From assembly GCF_009684755.1 (NCBI RefSeq), contig NZ_BLBC01000004.1, positions 1 through 64,000 on the forward strand: DNA of 64,000 nt, in the 5' to 3' direction. A model generated the notes under the pieces. That model saw nothing but the letters and a program-made list of their open reading frames with translations, searched no databases and was not told where the DNA came from. Of the stretch, positions 1 through 64,000 are shown piece after piece (positions within the stretch are counted from its first letter, which is position 1; the number at the start of each line of letters is the position of its first letter). Both the position numbers and the translations under genes were made by a program. The stretch comes from Capnocytophaga felis (lineage in GTDB: Bacteria > Bacteroidota > Bacteroidia > Flavobacteriales > Flavobacteriaceae).

Positions 1-2
1 TA

Positions 3-110
3 AGAAAAACAAAAGAAAAATATAAAAATTTGTTTATCGATGTTAATGCTCGTGCTGTATTCTACGGAATTTTCTCTAAGGCACCTAAAAAGTTGGTTAC
101 AATAAAATAA
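3..110 (+). CDS. 3' end of an unidentified gene
   Basis: A reading frame is open from the window edge to a TAA at 108-110 and gives about 35 residues ending in SKAPKKLVTIK. Only the C-terminus is present, so no family can be named. It is the only plus-strand coding sign before the accessory island and may be the last core gene on this side. Being short, it could also be chance. Confidence 0.4.
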   Translation, partial: RKTKEKYKNLFIDVNARAVFYGIFSKAPKKLVTIK

Positions 111-335
111 GAATCATTGACAACCCCTCCGTGTTGTGTGTGAAAACAAATAGAAGTGTCTACAACAAACTATAAGCTATAAAAAACACAAATTAAATAC
201 CATGTTTTTAGTCTTTTGTACATCTCAATACATAATTCAACCCTCAAAAAACGTATATTTTATTTTAATTTTGATACTTCTCAATATATAGGTTATAAAA
301 TCATACAATAATCTTGATGTTCAAAAACAAAAAAA

Positions 336-364
336 ATAAGGAAGAAAAATATTTTCTTCCTTAT
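336..364 (-). terminator. Rho-independent terminator after the DUF6261 gene
   Basis: Two perfect 13-bp arms (ataaggaagaaaa and its complement) are separated by 3 nt. Read on the minus strand the hairpin is followed by a T-rich run. It lies 47 bp beyond the stop of the minus-strand gene that ends at 411, so it most likely ends that transcript. Confidence 0.75.
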
Positions 365-410
365 AAAAAACATACGAACTATAAAATAAAAGTGTTCCTT
401 CTTTTTCCTA

Positions 411-1142
411 CTATGCAGAAGCGTTGTTATTATTTGACTTTTTACTTCTCCCGCTGATGTTGCCGTTAATCGTATTGATTATCTGTGTTACCGTGTCAGA
501 AAAGTGCGTAAATGATTCGGGATTGACAAAAGTCGCCGATGTTAAATACGGAATCAATCCCACATTGATTTGCTTTAAGAGTTGCTTTTTAAGGTCGGCA
601 GATTTGGGGCGTTTGCTCTGTGCTGCCATATTCTTCTCATAGGTTAAACGTCGTTGGTCGAAGTCCGCCTGAGCCGTTTTCAGTGATTCGATAGTAGGTG
701 CGATGCCTTCCAATGCCGAAATATCTGCTTGCAGACTTTCTTCGGCAAGGTCTTTCAGAAGTGATTCAATATGAGCCGATTCTACCGAATAGCTTTCGCG
801 GGTAATCTTCACTCCATACTTGGAAAACACAGCATACAGCCGCTCGCCCGATTTACGAAGGCTCTCCACAGGAATGTTAGCGTAACTTTTCAGATATTTA
901 TCAAGCTGGCGAACCAAGTCATCACGAACATCATCGGCTTTATCCACTTCCGAAAGGATTTTATCGCTCTTAATAGCTTGCGACAACTCTTCCGCAAGGA
1001 TTTCTATCTGCCCGAACACAGGTTTTAATATGGGGTCATTAGCAAGACCTACTTCGCTTTTATAAAGCATCACTAATTGCTTGGCGGTATCTGCCATTTC
1101 AGTGATGCGAACAGAAGAATTTAAAATTTTCATATCGTACAC
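411..1142 (-). CDS. DUF6261-like family protein
   Basis: A 243-residue soluble protein, mostly helical and rich in charged residues, with no signal peptide or membrane segment. Its start (MKILNSSVRITEMADTAKQL) and overall pattern fit the DUF6261 family, common in accessory regions of Bacteroidota and of unknown function. Residues about 150-190 look like a coiled coil, and the C-terminus ends in an Asn/Ser-rich tail (SKKSNNNNASA). The start could be ATG at 1142 or at 1133; the second gives the more usual N-terminus. It stands alone, with a terminator behind it and about 1 kb of repeat-rich DNA upstream. Family assignment is from memory of the sequence pattern; function unknown. Confidence 0.7.
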   Translation of the reverse strand: MYDMKILNSSVRITEMADTAKQLVMLYKSEVGLANDPILKPVFGQIEILAEELSQAIKSDKILSEVDKADDVRDDLVRQLDKYLKSYANIPVESLRKSGERLYAVFSKYGVKITRESYSVESAHIESLLKDLAEESLQADISALEGIAPTIESLKTAQADFDQRRLTYEKNMAAQSKRPKSADLKKQLLKQINVGLIPYLTSATFVNPESFTHFSDTVTQIINTINGNISGRSKKSNNNNASA

Positions 1143-1225
1143 AATTTTAAGTTTTTATTCAACTGAAACACTGCAATAATAATGCCAATTTTTATGAATA
1201 TTTTAGAATTGTTTTTAAGCCGCTG

Positions 1226-1289
1226 TGTCATTTCGAGCAAAGTCGAGAAATAATATGAAAAAAAGGCTTCGACTTCGCTCAGCCTGACA
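1226..1289. repeat. Intergenic inverted repeat with TGTCA/TGACA ends
   Basis: The stretch opens with tgtcatttcgagcaaagtcg and closes with cgacttcgctcagcctgaca, so the ends are largely inverted copies. Similar pieces are scattered between genes in many Flavobacteria. A minus-strand frame across it (1130-1423) is a by-product of this repeat, not a gene. Confidence 0.6.
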
Positions 1290-1329
1290 ATAACTATATA
1301 GCTAACTTTATATAATTTGTCTTTTACTT

Positions 1330-1585
1330 CTATTCTTTTGTCTTGAAACATAGTAAACGAATACTTGGAGTTTAGTATGTGATACCAAAAATTCAAGACT
1401 TTGGATACTCTGCTAAAAATCAATTCTCACATACTCCGCTTTCGCGGACTTTGCTAAAAATCTCCGAACTTGCTCCCTTCGGTTACTTCGAACAGCGGAT
1501 ATTTTTCACGCTTCATTCATTGATTTTCTTAACGCTTCGTCTCCAAGGTCGTAAACTCACTCTCAAAAATAACGACAATTTAAAG
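1330..1585. repeat. Divergent third copy of the island's dispersed repeat
   Basis: Scattered blocks match the two long direct repeats at 1824-2145 and 16673-16994: attcaagactttggatac, the aacttgctcc-type block, the acttcgaacag block and cttaacgcttcgtctccaa, all in the same order and orientation. Between the blocks it has diverged, and part is replaced by other sequence. It contains a plus-strand frame (1379-1588) that resembles no protein and is judged non-coding. It shows the repeat is a dispersed family and not just a pair. Confidence 0.6.
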
Positions 1586-1650
1586 TAGATTAGCTAATAA
1601 CCTTACAAAGATTTAATTGAGTTTTACACAATGTTAAATAAGTCCATAAA

Positions 1651-1823
1651 AAATCTGCGAAACCTAAAACACTACTGAAATGAGCTTCGCAGAGTCTGCG
1701 AAAGGAAAAACATTACTGAAACGAACATCGCAGAGTGTGCGAAGGGTAAAACATTGCTGAAACGAATATCACAGAGTTTGCGAAGGTTAAAACTCCAGTG
1801 AGATATGTATCGCAGAATCTGCG
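1651..1823. repeat. 41-bp tandem repeat, about four copies
   Basis: The phrase (g)cagagtctgcg or a close variant ends at 1659, 1700, 1741, 1782 and 1823, a constant 41-bp step. Each unit runs from a taaaacatt.ctgaaa block to the cgcagagtctgcg block. The copies are imperfect. The array abuts the long direct repeat. One more unit sits at about 16634-16672, where it cuts into the integrase gene. The spacer-free layout and sequence drift argue against CRISPR. Confidence 0.85.
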
Positions 1824-2145
1824 ATGAGGAAATCAATGCTGTTTTAATAAAAAATGAATTTAGTGAAGCTTAAAACACTGGGGAAATGGGTTGTGTATAA
1901 TTTTATTTATACTTTTGTCTTGAAACAAAAGTATCAAAAATTCAAGGCTTTGGATACTTCGCTAAAAAATAGCTGTGTTTTCTAAATTTTCCAAACTTGC
2001 TCCTTGCAGTCACTTCGAACAGTGGAAAATTCTTAACGAAAACACAACTATTTTTCTTAACGCTTCGTCTCCAATGCCGTTGGCTCACCCTTGAAGTTGG
2101 TGGTGCTTGATTTGGTGAAAGACAAAATGCTGGTGAAATGAGCTT
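1824..2145. repeat. Long direct repeat, left copy
   Basis: About 322 bp that match 16673-16994 in the same orientation at a constant offset of 14,849 bp, with no indel and some twenty substitutions by eye. It includes acttttgtcttgaaacaaaa and the run ctgtgttttctaaattttcc. No convincing protein is encoded. Together with the right copy it brackets the mobilizable element and its cargo. Confidence 0.9.
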
Positions 2146-2173
2146 AGTTGAATTGATTAATTCTGTTAAGTAG

Positions 2174-2925
2174 TTATGATGTGCCAGCTAACTTCATTAC
2201 CGAATTTGCTAATCTTCTTTCTTTTTTAACTCCCGTTGTATAATATCTTTCGTCTATTCCAAAAAGTAAATTTTTCAAATCATCCTCATTACCTATACTA
2301 AACTTTTTATTCTCTTCCGAATATTCTAAATTAGGACAATATTCTTTAATATAATTATGTATTTGAAGCACCTCTTCCTGACTTAAAGTAGAAAGTATTT
2401 CGGACACTAATGCTATTCTTTGCCTGTTTGATTTATTGACTTTGCTTTTGTTAAAACCATTATGTAGTGATATGAAATCATTGTTTAAAAAAGATTTTGT
2501 TTCCTCATCAGTAGCCTCTTTATATAATTTGATAAGATTTGGAAATATATTCTTGGCATCAATTACCTTTCTAAAATACAAAGTATCTGTCGATTTTTTA
2601 TAGATTGCATCTGGATTTTTTTTAAGATAATTATAGGCTCATCTTTCTTTATCTCAGGTTCTCCATTTAATGAAAACCATCTTTTGTTGATAATATTACT
2701 ATATGTAAACCTTTGAAAACAAAAATAATCATCATCTTGGTATGCACAAAAATATTTTATTTTATCATATTCATTATTTCTTATTTGATGATGTTCTGCA
2801 CTATTGAAATCTTGTTTTAAAAATTCGATAGCATATTCAGTTGTATTAAAATGTGTAATACCAAACCATTCTTCTTCAAAACAAATCCATACTGATTTAC
2901 AGTAGATTGTGATCACATGGCACAA
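2174..2925 (-). pseudogene. KwaB-like (DUF4868-type) gene with a frameshift
   Basis: Two minus-strand frames join into one protein if one A is added to a run of eight (plus-strand T at 2616-2623). The joined reading passes through DEPIIILKK, NPDAIYKKSTDTLYFRKV and on to the C-terminus. The second half parallels the kwaB gene at 17137-17970: LYFRKVIDAKNIF against FYFKSYANANKII, YKEATDEETKSFL against FQEASEVMIEEFA, and LLFGIDERYYTTGVKKERRL against ILCFLNEQYYIGLITGKKFR. I infer a KwaB-family protein without a kwaA partner nearby. The N-terminus is uncertain: the frame opens with TTG at 2925 or GTG at 2916, and the N-terminal domain looks short. The shift may be a true mutation, a sequencing error in a homopolymer, or a slippage site. 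Confidence 0.6.
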
Positions 2926-2969
2926 ATATGATTTCTGAAATCGATTACAAACAATCGGTTGTATTATCT

Positions 2970-3482
2970 TTATTGCTCTGCTTTTTCAAGTTCTATTCGA
3001 GCTGTGAGCTCTTCTTGGTATGTGGTCATAAACTTGTTTAAGTCCATAAAAACATACCCAACCAAACGATAGAACAGATTCTTGTATTCTATCGTTTCTG
3101 TTGCAGTGAATAGAGTTTTACCACCTTCCATCGGTTCGAATGTTGCTTGCCATTCTCCTGTAAACATTTTACTATCCATCTCAAAACTGTAGAAAGAATG
3201 CGGTCTCTTCTCAAGTGTCTTAAAACGAATTGTTACACCATGGGTAGTCTCTTCCCATTCTTCAATATCCCCTTGGGTACGGATGATCTCCAAATCATCC
3301 AAAGAACTTCTATAATGCCAATCTTGATTGTTGGTCACGATAGCAAAAACGACATCAACAGGGGCATTCAAAATGCACTGTTTTGTCTCCGTTCTGATTC
3401 TCGGCAGAAGTGTTTCTATGAGCACGACAACCAATACAAGCAATAAAAGACCGCTCAATATTATGTACAACACATTCTTCAC
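2970..3482 (-). CDS. SRPBCC-type (START-like) membrane-anchored protein
   Basis: A 170-residue protein with one N-terminal membrane segment (about residues 4-25, LYIILSGLLLLVLVVVLIET), followed by a domain patterned like SRPBCC/polyketide-cyclase folds (ILNAPVDVVFAIVTNNQDWH, then alternating strands with GEWQATFEPMEGGKTLFTAT). Such domains bind hydrophobic ligands; no ligand can be named here. The start is a GTG at 3482, only 3 nt after the stop of the broken AlbA-type remnant, so the two were once co-transcribed. A short gene-free stretch separates it from the KwaB-like pseudogene. Cargo of the island; specific role unknown. Confidence 0.65.
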   Translation of the reverse strand: MKNVLYIILSGLLLLVLVVVLIETLLPRIRTETKQCILNAPVDVVFAIVTNNQDWHYRSSLDDLEIIRTQGDIEEWEETTHGVTIRFKTLEKRPHSFYSFEMDSKMFTGEWQATFEPMEGGKTLFTATETIEYKNLFYRLVGYVFMDLNKFMTTYQEELTARIELEKAEQ

Positions 3483-3485
3483 GTT

Positions 3486-3984
3486 CTATTTGATTATTAC
3501 CCACTTTCCAGCCTTTGTAGAGCCTTCGTGCTTGATAACTCCTTCTTTAACCATCCTCCTAAGATAATAACGAATACTGTCTTCCGTTCTGTTTAACCTT
3601 TTTGCTAAATCCTTCCTTGTAACTTGCGGAAAGTTTTTTATTTCATCCAATATTTCATCCTCTATATTTCTTGGGTCTTTCTTGGGCTTTTCTTGGGTCT
3701 TTCCTGTGCTTTTCTTGGGTAGTTTCTCTTCCAAAGCCTTCTTCAAAATACTTTTTAGAAACGTTCTCAACTACTCGAAAAGCTGTAATCAATGAAAAAT
3801 CAAAAGAGGCTTGCCCGTTACCGTTTTCTTCCAACTCCTTCTGAACTCGGTAGACTCCACGGCTGAATCGGTTTACATAGCCCAAGACTTTCATAGCTTC
3901 GGCAATAAAGGGATTCCGATAATCGCTCACATTGGGGAAATTGTCGGTTGCAGAAGTTCCTTTTTCATTATCATAATTTTCCTG
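3486..3984 (-). pseudogene. Remnant of an AlbA/HATPase_c_4-type ATP-binding protein
   Basis: Two overlapping frames together give the C-terminal third of a protein like the intact gene at 4597-5943. The first frame (from a stop at 3985-3987) carries DYRNPFIAEAMKVLGYVNRF and VYRVQKELEENGN, typical of the end of the HATPase_c_4 domain. The second carries a winged-helix tail (ILDEIKNFPQVTRKDLAKRL, then DSIRYYLRRMVKEGVIKHEG). They join by a frameshift somewhere in the charged linker at about 3655-3775. The AlbA part and most of the ATPase part are missing at the 5' end. No usable start codon leads the first frame. Dead gene, probably left after a recombination that placed the GNAT gene upstream. 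Confidence 0.7.
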
Positions 3985-4027
3985 TTATCTCCATATGTAA
4001 TATCAGGTAATCTTTACCCATCTATCT

Positions 4028-4483
4028 TCATTTCAACTCTTTCCTCAACATAATCATATCTTTTAGTATTATCCCATTTTCGTAAATTGGCTGGGCATAA
4101 TTCTCTAGAAAAAAGTTTTCTTTTATCGCATACTTCGAATAACCATTCTTCTCGTAAAATTGAATCTGTTTTGTTCCGCAATCAGCTGTGCCGACAATAA
4201 TGGTTATATAACCACCTTTTCTGGCAATTTCTTCTGCTTTTTTCAGAATCCAGCTACCCAGCCCTTTCCCCTGATATGCAGGAGAGATAGCTATGTTTTT
4301 TATTTCAGTCGTTTGTTTATCTACTGGCAACAGACATATCACACCTACTATTTTTCCCTGTTGTTTTGCTATGTAAACATCTGAATAAGGAAGATACTTG
4401 TTTATAGCTGCAACTGTTTCGTCTGCTAACAGAAGTAGATTATAGGGGTAACACTTTTCTATTCTACTGAAGATAAAGTCCAT
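4028..4483 (-). CDS. GNAT family N-acetyltransferase
   Basis: A 151-residue single-domain protein, usual size for a GNAT. The acetyl-CoA loop is visible as ISPAYQGKGLGSWILKKAEE (Q-x-x-G-x-G/A pattern), preceded by the beta-4 strand GVICLLPV and followed by the late strand QIQFYEKNGYSKYAI. Such enzymes move an acetyl group from acetyl-CoA to an amine; the substrate cannot be told. The ATG at 4483 fits the domain start. It stands between the intact AlbA-type gene and the AlbA-type remnant, on the same strand, and is probably cargo rather than part of the defence operon. Confidence 0.85.
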   Translation of the reverse strand: MDFIFSRIEKCYPYNLLLLADETVAAINKYLPYSDVYIAKQQGKIVGVICLLPVDKQTTEIKNIAISPAYQGKGLGSWILKKAEEIARKGGYITIIVGTADCGTKQIQFYEKNGYSKYAIKENFFLENYAQPIYENGIILKDMIMLRKELK

Positions 4484-4596
4484 TGTATTTCTTATGGTTG
4501 AAACTGATCTGCCGATTATTTTTAACTCTTTTCTTATATTGACAATAATTACGAAGATATTATTTCATTGTACTACTGAATCTCTTATAAATGAGG

Positions 4597-5943
4597 TTAA
4601 GGGAACAATTTAACTTTTAACTGCTTGCCCAATACTGTCAGCCGATATTTTTGCAGACTACTATTAGGTTTATTGGGGATAGTCATTTCTATAAATCCTT
4701 GTTCTAATGCAGGCTTTAAATAATTTGAACGGAAATTTTCTCTATGAGAAAGACCCAATTTTTCTTGTATCTCTTGCCTATCCATCTCCTTGCTCATTAT
4801 CCTAACCAGTTCTTTAACTTGCTCGGTTACTTGCTCGGTTACTTGCTCGGTTACTTGCTCGGTTACTTGCTCGGACACTGGAAATATCATTCGTAAAAAG
4901 TTCTCTGTAAACTTGAAACATTCTTTTCCGTAACTGTTCAAAATACGTGGGACACCAGACCCTAAGTGTTCTACTAAATCTAAATCTCGAAATACGCGCA
5001 TTAATTCTTTATTGCGTGGCACCGAATAGCCTTCAAAGAACTCCTTCTCTGTCATGCCTTGTGGCAAACTGCCAAATGATGTAATCTCAATTCTATCATC
5101 AAAGAACTCAAATTTAGGTGGCACTTCCGAGGTATAATCGTTATGAACAATGGCATTAATCACAGCTTCACGCAAAGCGACAGGGTTCCATAATTTTGTT
5201 TCTTTCCGTTCTTTGGGTGTGATTTTTGCCAGTGTTTTATTTTCGACTTCAATTTTATCCAATACTTGTTTGGTTGCCTTTATTAACGAACAATACCCAT
5301 ACTCGTTGTTTTCTGTCAAGTCAACACGATCAAATCCATTGTATTTTGCCACTTTCACAGATATTCCATTGGCATCAGCCAATAAGTATGCTACATAATT
5401 GTATTCGCCTTCTTCTGTAATCAGCTCCAAATTGGACGTAAACTGCTGATTTAGTGTTTTCCCTGATCCCTCGTAGTATATCTTAAGTTGCTCAAAAGTA
5501 AGGTTCTGGTTTGGAGACTTGATTTTGCCAATGGAGTTCCGAGTACGTTTGGCAAATAGAGATTCTATCATCTTTACGGACATTGGTTCAGCAGAAGTAC
5601 CGACACGAATGAATGTGCCTCTTTCCGACATCCCAAGTTTCTTGATATAGTACGGCTTTTCCGTTCCACTTGCCAGAGTAATCTTGATCACGTTCTTTGA
5701 ATCAACACCTTCTACTGAGACATCAAATAATCCCATACATGATGGCATAATGTTATTCTTCAGTCGATCTTTGATTTTGAGCATATCACCATCAATATCT
5801 GAAACGCCAACAGCTTTCCCTGTTTTGTCGATTCCAATATAAATTACGCCTCCTTCGTGATAATTCAGAAAAGCGATTGCCTCTTTTTCCAAATCATCTA
5901 TAAGTTCTTGTTTGTATTCTATACGGTTGGTTTCAGAATTCAT
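4597..5943 (-). CDS. AlbA_2 (Schlafen-fold) / HATPase_c_4 ATP-binding protein
   Basis: A 448-residue protein. Residues about 4-125 form an AlbA_2 domain (ETNRIEYKQEL, AFLNYHEGGVIYIGIDKTGK), a Schlafen-like nucleic-acid-binding fold. Residues about 250-365 form the HATPase_c_4 domain (LREAVINAIVHNDYTS, then DDRIEITSFGSLPQGMT and LVEHLGSGVPRIL). The tail from about 380 is a winged helix. Between them lies a TEQV run coded by a 12-bp tandem repeat. Such proteins often accompany mobile elements and are thought to act as regulators or in defence; this is not proven. The start lies 26 bp behind the helicase stop, the same strand and a similar gap as between the XRE gene and the helicase, so the three probably form an operon. 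Confidence 0.85.
   Translation of the reverse strand: MNSETNRIEYKQELIDDLEKEAIAFLNYHEGGVIYIGIDKTGKAVGVSDIDGDMLKIKDRLKNNIMPSCMGLFDVSVEGVDSKNVIKITLASGTEKPYYIKKLGMSERGTFIRVGTSAEPMSVKMIESLFAKRTRNSIGKIKSPNQNLTFEQLKIYYEGSGKTLNQQFTSNLELITEEGEYNYVAYLLADANGISVKVAKYNGFDRVDLTENNEYGYCSLIKATKQVLDKIEVENKTLAKITPKERKETKLWNPVALREAVINAIVHNDYTSEVPPKFEFFDDRIEITSFGSLPQGMTEKEFFEGYSVPRNKELMRVFRDLDLVEHLGSGVPRILNSYGKECFKFTENFLRMIFPVSEQVTEQVTEQVTEQVTEQVKELVRIMSKEMDRQEIQEKLGLSHRENFRSNYLKPALEQGFIEMTIPNKPNSSLQKYRLTVLGKQLKVKLFP
4817..4874 (-). repeat. 12-bp in-frame tandem repeat coding TEQV units
   Basis: Plus-strand acttgctcggtt is repeated four times exactly, with a fifth partial copy. Because the unit is 12 bp, gain or loss of copies keeps the frame and changes the number of Thr-Glu-Gln-Val blocks (now four, after an initial SEQV). 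Slippage would alter only the linker between the ATPase domain and the winged helix. Confidence 0.9.
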
Positions 5944-5969
5944 ATATAATATTCGTTATTGATACAAAA

Positions 5970-8900
5970 TCAAATATTTGAATAAACAACTAATTCAACA
6001 TTGCCCAAAGTGTGAAGATAATGATGTGTGTTCCCTAAAAGCTGTAAAATATCCATAGATGCATTCGCCTTACTTAAAGCAGGTTGAACAATGTAAATAT
6101 GAAATTTTGTTTCTTTTTTCCATTTCGCAGCCATTAAAACGTTCTCTAAATCTTCTTCTGTTCCTTTTATGAATCGGCTACAAATTATTCCATTTAATGA
6201 TTTTTCTTTGCGTTTGAATAAATGGTCAAAGAAATCCTTTCCCTTTCTGAATTTGTATTTCCAATTCAATGATTTTTGGGCTTGCCCGCAAACATGATAG
6301 AAATTATTAATATCATTACTTACTCTCCCTCCTATAGCTCCTTTTAAGTGAAACAAATGGATTTCTATATGTGTTGGCAGGTCTTTTATACCTACAATAT
6401 CTGCAATTTCTCCTTTTCCATCATCATCGTAAACAATATCAAAGTCATTTCTGATTTTGTTTATAAAGTAATACTGAATGGAATCTTGAACATATGGAGC
6501 AATGTCTTGAGATTCACGTCTCAAATTTACTCCTGCCCAATTATCTGTAATGATGTTGTCTAAAGGAATGACATCTGCTTCCATTTTTTCTTTGATATAG
6601 TTGTTTTGGAAAAGTTGAGAGCCGTCCGCGAACCAGATAGTAGGAGCAAATTCTTGTAAGAAACTTTCTATTGACTGTTGAGTTCCTCCATGGAAAACAA
6701 CAGCATCGATATTCGTCCTTTTTATTATTCTGTAATAAGGAATATCTTGATTCGTGGCTCCAAGTTCTATCTCAAAAATAATTCTAACATCAGAAGTATC
6801 AAATGAGAATTGTAATGGATTTGCCACATCATCTTCGACAATATTTAATTCAGAATTTGATAAATCATACGAGTTTCCATCAATCCGTATTTCAAATCTT
6901 GTTTCTGAAAAATCATACATATCAGGGTGCCAATCAACCATTATAGGAAGAATGTTCGGTCTGGAAACAATTTTCTCTATCTTCAGGGTATTTTGAAGTA
7001 CAATATTAGGATCTATATTTTCATTAGAGATTGTATCTCCAATGTTTTTACACCAACTGGCTAATTCATTCAGATTTCCCCTTAAATAAGACCATATTTT
7101 CCCACTTACAGAGCATCCAAGCGATATTTTTTCGCCTTCTTTATATCCAACTCCAAAAAAGTTGTTTTTTATTATAGTTCCTTGTTCTAAAGACTTAATC
7201 CCATCTTGTACTGCTTTTCCTATGAAGTTTTGAAATGTGACATCTTGACCAAAGCCCTTTCGTGCTCCGACATTAAACAATGTGAGCCTTTTTACATCAT
7301 GAAAGACTCTAAAAACATTCATTCCTGTTATTTTACTTTTGCTGGCTTGAGTATTGAAAACCGCTTCAATTAGTTTGTCTTTAGATAAGCCTTTAATGGA
7401 AGTATTCACGAATATACGATTCACATTGGGTCGTAAATCCCAATAAACTATGATAATATCCCATTGCAGATTTTTTACCACTTCAAAATTACCCCAATCC
7501 ACATTACTTATCTTGCCCAAAATAATAACCAAGGTATTATTACTGTTATCGCTATATTGATGTTCGTAAGTATCCAGATTAGATATTCCTTCTTTCCAAT
7601 TTAAAGGATTCCATTCGGTACTGTTATTATTATATATTACCGTGCTCAATGCTGGACGAATGCTTTGGAATGGTATTTTTGATTTGTCAAGATGCCCGAA
7701 TCTATCTAAGAAGTTTCTAAAATCTATTTCTTTTTGAGTTGCATTCTCATTCAATCGGGGTAAAATTAGATTCCAGTCAGCATTTTTGGCGTATAACTCG
7801 TCCAGTTCTTCATGAATGGGAGGATATGCAATATTAGTGATAAAACTGGCGTTCCCCAATTCACTATAGGAAGTCCTTGTGAAACGACCAATAAATTGAA
7901 GGGTAATAGGTAAACTTTGCCTTTCATCATGTATTGCAGCTATTTTTAAGTTAGGCAAGTCGAATCCTTCACCTAACATGTTTACACAAACAATAATAGA
8001 ATGCTCTCCTCTTTTGATAGCCTCAATCTTTTTATCCAATCCACCAATATTTGTATAAACCATCACGGGATTGAGGTCTTCATACTGTTTGTAGTGTTCG
8101 AAAACCTCTTTTGCTCTGATTTTATCTCTACATCGAGCCATGATTATGTGATTATAACCATTAGCAATATCTTCTCTAAGTTGTTGAACGGCTCTCTCTG
8201 CTATTTTCTTATCCGCAAGTTTGCGATTATATTCCCTTATGGGCAAATAGTTTATCTGCTTATAATATCTTTGTTCCTGTGCTTTGCGAAGAGAAAAATT
8301 GAAAATTATTTTGCCTTGTAAATTCTTTCCATCATTTCTGTATGGAGTTGCCGTAAATAGAAACACTTTTTCTTTATCAAAACGGTCAATCAACTCTTTC
8401 CATGTTTGCGCTTCCGAATGATGAGCTTCGTCAACAAATAAATGAGAAAATTCTTGAGAATATAACGTTTTTGCCTCTGCTGTGCTATCCGTTAAAATAT
8501 CCATTGTTGTAACTACAACATTTACTCTTGATATGAAATCGCGAAGAATTGCTATATCTGTAATACCGCTATTCATAATCCCGACAATGGGATTATGACA
8601 ATCTTCATCAACGATTCCATATTCTTTAAGTAATCCGAGAGTAATGAATTTTTCTGAAATTTGTGTTCGCAATGAATCGGAAGGGACAGAAACTAATAGT
8701 TTTTTGCATTTGTTTGAAATAAGGGTTGCTAACATTGTTTCTGTTTTACCTGTCCCTGTAGGCATTACTACAATTCCTTTGTCTTCTGGATTTTGCAAAT
8801 GGCTCAAAATAGAATACAAAGCTCCCATCTGGGGAGGGCGTAAACCTTTTATATTATTTGCCTCATCTTCTTGAATAAATTTGAACTTGTTTCCCCAAGA

Positions 8901-9218
8901 AGACAGAACTTGGGTAGGAGATAGAGTTTCAAATTTTGGATGCTTCAACCATCTTTTGACTCTTATAGTTCCTGCTTCCAAATCCTTGCTCTTTGGCTGT
9001 TTAGTTACTAATAAGATATATTCATATTGATTGAAAATATCTAAATTTTCGTTGCTCGTGAGCAGATAGTTTATACCACTAGAAGTAACCACAAATGGCT
9101 CTCTATGTAACAATTGTACATCCTCAAGAACTCCTCCTTGAGAGTAATGCTGCCAAACTTGATTACCATTTTGATTGTAAAGAAGTTTTCTTACCTTCGG
9201 TAAACTTAATGTCCCCAT
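5970..9218 (-). CDS. DEAH-type SF2 helicase with a possible nuclease tail
   Basis: A 1082-residue protein. The SF2 helicase core has Walker A PTGTGKTE at 153-160, DEAH at 263-266, motif III FTATPYRND near 288-296, and QFIGRFTR at 441-448 as motif VI. The C-terminal part near residues 935-985 has GEIADIVGI, IEIHLFHLK and GRVSNDINNFYHVCGQAQKS. The spacing D940, E952, H-L-K959 resembles a PD-(D/E)xK nuclease core, although the usual acid before the lysine is a histidine-leucine; that reading is inference. A long middle region (about 460-900) has no motif I know. The gene follows an XRE regulator by 21 bp and precedes the AlbA/ATPase gene by 26 bp. The layout suggests a phage-defence or restriction operon carried as cargo. 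An alternative is a DNA-repair helicase. Confidence 0.85.
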   Translation of the reverse strand: MGTLSLPKVRKLLYNQNGNQVWQHYSQGGVLEDVQLLHREPFVVTSSGINYLLTSNENLDIFNQYEYILLVTKQPKSKDLEAGTIRVKRWLKHPKFETLSPTQVLSSWGNKFKFIQEDEANNIKGLRPPQMGALYSILSHLQNPEDKGIVVMPTGTGKTETMLATLISNKCKKLLVSVPSDSLRTQISEKFITLGLLKEYGIVDEDCHNPIVGIMNSGITDIAILRDFISRVNVVVTTMDILTDSTAEAKTLYSQEFSHLFVDEAHHSEAQTWKELIDRFDKEKVFLFTATPYRNDGKNLQGKIIFNFSLRKAQEQRYYKQINYLPIREYNRKLADKKIAERAVQQLREDIANGYNHIIMARCRDKIRAKEVFEHYKQYEDLNPVMVYTNIGGLDKKIEAIKRGEHSIIVCVNMLGEGFDLPNLKIAAIHDERQSLPITLQFIGRFTRTSYSELGNASFITNIAYPPIHEELDELYAKNADWNLILPRLNENATQKEIDFRNFLDRFGHLDKSKIPFQSIRPALSTVIYNNNSTEWNPLNWKEGISNLDTYEHQYSDNSNNTLVIILGKISNVDWGNFEVVKNLQWDIIIVYWDLRPNVNRIFVNTSIKGLSKDKLIEAVFNTQASKSKITGMNVFRVFHDVKRLTLFNVGARKGFGQDVTFQNFIGKAVQDGIKSLEQGTIIKNNFFGVGYKEGEKISLGCSVSGKIWSYLRGNLNELASWCKNIGDTISNENIDPNIVLQNTLKIEKIVSRPNILPIMVDWHPDMYDFSETRFEIRIDGNSYDLSNSELNIVEDDVANPLQFSFDTSDVRIIFEIELGATNQDIPYYRIIKRTNIDAVVFHGGTQQSIESFLQEFAPTIWFADGSQLFQNNYIKEKMEADVIPLDNIITDNWAGVNLRRESQDIAPYVQDSIQYYFINKIRNDFDIVYDDDGKGEIADIVGIKDLPTHIEIHLFHLKGAIGGRVSNDINNFYHVCGQAQKSLNWKYKFRKGKDFFDHLFKRKEKSLNGIICSRFIKGTEEDLENVLMAAKWKKETKFHIYIVQPALSKANASMDILQLLGNTHHYLHTLGNVELVVYSNI

Positions 9219-9239
9219 ATCTCTGATTTTATCCTAGAT

Positions 9240-9452
9240 TTATTTATGTTTAAAGATTAACTCTCCTGCATCCACCCCCAATATCTCCGCAATCTGGAAG
9301 AGGGTTTCGAGGCTTGGTTGGCGGCGGTTGCAGACATAGGCATTGACAATGCTGAAGCTCTTGCCAAGTTTTTCGGCAAGCCATGTTTGCTTAATTCCTT
9401 TCTCCTCAAGCACTTCTTTGATTCGATTCATGGGTTTATCCATCGCGTTCAA
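9240..9452 (-). CDS. XRE-family HTH regulator of the helicase operon
   Basis: A 70-residue protein that is one HTH_3 domain: IKEVLEEKGIKQTWLAEKLG, then SIVNAYVCNRRQPSLETLFQ, then AEILGVDAGELI. Size and layout fit the small controller proteins placed before restriction or toxin genes. It lies 21 bp upstream of the helicase on the same strand and probably regulates that operon and itself. ATG codons at 9452, 9443 and 9431 are all possible starts; the domain needs only the last. A TATCTTTG -7 box lies just upstream. Confidence 0.9.
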   Translation of the reverse strand: MNAMDKPMNRIKEVLEEKGIKQTWLAEKLGKSFSIVNAYVCNRRQPSLETLFQIAEILGVDAGELIFKHK

Positions 9453-9468
9453 TGTTTTTTTGATAGTG

Positions 9469-9476
9469 CAAAGATA
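9469..9476 (-). promoter_or_regulatory. -7 box (TATCTTTG) for the XRE-helicase operon
   Basis: On the minus strand the octamer TATCTTTG fits the Bacteroidetes TAnnTTTG box and ends 16 bp before the XRE start. No clean TTTG -33 box stands at 19-21 bp, so the call rests on the -7 box and on the terminator that isolates the unit upstream. Confidence 0.5.
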
Positions 9477-9497
9477 TGAAATGAAATAGCATAGAAA

Positions 9498-9529
9498 AAG
9501 GGAATGAGAAAATAAATTCTCATTCCCTT
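9498..9529 (-). terminator. Terminator at the end of the mobilization operon
   Basis: Perfect 13-bp arms (aagggaatgagaa and its complement) with a 6-nt loop, followed on the minus strand by a short T run. It sits between the last mob gene (stop at 9561) and the XRE gene, which separates the transfer module from the cargo. Confidence 0.85.
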
Positions 9530-9560
9530 AAATCTCTTCAACTAGTACAAGAAATAAGCT

Positions 9561-10283
9561 TTATTTCCGTTGTTTTATGGACTCTGTCTGTTTCTGAAGT
9601 TCATTTGCTTGCGATGTGTTCAGGCAGGCTCGCTCTGTCTTTTCTGCCTGTTCTTTAACTAATCGTTCGTAAGTTTCCACTTGTTCTCGGATAAGTGCAA
9701 TTTGCTGCTCGTCTCTCTGATAAGTGAAGAGCGTTTCCAAAACCATTAGCTTTTCCTGATTAGTTTCTCCATACATTTTAATGTGGCGATACATCAAATC
9801 ATTATCCAATAGTTGACTATTTTGTCGCATTTGCCAGAAGTTTCCAACCAGAGAAAACAAAAGAACAAGCCCCATACTGCAAAGAGTGATAGCCGTTTTA
9901 CTATTTTTAAAGTCAAGACTAAAAACATGTTCTTTGCGAATGACAGTACGACTCTCTTTGCCTATCTCATCAATTTTCGCCTCGATGGCTTGTAGAGTCT
10001 CTCTTTTCTCTGCATCCCATTCATCCCGCTTCTCAAAGGCTGTTCCCAGTCCTGTCACGATGCTCTTGGTAAGTATTTCTTCCAAGACTCTGATTTGTTC
10101 GGGAGAAAACACCTCTTGCTTTGAAAGTGTATTCATCTTCCCAAGAAGCTCTTCGATTTTACTCAAGTCGATTGTTTGTTGTTCAGATCTTCCTTCTAAG
10201 GAGAAAGCCATTTCCGTAAGACTTTGCTTCAATTCCTCAAATAGACCATATACGGCCGAGGTATCCATTCTATCTGTATTCAT
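9561..10283 (-). CDS. Coiled-coil, single-span membrane protein of the mob module
   Basis: A 240-residue protein I do not recognise by name. The N-terminal 125 residues are helical and charged, a membrane segment follows at about 132-150 (AITLCSMGLVLLFSLVGNFW), and the C-terminal 85 residues form a likely coiled coil (LIREQVETYERLVKEQAEKT). It starts 25 bp after the relaxase stop, on the same strand, and ends at a terminator, so it is the last gene of the mob operon. Genes of this size and shape often follow relaxases in Bacteroidota mobilizable elements. It may couple the relaxosome to the membrane, but that is only a guess from position. Confidence 0.7.
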   Translation of the reverse strand: MNTDRMDTSAVYGLFEELKQSLTEMAFSLEGRSEQQTIDLSKIEELLGKMNTLSKQEVFSPEQIRVLEEILTKSIVTGLGTAFEKRDEWDAEKRETLQAIEAKIDEIGKESRTVIRKEHVFSLDFKNSKTAITLCSMGLVLLFSLVGNFWQMRQNSQLLDNDLMYRHIKMYGETNQEKLMVLETLFTYQRDEQQIALIREQVETYERLVKEQAEKTERACLNTSQANELQKQTESIKQRK

Positions 10284-10308
10284 ATACTTTTTCTTTTGTG
10301 ATTAAACA

Positions 10309-11250
10309 TTAGTGCAGTACTCTGCGTATTCTGATTTTACTTTTAGCTGCCAACTTTCGGGCTTTCAGAGCCTGAATGTATTCGGCAAGCGTTGCGTCAT
10401 AATGAGGGCTATCAAAAAGTGAGAAAATGCTGAGTTGCCCAATGAGAGAATCAAGAGCATCCATCACACCTCCTGTTTCTGATGTTTTGAACTCTTGTTT
10501 TTCTGCCACTTGCAGTGCTTGATAGGCATTGTCTTTAATCTGCCTGTCAATCTTTGAGAAGCTATATTCTCTATCTACCCGGGAACCCGAAATCCGATTA
10601 CCATCTTTCTCAAAAATGATGCCTTGAATCTTATCCGTATTGCCATTCATTTTGAATTCCAAGCCTATACCTGATTGCTTCAGGGTTGCTTGCAGCTGGC
10701 CCCACGTCAAACTTTGAGGAATAGCTTTTTTGAGAGCGTCGTAAATCTCATATTTGGTTTTGTCGTTCCCTTTCAGCCGTTCACGCTTGACATTCTCTTT
10801 TCCAGAAGCAATATATAATCCGTATTTCTTCGTCAGTTCCATGCAGACCTTTGTGCTACGTAGTTTTTCATTTTGATCTGAAATTCTTCGACCATAGTTA
10901 TTAATACGATTGATTACTATGTGTATGTGTGGATGCTCTGTATCGTGGTGACGAGCAATAAGATACTGCGTGTTGGAGTAGCTCATTTTCTGTAAATATT
11001 CCTGTGCCACCTTGACCATAAAAGCATCCGTTAAACGCCCTTTATCTTGAGCTGAGAAATCCAAAGAGATGTGGGCTACAGGTTTCGTAATCTTGGGATT
11101 GAGCTTGCTTTGAGTAACAAAGCTTCGGATTATAGCTTCTCTATCTTTCAGACGAATACCTTCTGCCTGCAAGAGCTGGGCACGCTCTTTTTCCAAAACA
11201 TAGTTTATCACCCCTCGAAATCCTCTTCCCTGAACAATCTTAGCAATCAT
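10309..11250 (-). CDS. Relaxase / mobilization nuclease, MobA/BmgA type
   Basis: A 313-residue relaxase. It would nick oriT and attach to the DNA end to start transfer. The N-terminus (MIAKIVQGRGFRGVINYVL) and the metal-binding histidines in HPHIHIVINRI (about residues 106-116) are typical of the Bacteroidota relaxase/mobilization nuclease family. A candidate catalytic tyrosine is Y17 or Y102. Its start overlaps the end of mobC by 11 bp, which implies translational coupling. It is shorter than the multi-domain relaxases of plasmids and carries no helicase or primase part; the primase is a separate gene upstream. The gene looks intact, so the element may still be mobilized by a helper conjugative element even though its integrase is broken. 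Confidence 0.93.
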   Translation of the reverse strand: MIAKIVQGRGFRGVINYVLEKERAQLLQAEGIRLKDREAIIRSFVTQSKLNPKITKPVAHISLDFSAQDKGRLTDAFMVKVAQEYLQKMSYSNTQYLIARHHDTEHPHIHIVINRINNYGRRISDQNEKLRSTKVCMELTKKYGLYIASGKENVKRERLKGNDKTKYEIYDALKKAIPQSLTWGQLQATLKQSGIGLEFKMNGNTDKIQGIIFEKDGNRISGSRVDREYSFSKIDRQIKDNAYQALQVAEKQEFKTSETGGVMDALDSLIGQLSIFSLFDSPHYDATLAEYIQALKARKLAAKSKIRIRRVLH

Positions 11251-11602
11251 CTTCGATTCGTTTTATGATGTTGTCCAATCTCTCAGTCATCGCAAGGTTA
11301 TCTTGATAGACTCGTGCGTACCCCATAGCATTGGCTTTGTGGGCAATCTGATTGACATTATTGGCCATACCACTTAGCTGGCGAAGGTGGCTCATCAATT
11401 CGGAAGATAGTCTCTGCCTGACTATACTCGCAGCGATACAACGACAGACGTATTCACTTCGAGTAATCCCTGCAAGCCGCACTTTAGCTTTCAGAGAGTA
11501 GAACTCCTCGGTCGCCATTTTCAGTGTAACCTTATATTTCTTCTTTTCTACTGGTCGTTTGGGTGGGCGACCATTCGTATTGCGATTTTCTATTGTTTTC
11601 AT
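11240..11602 (-). CDS. MobC/BmgB-like relaxosome accessory protein
   Basis: A 120-residue protein when started at the ATG at 11602 (MKTIENRNTNGRPPKRPVEK). An upstream extension to 11734 would run through the palindrome and looks non-coding. The N-terminus is basic, followed by a ribbon-helix-helix-like segment (YKVTLKMATEEFYSLKAKVR) and the MobC signature region (ITRSEYVCRCIAAS, then LRQLSGMANNVNQIAHKANA). MobC proteins bind oriT and help the relaxase nick it. It overlaps the relaxase start by 11 bp, and the putative oriT palindrome lies about 55 bp before its start. Confidence 0.9.
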   Translation of the reverse strand: MKTIENRNTNGRPPKRPVEKKKYKVTLKMATEEFYSLKAKVRLAGITRSEYVCRCIAASIVRQRLSSELMSHLRQLSGMANNVNQIAHKANAMGYARVYQDNLAMTERLDNIIKRIEDDC

Positions 11603-11657
11603 TGCTGTATTTGTTTTTGATTTATGAATAGACCAACGGGATGAGTCAATCCTCGAA

Positions 11658-11700
11658 GAGCAAGTTTGTGTTTTGGTCAGACCAAAACACAAACTTGCTC
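11658..11700. other. 43-bp perfect palindrome, candidate oriT
   Basis: Two perfect 21-bp arms with a single-base spacer, centred at 11679 (inner part gtgttttggtc-a-gaccaaaacac). It lies between the primase stop and mobC, the usual oriT position in small mobilizable elements. The arms are too long and mixed in base content for an ordinary terminator, and no T run follows on the minus strand. It could instead act as a terminator or a replication hairpin. The nic site cannot be placed from sequence alone. Confidence 0.6.
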
Positions 11701-11734
11701 CCCTAATAATCAAAGGGCTTGAATCCATACCCAT

Positions 11735-12625
11735 TCATCGTTTGAGTCCTCGACTTCTCATTCTCGGAGGAGAAATGAGTTCTTGATTTTTTCGACAGAG
11801 AAAATCATTCAAGTCCTTATGCCCCTCATAAAGGATGGAGCAATCATTAACGCAAAGATTCATTCTCCGAAGCACTTCAAGCGTTTTTTTCCCTGCTGCA
11901 TCGTTATCGAGATAAGCGTTAACAATGGCATATTTCGAGAGTAAGGAATGAGCCTTTTGGAGATTGTTTACAGAATTCAGTACAATCGCAGATTCAGTAT
12001 TTCTGTCAGGATAAAGGGTACAAAAACTCAAGTAATCTATAAATCCTTCAAAGAGATTGACAGTGTCCGTATTTCGATCAAAGGAGGAGACACTGGAAGG
12101 AGGAAAACAACCTTTGAAATAGAGATTACGAATAGCATAACCTCCCAAGTCGTTGGGCATTCCGATAGCGTAATAAGTACGCCCTTTTACTTGATAGTGA
12201 ACCTCACGACAGTACCGTTTCGCCACAGAACAATCAATCTTACGGTCTTGCAGATATCTCAGCAAATTTGGGTGAAGCAAAGAGATGGCTTTGATTATTT
12301 TCATTTCTTCTCGACTCTCTGCCTGTCGGTCAAAGTCGTTCTGCGTAAGAGGGCTAATCTCTACACAGTTGTCTAACAGTCCAATTGCTTGAGACAGCGT
12401 GCAGCCATGTAGTTTCATTACCAAATCAATTATGCTGCCACCTTCTCCGCTTCCAAAGTCATACCAGAGACTTGCTCTGTAATCAACCTTGAAACTTGGA
12501 CTACTCTCTTCCCGAAAAGGACTTCTATACATTCCATAAGTCGTATACTCCTTCACTGGGTAATGGCCTTTATTAGCCAAATAATCCTTCAGAGATAAGG
12601 ATTTTATATGTTCAATATTCATCAT
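11735..12625 (-). CDS. Toprim/CHC2-like primase of the mobilizable element
   Basis: A 296-residue DnaG-type primase. The N-terminus has the zinc-finger-like fold but without its cysteines (YGMYRSPFREESSPSFKVDY, then WYDFGSGEGGSIIDLVMKL). The Toprim core follows: NLFEGFIDYLSF with the catalytic Glu near residue 194, AYLDNDAAGKKTLEVL with the DxD-type acid pair, and a late HKDLNDFL. It likely primes synthesis on the transferred strand. It lies on the same strand as the VirE-like gene upstream (240-bp gap) and mobC downstream. The C-terminal tail is Arg-rich. Confidence 0.88.
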   Translation of the reverse strand: MMNIEHIKSLSLKDYLANKGHYPVKEYTTYGMYRSPFREESSPSFKVDYRASLWYDFGSGEGGSIIDLVMKLHGCTLSQAIGLLDNCVEISPLTQNDFDRQAESREEMKIIKAISLLHPNLLRYLQDRKIDCSVAKRYCREVHYQVKGRTYYAIGMPNDLGGYAIRNLYFKGCFPPSSVSSFDRNTDTVNLFEGFIDYLSFCTLYPDRNTESAIVLNSVNNLQKAHSLLSKYAIVNAYLDNDAAGKKTLEVLRRMNLCVNDCSILYEGHKDLNDFLCRKNQELISPPRMRSRGLKR

Positions 12626-12719
12626 GTTTTTCTAAGTTTTAGAGATTTTCCTTACTACATGAATATGGATGGATAACTCCTTTACAGTGAAAAGAAAAAG
12701 AGTCGTAACCTGTTTTCTT

Positions 12720-12835
12720 GTAGTAGCATTATTTAGTGCGAGTAGTAACTCTGTTGTAAGACAGATTATAAAACCATACTACACGCTCAATCTTTTTTCA
12801 TTCACTGGATTAAATCCTCTTGTAGTAAGTAGTAA
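12720..12835. repeat. Cluster of GTAGTAA heptamers between virE-like and primase genes
   Basis: GTAGTAA occurs at 12742-12748, 12822-12828 and 12829-12835, with a variant GTAGTAG at 12720-12726 and an inverted copy at about 12653-12659. The gap holds no convincing gene. Repeats of this kind next to primase and VirE-like genes could bind a replication or regulatory protein. The motif is short and the evidence weak. Confidence 0.3.
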
Positions 12836-12864
12836 CTGTAATTTATCAATAGGTCAAAAGGAAC

Positions 12865-14058
12865 TCACGAACGGATTGGAAAGACCTTTCTGATATGATA
12901 GACATACATAGGGTTACCTCCTATCCGTCGGGACTTTCGTTCAAATCCTGCTTTGCGCAGAGCTTCTCCCATTCGTTTTTCGGAGAGGTTCAGCGTAGTA
13001 TATCCACGCAAATAATTCAGAACTTCCGAAGTGGTCATATAAGACTCTTCCGTAGGACTTGGTTTCTCAAAGCCTTTGAGTAACATTTCGTATTCGACTG
13101 TCTGCACATGAAAGCCTTCGCTCTCTCGGTGCAACTCTGCAATCTCAGCATCATCAAACCAGTACCGATCCCCACTTTTCCAATACCACCAAGCCTCCGA
13201 ATAAACCTTATTGATATCAACCTGCTTAGCAGCTTCTATGTCAATAGCTTCTACCTCAAAAGGAAGAAACCTGCGGCTACCCGTCGGATCTGTAAGGAAG
13301 TCATTGCCATTTACCGAAGCCATAAAACTGGCTAAGTGAGGATACTCTTCGATGTACGTATCGTATGGTCTGCGATACTTAACCCGTGGAGTAGTAATGA
13401 GATTCTTCAACTCATTTTTGTCTCTTTTGTTGAGGGCTTTGAGTTGGTCGTCGATATTGATAAACAGGTATTCGGCTATAAGGGTCTGCGTATCCTTGTT
13501 TTGAGGGTCAATGGTACCTGTAAACAAATATGCTTTCAGCTCTACGGGACAAAGCAAGTCTAAGAAAGTGGTCTTGAACTTACCCTGCTCTCCAGTCAAA
13601 ACCAGACAGGTGTGATTGCGACAGAACAAATCATCCATCGCATTCGCCACCACTGCAATAAGCCATTTGGTCAGATAAGTTTGCCACTTATCAGGATTCC
13701 GAACCGTTACGCACGAAGCCAAGTGAATAATCTCCGAGTCCTCTCCATCGTTCCAATTCGATAGTTTTTGGAAATACTCTTGTACAGGATTGATACGCGG
13801 GCAGAAATCACTTTCCAATATCGCTCGTATATTCTCTGCCGAGGTACTGATACCTTCTGAAGAATCCAATAGCCGTCGCATGGAGTTGATGTCGAATTTA
13901 CCGAGTGGGAAGAAAGGTTCTTCTTTATTCGAGTATCGAAACTCCGTGCGACTTTTTACGGTATTGAATCGAAAGTCATAGTGCTCTCTTAGAAAGGACT
14001 CTATCCGTTCATTCTTGGATTGCTTCCCTTCTGGTCGTTCATCCATTTCTTCTTTCAT
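12865..14058 (-). CDS. VirE/VapE-like P-loop ATPase
   Basis: About 397 residues from the ATG at 14058, chosen because the longer frame to 14157 overlaps the excisionase-like gene. The central domain is the virulence-associated E family: a P-loop in LVLTGEQGKFKTTFLDLL (GxxGxxKT form), a Walker-B-like strand EYLFINIDDQ, then LITTPRVKYRRPYDTYIEEY and FMASVNGNDFLTDPTGSRRF, the family signature. These resemble SF3-type helicases and likely drive replication of the element after excision. The start lies 13 bp after the HTH gene stop, on the same strand. The C-terminal ~100 residues look like a winged-helix DNA-binding part. Confidence 0.9.
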   Translation of the reverse strand: MKEEMDERPEGKQSKNERIESFLREHYDFRFNTVKSRTEFRYSNKEEPFFPLGKFDINSMRRLLDSSEGISTSAENIRAILESDFCPRINPVQEYFQKLSNWNDGEDSEIIHLASCVTVRNPDKWQTYLTKWLIAVVANAMDDLFCRNHTCLVLTGEQGKFKTTFLDLLCPVELKAYLFTGTIDPQNKDTQTLIAEYLFINIDDQLKALNKRDKNELKNLITTPRVKYRRPYDTYIEEYPHLASFMASVNGNDFLTDPTGSRRFLPFEVEAIDIEAAKQVDINKVYSEAWWYWKSGDRYWFDDAEIAELHRESEGFHVQTVEYEMLLKGFEKPSPTEESYMTTSEVLNYLRGYTTLNLSEKRMGEALRKAGFERKSRRIGGNPMYVYHIRKVFPIRS

Positions 14059-14071
14059 CGTTGAATAGATA

Positions 14072-14428
14072 TTAGAAATGAGAGAGCTTAGCCTTCTTTT
14101 CAGAGATAAAGAGCTTCGAGTCTTCGGCAAGTTCTCGCACCGTTTTTCTACGACCATTGGCTATCCATTCGAGCAATTCGTCCTCGAAGAAGTAGAGTTG
14201 CTTTCCATCCTTGTAGCATGGGAGTAAACGCTTACGCACAAGCGTATAAATTGTAGGCTTGGCCTTCCCGATGATTTTACACGCTTCATCTATCCCGATA
14301 GGAATACGTTTTGGAGAAATAACTGCATCTTGCCCTTTCTCGACCAATGCTTTGATCTCAGCTACTTCGTTCACTAAGTGAGCTACCGCCTTCGGTAGAT
14401 TCTCAAAAGAAATTTCGTTGTTGTCCAT
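14072..14428 (-). CDS. Excisionase-type HTH_17 DNA-binding protein
   Basis: A 118-residue protein with a coiled N-terminus (AVAHLVNEVAEIKALVEKGQ) and a MerR-like HTH_17 domain at about 48-95 (IGIDEACKIIGKAKPTIYTL, then VRKRLLPCYKDGKQLYFFED). These small proteins work as recombination directionality factors or activators in Bacteroidota mobilizable elements. It heads the replication-mobilization run and is separated from the VirE-like gene by 13 bp. A 227-bp gap divides it from the divergent HEPN-like gene, so both promoters should lie there. Confidence 0.88.
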   Translation of the reverse strand: MDNNEISFENLPKAVAHLVNEVAEIKALVEKGQDAVISPKRIPIGIDEACKIIGKAKPTIYTLVRKRLLPCYKDGKQLYFFEDELLEWIANGRRKTVRELAEDSKLFISEKKAKLSHF

Positions 14429-14655
14429 GTCTATACTATTTTGAGTTTAACATGGCACAAATGAATAAAGTGTTTTCCCTGTGATTCAAAACACGGAGAA
14501 AACACTACAAAAACACTATGATTGGTGCGTTTTTTCTATCTCTTATAACTAAAAGATAGGATATTTGGGGAATAACGAGAGAATACCTTCCCTTCAAAAA
14601 GAAATTCAGGGAACAATCTACACTGATAAGGAGAAAATGAATATTTATCTCAACG

Positions 14656-15135
14656 ATGTACAGAGAAGAGCTACGAACCCATCATTTTGGTACCTTTACA
14701 GTAAAAGGTATAGATATTATAACTATGGTAAAAGAAAATGCTAGAGAAAAGTTGTTGTTGCAAATTCAAGACGAAGTTTTAAAAGGGGGAATTTGTTTTG
14801 ATGGTTATACTTCATTTCAATTGGAAAATGCCGACATTTCATTCTGTGCTGGCGCAGATTTAGCATGTGTAATAATGTGCCAAGCAGCAATAGAATCGTA
14901 TATTAAAGAAGATGAAGCATTAGATTGTAAAAGCTTTTATGATATTATTGAGAATTGTTCGTGTTCTTCTGATTTAAAAAATAGGTTACATCACCTAAGA
15001 AAGTATCGAAACAAATGGATGCATAGGAAGGAGATTGACAGGGAAATTTCAATGGATTATGCAGAATTAGAGAGAGAAGCAATTAGTGCCTATCGTCTAA
15101 CACTGGAGGTTTTCCACTATTATCCGTTCATCTAA
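14656..15135 (+). CDS. HEPN-like protein with an R-x4-H motif
   Basis: The only plus-strand gene in the element: 159 residues from the ATG at 14656, or 136 from an internal ATG at 14725, which gives a cleaner start (MVKENAREKLLLQIQDEV). The C-terminal half is helical and contains LHHLRKYRNKWMHRKEID. The RNKWMH part fits the R-x4-6-H motif of HEPN domains, many of which are RNases in toxin-antitoxin and defence systems. No partner nucleotidyltransferase is adjacent. It converges with the next minus-strand gene and overlaps it by 8 bp. Fold and activity are inferred from this motif only. Confidence 0.6.
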   Translation: MYREELRTHHFGTFTVKGIDIITMVKENAREKLLLQIQDEVLKGGICFDGYTSFQLENADISFCAGADLACVIMCQAAIESYIKEDEALDCKSFYDIIENCSCSSDLKNRLHHLRKYRNKWMHRKEIDREISMDYAELEREAISAYRLTLEVFHYYPFI

Positions 15136-15850
15136 ATAAACATTTAATATCACCCAGCCCTTTCTGAATCTTGATTAGCCCTTTTTGTTCATCGTCTTTG
15201 AGGTGGCTTTTGATGGTCTCTGGTTCAACGTCTTTTAGTGCTTCGACAAAAACAAGTTTGAGGAAAAGAGCAACCTCGTCTTGTTTGCCAATACTGAAAT
15301 GCTTCCAAATATTCCAGCCGAAATGATACAGATCTAAAGAAGTAAGCTTTGTGACTCTGACAGGTTGAGGGTTTTGCAAGACGTTTCCTTCTGAATAAGC
15401 TGTAATGTGTTGACATAGTTGTATCAAATCGTCATCAGAGACATAGGGGGCAAATTCATGTTGTGTATAGGAGATGGCTATCTCTAATTTCTCTTTTGAT
15501 CTATCGCTTTGTTTCCGATGTTGGTTAACTCCTATCTCCTGAATGAGTTCGGGTTCTATATTCTTTTGACCCCAATCCTGCTCAACTTCTTTCTTTTTTC
15601 GAAGTGATGATGGTGAATACTTGTGAGGGAAAAACTTCTTCACAATAGCTGTGAACAAACCGTCAATCAGAAGCATTAGGGCTGAATAGAGAATGATGCC
15701 TACCCCTGTAACAATCCAGAAAATTACAGTTGCAGTAAATTCATCAACTCCAGCTGAGACAAAAACAAATCTCACAATTATACCAATTAAGGCACACGCC
15801 AGCAAGACGGATAAATAAACAATTATATATTCAAAGTACTTAGACTGCAT
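15128..15850 (-). CDS. Two-span membrane protein beside the integrase
   Basis: A 240-residue protein of unknown function. Two membrane segments lie at about 9-31 (YIIVYLSVLLACALIGIIVR) and 40-68 (ATVIFWIVTGVGIILYSALM). A charged cytoplasmic part follows, with a C-terminal segment LTSLDLYHFGWNIWKHFSIG. Genes of this kind recur next to the integrase in Bacteroidota mobilizable elements and are often labelled mobilization protein without proof. It starts 20 bp after the integrase stop on the same strand, so the two are probably co-transcribed. Confidence 0.65.
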   Translation of the reverse strand: MQSKYFEYIIVYLSVLLACALIGIIVRFVFVSAGVDEFTATVIFWIVTGVGIILYSALMLLIDGLFTAIVKKFFPHKYSPSSLRKKKEVEQDWGQKNIEPELIQEIGVNQHRKQSDRSKEKLEIAISYTQHEFAPYVSDDDLIQLCQHITAYSEGNVLQNPQPVRVTKLTSLDLYHFGWNIWKHFSIGKQDEVALFLKLVFVEALKDVEPETIKSHLKDDEQKGLIKIQKGLGDIKCLFR

Positions 15851-15870
15851 TTTTATTCATTTTTGTGAGG

Positions 15871-16635
15871 TTATTCCTGACTCTTTGTCTCTATCGTATC
15901 CAATTTTATGGCTTGTGCCGCTTTGTTTTTCTTTTCATCGACCACCTTTGCATATATTTGCGTTGTCTTCACATTCGTATGTCCCAGCATCTTGCTTACG
16001 GTATAAATGTCTGTACCGCTGGCAAGTTGTAGAGTAGCGTAGGAGTGGCGGAAGCAATGAAAGCTTATGGACTTTTTGATGCCTGCAGCCTCTATCCAAC
16101 GCTTTAGAGGTTTAGAAATCCATGACGGATTAGGTAAGTCTTCAAAAACCAGTTGTTCTGGCAATCTTCGTTCTCCACATAGTTGTAAGGCTTGTTCCGA
16201 AATAGGCATATACTCTACTCCTTTGGTTTTCTTCTGCGTGAAATTTAACTTGGCTTGACCATTTTCTATACTAATCTCCTTCCATCTTAATTTCTGAATA
16301 TCAGAGAGACGTAATCCTGTAAGTGCAGAAAAAAGAGAAGCTCTACGTAAAATTTCATTTTCACAAGGTGTTGAGGCTAACTTGTTTAGCTCTACCATAG
16401 TCAAATATTCTCTTCGAACTTCCTTACTGGGAATTCCTTTTATTTTCGCAGATAGGCCTGTAGTGATAATACCTTCAGTAAAGGCTTGTTTTAGTGCTGC
16501 TTTGAAAATAGAAAAGTATGTAGATGCTGTATTGTGAGATAACGTTCCTTTCTTTCCTTTGATATATGGAGCAGATAGAAGAAAGTGTTTAAAGTCTTCC
16601 GAGAATATTTTTTGCCATAATTGATAAAACTTTAC
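15871..16635 (-). pseudogene. Tyrosine integrase, N-terminus cut off by a repeat
   Basis: An open frame of 254 codons with no usable start at its beginning; a stop lies just before it at 16636-16638. It begins VKFYQLWQKIFSEDFKHFLL, part of the SAM-like core-binding domain, and the catalytic domain is complete: LTGLRLSDIQKL (first Arg), HCFRHSYATL (H-x-x-R), LGHTNVKTTQIYAKV (His and the Tyr nucleophile). Intact relatives have about 400 residues, so roughly 150, including the arm-binding domain, are lost. The break coincides with the start of a 41-bp repeat unit and the long direct repeat at about 16634. Translation from an internal ATG (16398) would give only the catalytic domain. The element probably cannot excise by itself. 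Confidence 0.88.
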
Positions 16636-16672
16636 CTAAAACATTGCTAAAATAAGCTTCGCAGAGTCTGCG

Positions 16673-16994
16673 ATGAGTAAATCAACGCTGTTTTAATAAA
16701 AAATGAATTTAGTGAAGCTTAAAACACTGGGGAGATGGGTTGTGTATAATTTTATTTATACTTTTGTCTTGAAACAAAAGTATCAAACATTCAAGACTTT
16801 GGATACTTCACTAAAAAATAGCTGTGTTTTCTAAATTTTCCAAACTTGCTCCTTACAGTCGCTTCGAACAGTGGAAAATTCTTAACGAAAACACAACTAT
16901 TTTTATTAACACTTCGTTTCCAATGCCGTTGACTCACTCTTGAAATTAACAGTGTTTGATTTAGTGAAATACAAAATGCTGGTGAAATGAGCTT
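16673..16994. repeat. Long direct repeat, right copy
   Basis: The partner of 1824-2145, in the same orientation at a constant offset of 14,849 bp and without indels. On its left it is preceded by one 41-bp unit (about 16634-16672); on its right it runs into a further partial unit (gcttcgcagagtctgtgat). Its insertion or a recombination here removed the 5' end of the integrase. The remaining DNA to 17136 shows nothing recognisable. Confidence 0.9.
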
Positions 16995-17136
16995 CGCAGA
17001 GTCTGTGATAAGTGCTTCTATAATGTTTTAGTAAAAATAAAATTAGACCGAGGTTACACAGGTAAAGTAATCATCAATGAATAATATTAAAGGCTTTAAG
17101 AGTATCATAATTTATAAGTGAAAAATCTTTCTATCT

Positions 17137-17970
17137 TTAGATTTCTCTTTTAGAATTAGTTCTAAATTTTTTACCTGTTATAAGTCCAATATAATATTGT
17201 TCATTCAAGAAACATAGTATATCTTTACACTTCTTTTTATCGTTAGGCAACTTAATTTTATCATTTTCTATTTCAATACCTTCAAAATTGAATTTTTTTG
17301 CAGAAGAAGTTATTTTTTTTATTGTTACAGTCTGTAATAAACCACTTTTTTGAATTAATGTAATTTGTTTTTTTATAGGAGATGTACTTTGTTTTAACCA
17401 ATCTTTATCTACGCTCAATAAAGAGTTGTTTGCAAATTCTTCAATCATTACTTCAGAAGCCTCTTGGAAAAAATCCATCAATGATATAATCTTATTAGCA
17501 TTAGCATATGATTTAAAATAGAATTTACCATTTTCATAAATAGCATTTACCATATTTTCAACAATCAGTGCGTTTTCAGAAAATTTATTATAAGTATTGC
17601 CATCAAAAAATAATAAGTGTTTATTGGTTAGCAACTTCCTTTTATCAAAATTTTGAAAGTAATACACATCATTTTCTATCCAAAATAAAGATTTGATTTT
17701 ATCATTAGATAAATCTAAATCATCTAAGCCAATACTATTAGTATTAGCTTCTCCTAGTTCATCCGAAAGTTGAAGTTCAACATAGAGAACCTCATCCTCA
17801 TCTATTCTATAATTTCCGTCAAATAAAATCTCTTCTGTTTCTTGAGTTTTTATTTTTGTTGAATTACCGATAAAAACATCCCTAATATCTCCCGTAATGT
17901 CTTGTGTTAAATCTATTTTTTTGACAGCTCCATTATCTAGCAATGCAAAAAAGTTACAAATGTTACTCAT
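17137..17970 (-). CDS. kwaB: Kiwa defence protein KwaB (DUF4868)
   Basis: A 277-residue soluble protein. The C-terminal two thirds show the KwaB pattern: KFYFKSYANANKIISLMDFF, FQEASEVMIEEFANNSLL, KKQITLIQKSGLLQTVTIKK and the end ILCFLNEQYYIGLITGKKFR-TNSK. In Kiwa, a two-gene anti-phage system, KwaB is the DNA-binding effector and works with the membrane protein KwaA. Here it starts 5 bp after kwaA on the same strand, as in described systems. It is a little shorter than typical KwaB (about 300 or more residues), mostly in the N-terminal part. Base composition is very AT-rich compared with dnaK. Assignment is from sequence pattern and gene pairing, without a profile search. Confidence 0.75.
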   Translation of the reverse strand: MSNICNFFALLDNGAVKKIDLTQDITGDIRDVFIGNSTKIKTQETEEILFDGNYRIDEDEVLYVELQLSDELGEANTNSIGLDDLDLSNDKIKSLFWIENDVYYFQNFDKRKLLTNKHLLFFDGNTYNKFSENALIVENMVNAIYENGKFYFKSYANANKIISLMDFFQEASEVMIEEFANNSLLSVDKDWLKQSTSPIKKQITLIQKSGLLQTVTIKKITSSAKKFNFEGIEIENDKIKLPNDKKKCKDILCFLNEQYYIGLITGKKFRTNSKREI

Positions 17971-17975
17971 AGTAT

Positions 17976-18533
17976 TTATGATTGGTTTAAAATTACATAA
18001 TCCGTTAACTGGGAATATTTAGTTATATTCTTTGTATTTTTAAGTTTCTCCTTAGAAATAATCGTATATGATACTTTTGCTTTTGTATTTATTTTATAGT
18101 AACGATATCCAAAAAAATTCAATAAAGGATTATAAAAATGTGTTTGTTTATTAATGAATATGATGATTATTATTAAAATAGAAAACCAAAAGATAGTGAA
18201 TATCAAACCTTTCTTATATAACTCTACACAAGGTAAAAAATAGCTTATAAAAAAAGGTATTAAGTTTACATCCACGCTGTCTATTGAATCCACTTCTATT
18301 TTTCGAACAGTAAGCTTTTTAAAAGCTACTTTTATTATCACATAACACAATAGCAAGAATATAGGAAATAAAAATATAAGATTTATTCTATTAAACAAAT
18401 CTTTCCAACTACTTATGAAAGTAATAGAGTCTCCTTGATTTATGCAATTATACATATCAACAATTCCAATTATTAACATAATTGGTGAATACGCTGTTAG
18501 TATAAATAAAATTTTTATAAAGTTTGAAAACAT
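17976..18533 (-). CDS. kwaA: Kiwa membrane protein KwaA
   Basis: A 185-residue protein with four membrane segments at about 7-28 (ILFILTAYSPIMLIIGIVDM), 48-69 (INLIFLFPIFLLLCYVIIKV), 88-104 (VNLIPFFISYFLPCV) and 107-128 (GLIFTIFWFSILIIIIIFIN). A cytoplasmic tail follows with FFGYRYYKINTKAK and a late QLTDYVILN. Four spans and a short tail are the KwaA layout; KwaA sits in the membrane and senses phage infection. It lies directly behind the dnaK terminator, in the same orientation as dnaK, and 5 bp before kwaB. The 75-bp gap to dnaK leaves little room for a promoter, so read-through from dnaK may contribute. Confidence 0.72.
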   Translation of the reverse strand: MFSNFIKILFILTAYSPIMLIIGIVDMYNCINQGDSITFISSWKDLFNRINLIFLFPIFLLLCYVIIKVAFKKLTVRKIEVDSIDSVDVNLIPFFISYFLPCVELYKKGLIFTIFWFSILIIIIIFINKQTHFYNPLLNFFGYRYYKINTKAKVSYTIISKEKLKNTKNITKYSQLTDYVILNQS

Positions 18534-18554
18534 ATTTTTTCTAAATCCTTAAAA

Positions 18555-18580
18555 CCCCACCCAATTAGTATCAGGTGGGG
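18555..18580 (-). terminator. dnaK terminator
   Basis: ccccacc pairs with ggtgggg across a 12-nt loop; on the minus strand it is followed by TTTT. It is 30 bp behind the dnaK stop and just before kwaA. Confidence 0.75.
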
Positions 18581-18609
18581 CTGTATTTATTGCCCGTCCG
18601 TGCTACGGA

Positions 18610-20604
<1,995 letters not shown>

Positions 20605-20713
20605 AAGGAAGAAATATGACAAAATGACAGAACCAAGAAGATTTAAACCTGTATAAAATAAAATTCAACCGACAAAATATCGTTATTAAGCTCAAAAATC
20701 TGCTATTATTTCT

Positions 20714-20721
20714 TATTTTTG
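20714..20721 (+). promoter_or_regulatory. -7 box TATTTTTG upstream of the desulfhydrase-like gene
   Basis: TATTTTTG fits the Bacteroidetes TAnnTTTG box and ends 30 bp before the ATG at 20752. Confidence 0.5.
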
Positions 20722-20751
20722 TGCATTTAATAAATCCTTGATATTATTGTA

Positions 20752-21681
20752 ATGGAATCTCTTAATTTTGATAAGTTACAGATTGAAAATCAGTTTGTAA
20801 ATCTTCCTTTACCTAACGGAATTTCGCTTCATATCAAACGTGAGGATAAAAATCATCATTTCGTTTCGGGAAACAAACTCAGAAAATTAAAATACAACAT
20901 TTTACAAGCCCAAAAAGAAGGAAAAACTCGTTTATTAACCTTCGGAGGGGCTTATTCAAATCACATTGCTGCCACTGCTGCTGCGGGCAAACTCACAGGA
21001 ATGAAAACAATCGGTGTTATTCGAGGAGACGAATTGCATTCAAAAATAGAAGAAAATCCTACGTTAAGTTTTGCCCAAAATTGTGGAATGGATTTTTTGT
21101 TCGTTTCTCGTGAAAAATATCGTCTGAAACACACTAACGAATTCTTAACCGAATTAAAAAAGAATTATGATTCAAACACTTACATAGTTCCAGAAGGCGG
21201 AACGAATGAATTTGCAGTAAAAGGTTGCGAGGAAATTTTGACTCCGGAAGATGAAAATTTTGATGTAATTTGCTCGGCAGTTGGCACAGGAGGAACTATT
21301 TCAGGTTTGATAAATGCGAGTTTTTCACACCAAACCGTTTTGGGTTTTCCTGCTTTAAAGGGCGAATTTCTATCCGATGTCATAAAACGCTACACCCAAA
21401 AAACAAACTGGCAACTCATTCACGACTACAATTTTGGCGGATATGCTAAAGTATCCGATGAATTAATATCTTTTTTAAACAACTTTAACAAAAAAACAGG
21501 AATTTCCTTAGATCCCATATATACTGGTAAGATGATTTTTGCTATTTTTGCCCTCTCAAATAAAAACTTTTTTAAGCCTAATACAAAAATATTAGCCATT
21601 CATACCGGTGGCTTGCAAGGAATTCAGGGCATAAATCAAAAAAGAGCTAAAAAGCATCAACAGATTTTGAATTATGATTAA
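20752..21681 (+). CDS. PLP-dependent D-cysteine desulfhydrase / ACC deaminase-like enzyme
   Basis: A 309-residue fold-type II PLP enzyme. The PLP lysine is in HHFVSGNKLRKLKYNI (about residues 38-53), followed by TFGGAYSNHIAATAAAGKLT. The phosphate loop is SAVGTGGTISGLI near 175-187, and IHTGGLQGIQG closes the fold. This family includes D-cysteine desulfhydrases and 1-aminocyclopropane-1-carboxylate deaminases; the substrate cannot be fixed from sequence, and the D-cysteine role is the more usual in such bacteria. It is slightly shorter than the ~330-residue relatives. The next gene starts 8 bp before its stop, so the two are co-transcribed. Confidence 0.88.
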   Translation: MESLNFDKLQIENQFVNLPLPNGISLHIKREDKNHHFVSGNKLRKLKYNILQAQKEGKTRLLTFGGAYSNHIAATAAAGKLTGMKTIGVIRGDELHSKIEENPTLSFAQNCGMDFLFVSREKYRLKHTNEFLTELKKNYDSNTYIVPEGGTNEFAVKGCEEILTPEDENFDVICSAVGTGGTISGLINASFSHQTVLGFPALKGEFLSDVIKRYTQKTNWQLIHDYNFGGYAKVSDELISFLNNFNKKTGISLDPIYTGKMIFAIFALSNKNFFKPNTKILAIHTGGLQGIQGINQKRAKKHQQILNYD

Positions 21682-22624
21682 AAAATTTAGTATATTTTTA
21701 CTTTCTTTGTTTATATTATCTTCCTGTTCGTCAAGATATTACAAAAACAAGAAAAATCCAAAACGGGTTACTTATCGTGGGCAAAGACCTCCAACAAACG
21801 TAATTCCGAAAAAAACAACAACTATTGCCACAAAAAAATATGACAGCTCAGAAGATGATTATCACGAAATTCCTCCTGCAATTCAGGTAACTCCTTCTGT
21901 AACACAAAAGTATATTGACGATTATAAAGAAATTGCTATGGTGGAAATGCAACGCTACAAAATTCCGGCAAGTATCACACTGGCTCAAGCAATTTTGGAA
22001 AGCGGCTCAGGACAAGGAAAATTGGCACGACACGGAAATAACCACTTCGGAATCAAATGTCATTCATCTTGGCAAGGAAAAACAATGACACACGATGATG
22101 ATGAAAAAGGAGAATGTTTCCGTCGTTATAAATATGCTTTTGAATCATTTGAAGACCATTCTACTTTTTTGGTAAACCGCAACCGATATGCATTTTTGTT
22201 TGAATTAGACCCCGACGATTACGTAGGGTGGGCTCACGGTTTGAAAAAAGCTGGATACGCCACAGACCCAGGATATGCAAAAAAACTAATTCAACTCATT
22301 AAAAAACATAAATTATATGAGTACGACCAACAGGTATTAAATCCTGACAGCAAGCTTGTTAGCACACCTAAAACAAATACACCTGTGGAAACTTCAAAAG
22401 CTGAAGTTCGGGTTGTAAGTACTCCCAAACCTAAAGCAACAGAAGCCCCTAAAACTATTGAAAATCAATCTAAAACAAAATATTATATAGTAAAGGCAGG
22501 TGATACACTTTATAAAATTGCACGAGAACAACAAGTTTCCGTTCAGCAAATTATGAAACTTAATAATTTGAATGAAAAGACAAGTAACGAAATAAAAGTA
22601 GGTCAAAAATTACAATTAAACTAA
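21674..22624 (+). CDS. Glucosaminidase-LysM peptidoglycan hydrolase lipoprotein
   Basis: A 316-residue lipoprotein. The signal peptide ends at LSSC (Cys18). The glucosaminidase (FlgJ/LytG-type) domain covers about 75-220, with the catalytic Glu in QAILESGSGQGKLARHGNNH and the following FGIKCHSSWQGK. A linker rich in Thr, Pro and Lys leads to one LysM domain at about 268-315 (YYIVKAGDTLYKIAREQQVS, then KVGQKLQLN). It cuts the glycan strands of peptidoglycan, probably at the outer-membrane side of the periplasm. It overlaps the previous gene by 8 bp, and prmC follows after 4 bp. Confidence 0.93.
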   Translation: MIKKFSIFLLSLFILSSCSSRYYKNKKNPKRVTYRGQRPPTNVIPKKTTTIATKKYDSSEDDYHEIPPAIQVTPSVTQKYIDDYKEIAMVEMQRYKIPASITLAQAILESGSGQGKLARHGNNHFGIKCHSSWQGKTMTHDDDEKGECFRRYKYAFESFEDHSTFLVNRNRYAFLFELDPDDYVGWAHGLKKAGYATDPGYAKKLIQLIKKHKLYEYDQQVLNPDSKLVSTPKTNTPVETSKAEVRVVSTPKPKATEAPKTIENQSKTKYYIVKAGDTLYKIAREQQVSVQQIMKLNNLNEKTSNEIKVGQKLQLN

Positions 22625-22628
22625 TATT

Positions 22629-23474
22629 TTGAAAATAAAAGACTTAAAAGATTACTTATTTCAAAATCTGGATTTTCTTTACTTAAAGGAGGAAATTCAG
22701 GTTTTTTATTTTATGCTGTTGGATTTTTACGGAGGATTTTCCAAAACGGACATTCTTCTCAATCCCGAAACGGAATTAGAAAAATCGTTGGAAATAAGCA
22801 TTTTGAACGCTATCAGCGAGCTTAAATCTGAAAAACCTATACAATACATATTGGGTGAAACAGAGTTTTTCTCAAATCGTTTTTTTGTTGATGAAAACGT
22901 TTTGATTCCCAGACAAGAAACGGAAGAATTAGTTGATTGGATTCTTTCCGAAGTTCCTCATAATGAAGCAATAAACATTTTAGACATCGGGTGCGGAAGT
23001 GGTTGTATTTCTGTTTCTCTTGCCAAAGCCTTACCTAATGCAAATGTTACAGCTTTAGATATTTCGGAAAAAGCCATTTCAATTGCTCAAAAAAATGCAA
23101 TTGAAAACAATACAAAAATTCATTTCATTCAACAAAATATTTTAGCAACGGTTTTTCTTACGGAAAAGTATGATATTATTGTTTCAAACCCTCCTTATGT
23201 GCGAGAGCTTGAGAAAAAAGAAATTCAAAATAACGTGCTAAATTATGAACCTCATTTAGCTTTATTTGTACCAGATGATAATGCGTTGATTTTTTACGAA
23301 AAAATTGCAGAATTAGCAAAAAATTCACTAACTGAAAAAGGGAAACTTTTCTTTGAAATAAATCAATATTTGGGAAATGAAATGATTGAAATGTTAAAGA
23401 AGAAAGGGTTTTCAGAAATAGAATTGCGAAATGATTTGTTACAAAACCCAAGAATGATTAAAGCTATAGTTTAA
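22629..23474 (+). CDS. prmC: Peptide chain release factor N5-glutamine methyltransferase
   Basis: A 281-residue SAM-dependent methyltransferase that modifies the GGQ glutamine of release factors. The SAM loop is ILDIGCGSGCISVSLA (about 116-131), and the catalytic NPPY motif appears as SNPPYVRELE. The N-terminal helical domain (residues 1-75) is the release-factor-binding part. The start is a TTG at 22629, because no in-frame ATG lies near and the domain begins here. It is the last gene of a three-gene run with the desulfhydrase-like and LysM genes. Confidence 0.93.
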   Translation: MKIKDLKDYLFQNLDFLYLKEEIQVFYFMLLDFYGGFSKTDILLNPETELEKSLEISILNAISELKSEKPIQYILGETEFFSNRFFVDENVLIPRQETEELVDWILSEVPHNEAINILDIGCGSGCISVSLAKALPNANVTALDISEKAISIAQKNAIENNTKIHFIQQNILATVFLTEKYDIIVSNPPYVRELEKKEIQNNVLNYEPHLALFVPDDNALIFYEKIAELAKNSLTEKGKLFFEINQYLGNEMIEMLKKKGFSEIELRNDLLQNPRMIKAIV

Positions 23475-23477
23475 AAG

Positions 23478-23560
23478 TGCCTACGACTGGATTCGAACCA
23501 GCACGCCCTAAAGCACCACCCCCTCAAGATGGCGAGTCTACCAATTTCTCCACGTAGGCA
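23478..23560 (-). tRNA. tRNA-Leu (anticodon GAG)
   Basis: An 83-nt tRNA with a paired acceptor stem (TGCCTAC/GTAGGCA), a long variable arm as expected for leucine, the TTCGAAT T-loop and the anticodon loop TTGAGGG within CCATC/GGTGG. CCA is not encoded. It lies 3 nt behind prmC, on the opposite strand. Confidence 0.95.
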
Positions 23561-23615
23561 TCAGTAAAACTATGCTAATACAAAAAAAGTTAAGTTCTTC
23601 ACTTAACCTTTTCTG

Positions 23616-23688
23616 TGACCTGGCTGGGGCTCGAACCCAGGACCCCAACATTAAAAGTGTTGTGCTCTACCAACTGAGCTACCAAGTC
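23616..23688 (-). tRNA. tRNA-Lys (anticodon TTT)
   Basis: A 73-nt tRNA: acceptor GACTTGG/CCAGGTC with discriminator A, D-arm AGCTCAGTTGGTAGAGC, anticodon loop CTTTTAA and T-loop TTCGAGC. It is upstream of tRNA-Leu on the same strand, so both are likely in one transcript. Confidence 0.97.
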
Positions 23689-23814
23689 ATCATTCATTTC
23701 TTGAATGCGGGTGCAAATGTATAGCTTTTTTTTTTATTTAGCAACAAAAAATTAATTATTTTTGCCTCATATTTTTATTTTTTTTTCAAACAACTAAAAA
23801 ACAAAAAGTTACAA

Positions 23815-24339
23815 ATGAAAATAATTTTATTAGGTTATATGGGAAGTGGTAAAACCACACTCGGGAAAGCCCTTGCCAAGAAAAAAAACTTCCCTTTTAT
23901 TGACTTAGACAACTATATTGAAGAGAAAGAAGATGCTTCTGTAAAAGAAATTTTTGCAACAAAAGGAGAAATTTATTTCCGCAAGAAAGAAACTTTCTAC
24001 TTAAATGAATTACTTCTTTCTGAAAAGGATTTTGTATTGGCTTTAGGAGGCGGAACTCCTTGTTTTGGAAATAATATGGATTTAATATCCAAAACCACGA
24101 AAAACACTTTCTATTTGAAGTATAATCCTAAATCATTAACCGAACGACTTTCTGTTGAGAAGAATGCTCGTCCGCTGATTTCTCACCTTAAAAACGAAGA
24201 CTTGGAAGAGTTTATCCAAAAACATTTATTCGAGCGAAATCCGTACTATTTGCGAGCAAATCACACTATTTCTATGGATAACTTATCTGTAGAAGAAAGT
24301 TTAAAAAAAATAGACAATTTATTAAACTCCGATGAGTAA
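23815..24339 (+). CDS. aroK: Shikimate kinase
   Basis: A 174-residue kinase that phosphorylates shikimate in the aromatic amino-acid pathway. The Walker A loop is GYMGSGKTTLGK (residues 6-17), the shikimate-binding Asp lies in FIDLDNYIEE, and ALGGGTPCF and the lid/adenine part FERNPYYLRAN are present. Length is normal for the family. It stands alone, upstream of a bidirectional terminator. Confidence 0.96.
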   Translation: MKIILLGYMGSGKTTLGKALAKKKNFPFIDLDNYIEEKEDASVKEIFATKGEIYFRKKETFYLNELLLSEKDFVLALGGGTPCFGNNMDLISKTTKNTFYLKYNPKSLTERLSVEKNARPLISHLKNEDLEEFIQKHLFERNPYYLRANHTISMDNLSVEESLKKIDNLLNSDE

Positions 24340-24350
24340 TTTTCACAAAA

Positions 24351-24385
24351 AAAACTCAAGATATTAATACAATATCTTGAGTTTT
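24351..24385. terminator. Bidirectional terminator between aroK and the exchanger gene
   Basis: Perfect 15-bp arms (aaaactcaagatatt and its complement) around a 5-nt loop, with A and T runs on both sides. It serves the two convergent genes. Confidence 0.9.
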
Positions 24386-24414
24386 TGCTATGAAGTTTTA
24401 TTCCTGATAAATTT

Positions 24415-26109
24415 CTACATAAAGAAAACAATCAACAGCTGGGCTATCATAATCCGCATAAAGGTTGTTAACGGATAAACTGCTGCGTAGGTAACCGCCG
24501 GAGCGTCAGAGCCTGTAACATCGTGTGCAAAAGCCAATGCAGGAGGGTCAGTTTGTGAACCCGATAGCAAACCACAAATTTCAAGGAAATTCAGCTTAAA
24601 ATAAAAACGAGCCAATAACGACACTACTATCAAAGGAATAAGCGTAATCATAACTCCCATCAGCATCCAGAAAAGTCCATCACCTTCCGATAGTGTTTTA
24701 ATGAAATTCTGTCCTGCTCCCAAACCAACACTTGCAAGGAAAAGTACAATCCCTATTTCACGCACCATTAAGTTAGCACTATGCGATACGTAATGCGTTA
24801 CTGAAAAACGACCTCCGTAACGGCTAATCAAAATCGCTACAATAAGCGGACCACCAGCCAAACCGAGTTTCACAGGCGATGACATTCCAGGTATATATAG
24901 CGGAATAGACCCCAAAATAACCCCAAGAACGATTCCGAAGAAAAGTTCTGCAATATGAGGATGTTGCAAACGTTTTTTAGAATTTCCAAAAACTTTTTCA
25001 ATCAGCTTGATGTGTTCTTCATCTCCCACTACAGTAATGGTATCTCCAAACTGCAATTTTGTGTCTTTTGTAGGAACAAACTCAATACCGGCACGATACA
25101 CACGACTTATGGTAACGCCATATTTCTCCCGAACGTTGATTTCTCCCAATTTTTTGCTGTATGCCTGTTTGTTGGTAACGTTCATTCGGCGTGAAACGAT
25201 ATTGGCTGCCTCTTGATCAAAGAGAGATAAACTTGCTTTCTTCCCTATTAATGTAGAGAGTCTTTCAAAATCTTTCGGGCTAGCAACCAACAACAAAATA
25301 TCTTTTTCACGAAGAAAAGTATCCTTATCCACCAGCAAAACATTTCCATCTCGATACAATCGGGAAATCACAAAGTCCATTCCCAGTGTTTTTTTGATAA
25401 TTGCGATATGTTTGTCGAACAAAATAGGATTCTCAACACTAACTGCTACCTTATCAACACTTGAATTGTTTTTATTAATTTTCCACTGATTAAGACGTTT
25501 TTCGGCATCCAAATTCACTTTAAAAATTGATTTTAAAATCATCATAATTAAAATGATACCCAACACCCCAAAAGGATAAGCCACTGCATACCCGTTAGAT
25601 ACATTTGAAAGTATGCCATCTATGGCTTCCTGTGAAACTCCTCTTGCTATTGAGATATCATCTATTGCTTGCTGAGCCGCACCCAGCCCCGGCGTGTTAG
25701 TTACTGCCCCCGACATAATTCCCACAAGTTCTGCCATACCGGTTCCTGTCAGGTAATGCAATCCCACAACAGTCAGCATACAAGTAAGCACTGATATTAC
25801 GGCAAGGCTATTGAGCTTTACCCCTCCTTGTTGGAAAGAAGCAAAAAAACCGGGACCTACTTGCAACCCTATTGTATAAACAAACAAAATTAATCCGAAT
25901 TCTTTTATAAAATGCTGAATGTGCCCATCAACTGTGAAACCAAAATGTGCTGCCGCAATTCCTGCAAAAAGCACACAAGCAATTCCAAATGAAATTCCCC
26001 ACACCCTCACTTTACCCAAAGCTACTCCCAGAGCGATTACTATACTGTAAACAATAACGGTGTAAGCCACATTCTCGTGGTTTGAAAACAGATTTACTAT
26101 CCAATCCAT
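24415..26109 (-). CDS. AspT/YidE-family transporter with two TrkA-C domains
   Basis: A 564-residue inner-membrane carrier. The N-terminal half has about five spans ending at the conserved MSGAVTNTPGLGAAQQAI. Two TrkA-C (RCK_C) domains follow at about 215-290 and 300-372. The second membrane half ends with SGSQTDPPALAFAHDV. This duplicated design is the aspartate:alanine exchanger family. AspT swaps aspartate and alanine, but most homologues have no tested substrate. No aspartate decarboxylase is adjacent, so the substrate stays open. Confidence 0.93.
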   Translation of the reverse strand: MDWIVNLFSNHENVAYTVIVYSIVIALGVALGKVRVWGISFGIACVLFAGIAAAHFGFTVDGHIQHFIKEFGLILFVYTIGLQVGPGFFASFQQGGVKLNSLAVISVLTCMLTVVGLHYLTGTGMAELVGIMSGAVTNTPGLGAAQQAIDDISIARGVSQEAIDGILSNVSNGYAVAYPFGVLGIILIMMILKSIFKVNLDAEKRLNQWKINKNNSSVDKVAVSVENPILFDKHIAIIKKTLGMDFVISRLYRDGNVLLVDKDTFLREKDILLLVASPKDFERLSTLIGKKASLSLFDQEAANIVSRRMNVTNKQAYSKKLGEINVREKYGVTISRVYRAGIEFVPTKDTKLQFGDTITVVGDEEHIKLIEKVFGNSKKRLQHPHIAELFFGIVLGVILGSIPLYIPGMSSPVKLGLAGGPLIVAILISRYGGRFSVTHYVSHSANLMVREIGIVLFLASVGLGAGQNFIKTLSEGDGLFWMLMGVMITLIPLIVVSLLARFYFKLNFLEICGLLSGSQTDPPALAFAHDVTGSDAPAVTYAAVYPLTTFMRIMIAQLLIVFFM

Positions 26110-26325
26110 AATGTTAAAATTTTTAAAATTCTTCGAAACGCAAAGATAATATTTTTATTTGATTTTAAACAATGAAAATTCCTTTTTTTCAATTTCTATT
26201 AAACAAAATTACCATATTAATAATTATTCTTATTAGAATTATCATTTTGACAATTTTTAATTCATTCACTTTCAAGCGATAATTATTTTTTTTCAAGAAA
26301 AGTTTTTATTTTAAAAAAATATATG

Positions 26326-26333
26326 TATATTTG
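26326..26333 (+). promoter_or_regulatory. -7 box TATATTTG for tRNA-Tyr
   Basis: A TATATTTG box fits the Bacteroidetes TAnnTTTG consensus and ends 11 bp before the tRNA 5' end, ideal for direct transcription. Confidence 0.65.
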
Positions 26334-26344
26334 CACCCGCATTT

Positions 26345-26426
<82 letters not shown>

Positions 26427-26427
26427 C

Positions 26428-26466
26428 AAAAAAAGAGATTTTCAATAATTGAAAATCTCTTTTTTT
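26428..26466 (+). terminator. tRNA-Tyr terminator
   Basis: aaaagagattttcaa pairs with its perfect complement across a 3-nt loop and is followed by a T run. Confidence 0.92.
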
Positions 26467-26529
26467 ATATAGCATTTTTTATAAAAAGTGATTACTTTTG
26501 CAATACATTTAAAAATATGTTATAAAGCT

Positions 26530-27546
26530 ATGTACAAACAACTTATCCAGCCCATTCTTTTTTCATTAGATCCCGAAAAAGCACATCACTTGACTTTCTC
26601 TTGGCTGAAATTCATTCATAAAATACCTGGAATTCCTGCAATTATTCGCTCCATATACCAAGTTGAACATCCTTCACTGGAACGAGAAGTTTTCGGGATT
26701 AAGTTTAAAAATCCTGTGGGATTGGCAGCAGGCTTGGACAAAGAAGCCAAATTATACGAAGAATTGTCAAATTTAGGATTTGGTTTCATTGAAATCGGGA
26801 CAATAACTCCCAAAGGACAACCAGGAAACCCTAAAAAAAGATTATTCCGACTTAAAGCTGATAAAGCTATTATCAATCGTATGGGCTTTAATAATCAAGG
26901 AGTTGAGGAAGCCATCAAGCGATTGAAAAAAAACAAAAATGTAATTATTGGCGGAAATATCGGAAAAAATAAAATCACTCCCAACGAAGAGGCTGTGAAC
27001 GATTACAGCATTTGCTTTGAAAAGCTATTCCCGTATGTAAACTATTTCGTGGTTAATGTTAGCTCGCCTAACACTCCTAATTTGAGAACTTTACAAGAAA
27101 AAGAACCTCTCACGCTTTTGCTCAACACTTTACAAAAATTAAATTCTCAGAAAGAAAAACCAAAACCTATTTTGTTAAAAATAGCTCCCGATTTGACTGA
27201 CGAGCAACTTCTTGATATTATTGATATTGTAAAAGAAACCAAAATAGCAGGTGTAATTGCCACAAACACAACAATTTCACGTGAATGCTTGCAATCACCT
27301 GATAGAAACGAAAACGGAGGACTAAGCGGAAAACCCTTAACCAAACGTTCTACCGAAGTTATTCGTTTTCTGAGTAAAAAAAGCGGAAAAGCTTTCCCCA
27401 TCATTGGAGTTGGAGGTATCCATTCAGTAGAAGATGCTCTTGAAAAATTGGAAGCAGGTGCATCGCTCATTCAGCTCTACACCGGATTTATTTATGAAGG
27501 TCCAAAACTTATCAAGGATATCAATAAAAAACTCATAAAAATTTAA
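26530..27546 (+). CDS. pyrD: Dihydroorotate dehydrogenase (quinone), class 2
   Basis: A 338-residue FMN enzyme that oxidises dihydroorotate to orotate with quinone in pyrimidine synthesis, attached to the inner membrane. The start at 26530 ([20 protein letters not shown]) gives the short helical membrane-binding N-terminus of class 2. Key parts: [39 protein letters not shown] with the catalytic Ser of class 2, and [20 protein letters not shown] for FMN phosphate binding. It is monocistronic and ends at a hairpin. Confidence 0.96.
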
Positions 27547-27574
27547 AATAATCTCGCTTAAAAAAAATTCAAAA

Positions 27575-27605
27575 ACTTTGGTAAGACTACAAAACTTGCC
27601 AAAGT
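27575..27605 (+). terminator. pyrD terminator
   Basis: actttggtaag pairs with cttgccaaagt (one G-U pair) and is followed by atttttatttc. Confidence 0.7.
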
Positions 27606-27656
27606 ATTTTTATTTCTTAGCTTTGCAACACTTTTTTCAATCTTTCAGTTACAAAA

Positions 27657-29531
27657 ATGAATTTATTATCCGTAGAAAATATATCGAAATCATTTGGGGA
27701 ACGTGTTTTGTTCCAAAATATTTCTTTTGGCATTAATAAAGACCAAAAAATTGCATTTGTTGCCAAAAATGGAACAGGGAAAACCACTCTTTTGAACATT
27801 ATTGCAGGCAAAGACCAGCCTGACAGCGGAAAAGTAGTGTCCAGAAATGGTATTCATATTGCTTTTTTATCTCAAAATCCCGAATTTAACGAAGATTTAA
27901 CCATCGAACAGACCATTTTTTCAGTTGAAAATCCTATTCTGAAAGTCATTCAAGAATATGAACACGCTTTACAAAACCCTGAAAACGAAACTGCTTACCA
28001 AAAAGCTTTTGAGAAAATGGAGTTGCACAATGCGTGGGATTTTGAAACACAGTACAAACAAATTCTTTCCCGATTAAAACTTGACAATCTGCAATTAAAA
28101 ATAAAAAATCTTTCGGGAGGACAAAAAAAACGATTGGCTCTGGCAAACGTTCTCATAAGTAAACCTGATTTATTGATTTTAGACGAGCCTACTAACCATC
28201 TTGATTTAGAGATGATTGAATGGTTAGAACAATTCTTTGCCAAAGAAAACATTACCTTATTTTTAGTTACACACGACCGTTACTTTTTAGAGAGAGTTTG
28301 TAATGAAATCATAGAGTTAGACAACGGTGAACTATTCTCTTATAAAGGAAATTATTCGTATTTTTTGGAAAAGAAAGAACAACGATTAGCACAAGAACAA
28401 GCAAGCGTAGAAAAAGCCAAAAACTTATATGTTAAGGAATTAGACTGGATGAGACGCCAACCCAAAGCCCGAACTACCAAATCAAAATCTCGCATTGATG
28501 ATTTCTATATAATTAAAGAACAGGCTCATAAACGCAGAAAGGAACACACAGTTCAGTTGGAAATTAATATGGAGCGTTTGGGAAGCAAAATTGTGGAATT
28601 TCATAATGTGAGTAAAAAGTTTGATGAACTTTTGATTCTCAACAAGTTTGATTACAATTTTATCCGTGGTGAACGGATTGGCATTATTGGCAAAAATGGC
28701 ACAGGAAAGTCCACTTTTTTGAATCTTTTAACCCAAAAAGTACAGCCTGATAGCGGAAAAATCATTATTGGCGATACAATAAAGTTCGGATATTACACAC
28801 AAGCCGGCATAGAAGTCAAAGAAGGACAGAAAGTTATCGAAGTAATTCAAAAATATGGTGAATATATTCCTTTACTTAAAGGAAGAACGCTTTCTGCAGC
28901 TCAATTATTGGAACGTTTTTTATTCGACCGCAAAAAACAATATGATTATGTTGAAAAACTCAGCGGAGGCGAGCTAAAAAGGTTGTATTTGTGTACAATT
29001 TTGATTCAGAATCCGAATTTTTTGATTTTGGACGAGCCTACTAATGATTTGGACATCGTAACGCTGAATGTTTTAGAAAATTTCTTGTTGGATTACCCGG
29101 GTTGCCTTGTGGTAGTTTCCCACGACCGTTATTTTATGGATAAAATCGTTGACCATTTGTTCGTTTTTCGAGGAAATGCCGTAATTGAAGATTTTCCCGG
29201 AAATTATACGGATTTCCGTGTGTATGAGGAAAGTACACCGCCTGCGGAAGAAACCACAGAAAAAAAAGAAACCGTTAAAAATACGTGGCGAAAAGATGGT
29301 TTGAAAGGACTTTCTTTCAACGAACAGAAAGAATTTAATCGTTTAGAAAAGGAAATTCCTTCTTTGGAAGAGAAAAAATCGAAGATTGAGGAATTATTTT
29401 CAAATGAAAACCTTTCAAATGATGAAATTCATCAAAAATCAGCTGAATTAGAACAAATAATCAACGAATTAAATCAAAAAACGGAACGTTGGTTTGAACT
29501 TTCGATAAAAATGGAGGAAAATGGAGATTAA
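27657..29531 (+). CDS. ABC-F family ATPase (Uup-like)
   Basis: A 624-residue protein of two fused ATPase domains without membrane parts. Domain 1: Walker A KNGTGKTTLL, signature LSGGQKKRLALA, Walker B LILDEPTNHLDLEM. Domain 2: GKNGTGKSTFL, LSGGELKRLYL, LILDEPTNDLDIVT. The interdomain linker (about 240-300) carries the WMRRQPKARTTKSKSRIDDF stretch, and the last 65 residues form a coiled coil, as in Uup. ABC-F proteins act on ribosomes; Uup is linked to ribosome rescue and DNA junctions. No sign of an antibiotic-resistance subtype. It overlaps the next gene by 11 bp. Confidence 0.94.
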   Translation: MNLLSVENISKSFGERVLFQNISFGINKDQKIAFVAKNGTGKTTLLNIIAGKDQPDSGKVVSRNGIHIAFLSQNPEFNEDLTIEQTIFSVENPILKVIQEYEHALQNPENETAYQKAFEKMELHNAWDFETQYKQILSRLKLDNLQLKIKNLSGGQKKRLALANVLISKPDLLILDEPTNHLDLEMIEWLEQFFAKENITLFLVTHDRYFLERVCNEIIELDNGELFSYKGNYSYFLEKKEQRLAQEQASVEKAKNLYVKELDWMRRQPKARTTKSKSRIDDFYIIKEQAHKRRKEHTVQLEINMERLGSKIVEFHNVSKKFDELLILNKFDYNFIRGERIGIIGKNGTGKSTFLNLLTQKVQPDSGKIIIGDTIKFGYYTQAGIEVKEGQKVIEVIQKYGEYIPLLKGRTLSAAQLLERFLFDRKKQYDYVEKLSGGELKRLYLCTILIQNPNFLILDEPTNDLDIVTLNVLENFLLDYPGCLVVVSHDRYFMDKIVDHLFVFRGNAVIEDFPGNYTDFRVYEESTPPAEETTEKKETVKNTWRKDGLKGLSFNEQKEFNRLEKEIPSLEEKKSKIEELFSNENLSNDEIHQKSAELEQIINELNQKTERWFELSIKMEENGD

Positions 29532-30003
29532 TACAATACAAAAACTTGCAAAAGAGAAGAAAGATGAAAATCAACGCTTCTTTACCAAACTAAAAAAGAA
29601 ACCTCCGAAAAATCTTGATTATACGGTACAGGAAATTCACAATGAAATTACGGAAGAAACTAATTGTTTAAGCTGTGCAAATTGTTGTAAAACTACCGGA
29701 CCTCTACTTACAAACATTGATATTGAACGTATTTCCAAACACTTACGGATAAAGCCCTCGGATTTTATCACCAAATATTTAAAAATTGACGAGGAAAATG
29801 ATTATATTTTTCAGTTGATGCCCTGCCCTTTTTTGGCTTCGGATAATTATTGTTTAATCTACGACGTTCGCCCAAAAGCTTGTCGCGAATATCCGCATAC
29901 TGACCGAAAAAAAATCTATCAAATTGCAAATTTAACTATAAAAAATACCGAAATTTGCCCTATAGCCTACAAAGTTGTAGAAAAAATGAAAGAAAAACTA
30001 TGA
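29521..30003 (+). CDS. YkgJ-family cysteine-cluster protein
   Basis: A 160-residue protein with the Fe/Zn-binding cysteine pattern of the YkgJ/CxxCxxCC family: CLSCANCCKTTGPLL, then MPCPFLASDNYCLIYD and RPKACREYP. It probably holds a metal or iron-sulfur cluster; the function is unknown. The start overlaps the ABC-F stop by 11 bp, and its stop overlaps the xerD start (ATGA), so the three genes are one operon. Confidence 0.92.
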   Translation: MEINTIQKLAKEKKDENQRFFTKLKKKPPKNLDYTVQEIHNEITEETNCLSCANCCKTTGPLLTNIDIERISKHLRIKPSDFITKYLKIDEENDYIFQLMPCPFLASDNYCLIYDVRPKACREYPHTDRKKIYQIANLTIKNTEICPIAYKVVEKMKEKL

Positions 30004-30911
30004 ATTGGCACACTATTTTAGTTGAATATAAGCACTTTTTGCGTCTTCAACGAGGAATGTCAAAGAATTCCGTTGTTTCTTATGGTTTGGATATTGAAAA
30101 ACTCATATCTTATCTCGAAAAATATGAAATCAACGAAAATCCAAGTACTATTTCTACGGATACGTTACGTCAGTTTATCTACGATGCATCAAAAGAACTA
30201 AACACACGTTCGCAAGCACGTCTTATTTCAGCTTTGAAAAGTTTTTTCAAATTTATGACTTCAGAAAAAGGCAGAGAAGACTTCCCGATGAACCTAATTG
30301 AAAGTCCAAAAATCGGGTTAAAACTTCCCGATACACTTTCTTTAGAAGAAATTGATAAATTATTGATTTCAATAGACTTAAGCACAGAGGAAGGACACAG
30401 AAACAGAGCAATTATTGAAACTCTTTACGGTTGTGGATTACGTGTATCGGAACTCATATCGCTGCGATTATCAGATTTATTTTTTGAGGAAGATTTTATT
30501 CGAGTAATTGGAAAAGGTAACAAACAACGCCTTATTCCTATAGGAAATTTCACACAAAGACAAATTGAAAATTACATTAATCATCAACGAAAAAAACTGA
30601 AATTAGCTAAAGGACACGAAGATTTTGTTTTCCTAAATAGAAGAGGCAAGCAATTAACAAGGGCAATGATTTTCACTATTGTCAGGCAAGTTGCCGAAAA
30701 CATAGGATTGAAGAAAAAGATAAGTCCGCATACATTTCGCCACTCATTTGCAACACATTTGCTTGAAAACGGAGCGAATTTGAGAGCTATTCAAACAATG
30801 TTAGGACACGAAAGTATCACAACAACAGAGATTTATGTTCACGTAGAAAATTCACACTTAAGAGAGATACTAACAAGCTTTCACCCTCGTCAAAATATGA
30901 AAAGCCCATAA
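30000..30911 (+). CDS. xerD: Site-specific tyrosine recombinase XerD-like
   Basis: A 303-residue recombinase of normal Xer length. The N-terminal SAM-like core-binding domain spans 1-90. The catalytic domain has YGCGLRVSELISL (Arg I), VIGKGNKQRLIPI (Lys), SPHTFRHSFATHLLENG (H-x-x-R) and MLGHESITTTEIYVHV (His, Tyr). The start at 30000 overlaps the previous stop by ATGA. A single Xer is common in Bacteroidota, where it resolves chromosome dimers at dif. Context is a housekeeping operon, so it is not a mobile-element integrase. Confidence 0.93.
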   Translation: MNWHTILVEYKHFLRLQRGMSKNSVVSYGLDIEKLISYLEKYEINENPSTISTDTLRQFIYDASKELNTRSQARLISALKSFFKFMTSEKGREDFPMNLIESPKIGLKLPDTLSLEEIDKLLISIDLSTEEGHRNRAIIETLYGCGLRVSELISLRLSDLFFEEDFIRVIGKGNKQRLIPIGNFTQRQIENYINHQRKKLKLAKGHEDFVFLNRRGKQLTRAMIFTIVRQVAENIGLKKKISPHTFRHSFATHLLENGANLRAIQTMLGHESITTTEIYVHVENSHLREILTSFHPRQNMKSP

Positions 30912-30944
30912 GAGAGAAATTTTTTGAAAAAATTCTCTCTTATG
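30907..30944 (+). terminator. xerD terminator
   Basis: A long hairpin (cataagagagaa with ttctctcttatg and A/T pairs inside), followed by gtaatttttt. It overlaps the xerD stop codon by a few bases. Confidence 0.85.
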
Positions 30945-30975
30945 GTAATTTTTTAAAAACGAGTGTAAAGAATTT

Positions 30976-31344
30976 CTACTTTATATCTTCAAAATCAAAA
31001 TTTGTAAAGGAGCCACCAACTCCCACTTGTTCTTGATAAAAGGTTTTCTTAAAATCTTTCTGGTGACGTTCTGAGATAACCTCTTCTCCCTTCTCTTCAA
31101 AAACGTAGTTAGTCATTTCATTCAAAATTTCCTTAAACAACTCAAAATCTTCTTTATACAAATAAATTTTGTGCTTCTTGTAGTGGAATGACCCATCCTC
31201 GTGAGTGAATTTCTTACTTTCTGTTATTGTGAGATAGTAATCCCTTGCACGTGTGGCTCTTACATCGAAAAAATAAGTCCTTCTACCGGCTCTCAAAACT
31301 TTTGAGAAAATTTCTTCATTGTCCAAAAATTCTTTCTCTTCCAT
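30976..31344 (-). CDS. PUR-alpha-like DUF3276 nucleic-acid-binding protein
   Basis: A 122-residue single-domain protein. The PUR repeat shows as IFSKVLRAGRRTYFFDVRAT and DYYLTITESKKF, then KHKIYLYKEDFELFKEILNE. Bacterial PUR-alpha homologues bind RNA or single-stranded DNA as dimers. DUF3276 is nearly universal in Bacteroidota. It converges with xerD, and the hairpin at 30907-30944 may serve both. The DNA before it shows no other gene. Confidence 0.92.
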   Translation of the reverse strand: MEEKEFLDNEEIFSKVLRAGRRTYFFDVRATRARDYYLTITESKKFTHEDGSFHYKKHKIYLYKEDFELFKEILNEMTNYVFEEKGEEVISERHQKDFKKTFYQEQVGVGGSFTNFDFEDIK

Positions 31345-31681
31345 AAACCTTAGTTTTTATTAGTCTTTATATGTTAACATTGTTGGGACAAAAGTCTAAA
31401 AAAAATATCGTTCATACAACTCTTTAAAAACTTTTTTGTATTTTTTAAGAATCTTTATATCATCCCACACATAAACATCTCCCCCTTTTTGACCAAGATA
31501 TTTCTGTTAAAACGACTAATATTCCCCAACTTTTCTGGATTAATTCTTAAAAATGATCTTTTTCTAACCAATCATTTCTTTTCTTAAAATTTAACTTTTT
31601 TACAATCTAATTTTTTTATTAATTTTCTTTTTTATCAGGAGGATAACAAATAATCAAAAAAAACAATCAACCTAAAATCAA
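31345..31681. other. Gene-free spacer between DUF3276 and recQ
   Basis: 337 bp of very AT-rich DNA with many homopolymer runs and no open frame of note. It must hold the promoter of the DUF3276 gene and the recQ 3' end on the minus strand, but I see no clean -7 box or terminator hairpin. Confidence 0.6.
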
Positions 31682-33871
31682 TTAGTTAGCCACTTCACTA
31701 ATGAATTTAATACGATACATACGAAGCTCATCATCTTCATAATCTCCATCAAATTCCTTGGAAGCTACTGAAATTTTATCTGTTTCGGCTTCCATAAAAT
31801 AGTCGTGAAGCTCTTCTTGCTGTTCCTCATCAAAAATTTCGTCAATATAGTAACTGATATCCAGCCTTGTACCGCTGTAAACAATCTGTTCCAATTCCTT
31901 CAAAAACTCATCCATTTCCAGACCTTTTGCTTTAGCAATATCCGGTAAAGGTAACTTTCTGTCTATGTTCTGAATGATATACAATTTCAAAGAGGAATTA
32001 GAACCTGTGGTTTTTACTATCAAATCTTCGGCACGGAGAATATCATTTTCTTCTACATATTTGCCAATTAATTCAATAAATTCACTTCCATATTTTTTAG
32101 CTTTTCCTTCTCCAACTCCGTGAACATTAGTAAGTTCGGATATTGTAATTGGATATTTCAGAGCCATATCTTCCAACGAAGGGTCTTGAAAAACAACAAA
32201 CGGCGGAACTCCTTTTTTCTTTGCAACCTTTTTGCGTAAATCTTTCAACATTCCTAAAAGGACTTCATCGGCAACACCACCTCCCGAAGTATTTACATCT
32301 TCGGCATCTTCTTCATAAACGTGGTCTTCAGTCATCATAAAAGATGTAGCATTTTCGAGAAAATTTCGTCCTTTATCTGTTATAAACATCACTCCATAAG
32401 TTTCTATATCCTTACGAATCAACCCACTAACCATAACTTGACGAAGTAATGCCATCCAATATAAGTCATCTTTATCTTTACCAATACCAAAAAAAGGCTG
32501 CTCATCAATTTTATGTGATTTTATCAATGCTGTTACCTTTCCTACCAGCGTATTTACGATTTCCTTGGCTTTGAATTTCTGTTTGGTTGATAGTATGACA
32601 TTCAATAACTTAACTACATCATCCTTAGCTTCTTTCTTAACCTTTGGATGCCGTACATTGTCATCCATATCAGCTCCTTCTCCATTTACTTCATCAAACT
32701 CTTCTCCAAAATAATGCAGAATAAACTTACGGCGAGAACTTGAAGTTTCGGCATAGGCAACGATATCTTGCAACAAAGCCTGACCAATTTCTTGTTCGGC
32801 AATGGGTTTACCTACCATAAACTTTTCCAATTTTTCGACGTCTTTATAGGAATAGAATGCCAGACAGTGTCCTTCACCTCCATCACGCCCTGCACGTCCG
32901 GTTTCTTGATAATAACTTTCAATACTTTTCGGAATGTCGTGGTGAATTACAAAACGCACATCGGGCTTGTCAATTCCCATACCAAAGGCAATGGTAGCAA
33001 CAACCACATCAACTTCTTCCATTAGGAACATATCCTGATGCTTAGCCCGAGTTTTAGCGTCCAATCCTGCGTGATACGGAACTGCCGTTATTCCATTAAC
33101 TTGCAATGTTTGAGCAAGTTCTTCTACCTTTTTTCGACTTAAACAATAAATAATCCCTGATTTCTTGCTATTTTGTTTTACAAAGCGGATAATATCTGCA
33201 TCTACATTTTTTGTTTTCGGACGTACCTCATAATATAAATTAGGACGGTTAAATGAAGATTTAAAAACATTAGCATCGGACATACCCAAGTTTTTCAGAA
33301 TATCTTCCTGAACTTTTGGCGTAGCTGTAGCAGTCAATGCCACTATGGGAATATCCTCTCCCAATCGGTCTATAATAGTTCGTATATTGCGGTATTCCGG
33401 ACGGAAATCGTGCCCCCATTCCGAGATGCAATGTGCCTCATCTACAGCCACAAATGATATAGGAATTGTTTTCAAAAAATTAGCGTACTCATCTTTTATT
33501 AAAGATTCGGGTGCTACATATAATAGTTTTGTTTTTTTATTACTGATATCATCCATCACCTCACGAATCTCGCTTTTGGTAAGTGATGAATTTAAAACAT
33601 GTGCAACGCTATCTGTTGATGAAATCCCACGCATTGCATCTACTTGATTTTTCATCAGTGCAATTAACGGAGATATTACAATAGCCGTACCTTCCAACAC
33701 CAACGCAGGAAGTTGATAACATAACGATTTTCCTCCTCCTGTTGGCATAATAACAAACGTATCCTTTCCGTCAATAACGCTTTGTATAATTTCCTGCTGA
33801 TGCCCCTTAAAGCTGTCAAAACCGAAGTAATGCTTCAAAGCACTTTGTAAATCATTTTTAGCCGTTTCCAT
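31682..33871 (-). CDS. recQ: ATP-dependent DNA helicase RecQ
   Basis: A 729-residue 3'-5' helicase for repair and recombination. The helicase core has Walker A MPTGGGKSLCYQLPAL (about 42-57), the DEAH box in VDEAHCISEWGHDFRPEYR (RecQ aromatic loop), VALTATATPKVQ, and YQETGRAGRDGGEGHCLAFY (motif VI). The RQC winged-helix region spans about 400-520, with few of the usual zinc cysteines visible. An HRDC domain (VFQDPSLEDMALKYPITISE, VHGVGEGKAKKYG) follows near 570-640, and an acidic tail of about 80 residues ends the protein. Divergent from kpsF with an ~87-bp shared promoter region. Confidence 0.96.
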   Translation of the reverse strand: METAKNDLQSALKHYFGFDSFKGHQQEIIQSVIDGKDTFVIMPTGGGKSLCYQLPALVLEGTAIVISPLIALMKNQVDAMRGISSTDSVAHVLNSSLTKSEIREVMDDISNKKTKLLYVAPESLIKDEYANFLKTIPISFVAVDEAHCISEWGHDFRPEYRNIRTIIDRLGEDIPIVALTATATPKVQEDILKNLGMSDANVFKSSFNRPNLYYEVRPKTKNVDADIIRFVKQNSKKSGIIYCLSRKKVEELAQTLQVNGITAVPYHAGLDAKTRAKHQDMFLMEEVDVVVATIAFGMGIDKPDVRFVIHHDIPKSIESYYQETGRAGRDGGEGHCLAFYSYKDVEKLEKFMVGKPIAEQEIGQALLQDIVAYAETSSSRRKFILHYFGEEFDEVNGEGADMDDNVRHPKVKKEAKDDVVKLLNVILSTKQKFKAKEIVNTLVGKVTALIKSHKIDEQPFFGIGKDKDDLYWMALLRQVMVSGLIRKDIETYGVMFITDKGRNFLENATSFMMTEDHVYEEDAEDVNTSGGGVADEVLLGMLKDLRKKVAKKKGVPPFVVFQDPSLEDMALKYPITISELTNVHGVGEGKAKKYGSEFIELIGKYVEENDILRAEDLIVKTTGSNSSLKLYIIQNIDRKLPLPDIAKAKGLEMDEFLKELEQIVYSGTRLDISYYIDEIFDEEQQEELHDYFMEAETDKISVASKEFDGDYEDDELRMYRIKFISEVAN

Positions 33872-33958
33872 CTAAATTATATCTATATTTTATCTAACTT
33901 TGCGAACATAAAAGTACAACATTTTTTTTAATTGACAATAAAAAAAGTAAAAAAATTA

Positions 33959-34921
33959 ATGAAAACTAAAAAAATCATAGAAATCGCAAGAAAAACAATT
34001 GAAGAAGAAGCTAAAGCAATATCAAATTTAGCTGATTTTATAGATGATAATTTTATAAAATCTGTTAATTGCATACTAAATTCAAAAGGAAGAGTAGTTA
34101 TTACCGGAATTGGGAAAAGTGCCATTATTGCCAGTAAAATTGTAGCGACAATGAACTCAACAGGCACTCCCGCCATTTTTATGCACGCTGCTGATGCCAT
34201 TCACGGAGACTTGGGTATCATTCAAGAGGACGATATCGTAATCTGTATTTCAAAAAGCGGAAACACTCCTGAAATAAAAGTACTCGTTCCTTTATTAAAA
34301 AGAGGCAATAATAAGCTGATTGCCATTACATCAAACAAAAATTCAGTGTTAGGACAACAAGCGGATTGCGTACTGTATGCTCACGTTGAAAAAGAAGCCT
34401 GCCCGAATAATTTAGCACCGACCACAAGCACCACCGCTCAGTTAGTTTTAGGAGATGCTTTGGCGATATGCCTACTGGAAATGAAGCAATTTGGCAGTAG
34501 TGATTTTGCAAAATATCACCCCGGAGGAGCTTTGGGCAAGCGTTTATATTTAAAAGTATCGGATATTGTGGCAAATAACCAAAAACCACAAGTTTCGCCT
34601 GAAACAGACATCAAAAAAGTAATTGTGGAAATTTCGGAAAAAATGCTTGGAGCTACCGCCGTAATTGACGGACAAAATATTATTGGCGTTGTAACGGACG
34701 GAGATATCCGAAGAATGTTGAGCAAAACCGATACAATAACAGGACTCACAGCAAAAGACGTTATGACTGCAAATCCCAAAACCATTGATTCAAACACCTT
34801 TGCCATTGACGCTCTTGACGTTATGGAAACAAACAAAATCACTCAATTATTGGTAACCGAAAATAACACATATATAGGTGTGGTTCATCTACATAATTTG
34901 GTACAAGAAGGTTTGATTTAA
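33959..34921 (+). CDS. kdsD: Arabinose-5-phosphate isomerase, KpsF/KdsD type
   Basis: A 320-residue SIS-CBS enzyme that turns ribulose 5-phosphate into arabinose 5-phosphate for Kdo synthesis in LPS. The SIS domain (about 30-190) has RVVITGIGKSAIIASKIVAT and CISKSGNTPEI; the active-site histidine lies in DAIHGDLG and the late HPGGALGK. Two CBS domains fill the rest (KVSDIVANNQKPQVSPETDI, then DVMTANPKTIDSNTFAIDAL). The ATG at 33959 fits the family start; a TTG at 33932 would add nine residues. Confidence 0.94.
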   Translation: MKTKKIIEIARKTIEEEAKAISNLADFIDDNFIKSVNCILNSKGRVVITGIGKSAIIASKIVATMNSTGTPAIFMHAADAIHGDLGIIQEDDIVICISKSGNTPEIKVLVPLLKRGNNKLIAITSNKNSVLGQQADCVLYAHVEKEACPNNLAPTTSTTAQLVLGDALAICLLEMKQFGSSDFAKYHPGGALGKRLYLKVSDIVANNQKPQVSPETDIKKVIVEISEKMLGATAVIDGQNIIGVVTDGDIRRMLSKTDTITGLTAKDVMTANPKTIDSNTFAIDALDVMETNKITQLLVTENNTYIGVVHLHNLVQEGLI

Positions 34922-34930
34922 TTTCCCCAG

Positions 34931-34970
34931 AAAATCCCATATAATTCATCAATTTATTGTATGGGATTTT
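34931..34970. terminator. Bidirectional terminator between kdsD and the WYL gene
   Basis: aaaatcccata pairs with tatgggatttt across an 18-nt loop and is followed by a T run on the plus strand and A/T-rich DNA on the minus strand. Confidence 0.8.
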
Positions 34971-34979
34971 TTTACAAAA

Positions 34980-35990
34980 TTATTGATTTTGAGAAGAATA
35001 ATTTTCAACTGCTTTTTTCAAAATAGAAAGTATTTTTCGGCGAAATCTACGAGGACTAATTACTTCTATTGAATTTCCAAATCCTAAAAACAAACGTTCT
35101 AATTCAAAATTATGACGGACGTTAATTTTAAAAATCGTTCCGTTCTCCTTTTCCTCTACAATAACTTGTGAATGATGAAAAGGTTTGGTTTTCACGTAAT
35201 TTGCATTAATTCTATCTACAAAAAATATAATTTCCTCTATAGGATTTCCTTCCGAAACGGTTACTCCCACAACATCTTTGAAATATTCATCAGCATTTAT
35301 ATTTCTGTTAATATATGGAATATCAATCACTTTCAAATCTTCTATTCGGTCTAAAGCCAATGTAAGCAACGTTGTTTTATGATAGCACACTACAAACCAA
35401 CGATTGTTAAATTCTTTCAGAAATTGTGGATGTACCTCTAAAACATTAACTTCCCGAGCTTTAAAAGACTTATAATGAATTTCTAACGCTTTTTTCTGTT
35501 GTATGGCTTTATAAATAGGGTCGATATATTCCAATCCTCGTAAAAATTCGTTTTTATCCAAATGAATTATTGTGGAATTTTGGCTATCTTTCCCAAAAAC
35601 AGAATCTTCCAAACGATGAATAATTCCGTTCATATCTTTGAAAAAAGAAAAATCTTTGAATTCTTTTAACAATTGTATGGCATCTCCCATCAATTTTACA
35701 TCATTCTGTGATATTGGTGTATTTTTAATACTATAATTCGGGTCAGAATATCTATAATATTTATTTTCAAACACTTCAATCGGGGCGTTATATCCCATTT
35801 TATCGCTTCTCATATTTTGAATATCCAACTGAACGGTGCGTTTGCTCACCATATCATCTTTGCCTTCATACTCGTAAAGAGCCTCTGAACAAGCATCAAT
35901 CAAATCCTCCAAAGTCCAGCGTCTTCCGGTATTTCGCAAACACTCATCAATGGTTTTGTATCGGATAAGTGCATTTTTATTGGTAGCCAT
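34980..35990 (-). CDS. WYL-domain transcriptional regulator
   Basis: A 336-residue regulator. The N-terminal winged helix (IRYKTIDECLRNTGRRWTLE, then VSKRTVQLDIQNMRS) binds DNA. The WYL domain lies at about 140-225 (IQQKKALEIHYKSF, then HPQFLKEFNNRWFVVCYH and LALDRIEDLKVID), followed by the WCX extension. WYL proteins sense nucleic acids or nucleotide ligands and regulate defence or repair genes in several bacteria. This copy is in a core region, alone, and its target is not evident. Confidence 0.92.
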   Translation of the reverse strand: MATNKNALIRYKTIDECLRNTGRRWTLEDLIDACSEALYEYEGKDDMVSKRTVQLDIQNMRSDKMGYNAPIEVFENKYYRYSDPNYSIKNTPISQNDVKLMGDAIQLLKEFKDFSFFKDMNGIIHRLEDSVFGKDSQNSTIIHLDKNEFLRGLEYIDPIYKAIQQKKALEIHYKSFKAREVNVLEVHPQFLKEFNNRWFVVCYHKTTLLTLALDRIEDLKVIDIPYINRNINADEYFKDVVGVTVSEGNPIEEIIFFVDRINANYVKTKPFHHSQVIVEEKENGTIFKINVRHNFELERLFLGFGNSIEVISPRRFRRKILSILKKAVENYSSQNQ

Positions 35991-36253
35991 AATTCATTGA
36001 TTTTAAGATACAAAAAATATTTTTCATCATTTCTGAAACTTAAAAAAATTTATAAAAATATTTTGACCGATTCAGAAAAATCACTTTACTTCTCTTTCAC
36101 AAAGAACGTAAAAAGCATATAAATACACAAATTGATTCCAAAAATTTTTCAGTGATAAATACAATCTAAAAACCTTTTATTACCAAAAATATTTGTATAA
36201 TATCTATTTTTTTTTGACCTTTGTCGTATTTCAATTTAATTTACTTAGGTATT

Positions 36254-37000
36254 ATGAAGATATTAGTATGCATAAGTAGTGTTCCTGATACTACCTCAAA
36301 AATAAATTTCACAGATGAAAATCGTAAATTCGATTCTAATGGCGTTCAATTCATTATCAACCCTAACGACGAATACGGACTTACCAAAGCAATTATTCTG
36401 AAAGAAAAACTTAAAGCTTCCATCACGCTGGTTAATGTGGGAACTGCCGAAACGGAACCCACCTTGCGAAAGGCTTTTGCCCTTGGTGCTGATGATATTA
36501 TACGCGTCAATGCTGTTGCTTCTGACGGATTTTTTGTGGCTTCACAAATTGCTAAAATTGCCAAAGAAGGTAATTACAACCTGATTATCACCGGAAAAGA
36601 ATCCATCGACTACAACGGAGGAATGGTAGGCGGAATGATTGCAGCCCTTTTAGATTATCCTTTTGTAAACAAATGTACGGATTTGGAAATTGATGGAAAT
36701 TCCGTATCTGCCGAACGTGAAATTGATGGTGGAAAAGAAAAAATTGCTGTAAAACTTCCTGTTGTTATCGCCGGGCAAAAAGGTTTAGTACACGACAAAG
36801 ATTTACGCATTCCAAATATGAGAAATCTTATGGCTGCCCGAACTAAACAAATTACTGTTGTAGAAGCTGAAAATTCAGAAAACAAAACAAAAACCATTGG
36901 TTTTGAAAAACTTCCGGCCAAGCAACCCGTAAAAATGATTTCTCCTGATAACTTAGATGAGTTAATCAACCTCCTGCATAATGAAGCAAAGGTAATATAA
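36254..37000 (+). CDS. etfB: Electron transfer flavoprotein, beta subunit
   Basis: A 248-residue EtfB. The N-terminus (MKILVCISSVPDTTSKINF) and the AMP-binding part ADDIIRVNA, with the recognition loop region QIAKIAKEGNYNLIITGKES and GGMVGGMIAALL, are typical. The start at 36254 was chosen over an upstream frame because it matches the family. With EtfA it carries electrons from acyl-CoA dehydrogenases to the quinone pool. etfA follows after 59 bp on the same strand. Confidence 0.95.
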   Translation: MKILVCISSVPDTTSKINFTDENRKFDSNGVQFIINPNDEYGLTKAIILKEKLKASITLVNVGTAETEPTLRKAFALGADDIIRVNAVASDGFFVASQIAKIAKEGNYNLIITGKESIDYNGGMVGGMIAALLDYPFVNKCTDLEIDGNSVSAEREIDGGKEKIAVKLPVVIAGQKGLVHDKDLRIPNMRNLMAARTKQITVVEAENSENKTKTIGFEKLPAKQPVKMISPDNLDELINLLHNEAKVI

Positions 37001-37059
37001 CAATCAAAAAATTGATTTACTGAACATTAAAATCAAAAATCTCTCAAAAAAATAAGAAA

Positions 37060-38019
37060 ATGTCAATATTAATATATGTCGATTCCGAAAATGGAAAATT
37101 GAAAAAATCTGCTTTTGAGGTGGCTTCTTACGCGAAAGCCATTGCAGACAAGCAGAGTACATCCGTCACAGCTGTTGCAATAAATGTTGATGATGTCGAA
37201 ACTTTAGGAAATTATGGAGTTAATAAAGTGATACGCATCAAAGATGAAAAGTTAAATCACTTCTCCCCGAAAGCATATTCTTCTGTTTTAAAGCAAGTTG
37301 CAGAAAAAGAAAATAGCCAAACTATTATACTTAGTTCTTCCTCCAACTCAAAATCAATAGCTCCGTTTTTGGCTATTGCACTAAAAGCTGGTTATATTTC
37401 AAATGTAATCTCACTTCCTGAAAATAACGACAATTTTGCCGTAAAAAGTAATGTTTTCTCAAACAAAGCCATCAGTATAACAAAAATCACTACAACTAAA
37501 AAAGTGATTAGCTTGACCGGAAATGCTTATGGATTAAAAGAGAACCCTGTGAACACTTCCGTAGAAGATTTTTCTCCTTCGTTGGCTGAAAATGACTTCA
37601 ATATTACGGTAAACAGCACCGAAAAAAATAGTGGGAAAGTTTCTTTAGATGATGCTTCTATTGTTGTTTCAGGCGGAAGAGGATTGAAAGGACCTGAAAA
37701 TTGGGGAATGATTGAGGAACTGGCTGAAGTTCTGGGAGCTGCAACTGCTTGCTCAAAACCTGTTGCCGATATGGATTGGCGTCCTCACGAAGAACACGTA
37801 GGACAAACAGGAAAACCAATTGCCACCAATTTATATATCGCTATCGGAATTTCAGGAGCCATACAACACTTAGCCGGCGTGAATGCTTCAAAAGTGAAAG
37901 TTGTCATCAACACTGATGAGAACGCTCCTTTTTTCAAAGCTGCCGATTACGGTGTTGTTGGTGATGCTTTTGAAGTAGTTCCAAAGTTGATTGAAAAATT
38001 AAAAGCTTTTAAAGAATAA
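37060..38019 (+). CDS. etfA: Electron transfer flavoprotein, alpha subunit
   Basis: A 319-residue EtfA with the FAD domain in its C-terminal half: VVSGGRGLKGPENWGMIEEL, then KPVADMDWRPHEEHVGQTGK and YIAIGISGAIQHLAGV, the FAD loop. The N-terminal domain has the usual universal-stress-like fold. It pairs with etfB just upstream. A hairpin follows the gene. Confidence 0.95.
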   Translation: MSILIYVDSENGKLKKSAFEVASYAKAIADKQSTSVTAVAINVDDVETLGNYGVNKVIRIKDEKLNHFSPKAYSSVLKQVAEKENSQTIILSSSSNSKSIAPFLAIALKAGYISNVISLPENNDNFAVKSNVFSNKAISITKITTTKKVISLTGNAYGLKENPVNTSVEDFSPSLAENDFNITVNSTEKNSGKVSLDDASIVVSGGRGLKGPENWGMIEELAEVLGAATACSKPVADMDWRPHEEHVGQTGKPIATNLYIAIGISGAIQHLAGVNASKVKVVINTDENAPFFKAADYGVVGDAFEVVPKLIEKLKAFKE

Positions 38020-38040
38020 TTAAAAACATATCAGAAACAA

Positions 38041-38068
38041 AAAAACTCGCAAAAAATTGCGAGTTTTT
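38041..38068. terminator. Bidirectional terminator between etfA and hemC
   Basis: aaaaactcgcaa pairs with ttgcgagttttt across 4 nt; T runs are present in both reading directions. Confidence 0.92.
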
Positions 38069-38097
38069 TTATTAAGTTTTTCATTTCAAACTATATT

Positions 38098-39018
38098 TTA
38101 TAACTGTGAGCCTTTATTAAAAAGCTGTTGCATTATTTCTTTTCCTCCTGAATTAAGAACTTTTTCAGCACATTTTTTCCCGAAATTTTCAAATTCCTTC
38201 TCACTTATTCTTTCACAAATATAGACCTTTTTTCGTCCATCTAAAGAAAATAACGCTCCTTCAAAAAGAATTTCCCCTTCCTCGATTTGAGCAAATGCAC
38301 CAATTGGGGCGGTACATCCTCCTTCAAGTGTTCTTAAAAATTCACGTTCTATATGTGTACAAATATCTGTATGTAAGTCATTTAATCTTGAAACTGCTTC
38401 ACAAGAAAATGCATCTTCCTCATTTACAACCACAACCATTGCCCCTTGTGCCGGTGCCGGAATCATCCAATCCAAAGCAATGTGATTTTCAGGTTTTTTG
38501 TTAATTCTTTCCAAACCCGCAGCAGCAAAAATGGCTCCATTCCAATTATTTTCTTGCAATTTCTGTAATCGTGTATTTACATTTCCCCTCAAATTTTCCA
38601 CCTTATGATTTGGATATTTATGCAACCATTGTGCTTTTCTTCGCAAACTTCCGGTGGCAATCGTAGCTTCTGTTTGCAGAAAATCCAAACTATTTTTATA
38701 CACCAAAATATCACGTACATTAGCTCGTTTCAAAACGGCTTTTTGCACAATTCCCTTTGGTAATGAAGTTGGTACATCTTTCATACTGTGTACTGCAATA
38801 TCCACTTTTCCTGTTATCATAGCCACGTCCAGAGTTTTGGTAAAAATCCCAGTAATTCCCATTTCGTACAAGGGTTTATCCAATACCAAATCACCATCGG
38901 ATTTTACCGAAATTATTTCTGTTTGGTAGCCTAATTCTTCCAATTTACTTTTAACAGTATGAGCCTGCCAAAGGGCAAGCTCACTATCACGAGTTCCAAT
39001 ACGGATTATTTTTGTCAT
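38098..39018 (-). CDS. hemC: Hydroxymethylbilane synthase
   Basis: A 306-residue enzyme of haem synthesis that joins four porphobilinogens. The active-site acid lies in DIAVHSMKDVPTSLPKG, the substrate Arg in IATGSLRRKAQWL and ENLRGNVNTRLQKL, and the dipyrromethane cofactor Cys in LEGGCTAPIGAFA. It starts 11 bp after hemA on the same strand, so both are in one operon. Confidence 0.97.
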   Translation of the reverse strand: MTKIIRIGTRDSELALWQAHTVKSKLEELGYQTEIISVKSDGDLVLDKPLYEMGITGIFTKTLDVAMITGKVDIAVHSMKDVPTSLPKGIVQKAVLKRANVRDILVYKNSLDFLQTEATIATGSLRRKAQWLHKYPNHKVENLRGNVNTRLQKLQENNWNGAIFAAAGLERINKKPENHIALDWMIPAPAQGAMVVVVNEEDAFSCEAVSRLNDLHTDICTHIEREFLRTLEGGCTAPIGAFAQIEEGEILFEGALFSLDGRKKVYICERISEKEFENFGKKCAEKVLNSGGKEIMQQLFNKGSQL

Positions 39019-39029
39019 CTTATTGTTTT

Positions 39030-40283
39030 TTATCCTTCAACTACTTCTAATTGAAATACTTGTTGCATCCAATTAATACTTTCTTCTGATGCTTGCGAAT
39101 CTTTTAAATGATTCACAAAGTGTGTAGTTATTTTTTGAATAATACGACTGCTAATTATTTCAGCTTGTTGTTCATTAAAATCTTGAATCTTTTTGCGTTG
39201 GAAATCCAATTCTGCTAATTTCAAACTTTCCAACTTTGATTTCAGGGCTTGAATCGTTGGTGCAAACTTCCTGTTATCAAGCCATTGGAAAAACTCAGCC
39301 TTTACTTCCTCAATAATATTCAAAGCATCAGGTACGGCTTCTTTCCTACGTTCAAGAGCTTCGTCGGTAAGTTTGGAAAGAGCGTCCATATGAATCAGAG
39401 TTACTCCTGAAACTTTCTGAACATCTTCATCTACATTTTTCGGAATAGATAAATCTAAAATAAGAATCTCTTTGTTTTCAGGAATAAGTTCCTTATATAC
39501 AGTAGGTTGAGAAGCTCCGGTTGCCACTACAAGTACATCTACCTTTGCAATCTCAGGTTTCAGGTCGTCATAATTTTTTACCACCAAATCAAATTTTCCT
39601 GCCACCTGTTCGGCTTTTTCCCTTGTGCGATTAATCAGCGTAATATGCTTATTTTGAGTATGTTTAATTAAATTTTCACACGTATTTCTACCTATTTTAC
39701 CCAACCCAAAAAGCAATATATTTTTGTTTGAAACATCAGGAACATTCTTCAAGATGTATTGTACCGCAGCAAAAGAAACTGAAGCAGCACCGGAAGAAAG
39801 CATCGTTTCATTCTTAATTCGCTTGCTGGCATTAATTACGCTGTTAAGAAGACGCTCCAAGAAAGAATCAGTCAGTCCTTTTTCTCTTGAAAGTGAGAAA
39901 CTTTGCTTTATCTGACCTATGATTTCAAAATCACCTAATATTTGGCTATCCAATCCTGTCCCAACCAAAAATAAATGTTGCACTGCATCACGGTTTTTGA
40001 ATACAAAACCTACATTTTGAAAATCATCAACCGAACCATTTGAAAATTCACAAAGTAACTGAATCAATTGAAAAGGATGCTCGGCATATCCATATAACTC
40101 AGTGCGATTGCACGTTGAGATCACTAACAGTTCTTCAATGTTTTCGCTTTTCGCCTTATCCAACAAAAGTCCCTTATTTTCAGCAGACAAACTAAATAAG
40201 CCTCGCATTGAAGCATCAGCCTTTTTGTAGCTTAACCCAATGCAATAGAAACTCTTATTCTTAGAAACATTGTATTGATTCAT
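39030..40283 (-). CDS. hemA: Glutamyl-tRNA reductase
   Basis: A 417-residue enzyme that reduces glutamyl-tRNA to glutamate semialdehyde, the first step of C5 haem synthesis. The thioester Cys is in STCNRTELYGYAE, the substrate loop in GQIKQSFSLSREKG, and the NADPH site in NILLFGLGKIGRNTCENL. The C-terminal dimerization domain is complete. It heads the hemA-hemC operon and is divergent from an AraC-type regulator. Confidence 0.97.
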   Translation of the reverse strand: MNQYNVSKNKSFYCIGLSYKKADASMRGLFSLSAENKGLLLDKAKSENIEELLVISTCNRTELYGYAEHPFQLIQLLCEFSNGSVDDFQNVGFVFKNRDAVQHLFLVGTGLDSQILGDFEIIGQIKQSFSLSREKGLTDSFLERLLNSVINASKRIKNETMLSSGAASVSFAAVQYILKNVPDVSNKNILLFGLGKIGRNTCENLIKHTQNKHITLINRTREKAEQVAGKFDLVVKNYDDLKPEIAKVDVLVVATGASQPTVYKELIPENKEILILDLSIPKNVDEDVQKVSGVTLIHMDALSKLTDEALERRKEAVPDALNIIEEVKAEFFQWLDNRKFAPTIQALKSKLESLKLAELDFQRKKIQDFNEQQAEIISSRIIQKITTHFVNHLKDSQASEESINWMQQVFQLEVVEG

Positions 40284-40306
40284 AAATTATTCTCCGTTTT
40301 CAAGGG

Positions 40307-40314
40307 CAAAAATA
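40307..40314 (-). promoter_or_regulatory. -7 box TATTTTTG for hemA
   Basis: On the minus strand TATTTTTG fits TAnnTTTG and lies about 23 bp before the hemA start, in the gap shared with the AraC gene. Confidence 0.5.
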
Positions 40315-40390
40315 ACAACATACAGAAAATAAAAATAACGCTAGAGGAACTTTTTTTGTCGTCTTGTGTATGTGTTTCATTTTTTTGTTT

Positions 40391-40398
40391 TATATTTG
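40391..40398 (+). promoter_or_regulatory. -7 box TATATTTG for the AraC-type regulator
   Basis: TATATTTG fits the Bacteroidetes box and lies 76 bp before the ATG at 40475. The two divergent promoters are about 80 bp apart, so one bound regulator could affect both. Confidence 0.55.
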
Positions 40399-40474
40399 CA
40401 TGTATCTTAATAATTATCAGAATAATATATAAAATAAACACAACAAAATATAGAATAAATCTAAATAAATTTAT

Positions 40475-41377
40475 ATGGAAAATTTGGAACTTTTATTTTC
40501 AAAAAATACCGCAGAAAGTACCCAAAGTGTGCTTATCATTGATAAAGATATTATCTTCATCAAAACGGAGAATGACACTGGCAAAAATATTGAATTCAAA
40601 AAAGATATTAATCAGAATTTTATTCAAATTCACTTCAATATCAATGGATTATCAGAATTTTTATTCAATGAAGGACATTACAAAATTCCGCTGAATAATG
40701 AACGGATGTTATTGCTTTACAACCCTCAAAAAGCACTTCCGTTACATCAAGTTACGGCTCCGAAGTCACAAATTATCTCGCTTTTAATTTCAATTCATAA
40801 ATTTCATTCTTTATTTTCGAGTGAAGCCGGACATATTGACTTTTTAAGTTTGGAAAACAAAGATAAAAAATATTACAACGAGGACAAGATTTCACCTGCG
40901 ATGATGGTGGTTTTGCACCAAATGTTACACGCCAATTTTCAGAAAAACCTACAGCCACTCTATATGAAAGCCAAAGTGTACGAATTGTTGGCTTTATATT
41001 TCAATCGTTCCAATGAAGCTGATATTGAGCAATGTCCGTTTCTGGCAGATGAAGAAAGTATTTCAAAGATACATAAAGCCAAGGAGATAGTTATCAGCCG
41101 CATTGCCGAGCCTCCGAGCTTGCAAGAGCTTGCCAATGAAATAGGCTTGAATATCAAAAAATTAAAAGAAGGATTCAAACAAATTTACGGCGACTCCGTT
41201 TATGCATTTTTATTTGACTACAAAATGGAAGTTGCCCGAAAAATGCTGGAAAGCAAAGATATGAATATCAACGAAGTAAGTATCAAAGTAGGATACAGCA
41301 CTCCCAGTCATTTCATTGCTGCCTTCAAAAAAAAATACGGCATCACTCCGAAAAAATATATCCGAAATATCAATTAA
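40475..41377 (+). CDS. AraC-family regulator divergent from hemA
   Basis: A 300-residue regulator. The C-terminal ~100 residues are two AraC HTH motifs (SLQELANEIGLNIKKLKEGF, then NINEVSIKVGYSTPSHFIAA, ending KKYGITPKKYIRN). The N-terminal 190 residues hold no known domain by eye and may bind a ligand. The gene order AraC/hemA/hemC suggests control of haem synthesis or iron-related genes, which is inference from position. Confidence 0.9.
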   Translation: MENLELLFSKNTAESTQSVLIIDKDIIFIKTENDTGKNIEFKKDINQNFIQIHFNINGLSEFLFNEGHYKIPLNNERMLLLYNPQKALPLHQVTAPKSQIISLLISIHKFHSLFSSEAGHIDFLSLENKDKKYYNEDKISPAMMVVLHQMLHANFQKNLQPLYMKAKVYELLALYFNRSNEADIEQCPFLADEESISKIHKAKEIVISRIAEPPSLQELANEIGLNIKKLKEGFKQIYGDSVYAFLFDYKMEVARKMLESKDMNINEVSIKVGYSTPSHFIAAFKKKYGITPKKYIRNIN

Positions 41378-41381
41378 CAAA

Positions 41382-41409
41382 AAAGAGCCTTTAATAATAA
41401 AGGCTCTTT
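41382..41409. terminator. Terminator between the AraC gene and the GlsB-like gene
   Basis: aaagagccttta pairs with its perfect complement across 4 nt, between two convergent genes. Confidence 0.85.
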
Positions 41410-41429
41410 ACTATTTTCAGATAATGATA

Positions 41430-41681
41430 TTACTTACCTTTCAACTTACCATAAATAAGAAGAACAATAAGTGCCCCTACTACGGCAAGTACCATACTAC
41501 CTAAATCAAAGCTATCTACTTTACCCCAACCTAACGCAGTACCAATAAATCCTCCTACAAAGGCTCCTACTACACCAAGTATGATGGTAATAATTATGCC
41601 TCCTCCTTGCTTACCAGGCATAATAAACTTAGCTAAAGCCCCTGCGATGAGACCAAAAATAATCCAACTAAAAATTCCCAT
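41430..41681 (-). CDS. GlsB/YeaQ/YmgE family small membrane protein
   Basis: An 83-residue protein with three membrane segments and many Gly: MGIFSWIIFGLIAGALAKFI, MPGKQGGGIIITIILGVVGA, and SMVLAVVGALIVLLIYGKL. This pattern is the transglycosylase-associated/GlsB family, often linked to stress. The start at 41681 fits the family; an upstream extension to 41729 is not typical. Confidence 0.92.
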   Translation of the reverse strand: MGIFSWIIFGLIAGALAKFIMPGKQGGGIIITIILGVVGAFVGGFIGTALGWGKVDSFDLGSMVLAVVGALIVLLIYGKLKGK

Positions 41682-41885
41682 AATGATATATTTTAAAAAA
41701 TTAGACAATATCCTTACATCAAAAATCATACCAGAAATTCAATCAAATAATTATCTGCAAAAATAATTATTCATAACAAAGGTATTCTACTATATTATAA
41801 ATCCGTTGAACATTTACAATAAACCACTGATTTACAATATATTCAATTAATATTAAAGATAATTTGCTATTTTTAACCGCTTTTG

Positions 41886-43073
41886 CTAACCACTATAATT
41901 ATTTAAAGCTTCAATAATAATATCGCAACCTTCTCTGATTTCTTCCTCACTCAAAGTTAATGGCGGAGAGAGACGCACAGCACGCATTTCAAAGAGTAAC
42001 CAATACACAATCAACCCTTTATCTTGACAGTAAAGTACCACGTGATTGGCAATTTCAGCTGATTTTACAATAATTGCCAACATCAATCCCTTTCCGTTAA
42101 TACTCTCAATAAGTGGATGTTGCAAATATCTTCGAAATAATTTTTCTTTCTCTAATGTTTGTTCCATCAAATTAGTGGATAAAAGTTCCTGCAAAGTTGC
42201 CAATGATGCTGCCGCAATCACAGGATTTCCGCCAAAAGTGGTAATGTGTCCCAACTTCGGAGAATGAGACAGTAATTTCATCAGTTTGTGTGAAGAAACA
42301 AAAGCCCCCACCGGCATTCCGCTTGCCATTCCCTTTCCGATGGCTATAATATCCGGCACAAATCCATAATTCTGAAAACCAAATAGTTTCCCCGTCCTTC
42401 CGAATCCGGGCTGAATTTCGTCAATGATAAGCAATGCTCCCACTTCCTCACAACGTTTTTTAACTTTCAGAAGATAATCATTTTGTGGCTCAATAAATCC
42501 TGCCCCACCTTGAATACTTTCTAAAACTACACCAGCTGTACGATGCGTAATTTTCTGTATATCAACTTCATTATTAAATTCGATAAAATCTACATCAGGA
42601 ATAAGTGGACGGAAAGGTTGCTTGCGTTCTTCATATCCCATCAAACTCATTGAACCTTGTGTATTTCCGTGATAAGCGTTTTTCGCCGCTATCATTTGCG
42701 TGCGTCCGGTGGCTCGTTTTGCCAATTTTACCGAACCTTCAATAGCTTCCGTTCCGGAATTTACCAAATAGGTAGTATCCAGATTTTCAGGGAGATGCTC
42801 TGCTAATAATTTGCAGAAATCCACTGCGGGTTTTTGAACATATTCTCCATAAACCATCACGTGCATATAGGTTTCTGCCTGATTTTGAATGGCTTTCACT
42901 ACCTTCGGATGGCAATGCCCGAGCGTACAGGCAGAAACTCCCGCTACGAAATCAAGATATTTTTTGCCGTCGGTGGTGTAAATATAACTGCCTTTTGCGT
43001 GAGAAACTTCCAACAACATCGGCGAAGGCGACGTTTGAGCCTGATATTTTAAAAAATCGCTTTTTTGTGTCAT
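41886..43073 (-). CDS. Class III aminotransferase (acetylornithine/ornithine-like)
   Basis: A 395-residue PLP aminotransferase from the ATG at 43073 (MTQKSDFLKYQAQTSPSPML). Landmarks: LVNSGTEAIEGSVKLAKRAT for the phosphate loop, LLIIDEIQPGFGRTGKLF with the PLP Asp, and IIAIGKGMASGMPVGAF with the PLP Lys. In this group the partner may be acetylornithine, ornithine, lysine or GABA; the exact substrate cannot be read. No arginine-biosynthesis genes lie nearby. Confidence 0.9.
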   Translation of the reverse strand: MTQKSDFLKYQAQTSPSPMLLEVSHAKGSYIYTTDGKKYLDFVAGVSACTLGHCHPKVVKAIQNQAETYMHVMVYGEYVQKPAVDFCKLLAEHLPENLDTTYLVNSGTEAIEGSVKLAKRATGRTQMIAAKNAYHGNTQGSMSLMGYEERKQPFRPLIPDVDFIEFNNEVDIQKITHRTAGVVLESIQGGAGFIEPQNDYLLKVKKRCEEVGALLIIDEIQPGFGRTGKLFGFQNYGFVPDIIAIGKGMASGMPVGAFVSSHKLMKLLSHSPKLGHITTFGGNPVIAAASLATLQELLSTNLMEQTLEKEKLFRRYLQHPLIESINGKGLMLAIIVKSAEIANHVVLYCQDKGLIVYWLLFEMRAVRLSPPLTLSEEEIREGCDIIIEALNNYSG

Positions 43074-43214
43074 AGATGTCTGTATTTCAAAGAGCAAAAT
43101 TAGCTTTTTAATACATAATGTACAAATGAGAAAAAGATTTTTATCTATTGGAATATTTCAAATATTGAAACAAAACAAAAACAGTATTTCTTTATTAATA
43201 ATTAGGTAAAATAC

Positions 43215-43222
43215 TATATTTG
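43215..43222 (+). promoter_or_regulatory. Distal -7 box TATATTTG before the 22-bp array
   Basis: TATATTTG lies in the 648-bp gap before the SWIM gene and points through the repeat array. A 16-codon frame starts at the ATG at 43256 (MRNYSLLFNSSFLKKS) and could be a leader peptide, or chance. Confidence 0.45.
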
Positions 43223-43352
43223 TGCGTGAATAAATATCTAATATATAGTTCTATTATGAGAAATTATTCTTTATTATTTAATTCTTCTTTCTTAAAAAAG
43301 TCATAAAAACCTTCCATAAATAAATAATTGCAGTTCGGAAGCCTTATAAATA

Positions 43353-43568
43353 GATTTCCAAACTTCTTTTTTGTAGTTCCGAACCCACTATAATAGGGTT
43401 CAGAAGTGTATTTAACCACTTCTAAACTATATTTTATACCCTTCAGAAACCTATTTTATACCCTTCAGAAACCTATTTCATACCTCTCTGAACTGTATTT
43501 AATATCCTTTTGAACCATATTTATACCTCTCAAAAAACTATTTTATACTTTCCGAAACTCTATTTTTG
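43353..43568. repeat. Degenerate 22-bp tandem repeat, about nine copies
   Basis: Units resembling cttcagaaacctattttata start at about 43397, 43419, 43441, 43463, 43485, 43507, 43528 and 43550, a 21-22 bp step; two weaker units precede them. The best copies at 43441 and 43463 are nearly identical. There are no spacers, so it is not CRISPR. It lies between two promoter boxes upstream of the SWIM gene and may bind a protein on one face of the helix, as 22 bp is about two turns. Confidence 0.8.
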
Positions 43569-43667
43569 TTTCCTTTATGCCCTTACAACTCGTTTTCTAA
43601 TTCTAAAAATATACTTGCAATGGTAAAATTTGTTGCAGGTTGCAATTTCTTTTTTCATTTATTTTTC

Positions 43668-43675
43668 TACCTTTG
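43668..43675 (+). promoter_or_regulatory. -7 box TACCTTTG before the SWIM gene
   Basis: TACCTTTG fits TAnnTTTG and ends 46 bp before the ATG at 43722; a TTTT-rich stretch lies upstream but no exact -33 box. Confidence 0.5.
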
Positions 43676-43721
43676 GCGTGATAAAAAACAACTTCAATAT
43701 TTATTCGATAATACCCATTCT

Positions 43722-45164
43722 ATGGAAATTACACAGAAAAAAATAGAAGAACTCGCTCCTAATGCGGAAGCAGCTAAAAAAGGACGCGATTTAGCAAAAA
43801 AGAACAAATTTGCCAATTTGAAAATTTCGGCAGAAAAAAACTTAATTTGGGGAGAATGTGCCGGAAGCGGAAAAAATCCGTACTATTGTTCGGCAGACTA
43901 TGTTGATGCCAACAACCCCGTATTTCGTTGCAATTGCCCCAGCAGGCAATTTCCCTGCAAACACGCCATCGGGTTGCTTTATTGTTATGAATCAGACGAT
44001 AAAGCTTTCATCACAGCCGATATTCCTGAAGATATTCTTTCAAAACGAGAAAAAATAGAAAAAAAACAGGAAAAGAAAGCTCAAGAAAAAGAATCCATCA
44101 AGGAAAAAGCTGAAAAACCAAAAAAAATTAATAAAAATTCTTTCATTAAAAAAACAGATACGCAACTTGCAGGAATTCAGTTGGGTCAAAAAATACTGAA
44201 AGACATCGTTCAAACGGGGCTTTCTTCAGTTGATGCAAAATTCCGACGCACCTTACAATCTCAAATAAAGGAACTTGGAAACTACTACATTGGCGGAATT
44301 CAATCGGCTTTCAATAATCTTCTTTTGGAATTGGAAGAGGTTGCTAATGAAGAATATACATCTGTAGTAAATCAAATTAATTATTTATCTGCTTTATTGA
44401 AAAAATCCACGGATTACCTTAGTAAACGAAAAGAAAATCCTGACGAAAACCCTGAATTGGATTCTGCCATAGAAGAGCAAATTGGCTATGTTTGGAAACT
44501 CGTAGAATTAATGCAATATGGGCTATATGAGGAAAATGCAGAATTAGTGCAACTTTCATTCAACAGTTATGACAACGAAGCAAGGCGAGAATACGTTGAT
44601 GAAGGCATCTGGCTGAACCTAAAAACAGGAAAAATATACAAAACAAAAAATTATCGTCCGTACAGAGCTGCAAAATATATCAAAGAAGATAATAGCCAGT
44701 TTGATGTGTTGCAAATCAAAGATTTATACATCTATCCCGGCGACCAAAATCCGCGTATTCGTTGGGAAAATGAAGGAGTTACGGAAAGAAAAATCACAGA
44801 AGCAGACCTTAAAACTATCATATCACTATCCGCTGAAAACTACGTTGATATGATTAAATCGGTAAAAAACACAATAAAAAATCCGCTAATGGATAAACAT
44901 CCTGTGATGCTAATTTCCATAAAGAAATGTTATTTGAATGGAGAAAATTTAGTCGTTGAGGATAAAAATGGTAATAAACTAACTCTCAAGGACATTGATG
45001 ACCAAAAAATATCTTCGGCAACCAATCTGAAAGCCATTTTGCCTTCAAATACGGAAGGCTTTGCCTTAACGGTTATGATGAATAATGATGTGCAAAATGG
45101 GCTACTTTCAGCACAACCAATGTCACTGATAACAAATGATAAAATCATCCGATTGCTATACTAA
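43722..45164 (+). CDS. SWIM zinc-finger protein
   Basis: A 480-residue protein from the ATG at 43722 (MEITQKKIEELAPNAEAAKK); the longer frame to 43566 runs into the promoter. The SWIM motif is FRCNCPSRQFPCKHAIGLLY (CxC-n-CxH) near residues 67-86, a zinc fold that binds DNA or protein. A charged linker at 107-140 and a helical region follow. It heads the SWIM / HEAT-like / MoxR / DUF5682 cassette, found in many bacteria and often closed by a VWA protein. Function unproven; a role as adaptor for the MoxR ATPase is possible. Confidence 0.9.
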   Translation: MEITQKKIEELAPNAEAAKKGRDLAKKNKFANLKISAEKNLIWGECAGSGKNPYYCSADYVDANNPVFRCNCPSRQFPCKHAIGLLYCYESDDKAFITADIPEDILSKREKIEKKQEKKAQEKESIKEKAEKPKKINKNSFIKKTDTQLAGIQLGQKILKDIVQTGLSSVDAKFRRTLQSQIKELGNYYIGGIQSAFNNLLLELEEVANEEYTSVVNQINYLSALLKKSTDYLSKRKENPDENPELDSAIEEQIGYVWKLVELMQYGLYEENAELVQLSFNSYDNEARREYVDEGIWLNLKTGKIYKTKNYRPYRAAKYIKEDNSQFDVLQIKDLYIYPGDQNPRIRWENEGVTERKITEADLKTIISLSAENYVDMIKSVKNTIKNPLMDKHPVMLISIKKCYLNGENLVVEDKNGNKLTLKDIDDQKISSATNLKAILPSNTEGFALTVMMNNDVQNGLLSAQPMSLITNDKIIRLLY

Positions 45165-45180
45165 ATCTAAAAACGAAATA

Positions 45181-46983
45181 ATGGAAATATTATATAATTT
45201 ACAACAGGAAATCAATCGATTATTCATCGCAGGAAGCAAATTCGCCAAAGGAGACCCTCGTTTACAAAAACATATCCCGACACTCAACAAGTTAGGCGAA
45301 AAAGCTCCTGTTTTTGCCAAATTAGCGAAAGATATTGAAGAACTAATTCAAGCAGACAGCCAAGAGTCGGCAGAAAAACTAATGGGAATTTCAACCCTTT
45401 TATATTCAGTGTTATACACTCAAGGACAGACCGTTGAAGCTGAGGTTACACAAAAAGAACAAGTGCCGAACGTTCCGCTTTCGCAAGTCAATACCGAATT
45501 TTCTTACTTACAACTGAAACCTGTAATTCAGGCTTTAACCACAAGTAATTCAGGTCGTTTAGAGATTCTGACAGATGCTTTTGAACGCAAAATCTTCAAA
45601 GATTCACGCACCTTTCCTTATTTGGATATTGCCTTGTCGGACAAGTATTCCGATTTATGTGATTTCATCGAGAAGGTAATTATTCCGTTTGCAGGCAAGG
45701 CAATTGTACCTTTTTTGGCGGAAGGATTCAAATATGAAGACAAAACCGAAAACGTGCGTCGTTTGCGATTGTTAAGCCGTTTTGAATACAGTGAACTTCC
45801 AACAATAATCGAGAAGATTTTTCAGGAAACGTTACCAAATCTGCAAGCCGAAGCCATTAATATCTTAAGTAATGATGTTAAAAATGAGGAATTTATAATA
45901 AATCTGACCAGTGATAAAAATAAAATTGTCAGAGGTGCGGCTTATCGTGCATTGGTAAAAATTGGTACGCATTCAAGTTTAGAGAAATTATACAATTTAT
46001 ACGCCAATAATAAAAACAAAACCAATCAAGCTCTTCTGGCGGAAGCTCTTTCTATCGGAAAAATTCCGTTTTTCTTCAAACAAACTTACAATTTGGTGCT
46101 AATTCACTTTGAAGAATTACTAAATATGGACAAATCCGACCAAAAAGCACTTAATAATGCTATGGATAGGTTCTGTACCGATATGGAACTATTCAAAAAT
46201 AAGGATTATCCTGAGGTTTATGACTTTTTTGAGCGAATTTTTACCGATAAAACCTATGCGGAATTCATCAAAAAAGCAAAACTCCATCATTATGACGATA
46301 CAATACACTCAAAAATCACTGAAGCCCTTAACACATTTGACAAACATCGTGTAGTTAATTTCTATGAACGAAATGTTGATAATCTTCCGTCAAAAAATTG
46401 GTATTATTCGGCGTGGTATAATTACTTTAGCAAAGCTGTGAATTTCTATCCGAAAGAAAAGATTTTTGATATTTTCAGTCCGCAATTTGAAAAGAGTATT
46501 TCAATGAGTAACCTCTACGGGCTTTTAACAAATAATAAAAATTTCAGTTACAACGAGTTGGAAATTTATACCGACAAAATAGACCCGAGATGGATAGAAA
46601 TTTTTTCAAATCATATTAAAAATAGCAAAAAATGGGATTATTCATATCTCCAAGCTCTTTTTATTGTTAATAAAATGGAGTCTGATAAAGAGAAAGTGCG
46701 TGATTTGATTGAAATTATACTCCCAAAAGTGCCCCACGATGTGCGAATCCCATTGTATGAAGTCATAATGGAACAAAATTTCAAAGATAAATTCAAAATG
46801 ATTTATGATTCCATTGAAAAAGCACCAAAAAATACTTACGTTTACGCATTTTCCAGAATAAAAGACATTGGTTTCTGGACGCAATTCCCGAGAGAATACG
46901 CTGAGAAATTCAGGAATTTGTACGAGAAAACAAAAATGGAAGTGTATAACGAAATTGCAGAAGAAATTGAAAGTCAAAAATAA
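45181..46983 (+). CDS. HEAT-repeat-like helical protein of the MoxR cassette
   Basis: A 600-residue all-helical protein from the ATG at 45181, 16 bp after the SWIM stop. Helical hairpins such as LQAEAINILSNDVKNEEFII and KIVRGAAYRALVKIGTHSSL are HEAT-like. No catalytic motif or membrane part seen. In similar cassettes a large helical protein follows the SWIM gene, so it is likely a scaffold for the ATPase partners; this is inference. A hairpin follows at 46989-47032. Confidence 0.75.
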   Translation: MEILYNLQQEINRLFIAGSKFAKGDPRLQKHIPTLNKLGEKAPVFAKLAKDIEELIQADSQESAEKLMGISTLLYSVLYTQGQTVEAEVTQKEQVPNVPLSQVNTEFSYLQLKPVIQALTTSNSGRLEILTDAFERKIFKDSRTFPYLDIALSDKYSDLCDFIEKVIIPFAGKAIVPFLAEGFKYEDKTENVRRLRLLSRFEYSELPTIIEKIFQETLPNLQAEAINILSNDVKNEEFIINLTSDKNKIVRGAAYRALVKIGTHSSLEKLYNLYANNKNKTNQALLAEALSIGKIPFFFKQTYNLVLIHFEELLNMDKSDQKALNNAMDRFCTDMELFKNKDYPEVYDFFERIFTDKTYAEFIKKAKLHHYDDTIHSKITEALNTFDKHRVVNFYERNVDNLPSKNWYYSAWYNYFSKAVNFYPKEKIFDIFSPQFEKSISMSNLYGLLTNNKNFSYNELEIYTDKIDPRWIEIFSNHIKNSKKWDYSYLQALFIVNKMESDKEKVRDLIEIILPKVPHDVRIPLYEVIMEQNFKDKFKMIYDSIEKAPKNTYVYAFSRIKDIGFWTQFPREYAEKFRNLYEKTKMEVYNEIAEEIESQK

Positions 46984-46988
46984 ATAAT

Positions 46989-47032
46989 AAAAAAGCCAAA
47001 TTAGAATTTCAAAATTTTAGTTTGGCTTTTTT
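46989..47032. terminator. Bidirectional terminator before the acpH-like gene
   Basis: aaaaagccaaa pairs with tttggcttttt around a loop of about 20 nt, between convergent genes. It ends the SWIM-HEAT transcript, so the MoxR part must have its own promoter. Confidence 0.85.
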
Positions 47033-47041
47033 CAAGATTCT

Positions 47042-47626
47042 TTACTTATCTATTAATAAAACATTGATTTCCTTAGAAATATCTGAAAAGAATTGAAAGA
47101 AATCCTGTTCAAAATCGGTTTCATTGTTTTGTAAGAATTGCGGAGCAAACTGCATTTTAGAGCGGAAATCAGTGCGTCTGTCCATTTGATAAAATATTTT
47201 TTCGATTCCTTGCACAGTTTGATAACTCTCCAACCAATTTTCCTTTATCATATAATAAATCAAATAATTAGCACGTTCATTAAGCAAATGTTTGTGTTCT
47301 TGTAACAACGCATAAAATTTCTCAACATACTCATTTAAAGGCATTTTTGAATATGTTTGCCAATTCTTAGCCAAAAAATAATCGTAAAAAATATCAACAA
47401 TCACTCCTGAATAATGCCCAAACTCGGTAATTAATCGTTTTTTACTTCGTCTAAAAATGGGATGTTCATCTGTGAAAGTGTCTATTTTCCGATGGAGCAA
47501 AATTCCCTTTTGCATCATTTCCGGATAATGCAAATATTGCTTTCCACGAACAGTATCGGCAATAAAATTTCCTATCTTTAATAGGTCGTTATTTCCTGAT
47601 AAATAAATGTGTGCTAAAAAGTTCAA
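47042..47626 (-). CDS. Acyl-carrier-protein phosphodiesterase-like (AcpH) protein
   Basis: About 194 residues when started at the TTG at 47626, which gives LNFLAHIYLSGNNDLLKIGN, the usual family N-terminus; an ATG at 47695 would add 23 non-family residues. The metal-binding HD-like parts appear as GNFIADTVRGKQYLHYPEMM, HRKIDTFTDEHPIF and VIVDIFYDYFLAKNW. AcpH removes the phosphopantetheine arm from ACP; the activity of Bacteroidota members is less certain. It lies on the opposite strand and splits the SWIM-HEAT pair from the MoxR-DUF5682 pair. Confidence 0.85.
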   Translation of the reverse strand: MNFLAHIYLSGNNDLLKIGNFIADTVRGKQYLHYPEMMQKGILLHRKIDTFTDEHPIFRRSKKRLITEFGHYSGVIVDIFYDYFLAKNWQTYSKMPLNEYVEKFYALLQEHKHLLNERANYLIYYMIKENWLESYQTVQGIEKIFYQMDRRTDFRSKMQFAPQFLQNNETDFEQDFFQFFSDISKEINVLLIDK

Positions 47627-47733
47627 TTTCTCGAAGTTTATACGGGCAAAATTAAATAAAAATGTATTTTTGCAAAACGAACACACGATTTTCATAATTT
47701 TTTCATTATGCTTCGGTTTTTCCTCCTATGTAT

Positions 47734-47741
47734 TATATTTG
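47734..47741 (+). promoter_or_regulatory. -7 box TATATTTG for the MoxR-DUF5682 pair
   Basis: TATATTTG ends 61 bp before the MoxR ATG at 47803 and fits the consensus. It supports separate transcription of this half of the cassette. Confidence 0.55.
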
Positions 47742-47802
47742 CAGGAAAACAAGTTCCTCTTCCTGATGAAATTGATTCAACAAACTAAAAAATAATATTT
47801 AT

Positions 47803-48900
47803 ATGTCAGATAAAAAACAAAATACATTACGACTTCCTGCCGAATTGCTATACGCTCACGAATTAGAAGCACTCAAAGCAGAAGATAAAAACGAAGAAAA
47901 ACCTTTCGGGTGGCAACTTTCGCCCAAAGCGGTATTGAAATTTGTAATTGGCGGAAAAGCAAATGGCGTTGATATAACTCCCAAGTACATAGGACACAAT
48001 CGCTTAGTCGAAATTGCTATCGCTACTTTGCTTACAGACCGCTCTCTTTTGCTTATCGGTGAGCCCGGAACTGCCAAATCTTGGCTTTCTGAGAACCTTA
48101 CTGCTGCTATTTGTGGCGACTCCAACAAGGTAATTCAAGGAACAGCAGGAACCAGTGAAGAACACATCCGTTATTCGTGGAATTACGCGATGTTATTGGC
48201 AAACGGTCCTTCCAATGAAGCACTTATCAAAAGTCCTATTTACAGAGCGATGGAAACAGGTTCCGTAGCCCGCTTTGAAGAAATTTCACGATGTGCTTCA
48301 GAAGTTCAAGATGCTCTGATTTCAATTATGTCCGAAAAAACAATCGCAATTCCTGAACTTAGCAAAGAACTTCCTGCCCAACGCGGATTTTCTATCATTG
48401 CAACGGCAAATACACGCGACAGAGGTGTAAACGAAATGTCTTCTGCTTTAAAAAGACGTTTCAATATCATTGTGTTACCTTCTCCGGCTACGCTCGAAAC
48501 CGAAGTTTCTATCGTAACCAAACGTGTTGCGGAAATCTCCAACAACTATCAACTAAAAGCCAGTTTGCCAACCAACGAAGCTATTGAAAAAATCGTTACT
48601 ATCTTCCGCGAATTGAGAAAAGGGATGACTTTGGACGAAAAACAAAAATTAAAATCTCCGAGCGGTGTTATTTCCACAGCAGAAGCCATATCACTCATTA
48701 CCAACAGTATGGCTTTAGCAGGAAGTTTTGGAAGTGGCTCAGTAACAGATGAAGATTTAGCATCAGGTTTGCAAGGGGCTATCGTAAAAGATGAAGACAA
48801 GGACAAACTCGTATGGAAAGAATATCTTGAAAACGTAATGAAAAAACGCGGTGCATCGTGGCGAGAACTTTATAACCAATGCTCAGAAATGAATGGGTAA
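47803..48900 (+). CDS. MoxR-family AAA+ ATPase
   Basis: A 365-residue AAA+ protein. The Walker A loop is LLIGEPGTAKSWLSENL (about 86-102), followed by a Walker-B-like ARFEEISRCASEVQDALISI, a sensor IIATANTRDRGVNEMSSALK and the arginine-finger region KRRFNIIVLP. The lid domain fills the C-terminal third. MoxR proteins act with VWA partners to remodel or load metal into other proteins. Here DUF5682 follows after 77 bp, and no VWA gene is present in the window. Confidence 0.95.
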   Translation: MSDKKQNTLRLPAELLYAHELEALKAEDKNEEKPFGWQLSPKAVLKFVIGGKANGVDITPKYIGHNRLVEIAIATLLTDRSLLLIGEPGTAKSWLSENLTAAICGDSNKVIQGTAGTSEEHIRYSWNYAMLLANGPSNEALIKSPIYRAMETGSVARFEEISRCASEVQDALISIMSEKTIAIPELSKELPAQRGFSIIATANTRDRGVNEMSSALKRRFNIIVLPSPATLETEVSIVTKRVAEISNNYQLKASLPTNEAIEKIVTIFRELRKGMTLDEKQKLKSPSGVISTAEAISLITNSMALAGSFGSGSVTDEDLASGLQGAIVKDEDKDKLVWKEYLENVMKKRGASWRELYNQCSEMNG

Positions 48901-48977
48901 AACTGCTCTCTTTTCAGAATTTTATTTTTTTTCAAAGATAATTATTTTCAATTGTAAATCATAATAAGTAATTCAAT

Positions 48978-51257
48978 ATGAATACTTTTGGAGTTCGCCA
49001 TTTATCGCCCGGAGCTTCGTTTCATCTTCTGAAGTTTTTGGAAAAACACAAGCCAAAATGCATTTTGATTGAAGGTCCGTCCGATGCTACAAACCTTATC
49101 ACATATATTGCCGAAAAAGGTGTAAAACCGCCCATTGCAATGCTTGGGTACACCACTGAACTGCCCATTGAAACTGTTTTGTATCCTTTTGCGAGTTATT
49201 CTCCGGAATATCAAGCCATTTGCTGGGGTACAAAAAGAAAACTTGATGTGCGTTTTATTGACTTGCCTTCGGAAATTATGCTAAAACTCCGACAGGAACG
49301 CAATCAGGAAGAGAATGATGAAAAAATCACTAATTATTATTCTTTTCACAATGGATTGTATGACCAACTCGCCAAACAATATGAAGAAACAGACTATGAA
49401 AGCTACTGGGAACGAAATTTTGAACATAATTTAAATGAAGATATTTTTCATCAGGGGTTAGGTTATCAATCTGAACAAATTCGGGAACTTGTCATAGAAA
49501 AAGAGTACGAATCCGTTCCTTATGATTTCTCCTACAATTTGATTCGGGAGTCTTATATGAAACGAGAAATTCAAAAAGCACTAACTTCATATAAACCTGA
49601 AGAAATTGTGATAATTGTTGGGGCGTACCATTTGGCAGGTATCCATAGTGATTTGCCTGCTATGACTGATGATGAGCTTAAAAAACTACCCCGAGCCACT
49701 TCCCAACTTACTCTTATGCCCTACTCCTATTTGCGTTTGAGCAGCAGAACAGGGTACGGAGCAGGCAATAAAGCTCCGTACTACTTTGAGTTGATGTGGC
49801 AAACAATGCAAAGTAATAATTTGCAGAATTTATCGGCTGTATATCTTTCAAAAGTAGCAAAAGAACTCCGAGAGAAAGGCGACAATGCTTCATCGGCGAG
49901 TGTTATTGAAGCCATCCGCTTGGCAAATGCTTTAACTGCAATGCGTGGAGGTACAATGCCTGTTCTGAAAGATTTACACGATGCTGTAATCACGTGTTTT
50001 GGTGGCGGAGAATTATCTCCTGTTGCAGAAGCTATCAACAGAGTTGATGTAGGAACAGCCATCGGAAGTCTGCCGGAGGGCATCAGTCAAACACCTGTAC
50101 AAGAGAATATGAATCAGGAATTAAAACGCCTGAAACTTACTCAGTACAAATCGGCGGTAGCTCAGGAATTAACTCTTGACCTTCGTGAAAATCTGAAGGT
50201 AAAAACCAAAGAGGCTGCCTTTATCGACCTGAATCGTTCCATTTTCTTGCATCGTTTAAGAGTTTTAGGAATTCTTTTTGCACAAGAACAAAGAACATCA
50301 CAAGATAGTGCTACTTGGGCTGAAAAATGGATATTACAATGGTCTCCCGAAGTAGAAATCCAAATCGTGGAAGCCAACTTAAAAGGAGAAACCATTGAAA
50401 TTGCAGCAGCTTTCCACTTGAAAGAATTATTGAACGAATCTGATGATATTTCAGTTGTAGCTACCATTGTCCGACAAGCGTGTGAATGCCACCTAACAAG
50501 CTTATTTGAAAATGCTCTTAGTACGCTTCAGCGTTTACTTATTGATTCAAATAGCTTTACGGAAATTGCCAATGCCGCACACGAATTGGCTGTATTAGTG
50601 CAATATGGCAACCTTCGGCAATTTGATTTGGAACCTCTGAAACCCATCCTCCAACAATTGTTTTTAAGAGCTTCTCTTTTATTGGTAGATGCTTCATCTT
50701 GTGATGATAAAGCCTCAACAAATGTATTGCAAGCAATCAACACAATGGAATTCATTTCACAACAACAGTATGATTTAGTAGATGTTGAAACTTGGCAAAA
50801 AGAACTTTCACATCTTGCTTGGCGTGATGATTTGAATGCTCGGCTTTCAGGAGTTGCTTTCTCCATTTTGTTGGAACATAACTTAGCTTCAGAAGAAGAT
50901 TGTGCTAAAGAAGTTTCTCGAAGGCTTTCCCCAGGAATTCCTGCCGATTTGGGGGCAAGTTGGTTCGAAGGGCTTTCGGGGAGAAATCGTTACGCTTTGC
51001 TCTCAAGAGTTTCGCTCTGGAAAGAACTTGACCTTTATGTTCAGCAATTAGATGATGACGAGTTTCTCCGCTCAGTAGTATTTTTACGCAGAGCTTTTGC
51101 TGACTTTGAACCTAATCAGAAAAACAGCATTGCAGAACTTCTGGGCGACCTATGGGGAACTGGTTCTGAAGCTACTGCTGAGGCTCTGCAAACTGAATTA
51201 ACAGAAGACGAAACCTCAAAATTAGATGAGTTAAACGACTTCGACTTTGATTTTTAA
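48978..51257 (+). CDS. DUF5682 family protein
   Basis: A 759-residue protein. The family start is clear: [20 protein letters not shown], then [15 protein letters not shown]. It resembles TraB/Tiki-like folds in its first third ([20 protein letters not shown] with a conserved GAYH). The C-terminal half is helical without known motifs, and the last residues are acidic ([10 protein letters not shown]). DUF5682 is a fixed member of MoxR-VWA cassettes; a peptidase or scaffold role has been suggested by others but I cannot verify it. sodB follows at once, where a VWA gene would be expected. Confidence 0.9.
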
Positions 51258-51276
51258 TTTTTTTGTCCTATTTTTG
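51246..51276 (+). promoter_or_regulatory. sodB promoter (TTTG-N19-TATTTTTG)
   Basis: A full Bacteroidetes promoter: TTTG at 51246-51249 and TATTTTTG at 51269-51276, 19 bp apart. The -33 box lies in the last codons of the DUF5682 gene. sodB begins 26 bp further on. Confidence 0.75.
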
Positions 51277-51301
51277 TACTCTAACTTTAAAAATTAAGAC
51301 T

Positions 51302-51910
51302 ATGTCATTTACATTACCTAAATTACCTTATGCTTATGATGCTTTAGAGCCTCACGTTGATGCTCGCACAATGGAAATTCATCACACCAAACATCATAAT
51401 GCTTACACAACTAACTTAAATACAGCCATTGCCGGAACAAATTTGGAAGGAAAAACCATTGAGGAAATTCTTGAAAATTTGGATATGAACAATGGTGCAG
51501 TACGTAATAACGGAGGTGGTTTTTATAACCATAATTTGTTTTGGGAAGTGATGTCTCCTAATGGAGGAGGAAAGCCCTCAGGCGAATTAGCTAAAGCCAT
51601 TGACAAAAAATTTGGAAGTTTTGATACCTTCAAGGAAGAGTTTACTAAAGCAGCGGCTACTCGTTTTGGTTCCGGATGGGCTTGGCTTTGTGTTCATAAA
51701 GGCGGAAAGTTAGAAATTTGTTCTACTGCAAACCAAGATAATCCGTTAATGCCTAACACAGGATGCGAAGGAAAACCAATTCTCGGATTAGACGTTTGGG
51801 AACACGCTTACTATCTAAATTATCAAAATCGTCGTCCTGATTATATTCAAGCATTTTTTAATGTAATTAATTGGGAAAAAGTAGCTGAATTATTCGCTAA
51901 ATACAAATAA
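51302..51910 (+). CDS. sodB: Fe/Mn superoxide dismutase
   Basis: A 202-residue SOD from the ATG at 51302 ([20 protein letters not shown]). Metal ligands are visible: His in [17 protein letters not shown], His in [13 protein letters not shown], Asp and His in [20 protein letters not shown]. The segment [11 protein letters not shown] and the late WEHAYY pattern fit both Fe and Mn types; cambialistic use is possible. It removes superoxide in the cytoplasm. It has its own promoter and a strong terminator. Confidence 0.97.
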
Positions 51911-51930
51911 TCAGAATAATTCATCATCAA

Positions 51931-51966
51931 AAAAAGCTCAAAAATCCGTAGATTTTTGAGCTTTTT
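51931..51966. terminator. Bidirectional terminator between sodB and tamB
   Basis: Perfect 16-bp arms (aaaaagctcaaaaatc and its complement) with the 4-nt loop cgta, and T runs at both ends. Confidence 0.93.
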
Positions 51967-51972
51967 GCTTTT

Positions 51973-54900
51973 CTATTCTTTTCTGTAAGGTTTTTCTATA
52001 ATTTTACCACCTTTCCCAAAAACTTTGTGAATCAACTCTTTGAAAGTACTAAAATCAACCGAATAGGTAATCCCCGCCCCTTGCGTGTAACCAATCCTAT
52101 CTAATAAATATTGTTGCCATTCATTCTCTCTGAAGAAGAATTTCGCCGTTAGATTTCCTGTTTCCGTCAAACGGAGCACAACTTCCGCATTTCCTGCCAC
52201 AGCCGTCCTTGTTACACCACCGACAGGAATTCCCACTTTAGCATTTACCGAAGCCCACTCTGTAATCTGTGTAGAAAAAGTGAATCCCAACCGGTCACTA
52301 TTGTTTATTTCCGAGGCACTATCTATCGTTCCTGCTTCGTATGAAACACCTAAATTTAATTTATTATCTTCATCTGAAAGCAGTTGATTGAAAAGCCCCG
52401 CAGCAGTTTCAAACAAATTGTGTGCAACCAAACGATTATCCGTATTTCGCTCACTCATAAATGAACCTTGTGCCAATAAAGAGAAGGCTTGTAATCGTTT
52501 GCGGTCTTCATCTGCCATTCTGTAATTCAATTCGGAAACCAAACTTGGGTTGCTATCCGGAAATGTGATATCAAATAGTGTTTCGGGTTGCATCAATTCT
52601 CCTTCAAGCTTGATTATCACTTGTGTAGGAATTTTTCTGTTATACTGAGACGATTCCAACAATACTGACGGATTGGCATTCAAAGTATAGGCTGCTTTCA
52701 AATCACGCAAAGTTGCCTTCAGCGGGTCACCACTCCAAGAAATAGAACCTCCGGGAAGAACCGTAAACCTTTTATCTATAATATTTTCAAATTTAAAATT
52801 GTAATAGCCTGAATATGTGATAAAGTCACCCCACATATTAAATTTTCCATTGGTATTGATTTCAATAAGAAGCGTTCCTTCCCCACGACCAACGAGATTA
52901 CTACCTGTTTTCTTGTCCATAATGATTTCAACCTCAGCGTTGGGCATTACGTCCATATTAAACTTGAGTTCCAATCCCTTCACAGATTCCAAAGTGCGTT
53001 CTACCTTGATGTTTTTATTTCCCTTTTCAATAAAAGTTATGAAAGAATCATCACCAACTCCTTCTGAATCAGGAAGCGGAATTTTAAACTGAGTGCCTTC
53101 CTCTGTTTTAGCATTTACCGCTATAACAAGCTCATCTATAGCTCCTTTGATAGTTGCTTCTCCTTGTATGAATCCTGTTCCGTAGAAAAGTGCATCATCC
53201 GTATATTTTGTGTTTAAAACCAAAAATCGCTTTCCTTGAGACTTTAACGTTAAATCAAAAAACCAATCGGATAATTTACTGTGGCGTATGGAACCATCAA
53301 ACAAAGCTTGAGTTTTGAAAGCTGTATCGGTAAGTGTCCAATTTTCGAGCTCAAAAGTTTGATTATTGATTTTTATCTTCGCATTATCCTGAAAATCAGC
53401 ATTCAAATTCAAATACGTGATTCCCATTCCTCCTTTACGGATTGAAAGTTCTCCGTCCATCTTCGGATTTTCAATTTTTCCTTTTATATCAATCCCTCCT
53501 GAAAGCCAACCTCTTAAGTCGAATAAAATTCCTTCTGCAAACGGATTAAAAGGTGCTAAGTTAAAATCGTGAAATTTGGCTTTCAAATCCAATAAAGTTC
53601 CTTCTTTCCCGTCCAAATTTATTTTTCCTCCCATTTGGAAACCTCGCGTTTTTCCATTGACAAAATGAGCTGAAACATCGAAAGACGATAAATCATCATT
53701 CCCAAAAATGCTTGCTTCCAAATCACCATAATCGTATCCGTTCAAGCGAAAATACCGAATGAATAAATCAGATGACGGATAAAACAATTTACCTTTTTGA
53801 ATCAGAGATAAATGTCCGTTCATTATTCCTCTCAAATCCAACCCTTTCATTTCGGGAGTAATTTTTTCCAAAGAAACATTGTTGGCTACAATATGAATAT
53901 TTTTGTAATTGTTTTTGGTTACTATCCCACTCAGATTGATATGTTGATTACGGTGAGCCATTCTGAAATTATCAATCTTAATACTATCGGCAGTACGATT
54001 GATAATAATTTTATTTTGCTTATCGGAGTTATCTCGATTGATAAACCAAGCGTTTTCTTTAAAATTAAATAAGGATTTTTTCAACCCAATTATGGATTCC
54101 TGCTTCTCATTAAGTGTATGATAGAAATTCAATTCATAAACATCTTTTCCTGTTTCTCCTCCTTTGAATTCCGTTCGGAAAAACAGCGTATCCTTAATTG
54201 TTGCATTAATTAAGTTAAAATCATTTATGGTGTACATTCCCAAATCCACCTTTCCTACCTCAAAGAAAGCATTATAAAGCGGATTTTTATTATCAATTCG
54301 CAAATCAACATTATCTATTTGATAATCATACGCATTAATGTCAGGAGATTTTAATTGCATTTTAAAACTTCCTTCGTCGGCAACTATTTTTCCTTTTAAA
54401 ATTGTGTTCTTACCAATTTTAACTTTAGGCACAAAAACCTCAACAATTTTATTGTATATATTAAAATTAAATTCAATATATTGATTGTCAGTTATTTTAT
54501 AAGGTTTATAATGCGTATAAATACTTCCAAAGGCATTCTGCAGAATTTTTTTAGCTTCTGCCATTTTGAATTTTCCTTCTACTTTTCCGCTAATAATATC
54601 AGGTGAATTAATCGTGATTTTCTTTACCCCTTCCTTTGAAATTGTGGAAGTTACCTCAAAATCATTAAAAGAAAATACGTCGGCAGAATTGGTATATTGT
54701 GCATTTTTAAAGCTTATTGTACCAACAATATCATCCAGATTATTTCCCTGAATATCAAATACAATGCTTCCCTTCAGCTTTGAAATTGAATCCGATTCCA
54801 TAAACTTGAGAGCGTGCAAATCTGCTACATCTATATTGGCTTGAAAATCAAATTTTGAATTATTTTTTGAAAAGTCCGCCAGACCACTAAAATTCATCTT

Positions 54901-56376
54901 CAGATTTATGTCATTGGCAGAAATTCTTCCGTTAAAAACCTTGTTTTTGAACTCTCCATCAACTGAAATATTTTTGTAATCATACCCATTGTAATGAAAT
55001 GATTCTGCTTTTCCGTATGCTTGCATTTTTAAAGAAGCCAAGTCGAATCCGCTTCCTTTTACAGTCATATGTGCGGTTAATTTACCAAAAGAACGATCAG
55101 CAAGTAAAGCTCCAAAATCAAGCCCTTGCGTTGCTACCGTTCCCTTGTATATCATATCGTTAATATTTTCCAAATTGTCGAGCATTCCGTCAAGAGATGC
55201 ATTTCCTTTGTTGGAACGTAACTCCAAATTTGCCTCCAAAGCCGAAGTTGTGTATAAAAGGTCACCGTGAACCGAAAACATTTCCAGACGTTGCACTTCA
55301 GAAGGAATATTTTGCCCTAATAATGTAGGCATTAACGTGGCCAAATCATTGTAAATAGATTCCAAATAAACGTCTTTTCCTTTCACAATAATTTTTTTCT
55401 TATCATCAAGTAAATTTTTGAAATTAAAATTCCCTTCAACAACCGTATTCTGATATGTAATTTCGCCTTCAGATACTTTCAAGTCGTTTAAAACCCCTTG
55501 TATTGATAAGTTTTTGATATTCAAAGATTTTCCTACTCCAAATCCGTTGTAAAAAGTGTTCAAATCTGTGGTTTCCAAACTTGCTTTTGAAATCTTGGCA
55601 TCAAAAAGAACCTTATTTTCAAAATCATCAAAACCATCTTCAGTAGGAAACAATTTTACATATCCCTCAAGTGATGACTTATCTGTTTCAAAAAGTAAAT
55701 TATCAACACTTATAAGCGAATCTGTGAAGGCAAAGTTTGTTTCTATGTTTTTAACATACAGATTTTTATCATATACAAAATTGGCTTTTTGGACATCAAA
55801 AAACACCTGTGAATCAAGAACCTTAAAATCCTTCAAATTGATATTCAGATTTTCCAGTTTAATAATGGAAGGGTCTTTTTTATTTTCGTCGGAAATGTAA
55901 CAATTACTATTGGTTAGGTTAACAGATTTAGCTTCCATTATGAAACCTCCCGTACTTGGCTTGCCCGAATCAAATTTGGAAATAAACACATCCAAGTTAG
56001 AAATCGTATCTCCTTTATGGGTTTTCATATTGAAAATCAACCCATCAGCTTCAAGTTTTCCAAAATACAAATTCCCTTCAGTGAGTTGCCTGAAATTTAA
56101 AATGGAAGTCTCTAATTCTTTTGCAGCAATCAAAGTATCTTTTCTGAAATCATTGATTAACAATTGCTTGATAGCTACATTTCCGTTGATTTTTAAATGT
56201 ACTTTCTCTATTTGTATATCTACGTCATAGTCATTATTAAGCCAATTTACTACCTTTTTAGCTATAAACGTCTGAGTTACAGGCAAAGCCAAAAGCAGAG
56301 CAATTACCCCCAAAATCAGGAGAGTAATCCATATAAATCGAAATACTATTTTACCAAATCTTTTGATTCTGAGCAT
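51973..56376 (-). CDS. tamB: Translocation and assembly module protein TamB-like (DUF490)
   Basis: A 1467-residue protein from the ATG at 56376; the longer frame begins with TTG. A signal anchor lies at about 13-38 (FRFIWITLLILGVIALLLAL). A very long run of beta strands follows, as in AsmA/TamB bridge proteins that carry lipids between inner and outer membranes. The C-terminal DUF490 domain has ITYSGYYNFKFENIIDKRFT, then VLPGGSISWSGDPLKATLRD, and ends in a barrel-like part (AGITYSVDFSTFKELI). In Bacteroidota it pairs with an Omp85 protein, which is not nearby. Length is normal for the phylum. Confidence 0.93.
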   Translation of the reverse strand: MLRIKRFGKIVFRFIWITLLILGVIALLLALPVTQTFIAKKVVNWLNNDYDVDIQIEKVHLKINGNVAIKQLLINDFRKDTLIAAKELETSILNFRQLTEGNLYFGKLEADGLIFNMKTHKGDTISNLDVFISKFDSGKPSTGGFIMEAKSVNLTNSNCYISDENKKDPSIIKLENLNINLKDFKVLDSQVFFDVQKANFVYDKNLYVKNIETNFAFTDSLISVDNLLFETDKSSLEGYVKLFPTEDGFDDFENKVLFDAKISKASLETTDLNTFYNGFGVGKSLNIKNLSIQGVLNDLKVSEGEITYQNTVVEGNFNFKNLLDDKKKIIVKGKDVYLESIYNDLATLMPTLLGQNIPSEVQRLEMFSVHGDLLYTTSALEANLELRSNKGNASLDGMLDNLENINDMIYKGTVATQGLDFGALLADRSFGKLTAHMTVKGSGFDLASLKMQAYGKAESFHYNGYDYKNISVDGEFKNKVFNGRISANDINLKMNFSGLADFSKNNSKFDFQANIDVADLHALKFMESDSISKLKGSIVFDIQGNNLDDIVGTISFKNAQYTNSADVFSFNDFEVTSTISKEGVKKITINSPDIISGKVEGKFKMAEAKKILQNAFGSIYTHYKPYKITDNQYIEFNFNIYNKIVEVFVPKVKIGKNTILKGKIVADEGSFKMQLKSPDINAYDYQIDNVDLRIDNKNPLYNAFFEVGKVDLGMYTINDFNLINATIKDTLFFRTEFKGGETGKDVYELNFYHTLNEKQESIIGLKKSLFNFKENAWFINRDNSDKQNKIIINRTADSIKIDNFRMAHRNQHINLSGIVTKNNYKNIHIVANNVSLEKITPEMKGLDLRGIMNGHLSLIQKGKLFYPSSDLFIRYFRLNGYDYGDLEASIFGNDDLSSFDVSAHFVNGKTRGFQMGGKINLDGKEGTLLDLKAKFHDFNLAPFNPFAEGILFDLRGWLSGGIDIKGKIENPKMDGELSIRKGGMGITYLNLNADFQDNAKIKINNQTFELENWTLTDTAFKTQALFDGSIRHSKLSDWFFDLTLKSQGKRFLVLNTKYTDDALFYGTGFIQGEATIKGAIDELVIAVNAKTEEGTQFKIPLPDSEGVGDDSFITFIEKGNKNIKVERTLESVKGLELKFNMDVMPNAEVEIIMDKKTGSNLVGRGEGTLLIEINTNGKFNMWGDFITYSGYYNFKFENIIDKRFTVLPGGSISWSGDPLKATLRDLKAAYTLNANPSVLLESSQYNRKIPTQVIIKLEGELMQPETLFDITFPDSNPSLVSELNYRMADEDRKRLQAFSLLAQGSFMSERNTDNRLVAHNLFETAAGLFNQLLSDEDNKLNLGVSYEAGTIDSASEINNSDRLGFTFSTQITEWASVNAKVGIPVGGVTRTAVAGNAEVVLRLTETGNLTAKFFFRENEWQQYLLDRIGYTQGAGITYSVDFSTFKELIHKVFGKGGKIIEKPYRKE

Positions 56377-56815
56377 CAAAATTTCCTTTATCAATTATGT
56401 GTTAGAGACCGCAAATTTAGATTTATTCTTCAACAGGTACAAGTTTTTTTTTAAGTATTTGCAAATCTATTGATTAAGCTATGAAATAATTCTTAATTGC
56501 AACTAAAGTGATACAACATCAAAAAACGGATGCTTCTATAGATGTAGAATTACAATTACAATCTGATCTTTAAACAATCATAAAACTTTTAACTTTATTA
56601 ACATATTTCTGGGAAAACGATAAAAGTTTCTTCAATGACAAGGTTTTACCTTTTTAATAGATTTTACAAATTGCAAACCAGATATTTAGAATAATTCTAA
56701 AGAACATAATCCACTAAAAAAGCCAGATAAATAATTATTATTGACGTTAGAATTTCTTTAACTTATTGAAAAAGAAACAGACATAAATATATCTAAAAAA
56801 TATTTTAAAAAATAA

Positions 56816-56846
56816 TTGTTTTTTATTTCCATATGTCATACATTTG
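56816..56846 (+). promoter_or_regulatory. Promoter of the SusC/SusD/GH18 locus
   Basis: TTG at 56816-56818 and TACATTTG at 56839-56846, 20 bp apart, fit the Bacteroidetes consensus. The leader to the SusC ATG at 56986 is about 130 nt. The rest of the 609-bp gap behind tamB is AT-rich and shows no gene; no adjacent ECF sigma/anti-sigma pair or hybrid two-component regulator is seen. Confidence 0.75.
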
Positions 56847-56985
56847 TAGTCCTCATTTTTTGAAGATTTGACAAAAAAGACAAGAAAAATACTTCTAAAG
56901 CAAGAAATAAATCTTTTAAAAGTCATTTCTTTTGAGAAAAGCTCAATGTATTAGAGAATAAAATTATTAATTTAAAGATGTAGAT

Positions 56986-59900
56986 ATGGTAAATTTGTTA
57001 AGAAAATCTGGACGTACAGGTACGAGATGGATTTTGCTTGCGTTGCTTACACAAGGATTTTGGACAGTCTCTGCCTCTGAAAAAATTGAGGCTCCGGCCA
57101 CAGACATTCTTGTTCAACAGCAAACAAAAAAAGTTAGTGGTACTGTAACCGATGCATCCGGAGTTCCCCTACCCGGGGTTAGTGTTTTGGTAAAAGGCAC
57201 AAGTGTTGGGGTGGCTACCGACTTTGACGGTAATTTTGAGATTAATGTTCCTGGGGACAAAACCGATTTGGTGTTCTCATACATCGGATTCAAAGAACAA
57301 ACAATCAAAGTAAGTAAATCACAATCAGGTTTAAAAGTTGTTCTTCAAGAAGACGTTATGGAGTTAGAAGGTACTGTGGTTACAGCCTTGGGTATCAAAC
57401 GTCAGGAAAAAGCCTTGAGTTACAATGTACAACAGGTAAAATCGGAAGAGCTTACCAAAGTAAAGGAGACCAACTTTGTAAACAGCCTTAATGGTAAAGT
57501 TGCCGGAGTTAACATCCAAAGAAGTGCTTCAGGGGTTGGTGGTGCTACCAAAGTTGTTATGAGGGGTTCTAAATCTCTTGATGGTAACAATGGAGTACTT
57601 TATGTAATTGATGGTGTTCCGATGTTCAACTTTCAGTCAAGAAAGGGAGGAGAAGGTAAGTTTTCTAAGCCAACTGGCGGTGAAGGTATTTCAGACATCA
57701 ACCCTGAGGACATCGAAAGCATTAACGTTCTTACAGGACCATCTGCTGCAGCTCTTTATGGAAGTGAAGCAGCCAATGGTGTTATCTTGATTAACACTAA
57801 AAAGGGTAAAGATGGAAAATTAGAAGTAAATCTGTCAAGTGGTGTTGAATTTATGAACGTAGGGGTGGCTCCTAAGTTTCAAACAACATACGGAAGTAAC
57901 CCAGGTTCATCTTCAAGTTGGGGTAAAAAATTAGATGCTCCATCTGATTATGACCCATTAAAATTCTTCAACGTAGGAACAAATATTAATAATTCTCTTA
58001 CGCTTTCTACTGGAAATAAGCAAAATCAAACCTTTGTTTCTTTTTCTCAAACAGATGCGAAAGGGATTGTACCTAACAATGCCTACTATCGTTATAACAT
58101 AGGTGCAAGAAACACTTCTTCTTTTTTAAATGACAAGTTGCATTTAGATATTAGTGCAAACTATATCCAACAAGGTGATCGTAATATGATCAATGGAGGT
58201 GGTTATTACAATCCTCTATTTGCATTATACCTAATGCCAAGAAGCTTAGATTATAGAGATTTTGAAGTGTATGAGCGCTACAATCCTTCAAGGGGAATCT
58301 ATGAAAAATATAAAAATCCATACACTGATGAAAACGATAAAATAGGAAGCTTGTATGCGGAAAACCCTTATTGGATAGTAAACAGAGAGTTGTTCTTATC
58401 AAACAGAAAACGCTATATGTTCTCTGCAAGTTTAAAATATGATATTTTAGATTGGTTAAATATTTCAGGACGTGTACGTGTAGATAACTCAGAAAATACC
58501 TTGGAAGAAAAAATTTATGCAAGTACAACCATTTTGTTGGCAACCTCTGATAAAGGTAGATACTCAAATTCAAATTTAAAATATGACCAAAAATACGCTG
58601 ACGTTATCTTGAGTGCTAACAGAAATTTTGGTGAAGATTTTAACTTGTCGGCTAACTTAGGGGCAAGCTATAATGACAGGTATAATCACGGTATATCAAT
58701 CGGTGGAGCCTTATTATATGTACCAAACTTATTTTCGGCAAATAACTTTGACCCATCTAAATCAGGACAAGGACAAACCTATGACAGAAACAAAAACGTG
58801 GCTGCTTTTGCTAGTGCTGAGTTAGGATATAAAGGTATGTGGTACTTGTCTTTAACAGGACGTAATGACTGGTCTTCTCAATTGGTAAATTCAAAAGAAC
58901 CTTCGTTTTTTTATCCTTCTGTGGGACTTTCTGGGGTAGTTTCAGAAATGGTCAAACTTCCTGAAATCATCAACTATCTAAAAGTTCGAGCTTCTTACAC
59001 AGAAGTAGGTTCGCCAATTAGTAGAACAGGGCTTACCCCAGGTACCATTACTTATCAATTGACTGCGGCTGGATTACAGTCAAATTCAACATATCCTTAT
59101 CCTGAGTTTAAAGCTGAAAGAACACGTTCTTGGGAGGCAGGTATGAACGCTAAATTATTTGGAGGTGCGCTAGGAATCGATTTAACACTTTATAAATCAA
59201 ATACTTATAATCAATTCTTTGAACAAGAATTATCTAATTCTTCAGGGTTTACCAAATTCTTTATGCAAGCTGGTAATGTTGAGAATAGAGGGGTTGAGTT
59301 AGGCATCAACTTTGATAAAGAGATCATTAAAGATTTCAATTGGAATACCTCACTTACTTATACTAGAAACGTTAACGAAATCATAGAGCTTGTACGTGAT
59401 TATAAAAATCCGTTTACGGGCGAGTTGATGAATTTCACAGAAACACGAAGAGGAGGATTTTTACTTAAAGAGGGTGGAAGTATGTCCGACGTTACCGTAT
59501 CGGGAGTGCTATTAAGAGATAAAAACGGAGACTTGATAGAAAACAAATCAGGCAAATATCAAATTGATAAAACTCAAGAGATAAAAGTAGGGCGTTCAAC
59601 TCCTGATTTTTCAATGGGTTGGAGAAATGCCTTTGCATACAAAAATTTTGATTTGAGTTTCTTATTCAACGGAAATTTTGGTGGAATAGTACTCTCAGGA
59701 ACACAACCAATGCTTGATGCATTTGGTGTATCAGAGGCATCTGCCATAGCAAGAGATAATGGAGGGGTTGTTGTAAACGGAAAAAAATATCCTGCTCAAA
59801 AATATTTTGAAAGTATTGGAGGAGAGGAAGCTTCCTTAGGATACTACACCTACGATGCTACTAATGTTCGGTTGCAAGAAGTTTCATTGAGCTATTCCTT

Positions 59901-60093
59901 AGATGGTAAATGGCTTGATAACAAAATTAGAAAACTTACGTTCTCACTTACAGGAACTAACCTTTGGATGATATATAACAAAGCTCCTTTTGATCCTCAA
60001 CTTACAAGTGGAACAGGAACGTATGCAGCAACTGAATTTTTCCAAATTCCAAGTATGAAAACTTATGGATTTAGCGTTAAATTACAGTTCTAA
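56986..60093 (+). CDS. gpdC: SusC/RagA-type TonB-dependent transporter (GpdC-like)
   Basis: A 1035-residue outer-membrane protein. The signal region (about 1-30, WILLALLTQGFWTVSA) is followed by a carboxypeptidase-like domain at 48-125 (VSGTVTDASGVPLPGVSVLV, then FDGNFEINVP) and a TonB-box-like VVTALGIKRQEKALSY. The plug has NSLNGKVAGVNIQRSASGVG, VVMRGSKSLDGNNGVLYVID and GPSAAALYGSEAANGVILIN, the RagA signature. The barrel ends in SMKTYGFSVKLQF with a C-terminal Phe. It imports the glycan bound by SusD. Gene order and the GH18 partner match C. canimorsus GpdC, which takes up N-glycans cut from host IgG; the symbol rests on that order. Confidence 0.9.
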   Translation: MVNLLRKSGRTGTRWILLALLTQGFWTVSASEKIEAPATDILVQQQTKKVSGTVTDASGVPLPGVSVLVKGTSVGVATDFDGNFEINVPGDKTDLVFSYIGFKEQTIKVSKSQSGLKVVLQEDVMELEGTVVTALGIKRQEKALSYNVQQVKSEELTKVKETNFVNSLNGKVAGVNIQRSASGVGGATKVVMRGSKSLDGNNGVLYVIDGVPMFNFQSRKGGEGKFSKPTGGEGISDINPEDIESINVLTGPSAAALYGSEAANGVILINTKKGKDGKLEVNLSSGVEFMNVGVAPKFQTTYGSNPGSSSSWGKKLDAPSDYDPLKFFNVGTNINNSLTLSTGNKQNQTFVSFSQTDAKGIVPNNAYYRYNIGARNTSSFLNDKLHLDISANYIQQGDRNMINGGGYYNPLFALYLMPRSLDYRDFEVYERYNPSRGIYEKYKNPYTDENDKIGSLYAENPYWIVNRELFLSNRKRYMFSASLKYDILDWLNISGRVRVDNSENTLEEKIYASTTILLATSDKGRYSNSNLKYDQKYADVILSANRNFGEDFNLSANLGASYNDRYNHGISIGGALLYVPNLFSANNFDPSKSGQGQTYDRNKNVAAFASAELGYKGMWYLSLTGRNDWSSQLVNSKEPSFFYPSVGLSGVVSEMVKLPEIINYLKVRASYTEVGSPISRTGLTPGTITYQLTAAGLQSNSTYPYPEFKAERTRSWEAGMNAKLFGGALGIDLTLYKSNTYNQFFEQELSNSSGFTKFFMQAGNVENRGVELGINFDKEIIKDFNWNTSLTYTRNVNEIIELVRDYKNPFTGELMNFTETRRGGFLLKEGGSMSDVTVSGVLLRDKNGDLIENKSGKYQIDKTQEIKVGRSTPDFSMGWRNAFAYKNFDLSFLFNGNFGGIVLSGTQPMLDAFGVSEASAIARDNGGVVVNGKKYPAQKYFESIGGEEASLGYYTYDATNVRLQEVSLSYSLDGKWLDNKIRKLTFSLTGTNLWMIYNKAPFDPQLTSGTGTYAATEFFQIPSMKTYGFSVKLQF

Positions 60094-60117
60094 AACTATT
60101 ATTAATTAAGGAATAAA

Positions 60118-61797
60118 ATGAAGATAAAAAATATAAATAGATATAGAACCATTTTATTATCGTCTATATCGTCAATGGTTTTACTCTCATCTTGTACAAA
60201 AGATTTCGCTGAGGTAAATACAAATCAATTACTGCCTGATGCTCACCAAAAAACATTAGATGGTTTAGCATCAGGGGGGTTGTTCCCAGGATTTATCCAA
60301 AATATAATACCTACACGTGGTCCAGGACAAAGTACTGATTTGCCAAACAGATACCAAATAGCGTTCAACTTAGCAGGAGATAACTGGGCAGGATATTTTT
60401 CACCAGGTAATAGTACTTGGAATGATGCTAAAAACTACACTAACTACTATGTTATTGATGGTTGGTCAAATTACGCATTCAGTACTATGGTTGAACGAGT
60501 GATTAACCCTTTTATGGAAATTAAAGCGGCAATGCACGATGTAGAAATTGCATCCGATAAAACTTTAATATACCACAAAAAAGATTTGGCGAGTCAAAGT
60601 GTATTCTCGGTAGCCCAAATCATCAAAATAATGGGATATCACAGAACAACCGATATGTTTGGTCCTGTTCCATATTCTAAAATCGGTGCCGGAAGATTGA
60701 CTGTTCCGTATGATTCACAAGAACAGGTGTATCGCTCTTTCTTTAAAGAATTAGAAGAGGCAGTTGCTACATTAAATGAATATTTAGCCTCTGGTGGAAC
60801 TAAAATTTTGGCTGAATACGATCCTGTTTATCAAGGAGATACTTCTAAGTGGATTAAATTAGGAAACTCTTTGATGTTACGATTGGCTATGCGTGTACGA
60901 TATGTTGATAGTTCATTGGCTACTGAGTATGCAACTAAGGCATTTAATAATTCAGGCGGGCTATTAACAAACAAAGAAGATGTAGCTAAGTTGCAAAATA
61001 ACGGACGTTTCAATTATTTCAACTCTGTTCAGTTATTATGGAAGTCTTATGCAGAGGTAAAAATGGGAGCAACTATTTACTCATATCTGAAAGGATATGA
61101 CGACCCTCGTATTGCGAAGTACTTTTCCAAAGGAAATTACAACGGGAAAGAGGATTATTATGCCGTTCGCTCAGGAATTACCAAACTTTCAGAACCTTTA
61201 TATAAAGATTTCTCAAATCCGAACATTGAAGAAAATACTCCTACTTATTGGATGAAAGCCTCTGAGGTAAAATTTTTATTAGCAGAAGCGGCTCTATTTA
61301 ACATTATTCCGGGTAATGCACAAGATTATTACAATCAAGGTATAGCTCTTTCGTTTGAAGAAAATGATTTACAAATAGGAAACTATTTAGAAGCTCAAAA
61401 ACAACCTGCAAATTATGTTGACCCTAAAAATAGTGCCTATAGTATAGACGCTATAAGTAATATTACTAAAGAGTGGGGAGCTAATTATTCACAAGAAGAA
61501 CATTTAGAACAGATCATTACTCAAAAATATTTGGCTATCTATCCTGATGGTCACGAAGCTTGGACAGAATGGAGAAGAACAGGCTATCCTCGTATTTTTA
61601 AAATTCCTGCTAACAACTCAAATGTAGGCACACAAGACATCAATACATCAGGAACAGATGGAGGTATGCGTCGTTTACCTTTCCCTTTGAATGAGTATCG
61701 CTTAAATAGTGATAATGTTAATGCAGCAAAAGCATTCTTAGGAGGAAGCGATAATGCAGCAACAAACGTATGGTGGGACAAAAAATCTAAACGATAA
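60118..61797 (+). CDS. gpdD: SusD/RagB-type surface lipoprotein (GpdD-like)
   Basis: A 559-residue lipoprotein with signal peptide and LLSSC box (Cys26), followed by TKDFAEVNTNQL. C-T-K-D near the lipid cysteine fits the surface-export signal reported in C. canimorsus. It belongs to the SusD-like_2 group (NAGDNWAGYFSP-type segment near 85-100 and a helical TPR-like core such as YWMKASEVKFLLAEAALFNI). It binds the glycan at the cell surface and hands it to the SusC partner. The start is 24 bp after the SusC stop. Confidence 0.9.
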   Translation: MKIKNINRYRTILLSSISSMVLLSSCTKDFAEVNTNQLLPDAHQKTLDGLASGGLFPGFIQNIIPTRGPGQSTDLPNRYQIAFNLAGDNWAGYFSPGNSTWNDAKNYTNYYVIDGWSNYAFSTMVERVINPFMEIKAAMHDVEIASDKTLIYHKKDLASQSVFSVAQIIKIMGYHRTTDMFGPVPYSKIGAGRLTVPYDSQEQVYRSFFKELEEAVATLNEYLASGGTKILAEYDPVYQGDTSKWIKLGNSLMLRLAMRVRYVDSSLATEYATKAFNNSGGLLTNKEDVAKLQNNGRFNYFNSVQLLWKSYAEVKMGATIYSYLKGYDDPRIAKYFSKGNYNGKEDYYAVRSGITKLSEPLYKDFSNPNIEENTPTYWMKASEVKFLLAEAALFNIIPGNAQDYYNQGIALSFEENDLQIGNYLEAQKQPANYVDPKNSAYSIDAISNITKEWGANYSQEEHLEQIITQKYLAIYPDGHEAWTEWRRTGYPRIFKIPANNSNVGTQDINTSGTDGGMRRLPFPLNEYRLNSDNVNAAKAFLGGSDNAATNVWWDKKSKR

Positions 61798-61803
61798 TTA
61801 ACT

Positions 61804-63192
61804 ATGAAGAAATATTTATTTACATTAACAATGGCTTCATTCGCTTTATTTTCTTGTGAAAAATGGACAGAAATGGAGTCAAAAGCAGAGGACTTTGAAA
61901 ATGTTGCCATAAACGATTTAACAGAAAAAAGGGACAAATTCAAATGGATTGCAGAGGCTGAAAGAACAGAAGAGAACAAGCAAGTTTTAGAGGCTTATTG
62001 GGCTCAACTTAGGGAATATAAGAAAAAAACTTGGCTTAATGGAGGTGAAGCAGTAGGGCAAAAACCTATGGTTTACTTTTGGTATTCTGGTGGTTTTTGG
62101 ACATCGCAAAAAGGAGTAGCGAAAACTTGGCTACAATCAATTCCTGACTCGGTTTCTTGCATCTCTTTATGGGGAGGTCTTGGAGGGAAACGCCCTAGTG
62201 ATATTACCGAGAATATGAAAAAAGACCTTGAGATTTTTCATAAAAAAGGAAGTGCTGTACTTATGTGTTGGCAAACTCCGAGTGTAGGAACAGCTCTGCC
62301 TGGTAAAAAAGATGGCAGTGTAGATGGATACCGATATTTTCGTAAAAAATATCCATTTGAAACACATTATAAAAAATGGCCTGAAATTTATGCAAGAGAG
62401 CTTTCTCGTTACATAATAGCTCTTGGCTTAGATGGTTACGATGTTGACTGGGAAACTTGTGGTGATCACGGTGCTGTAAATCCAGAAGGTACTCCTCTAA
62501 TGATGCCAGATAACAATTATGAAAATATAGGGAATTTTGTTAAAGAAATGGCTAAGTATTTTGGTCCAGTTGGGGAACATCATCACGTAAAAACACAAGC
62601 TGATAGAGAGACTAATTTGAGAAATTTATTTGATGCAACGACGCAAGGTTTTGATCCAAATGAAAAAGAGTTTATTGATGAATTTAAACCTTATTTGGCA
62701 GATGACTATTACAAAAAACGTTACTACTTCTGTGCTGATGTTCCTTGTGATGTGCCTTCCATTTTTGGAGTAAATTCTCAAATCCCTATTAGCATAGAAA
62801 ATAATGACTTCGCTATATATTTCGATAAGCATTTTATGCAGGATTATACAGCTAATGGAGTAAATATGTCAGGACGTCGTCCTCCAATGTTAGGTGGACC
62901 TCATTATAATTCAACAAGTGCTAACTACCAAGCAGGAAATTACAAAGTCTTAGAAAGAAAAGCTCATGATGTTAAAGCTGGAAAAGTATGGGGTATAGGT
63001 GCTTATCACGGTCAAACGGATTTTGATATAACTCACGATAACAACGAGCAATTTAAAGAGTATTTAAAAAATAATAATATCTCTCGAAAATATCTTCACT
63101 ATGCTTGGACACGAGAGGCTATCCGAATTGCCGATCCAAGACCAACTTATGCAAATTACAAAGAGTTGGCCCCATATATTGTTACACCTTAA
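61804..63192 (+). CDS. gpdG: GH18 endo-beta-N-acetylglucosaminidase-like lipoprotein (GpdG-like)
   Basis: A 462-residue lipoprotein. The signal peptide ends at ALFSC (Cys18). The GH18 motif is intact: LGLDGYDVDWETCG with D210, D213, D215 and the acid Glu217 (DxxDxDxE). The barrel starts with PMVYFWYSGGFWTS and SLWGGLGGKR. Endo enzymes of this type cut the chitobiose core of N-glycans and leave one GlcNAc on the protein. In C. canimorsus GpdG of a SusC-D-G-E-F locus removes the N-glycan of IgG; this gene has the same place and family. No chitin-binding domain is seen, which also favours a glycoprotein target. It starts 6 bp after the SusD stop. Confidence 0.87.
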   Translation: MKKYLFTLTMASFALFSCEKWTEMESKAEDFENVAINDLTEKRDKFKWIAEAERTEENKQVLEAYWAQLREYKKKTWLNGGEAVGQKPMVYFWYSGGFWTSQKGVAKTWLQSIPDSVSCISLWGGLGGKRPSDITENMKKDLEIFHKKGSAVLMCWQTPSVGTALPGKKDGSVDGYRYFRKKYPFETHYKKWPEIYARELSRYIIALGLDGYDVDWETCGDHGAVNPEGTPLMMPDNNYENIGNFVKEMAKYFGPVGEHHHVKTQADRETNLRNLFDATTQGFDPNEKEFIDEFKPYLADDYYKKRYYFCADVPCDVPSIFGVNSQIPISIENNDFAIYFDKHFMQDYTANGVNMSGRRPPMLGGPHYNSTSANYQAGNYKVLERKAHDVKAGKVWGIGAYHGQTDFDITHDNNEQFKEYLKNNNISRKYLHYAWTREAIRIADPRPTYANYKELAPYIVTP

Positions 63193-63204
63193 AATTAAAG
63201 TGAA

Positions 63205-64000
63205 ATGAAAAATATTTTATCGAAAATATCTGTATTGACAATTTTGCTGGGAGTGGTAGGATGTCAAGAAAAATTAGATACCGTTTATGGAGAACATAAT
63301 GCTTCTGTGTATATGAACAATTCTGGTGCTTTGATTAATATTGATAAACCCGATGATGTTGGACATACAATCATAGAGCCTCGATTATCTAAACTTACAA
63401 AAGGAAATGTACAAATTACTGTTTCAGCAATTGATTTTTTCCCAGAGTACAACGAGCAAAACGGAACAGAATACAAATCTTTACCTTACTCGGAATATGA
63501 GTTGTACGAGGTAAACAATCCTTCTAATAAATCAAACAACGGAACGTTAAACGTAACTGTAAAAGGGGGAGATTATTCTTCAAAAATTGGAGTAAGAGTT
63601 AAACCTTTAAATGATGAAAAATATCCAGCTTCGGTTCGTTATGCCATACCTTTGCGTATTAGTTCTTCAAGTGCTCGAATTCTGTCTAATAAAGATGCTA
63701 TCGTATCTTTTAACAGACCTTTCAAAACATCCATTGTTAAAATACTCAAAGGAAACAATATCACTGTTACCTTTGATGAAAGTATGAAAAGAACAGAAGA
63801 GTTTACCATACAAGGTCATTTTATGTTCTTAAATTGGGACTTTATGACACACGATTGGAATCAATCACTTATTAATATGAACGGAGCAAAGGGTACCTCT
63901 AATTGGTATTATACACGTGTTAATAAAGACCATTTCCAGGTAAAGGATTTAGACTCAGATGGGGAGGCAACTCATATTAAGCAAGAAGTTAAATTAAAAA
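63205..64000 (+). CDS. gpdE: DUF1735-type surface lipoprotein, partial (GpdE-like)
   Basis: The first 265 residues of a lipoprotein cut by the window edge. The signal peptide ends at GVVGC (Cys20), followed by QEKLD. Residues about 25-160 fit the DUF1735 (BT_3987 N-terminal-type) fold, found in many glycan-binding proteins of such loci: NNSGALINIDKPDDVGHTI, then YNEQNGTEYKSLP and VKPLNDEKYPASVRYAIPLR. It starts 12 bp after the GH18 stop. Its place matches GpdE, a glycan-binding helper of the C. canimorsus locus. The symbol is by position; the 3' end is not visible. Confidence 0.75.
   Translation, partial: MKNILSKISVLTILLGVVGCQEKLDTVYGEHNASVYMNNSGALINIDKPDDVGHTIIEPRLSKLTKGNVQITVSAIDFFPEYNEQNGTEYKSLPYSEYELYEVNNPSNKSNNGTLNVTVKGGDYSSKIGVRVKPLNDEKYPASVRYAIPLRISSSSARILSNKDAIVSFNRPFKTSIVKILKGNNITVTFDESMKRTEEFTIQGHFMFLNWDFMTHDWNQSLINMNGAKGTSNWYYTRVNKDHFQVKDLDSDGEATHIKQEVKLK

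Follow-up and report, generated by a model that had tools for sequence, protein, structure and literature searches.

Two adjoining genes directly behind dnaK in Capnocytophaga felis resemble the Kiwa anti-phage system, which raises the questions of whether they form a complete system of this kind and of how a defence module comes to stand beside a chaperone gene. They lie in the window, by which we mean the whole stretch of 64,000 nucleotides that was analysed and that starts at base 1 of its contig (Table 1). The pair is very probably a complete two-gene Kiwa anti-phage system; in itself this Kiwa is ordinary, and its genomic address is the interesting part.

Table 1. Features of the window, in order of position
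Feature	Positions	Strand	Remarks
DUF6261 gene	411..1142	(-)	Pfam DUF6261 1.1e-23; DNA matches in L035, L036, L037
Intergenic repeat, copy 1	1788..2145		Adjoins the broken KwaB-like gene
Broken KwaB-like gene	2174..2925	(-)	Two frames: 2174-2581 matches KwaB, 2563-2925 N-terminal part by eye
Rest of mobilisable element	10309..14428	(-)	HTH_17, VirE-like, Toprim primase-like, NikA/MobC-like, relaxase; Pfam
Tyrosine integrase, ~165 N-terminal residues missing	15871..16606	(-)	tblastn residues 166-409 at 85%; Pfam Phage_integrase 2.2e-23
Intergenic repeat, copy 2	16637..17000		Directly behind kwaB; 336 nt at 93% identity to 1810-2145
kwaB	17137..17970	(-)	277 aa; full-length KwaB; PADLOC PDLC00229 E=1.3e-103
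kwaA	17976..18533	(-)	185 aa; membrane protein, C-terminal part beta-rich
dnaK-kwaA spacer	18534..18609	(-)	76 bp, dnaK stop to kwaA start; terminator-like hairpin by eye
dnaK	18610..20568	(-)	Slot anchor; first in-frame start listed, true start probably further in

Both genes run in the direction of dnaK and are separated by 5 bp (17971-17975), and their stretch of DNA is single-copy in the genome. The preliminary description had given reading frames of 185 and 277 residues with this spacing, and the coordinates were confirmed on the minus strand. The 277-residue product contains ILCFLNEQYYIGLITGKKF and matches five PADLOC KwaB models, the best of them at full length, with residues 4-276 aligned to positions 1-280 of the 282 in PDLC00229. 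A scan of species genomes gave seven loci that encode a KwaB relative; in one of these (L008) the reading frame ends early, at 229 residues, and the other six proteins have 278-281. Profile coverage and the lengths of these relatives together rule out the N-terminal shortening of KwaB that had been suspected, a length of 277 residues being normal. A PDB sequence search with KwaB found no match among the solved structures. The predicted models of KwaB and KwaA are weak (pLDDT 52.7 and 64.8, respectively); when the low-confidence KwaB model was compared with the PDB using Foldseek, ranks 1-5 were KwaB chains, none of them at E<=0.001.

KwaA matches 11 PADLOC KwaA models, the best at E=1.2e-30 over residues 1-183, and the NCBIfam KwaA model at E=3.6e-12 (46.5 bits, under the curated cut-off of 100). 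Its hydropathy profile contains three strong peaks and its low-confidence model four membrane-length helices, the third of which is short (91-105), so that the four spans described earlier are plausible. The solved KwaA entries rank first in the structure search with this model. Pfam names neither protein and no NCBIfam model matches KwaB. A profile search with KwaA and KwaB (DUF4868) had been proposed as a check; it succeeded with the PADLOC models of both proteins and failed with Pfam, where KwaB gave no DUF4868 match at E<=1, and the DUF4868 description is reached via the PADLOC KwaB models only.

In all seven KwaB relatives, an open reading frame that aligns with KwaA lies directly upstream, which is the Kiwa order (kwaA then kwaB, adjacent) also seen in the window. 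Given this conservation as a pair and profile E values of 1.3e-103 and 1.2e-30, the pair is beyond chance. It shares with the solved Kiwa systems (9mrg, 9mrr, 9mrx, 9mtn, 9nyu) the adjacent gene order, full-length family matches and full coverage of the family models aside, only rankings as to fold, with solved entries first for both predicted models and that of KwaB of low confidence. Its KwaA is 18-20% identical to theirs in structure alignments and its KwaB is shorter than their longest KwaB chains (313-315 residues). The Kiwa of Pseudomonas phage PfAC02a (OR790968.1) likewise has kwaA followed by kwaB, the annotated KwaB being 31% identical over 100% of the query; it sits on a filamentous Pf phage, whereas the window pair stands behind a chromosomal core gene. 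The earlier assignment to Kiwa is thus borne out by the PADLOC profiles for both proteins, the structure-search ranking, the order in the relatives and the alignment with the Pf-phage KwaB; KwaB does have profile matches, whose absence would have spoken against it, and the low-confidence KwaB model gives no sign of an unlike fold. That the system is divergent holds with respect to solved KwaB, which gave no sequence match in the PDB, but not with respect to one PADLOC KwaB model, which it matches well. KwaB relatives are present in two phage records and one plasmid record. When viral contigs were scanned with two peptide patterns from a KwaB alignment, 126 stretches came up as candidates and none was confirmed. 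With one of the several PADLOC KwaB models, KwaB was found in at least three of 149 family genomes, our own included, and the other two matches are distant (E 3.4e-6 and 1.1e-5). By itself, the pair adds one Bacteroidota Kiwa, a diverged relative that is useful for finding the essential features of KwaA and KwaB.

On the far side of kwaB, the pair and the repeat behind it abut a decapitated copy of the integrase whose element occupies the dnaK slot of relatives. DNA homology to the intact 411-residue integrase (L034) stops at 16606, about 30-50 bases short of the repeat. Beyond the relaxase follow, in this order, helicase-like, Schlafen/Fic-like, GNAT, Polyketide_cyc2-type, broken KwaB-like and DUF6261 genes, the last of which is also found behind the dnaK module in G166, G150 and G151. 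The boundary between a mobile island and a core gene that had been described here is supported, with the truncated integrase, relaxase, VirE-like and Toprim genes on one side and dnaK on the other. The second KwaB-like gene was rejected as part of the system: its frames are split, only the C-terminal piece matches KwaB (E=1.3e-12), the N-terminal piece has no PADLOC match at E<=1, it has no KwaA neighbour, and a tblastn search of window positions 1-4200 with intact KwaB found nothing at E<=1.

Several minor features of this island can be recorded. The intergenic repeats belong to a dispersed family (1659-1860, 16631-17044) of 41-nt units around CTTCGCAGAGTCTGCGA, with 13 partial or full matches in the genome, the query included. 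Possible defence cargo comprises a 1082-residue helicase-like protein (5970-9218; ResIII; PADLOC PbeA 3.5e-14) and a 448-residue Schlafen/AlbA and Fic-like-C protein (4597-5943) with a 12-nt tandem repeat (VTEQ units). A DUF4145/HEPN-like gene (14656-15135, plus strand; Pfam 5.7e-4, below cut-off) lies on the opposite strand within the element. Near the start of the MobC-like gene, positions 11658-11700 form a 21-nt inverted repeat without mismatches around a 1-nt loop, which may be an origin of transfer or else artefactual.

Comparison of the region downstream of dnaK in related strains, also proposed earlier, revealed that its content varies. Matches to dnaK are 75-97% identical in genomes of the same family and genus. 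Among 20 genomes of the genus, our own included, 18 contain a full dnaK, the exceptions being G161 and G164, and downstream flanks were taken from the 17 relatives (L033-L049), six of them ending at a contig end within 6 kb. Directly behind dnaK stands a recognised defence system or component in seven of the 18 genomes: Kiwa in our own, TIR-TM in G151, SIR2 and HerA in G160 (HerA in two reading frames), QatA and a weak QatB in G157, a CBASS cyclase, E2 and 4TM effector in G165, PD-Lambda-3_B in G155, and ResIII with a type III methyltransferase gene behind it (type III R-M) in G156. The PD-Lambda-3_B match was excluded as a gene of G159 and located in G155. An HTH and integrase element occupies the site in three genomes (G153, G162, G158). 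The remaining flanks hold a Schlafen/AlbA gene resembling window positions 4597-5943 (G154), a 289-residue frame together with a Panacea protein (G163), an SMC-like ATPase whose PADLOC matches are weak (G166), frames of 661 (G150) and 1060 residues (G149) without recognised identity, a short frame at a contig end (G152) and genes that look ordinary by eye (G023, G159).

To judge this content against other sites, a single rule, the first open reading frame of at least 80 residues within a flank of 1.5 kb, was applied downstream of dnaK (18 frames) and of the control genes recQ, pyrD and hemA (19+18+20=57). The recQ set excludes G161, which has a paralogue only; the pyrD set excludes G164, where the gene is partial and stands at a contig end, and G156, whose flank of 109 bases contains no reading frame. 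At E<=1e-10, the control frames match five PADLOC families (mad3, mad8 and AriA with three members each, DolB with two and mad2 with one; best 1.2e-33), through proteins that we take to be ABC-F and Lon, and the dnaK frames match 62. At E<=1e-40, a cut chosen post hoc, five dnaK frames pass (cyclase, SIR2, QatA, PD-Lambda-3_B and TIR-TM, among the best 25 of the 62 families) and no control does. This gives p=5e-4 for 5/18 versus 0/57 (Fisher, one-sided), the p-values here being indicative only since species within one genus are partly dependent. With our own genome left out the result is the same (5/17 versus 0/54). KwaA (1.2e-30) does not reach this cut and scores below even the strongest control match, and the test is therefore independent of the Kiwa finding. 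Genome pairs share a common flank in 5/153 cases at dnaK, 11/153 at pyrD, 17/153 at recQ and 41/190 at hemA; gene order is fluid in the genus and the variability of the dnaK flank is only somewhat above that of the controls, so that the argument rests on content.

A family-wide hotspot was not found at the dnaK loci obtained from 30 of the 60 genomes searched; besides our own, these are a second genome of the genus and 28 from other genera. The first frames behind dnaK in these 28, together with that of G159, reach 1e-10 with a single PADLOC family (mad2, one member, 2.9e-21), and no match of comparable strength was seen in the other genera (5/18 in the genus versus 0/28, p=6e-3). One of these other genera (G013) carries, some 4 kb downstream of dnaK, an incomplete further copy of the gene (L148, 6205-6624), which follows an 870-residue repetitive, secreted-looking protein and no recognised defence system.

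How modules would have come to lie behind dnaK can be inferred from the junctions. The sequence is common to our own genome, G163, G166 and G150 through the hairpin behind dnaK and different beyond it, and G153, a close relative of theirs with the integrase element, diverges exactly at the dnaK stop codon. Similar element-end sequences lie at this point in G162, G158 and G154. A pattern search that allowed up to three mismatches detected the native dnaK terminator in neither G153 nor G151, and in the L044 element the stretches taken as its two ends have no common word of more than 10 bases. With no classical attachment-site pair found, there is no proof of site-specific integration in dnaK. 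A second dnaK 3' end lies behind SIR2-HerA in G160 (L045 ~3376-3934; G160:C1:541566-542129), the only one in the window and the flanks of the 17 relatives, six of which end within 6 kb; it is 95.9% identical over 559 nt to dnaK of G156, but 85.8% over 471 nt to the full dnaK of G160 itself. That full gene is a mosaic, 96.0-98.5% identical to G023 in blocks at ~200-800, its last block being 95.7-97.4% identical to G157 and G165, and together these two features point to interspecies recombination within dnaK. Our own dnaK gives a hint of the same, its short last block being 98.7% identical to G150 versus 83.0-92.0% in earlier blocks.

The first reading frame is co-directional with dnaK in 17/18 genomes, compared with 34/57 controls (p=0.004) and 19/28 other genera (p=0.03). 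In seven (our own, G163, G166, G150, G151, G160 and G165) it starts no more than ~105 nt from where the dnaK match ends. Bases 301-800 of every oriented flank were scanned for a Bacteroidota promoter pattern; none of these seven has it, ours before kwaA included, and six of the 11 others do. A sigma-70 type scan of 16600-18700 yielded seven sites, fewer than the 12.1 in shuffled sequences. Such modules may be transcribed by read-through from dnaK, although the terminator-like hairpin between dnaK and kwaA speaks against full read-through; a terminator scan (loop limit 8) listed none on the minus strand of the spacer. If the modules depend on dnaK transcription, phage defence would be linked to the stress response.

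Gene order, family membership, fold ranking and conservation as a pair are observed directly; complex formation, sensing, DNA binding and protection would follow by analogy with the Kiwa systems that have been studied. By homology, KwaA would be an inner-membrane protein, tetrameric as in the solved structures, that senses phage attachment or injection; a KwaB dimer would dock on it and bind incoming phage DNA without cutting, by which replication and late transcription would be blocked. In PMC11514479, a Kiwa of Streptococcus thermophilus is reported to be active, a RecBCD-dependent pathway is cited and a preprint is cited for an anti-phage effect of KwaB that is independent of KwaA. This last statement would favour a KwaB that acts largely alone, with KwaA mainly controlling it; we consider this rather improbable, as KwaA stands beside KwaB in all seven relatives and the later model of PMC12904381 places both in one complex.

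The pair could also be Kiwa by descent that has fallen silent, its genes intact and not expressed in the host. The missing promoter pattern and the hairpin between dnaK and kwaA would fit such silence, as would the decay nearby, where the same island holds the truncated integrase and the broken KwaB-like gene, but both frames are open and of full length and retain the conserved residues, and we regard it as unlikely. A membrane protein and a cytosolic partner of unrelated function, with a mere resemblance to Kiwa, would explain why Pfam and NCBIfam name neither at their cut-offs; this is very improbable, since profiles and fold rankings independently assign both proteins to Kiwa and the genes stand in the expected order, at a site where other defence systems occur. 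A complete Kiwa system is accordingly the reading that we retain.

For the site as a whole, we tentatively suggest that the 3' flank of dnaK serves as a defence slot in this genus, in which Kiwa, TIR-TM, SIR2-HerA, Qat, CBASS, PD-Lambda-3 and R-M modules may have been swapped in by an integrase element entering at the dnaK stop codon and by interspecies recombination within dnaK. Since the modules are placed in the direction of dnaK, several without an obvious promoter, they are perhaps read through from this stress-inducible chaperone gene. The hotspots of P2 and P4, as presented in PMC9122126, are likewise small slots beside a fixed anchor with turnover of different systems; there, however, the anchor belongs to a phage or satellite, whereas a single genus is concerned here and its anchor is a chaperone gene of the chromosome. 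Literature searches across open-licence papers listed no dnaK hotspot. A chromosomal anchor gene with turnover of defence systems in its flank offers a simple route to new ones, and candidates for undescribed systems in the dnaK slot are L033 421-1757 (G163), L036 427-2412 (G150), L039 718-3900 (G149) and L035 13111-14874 (G166).
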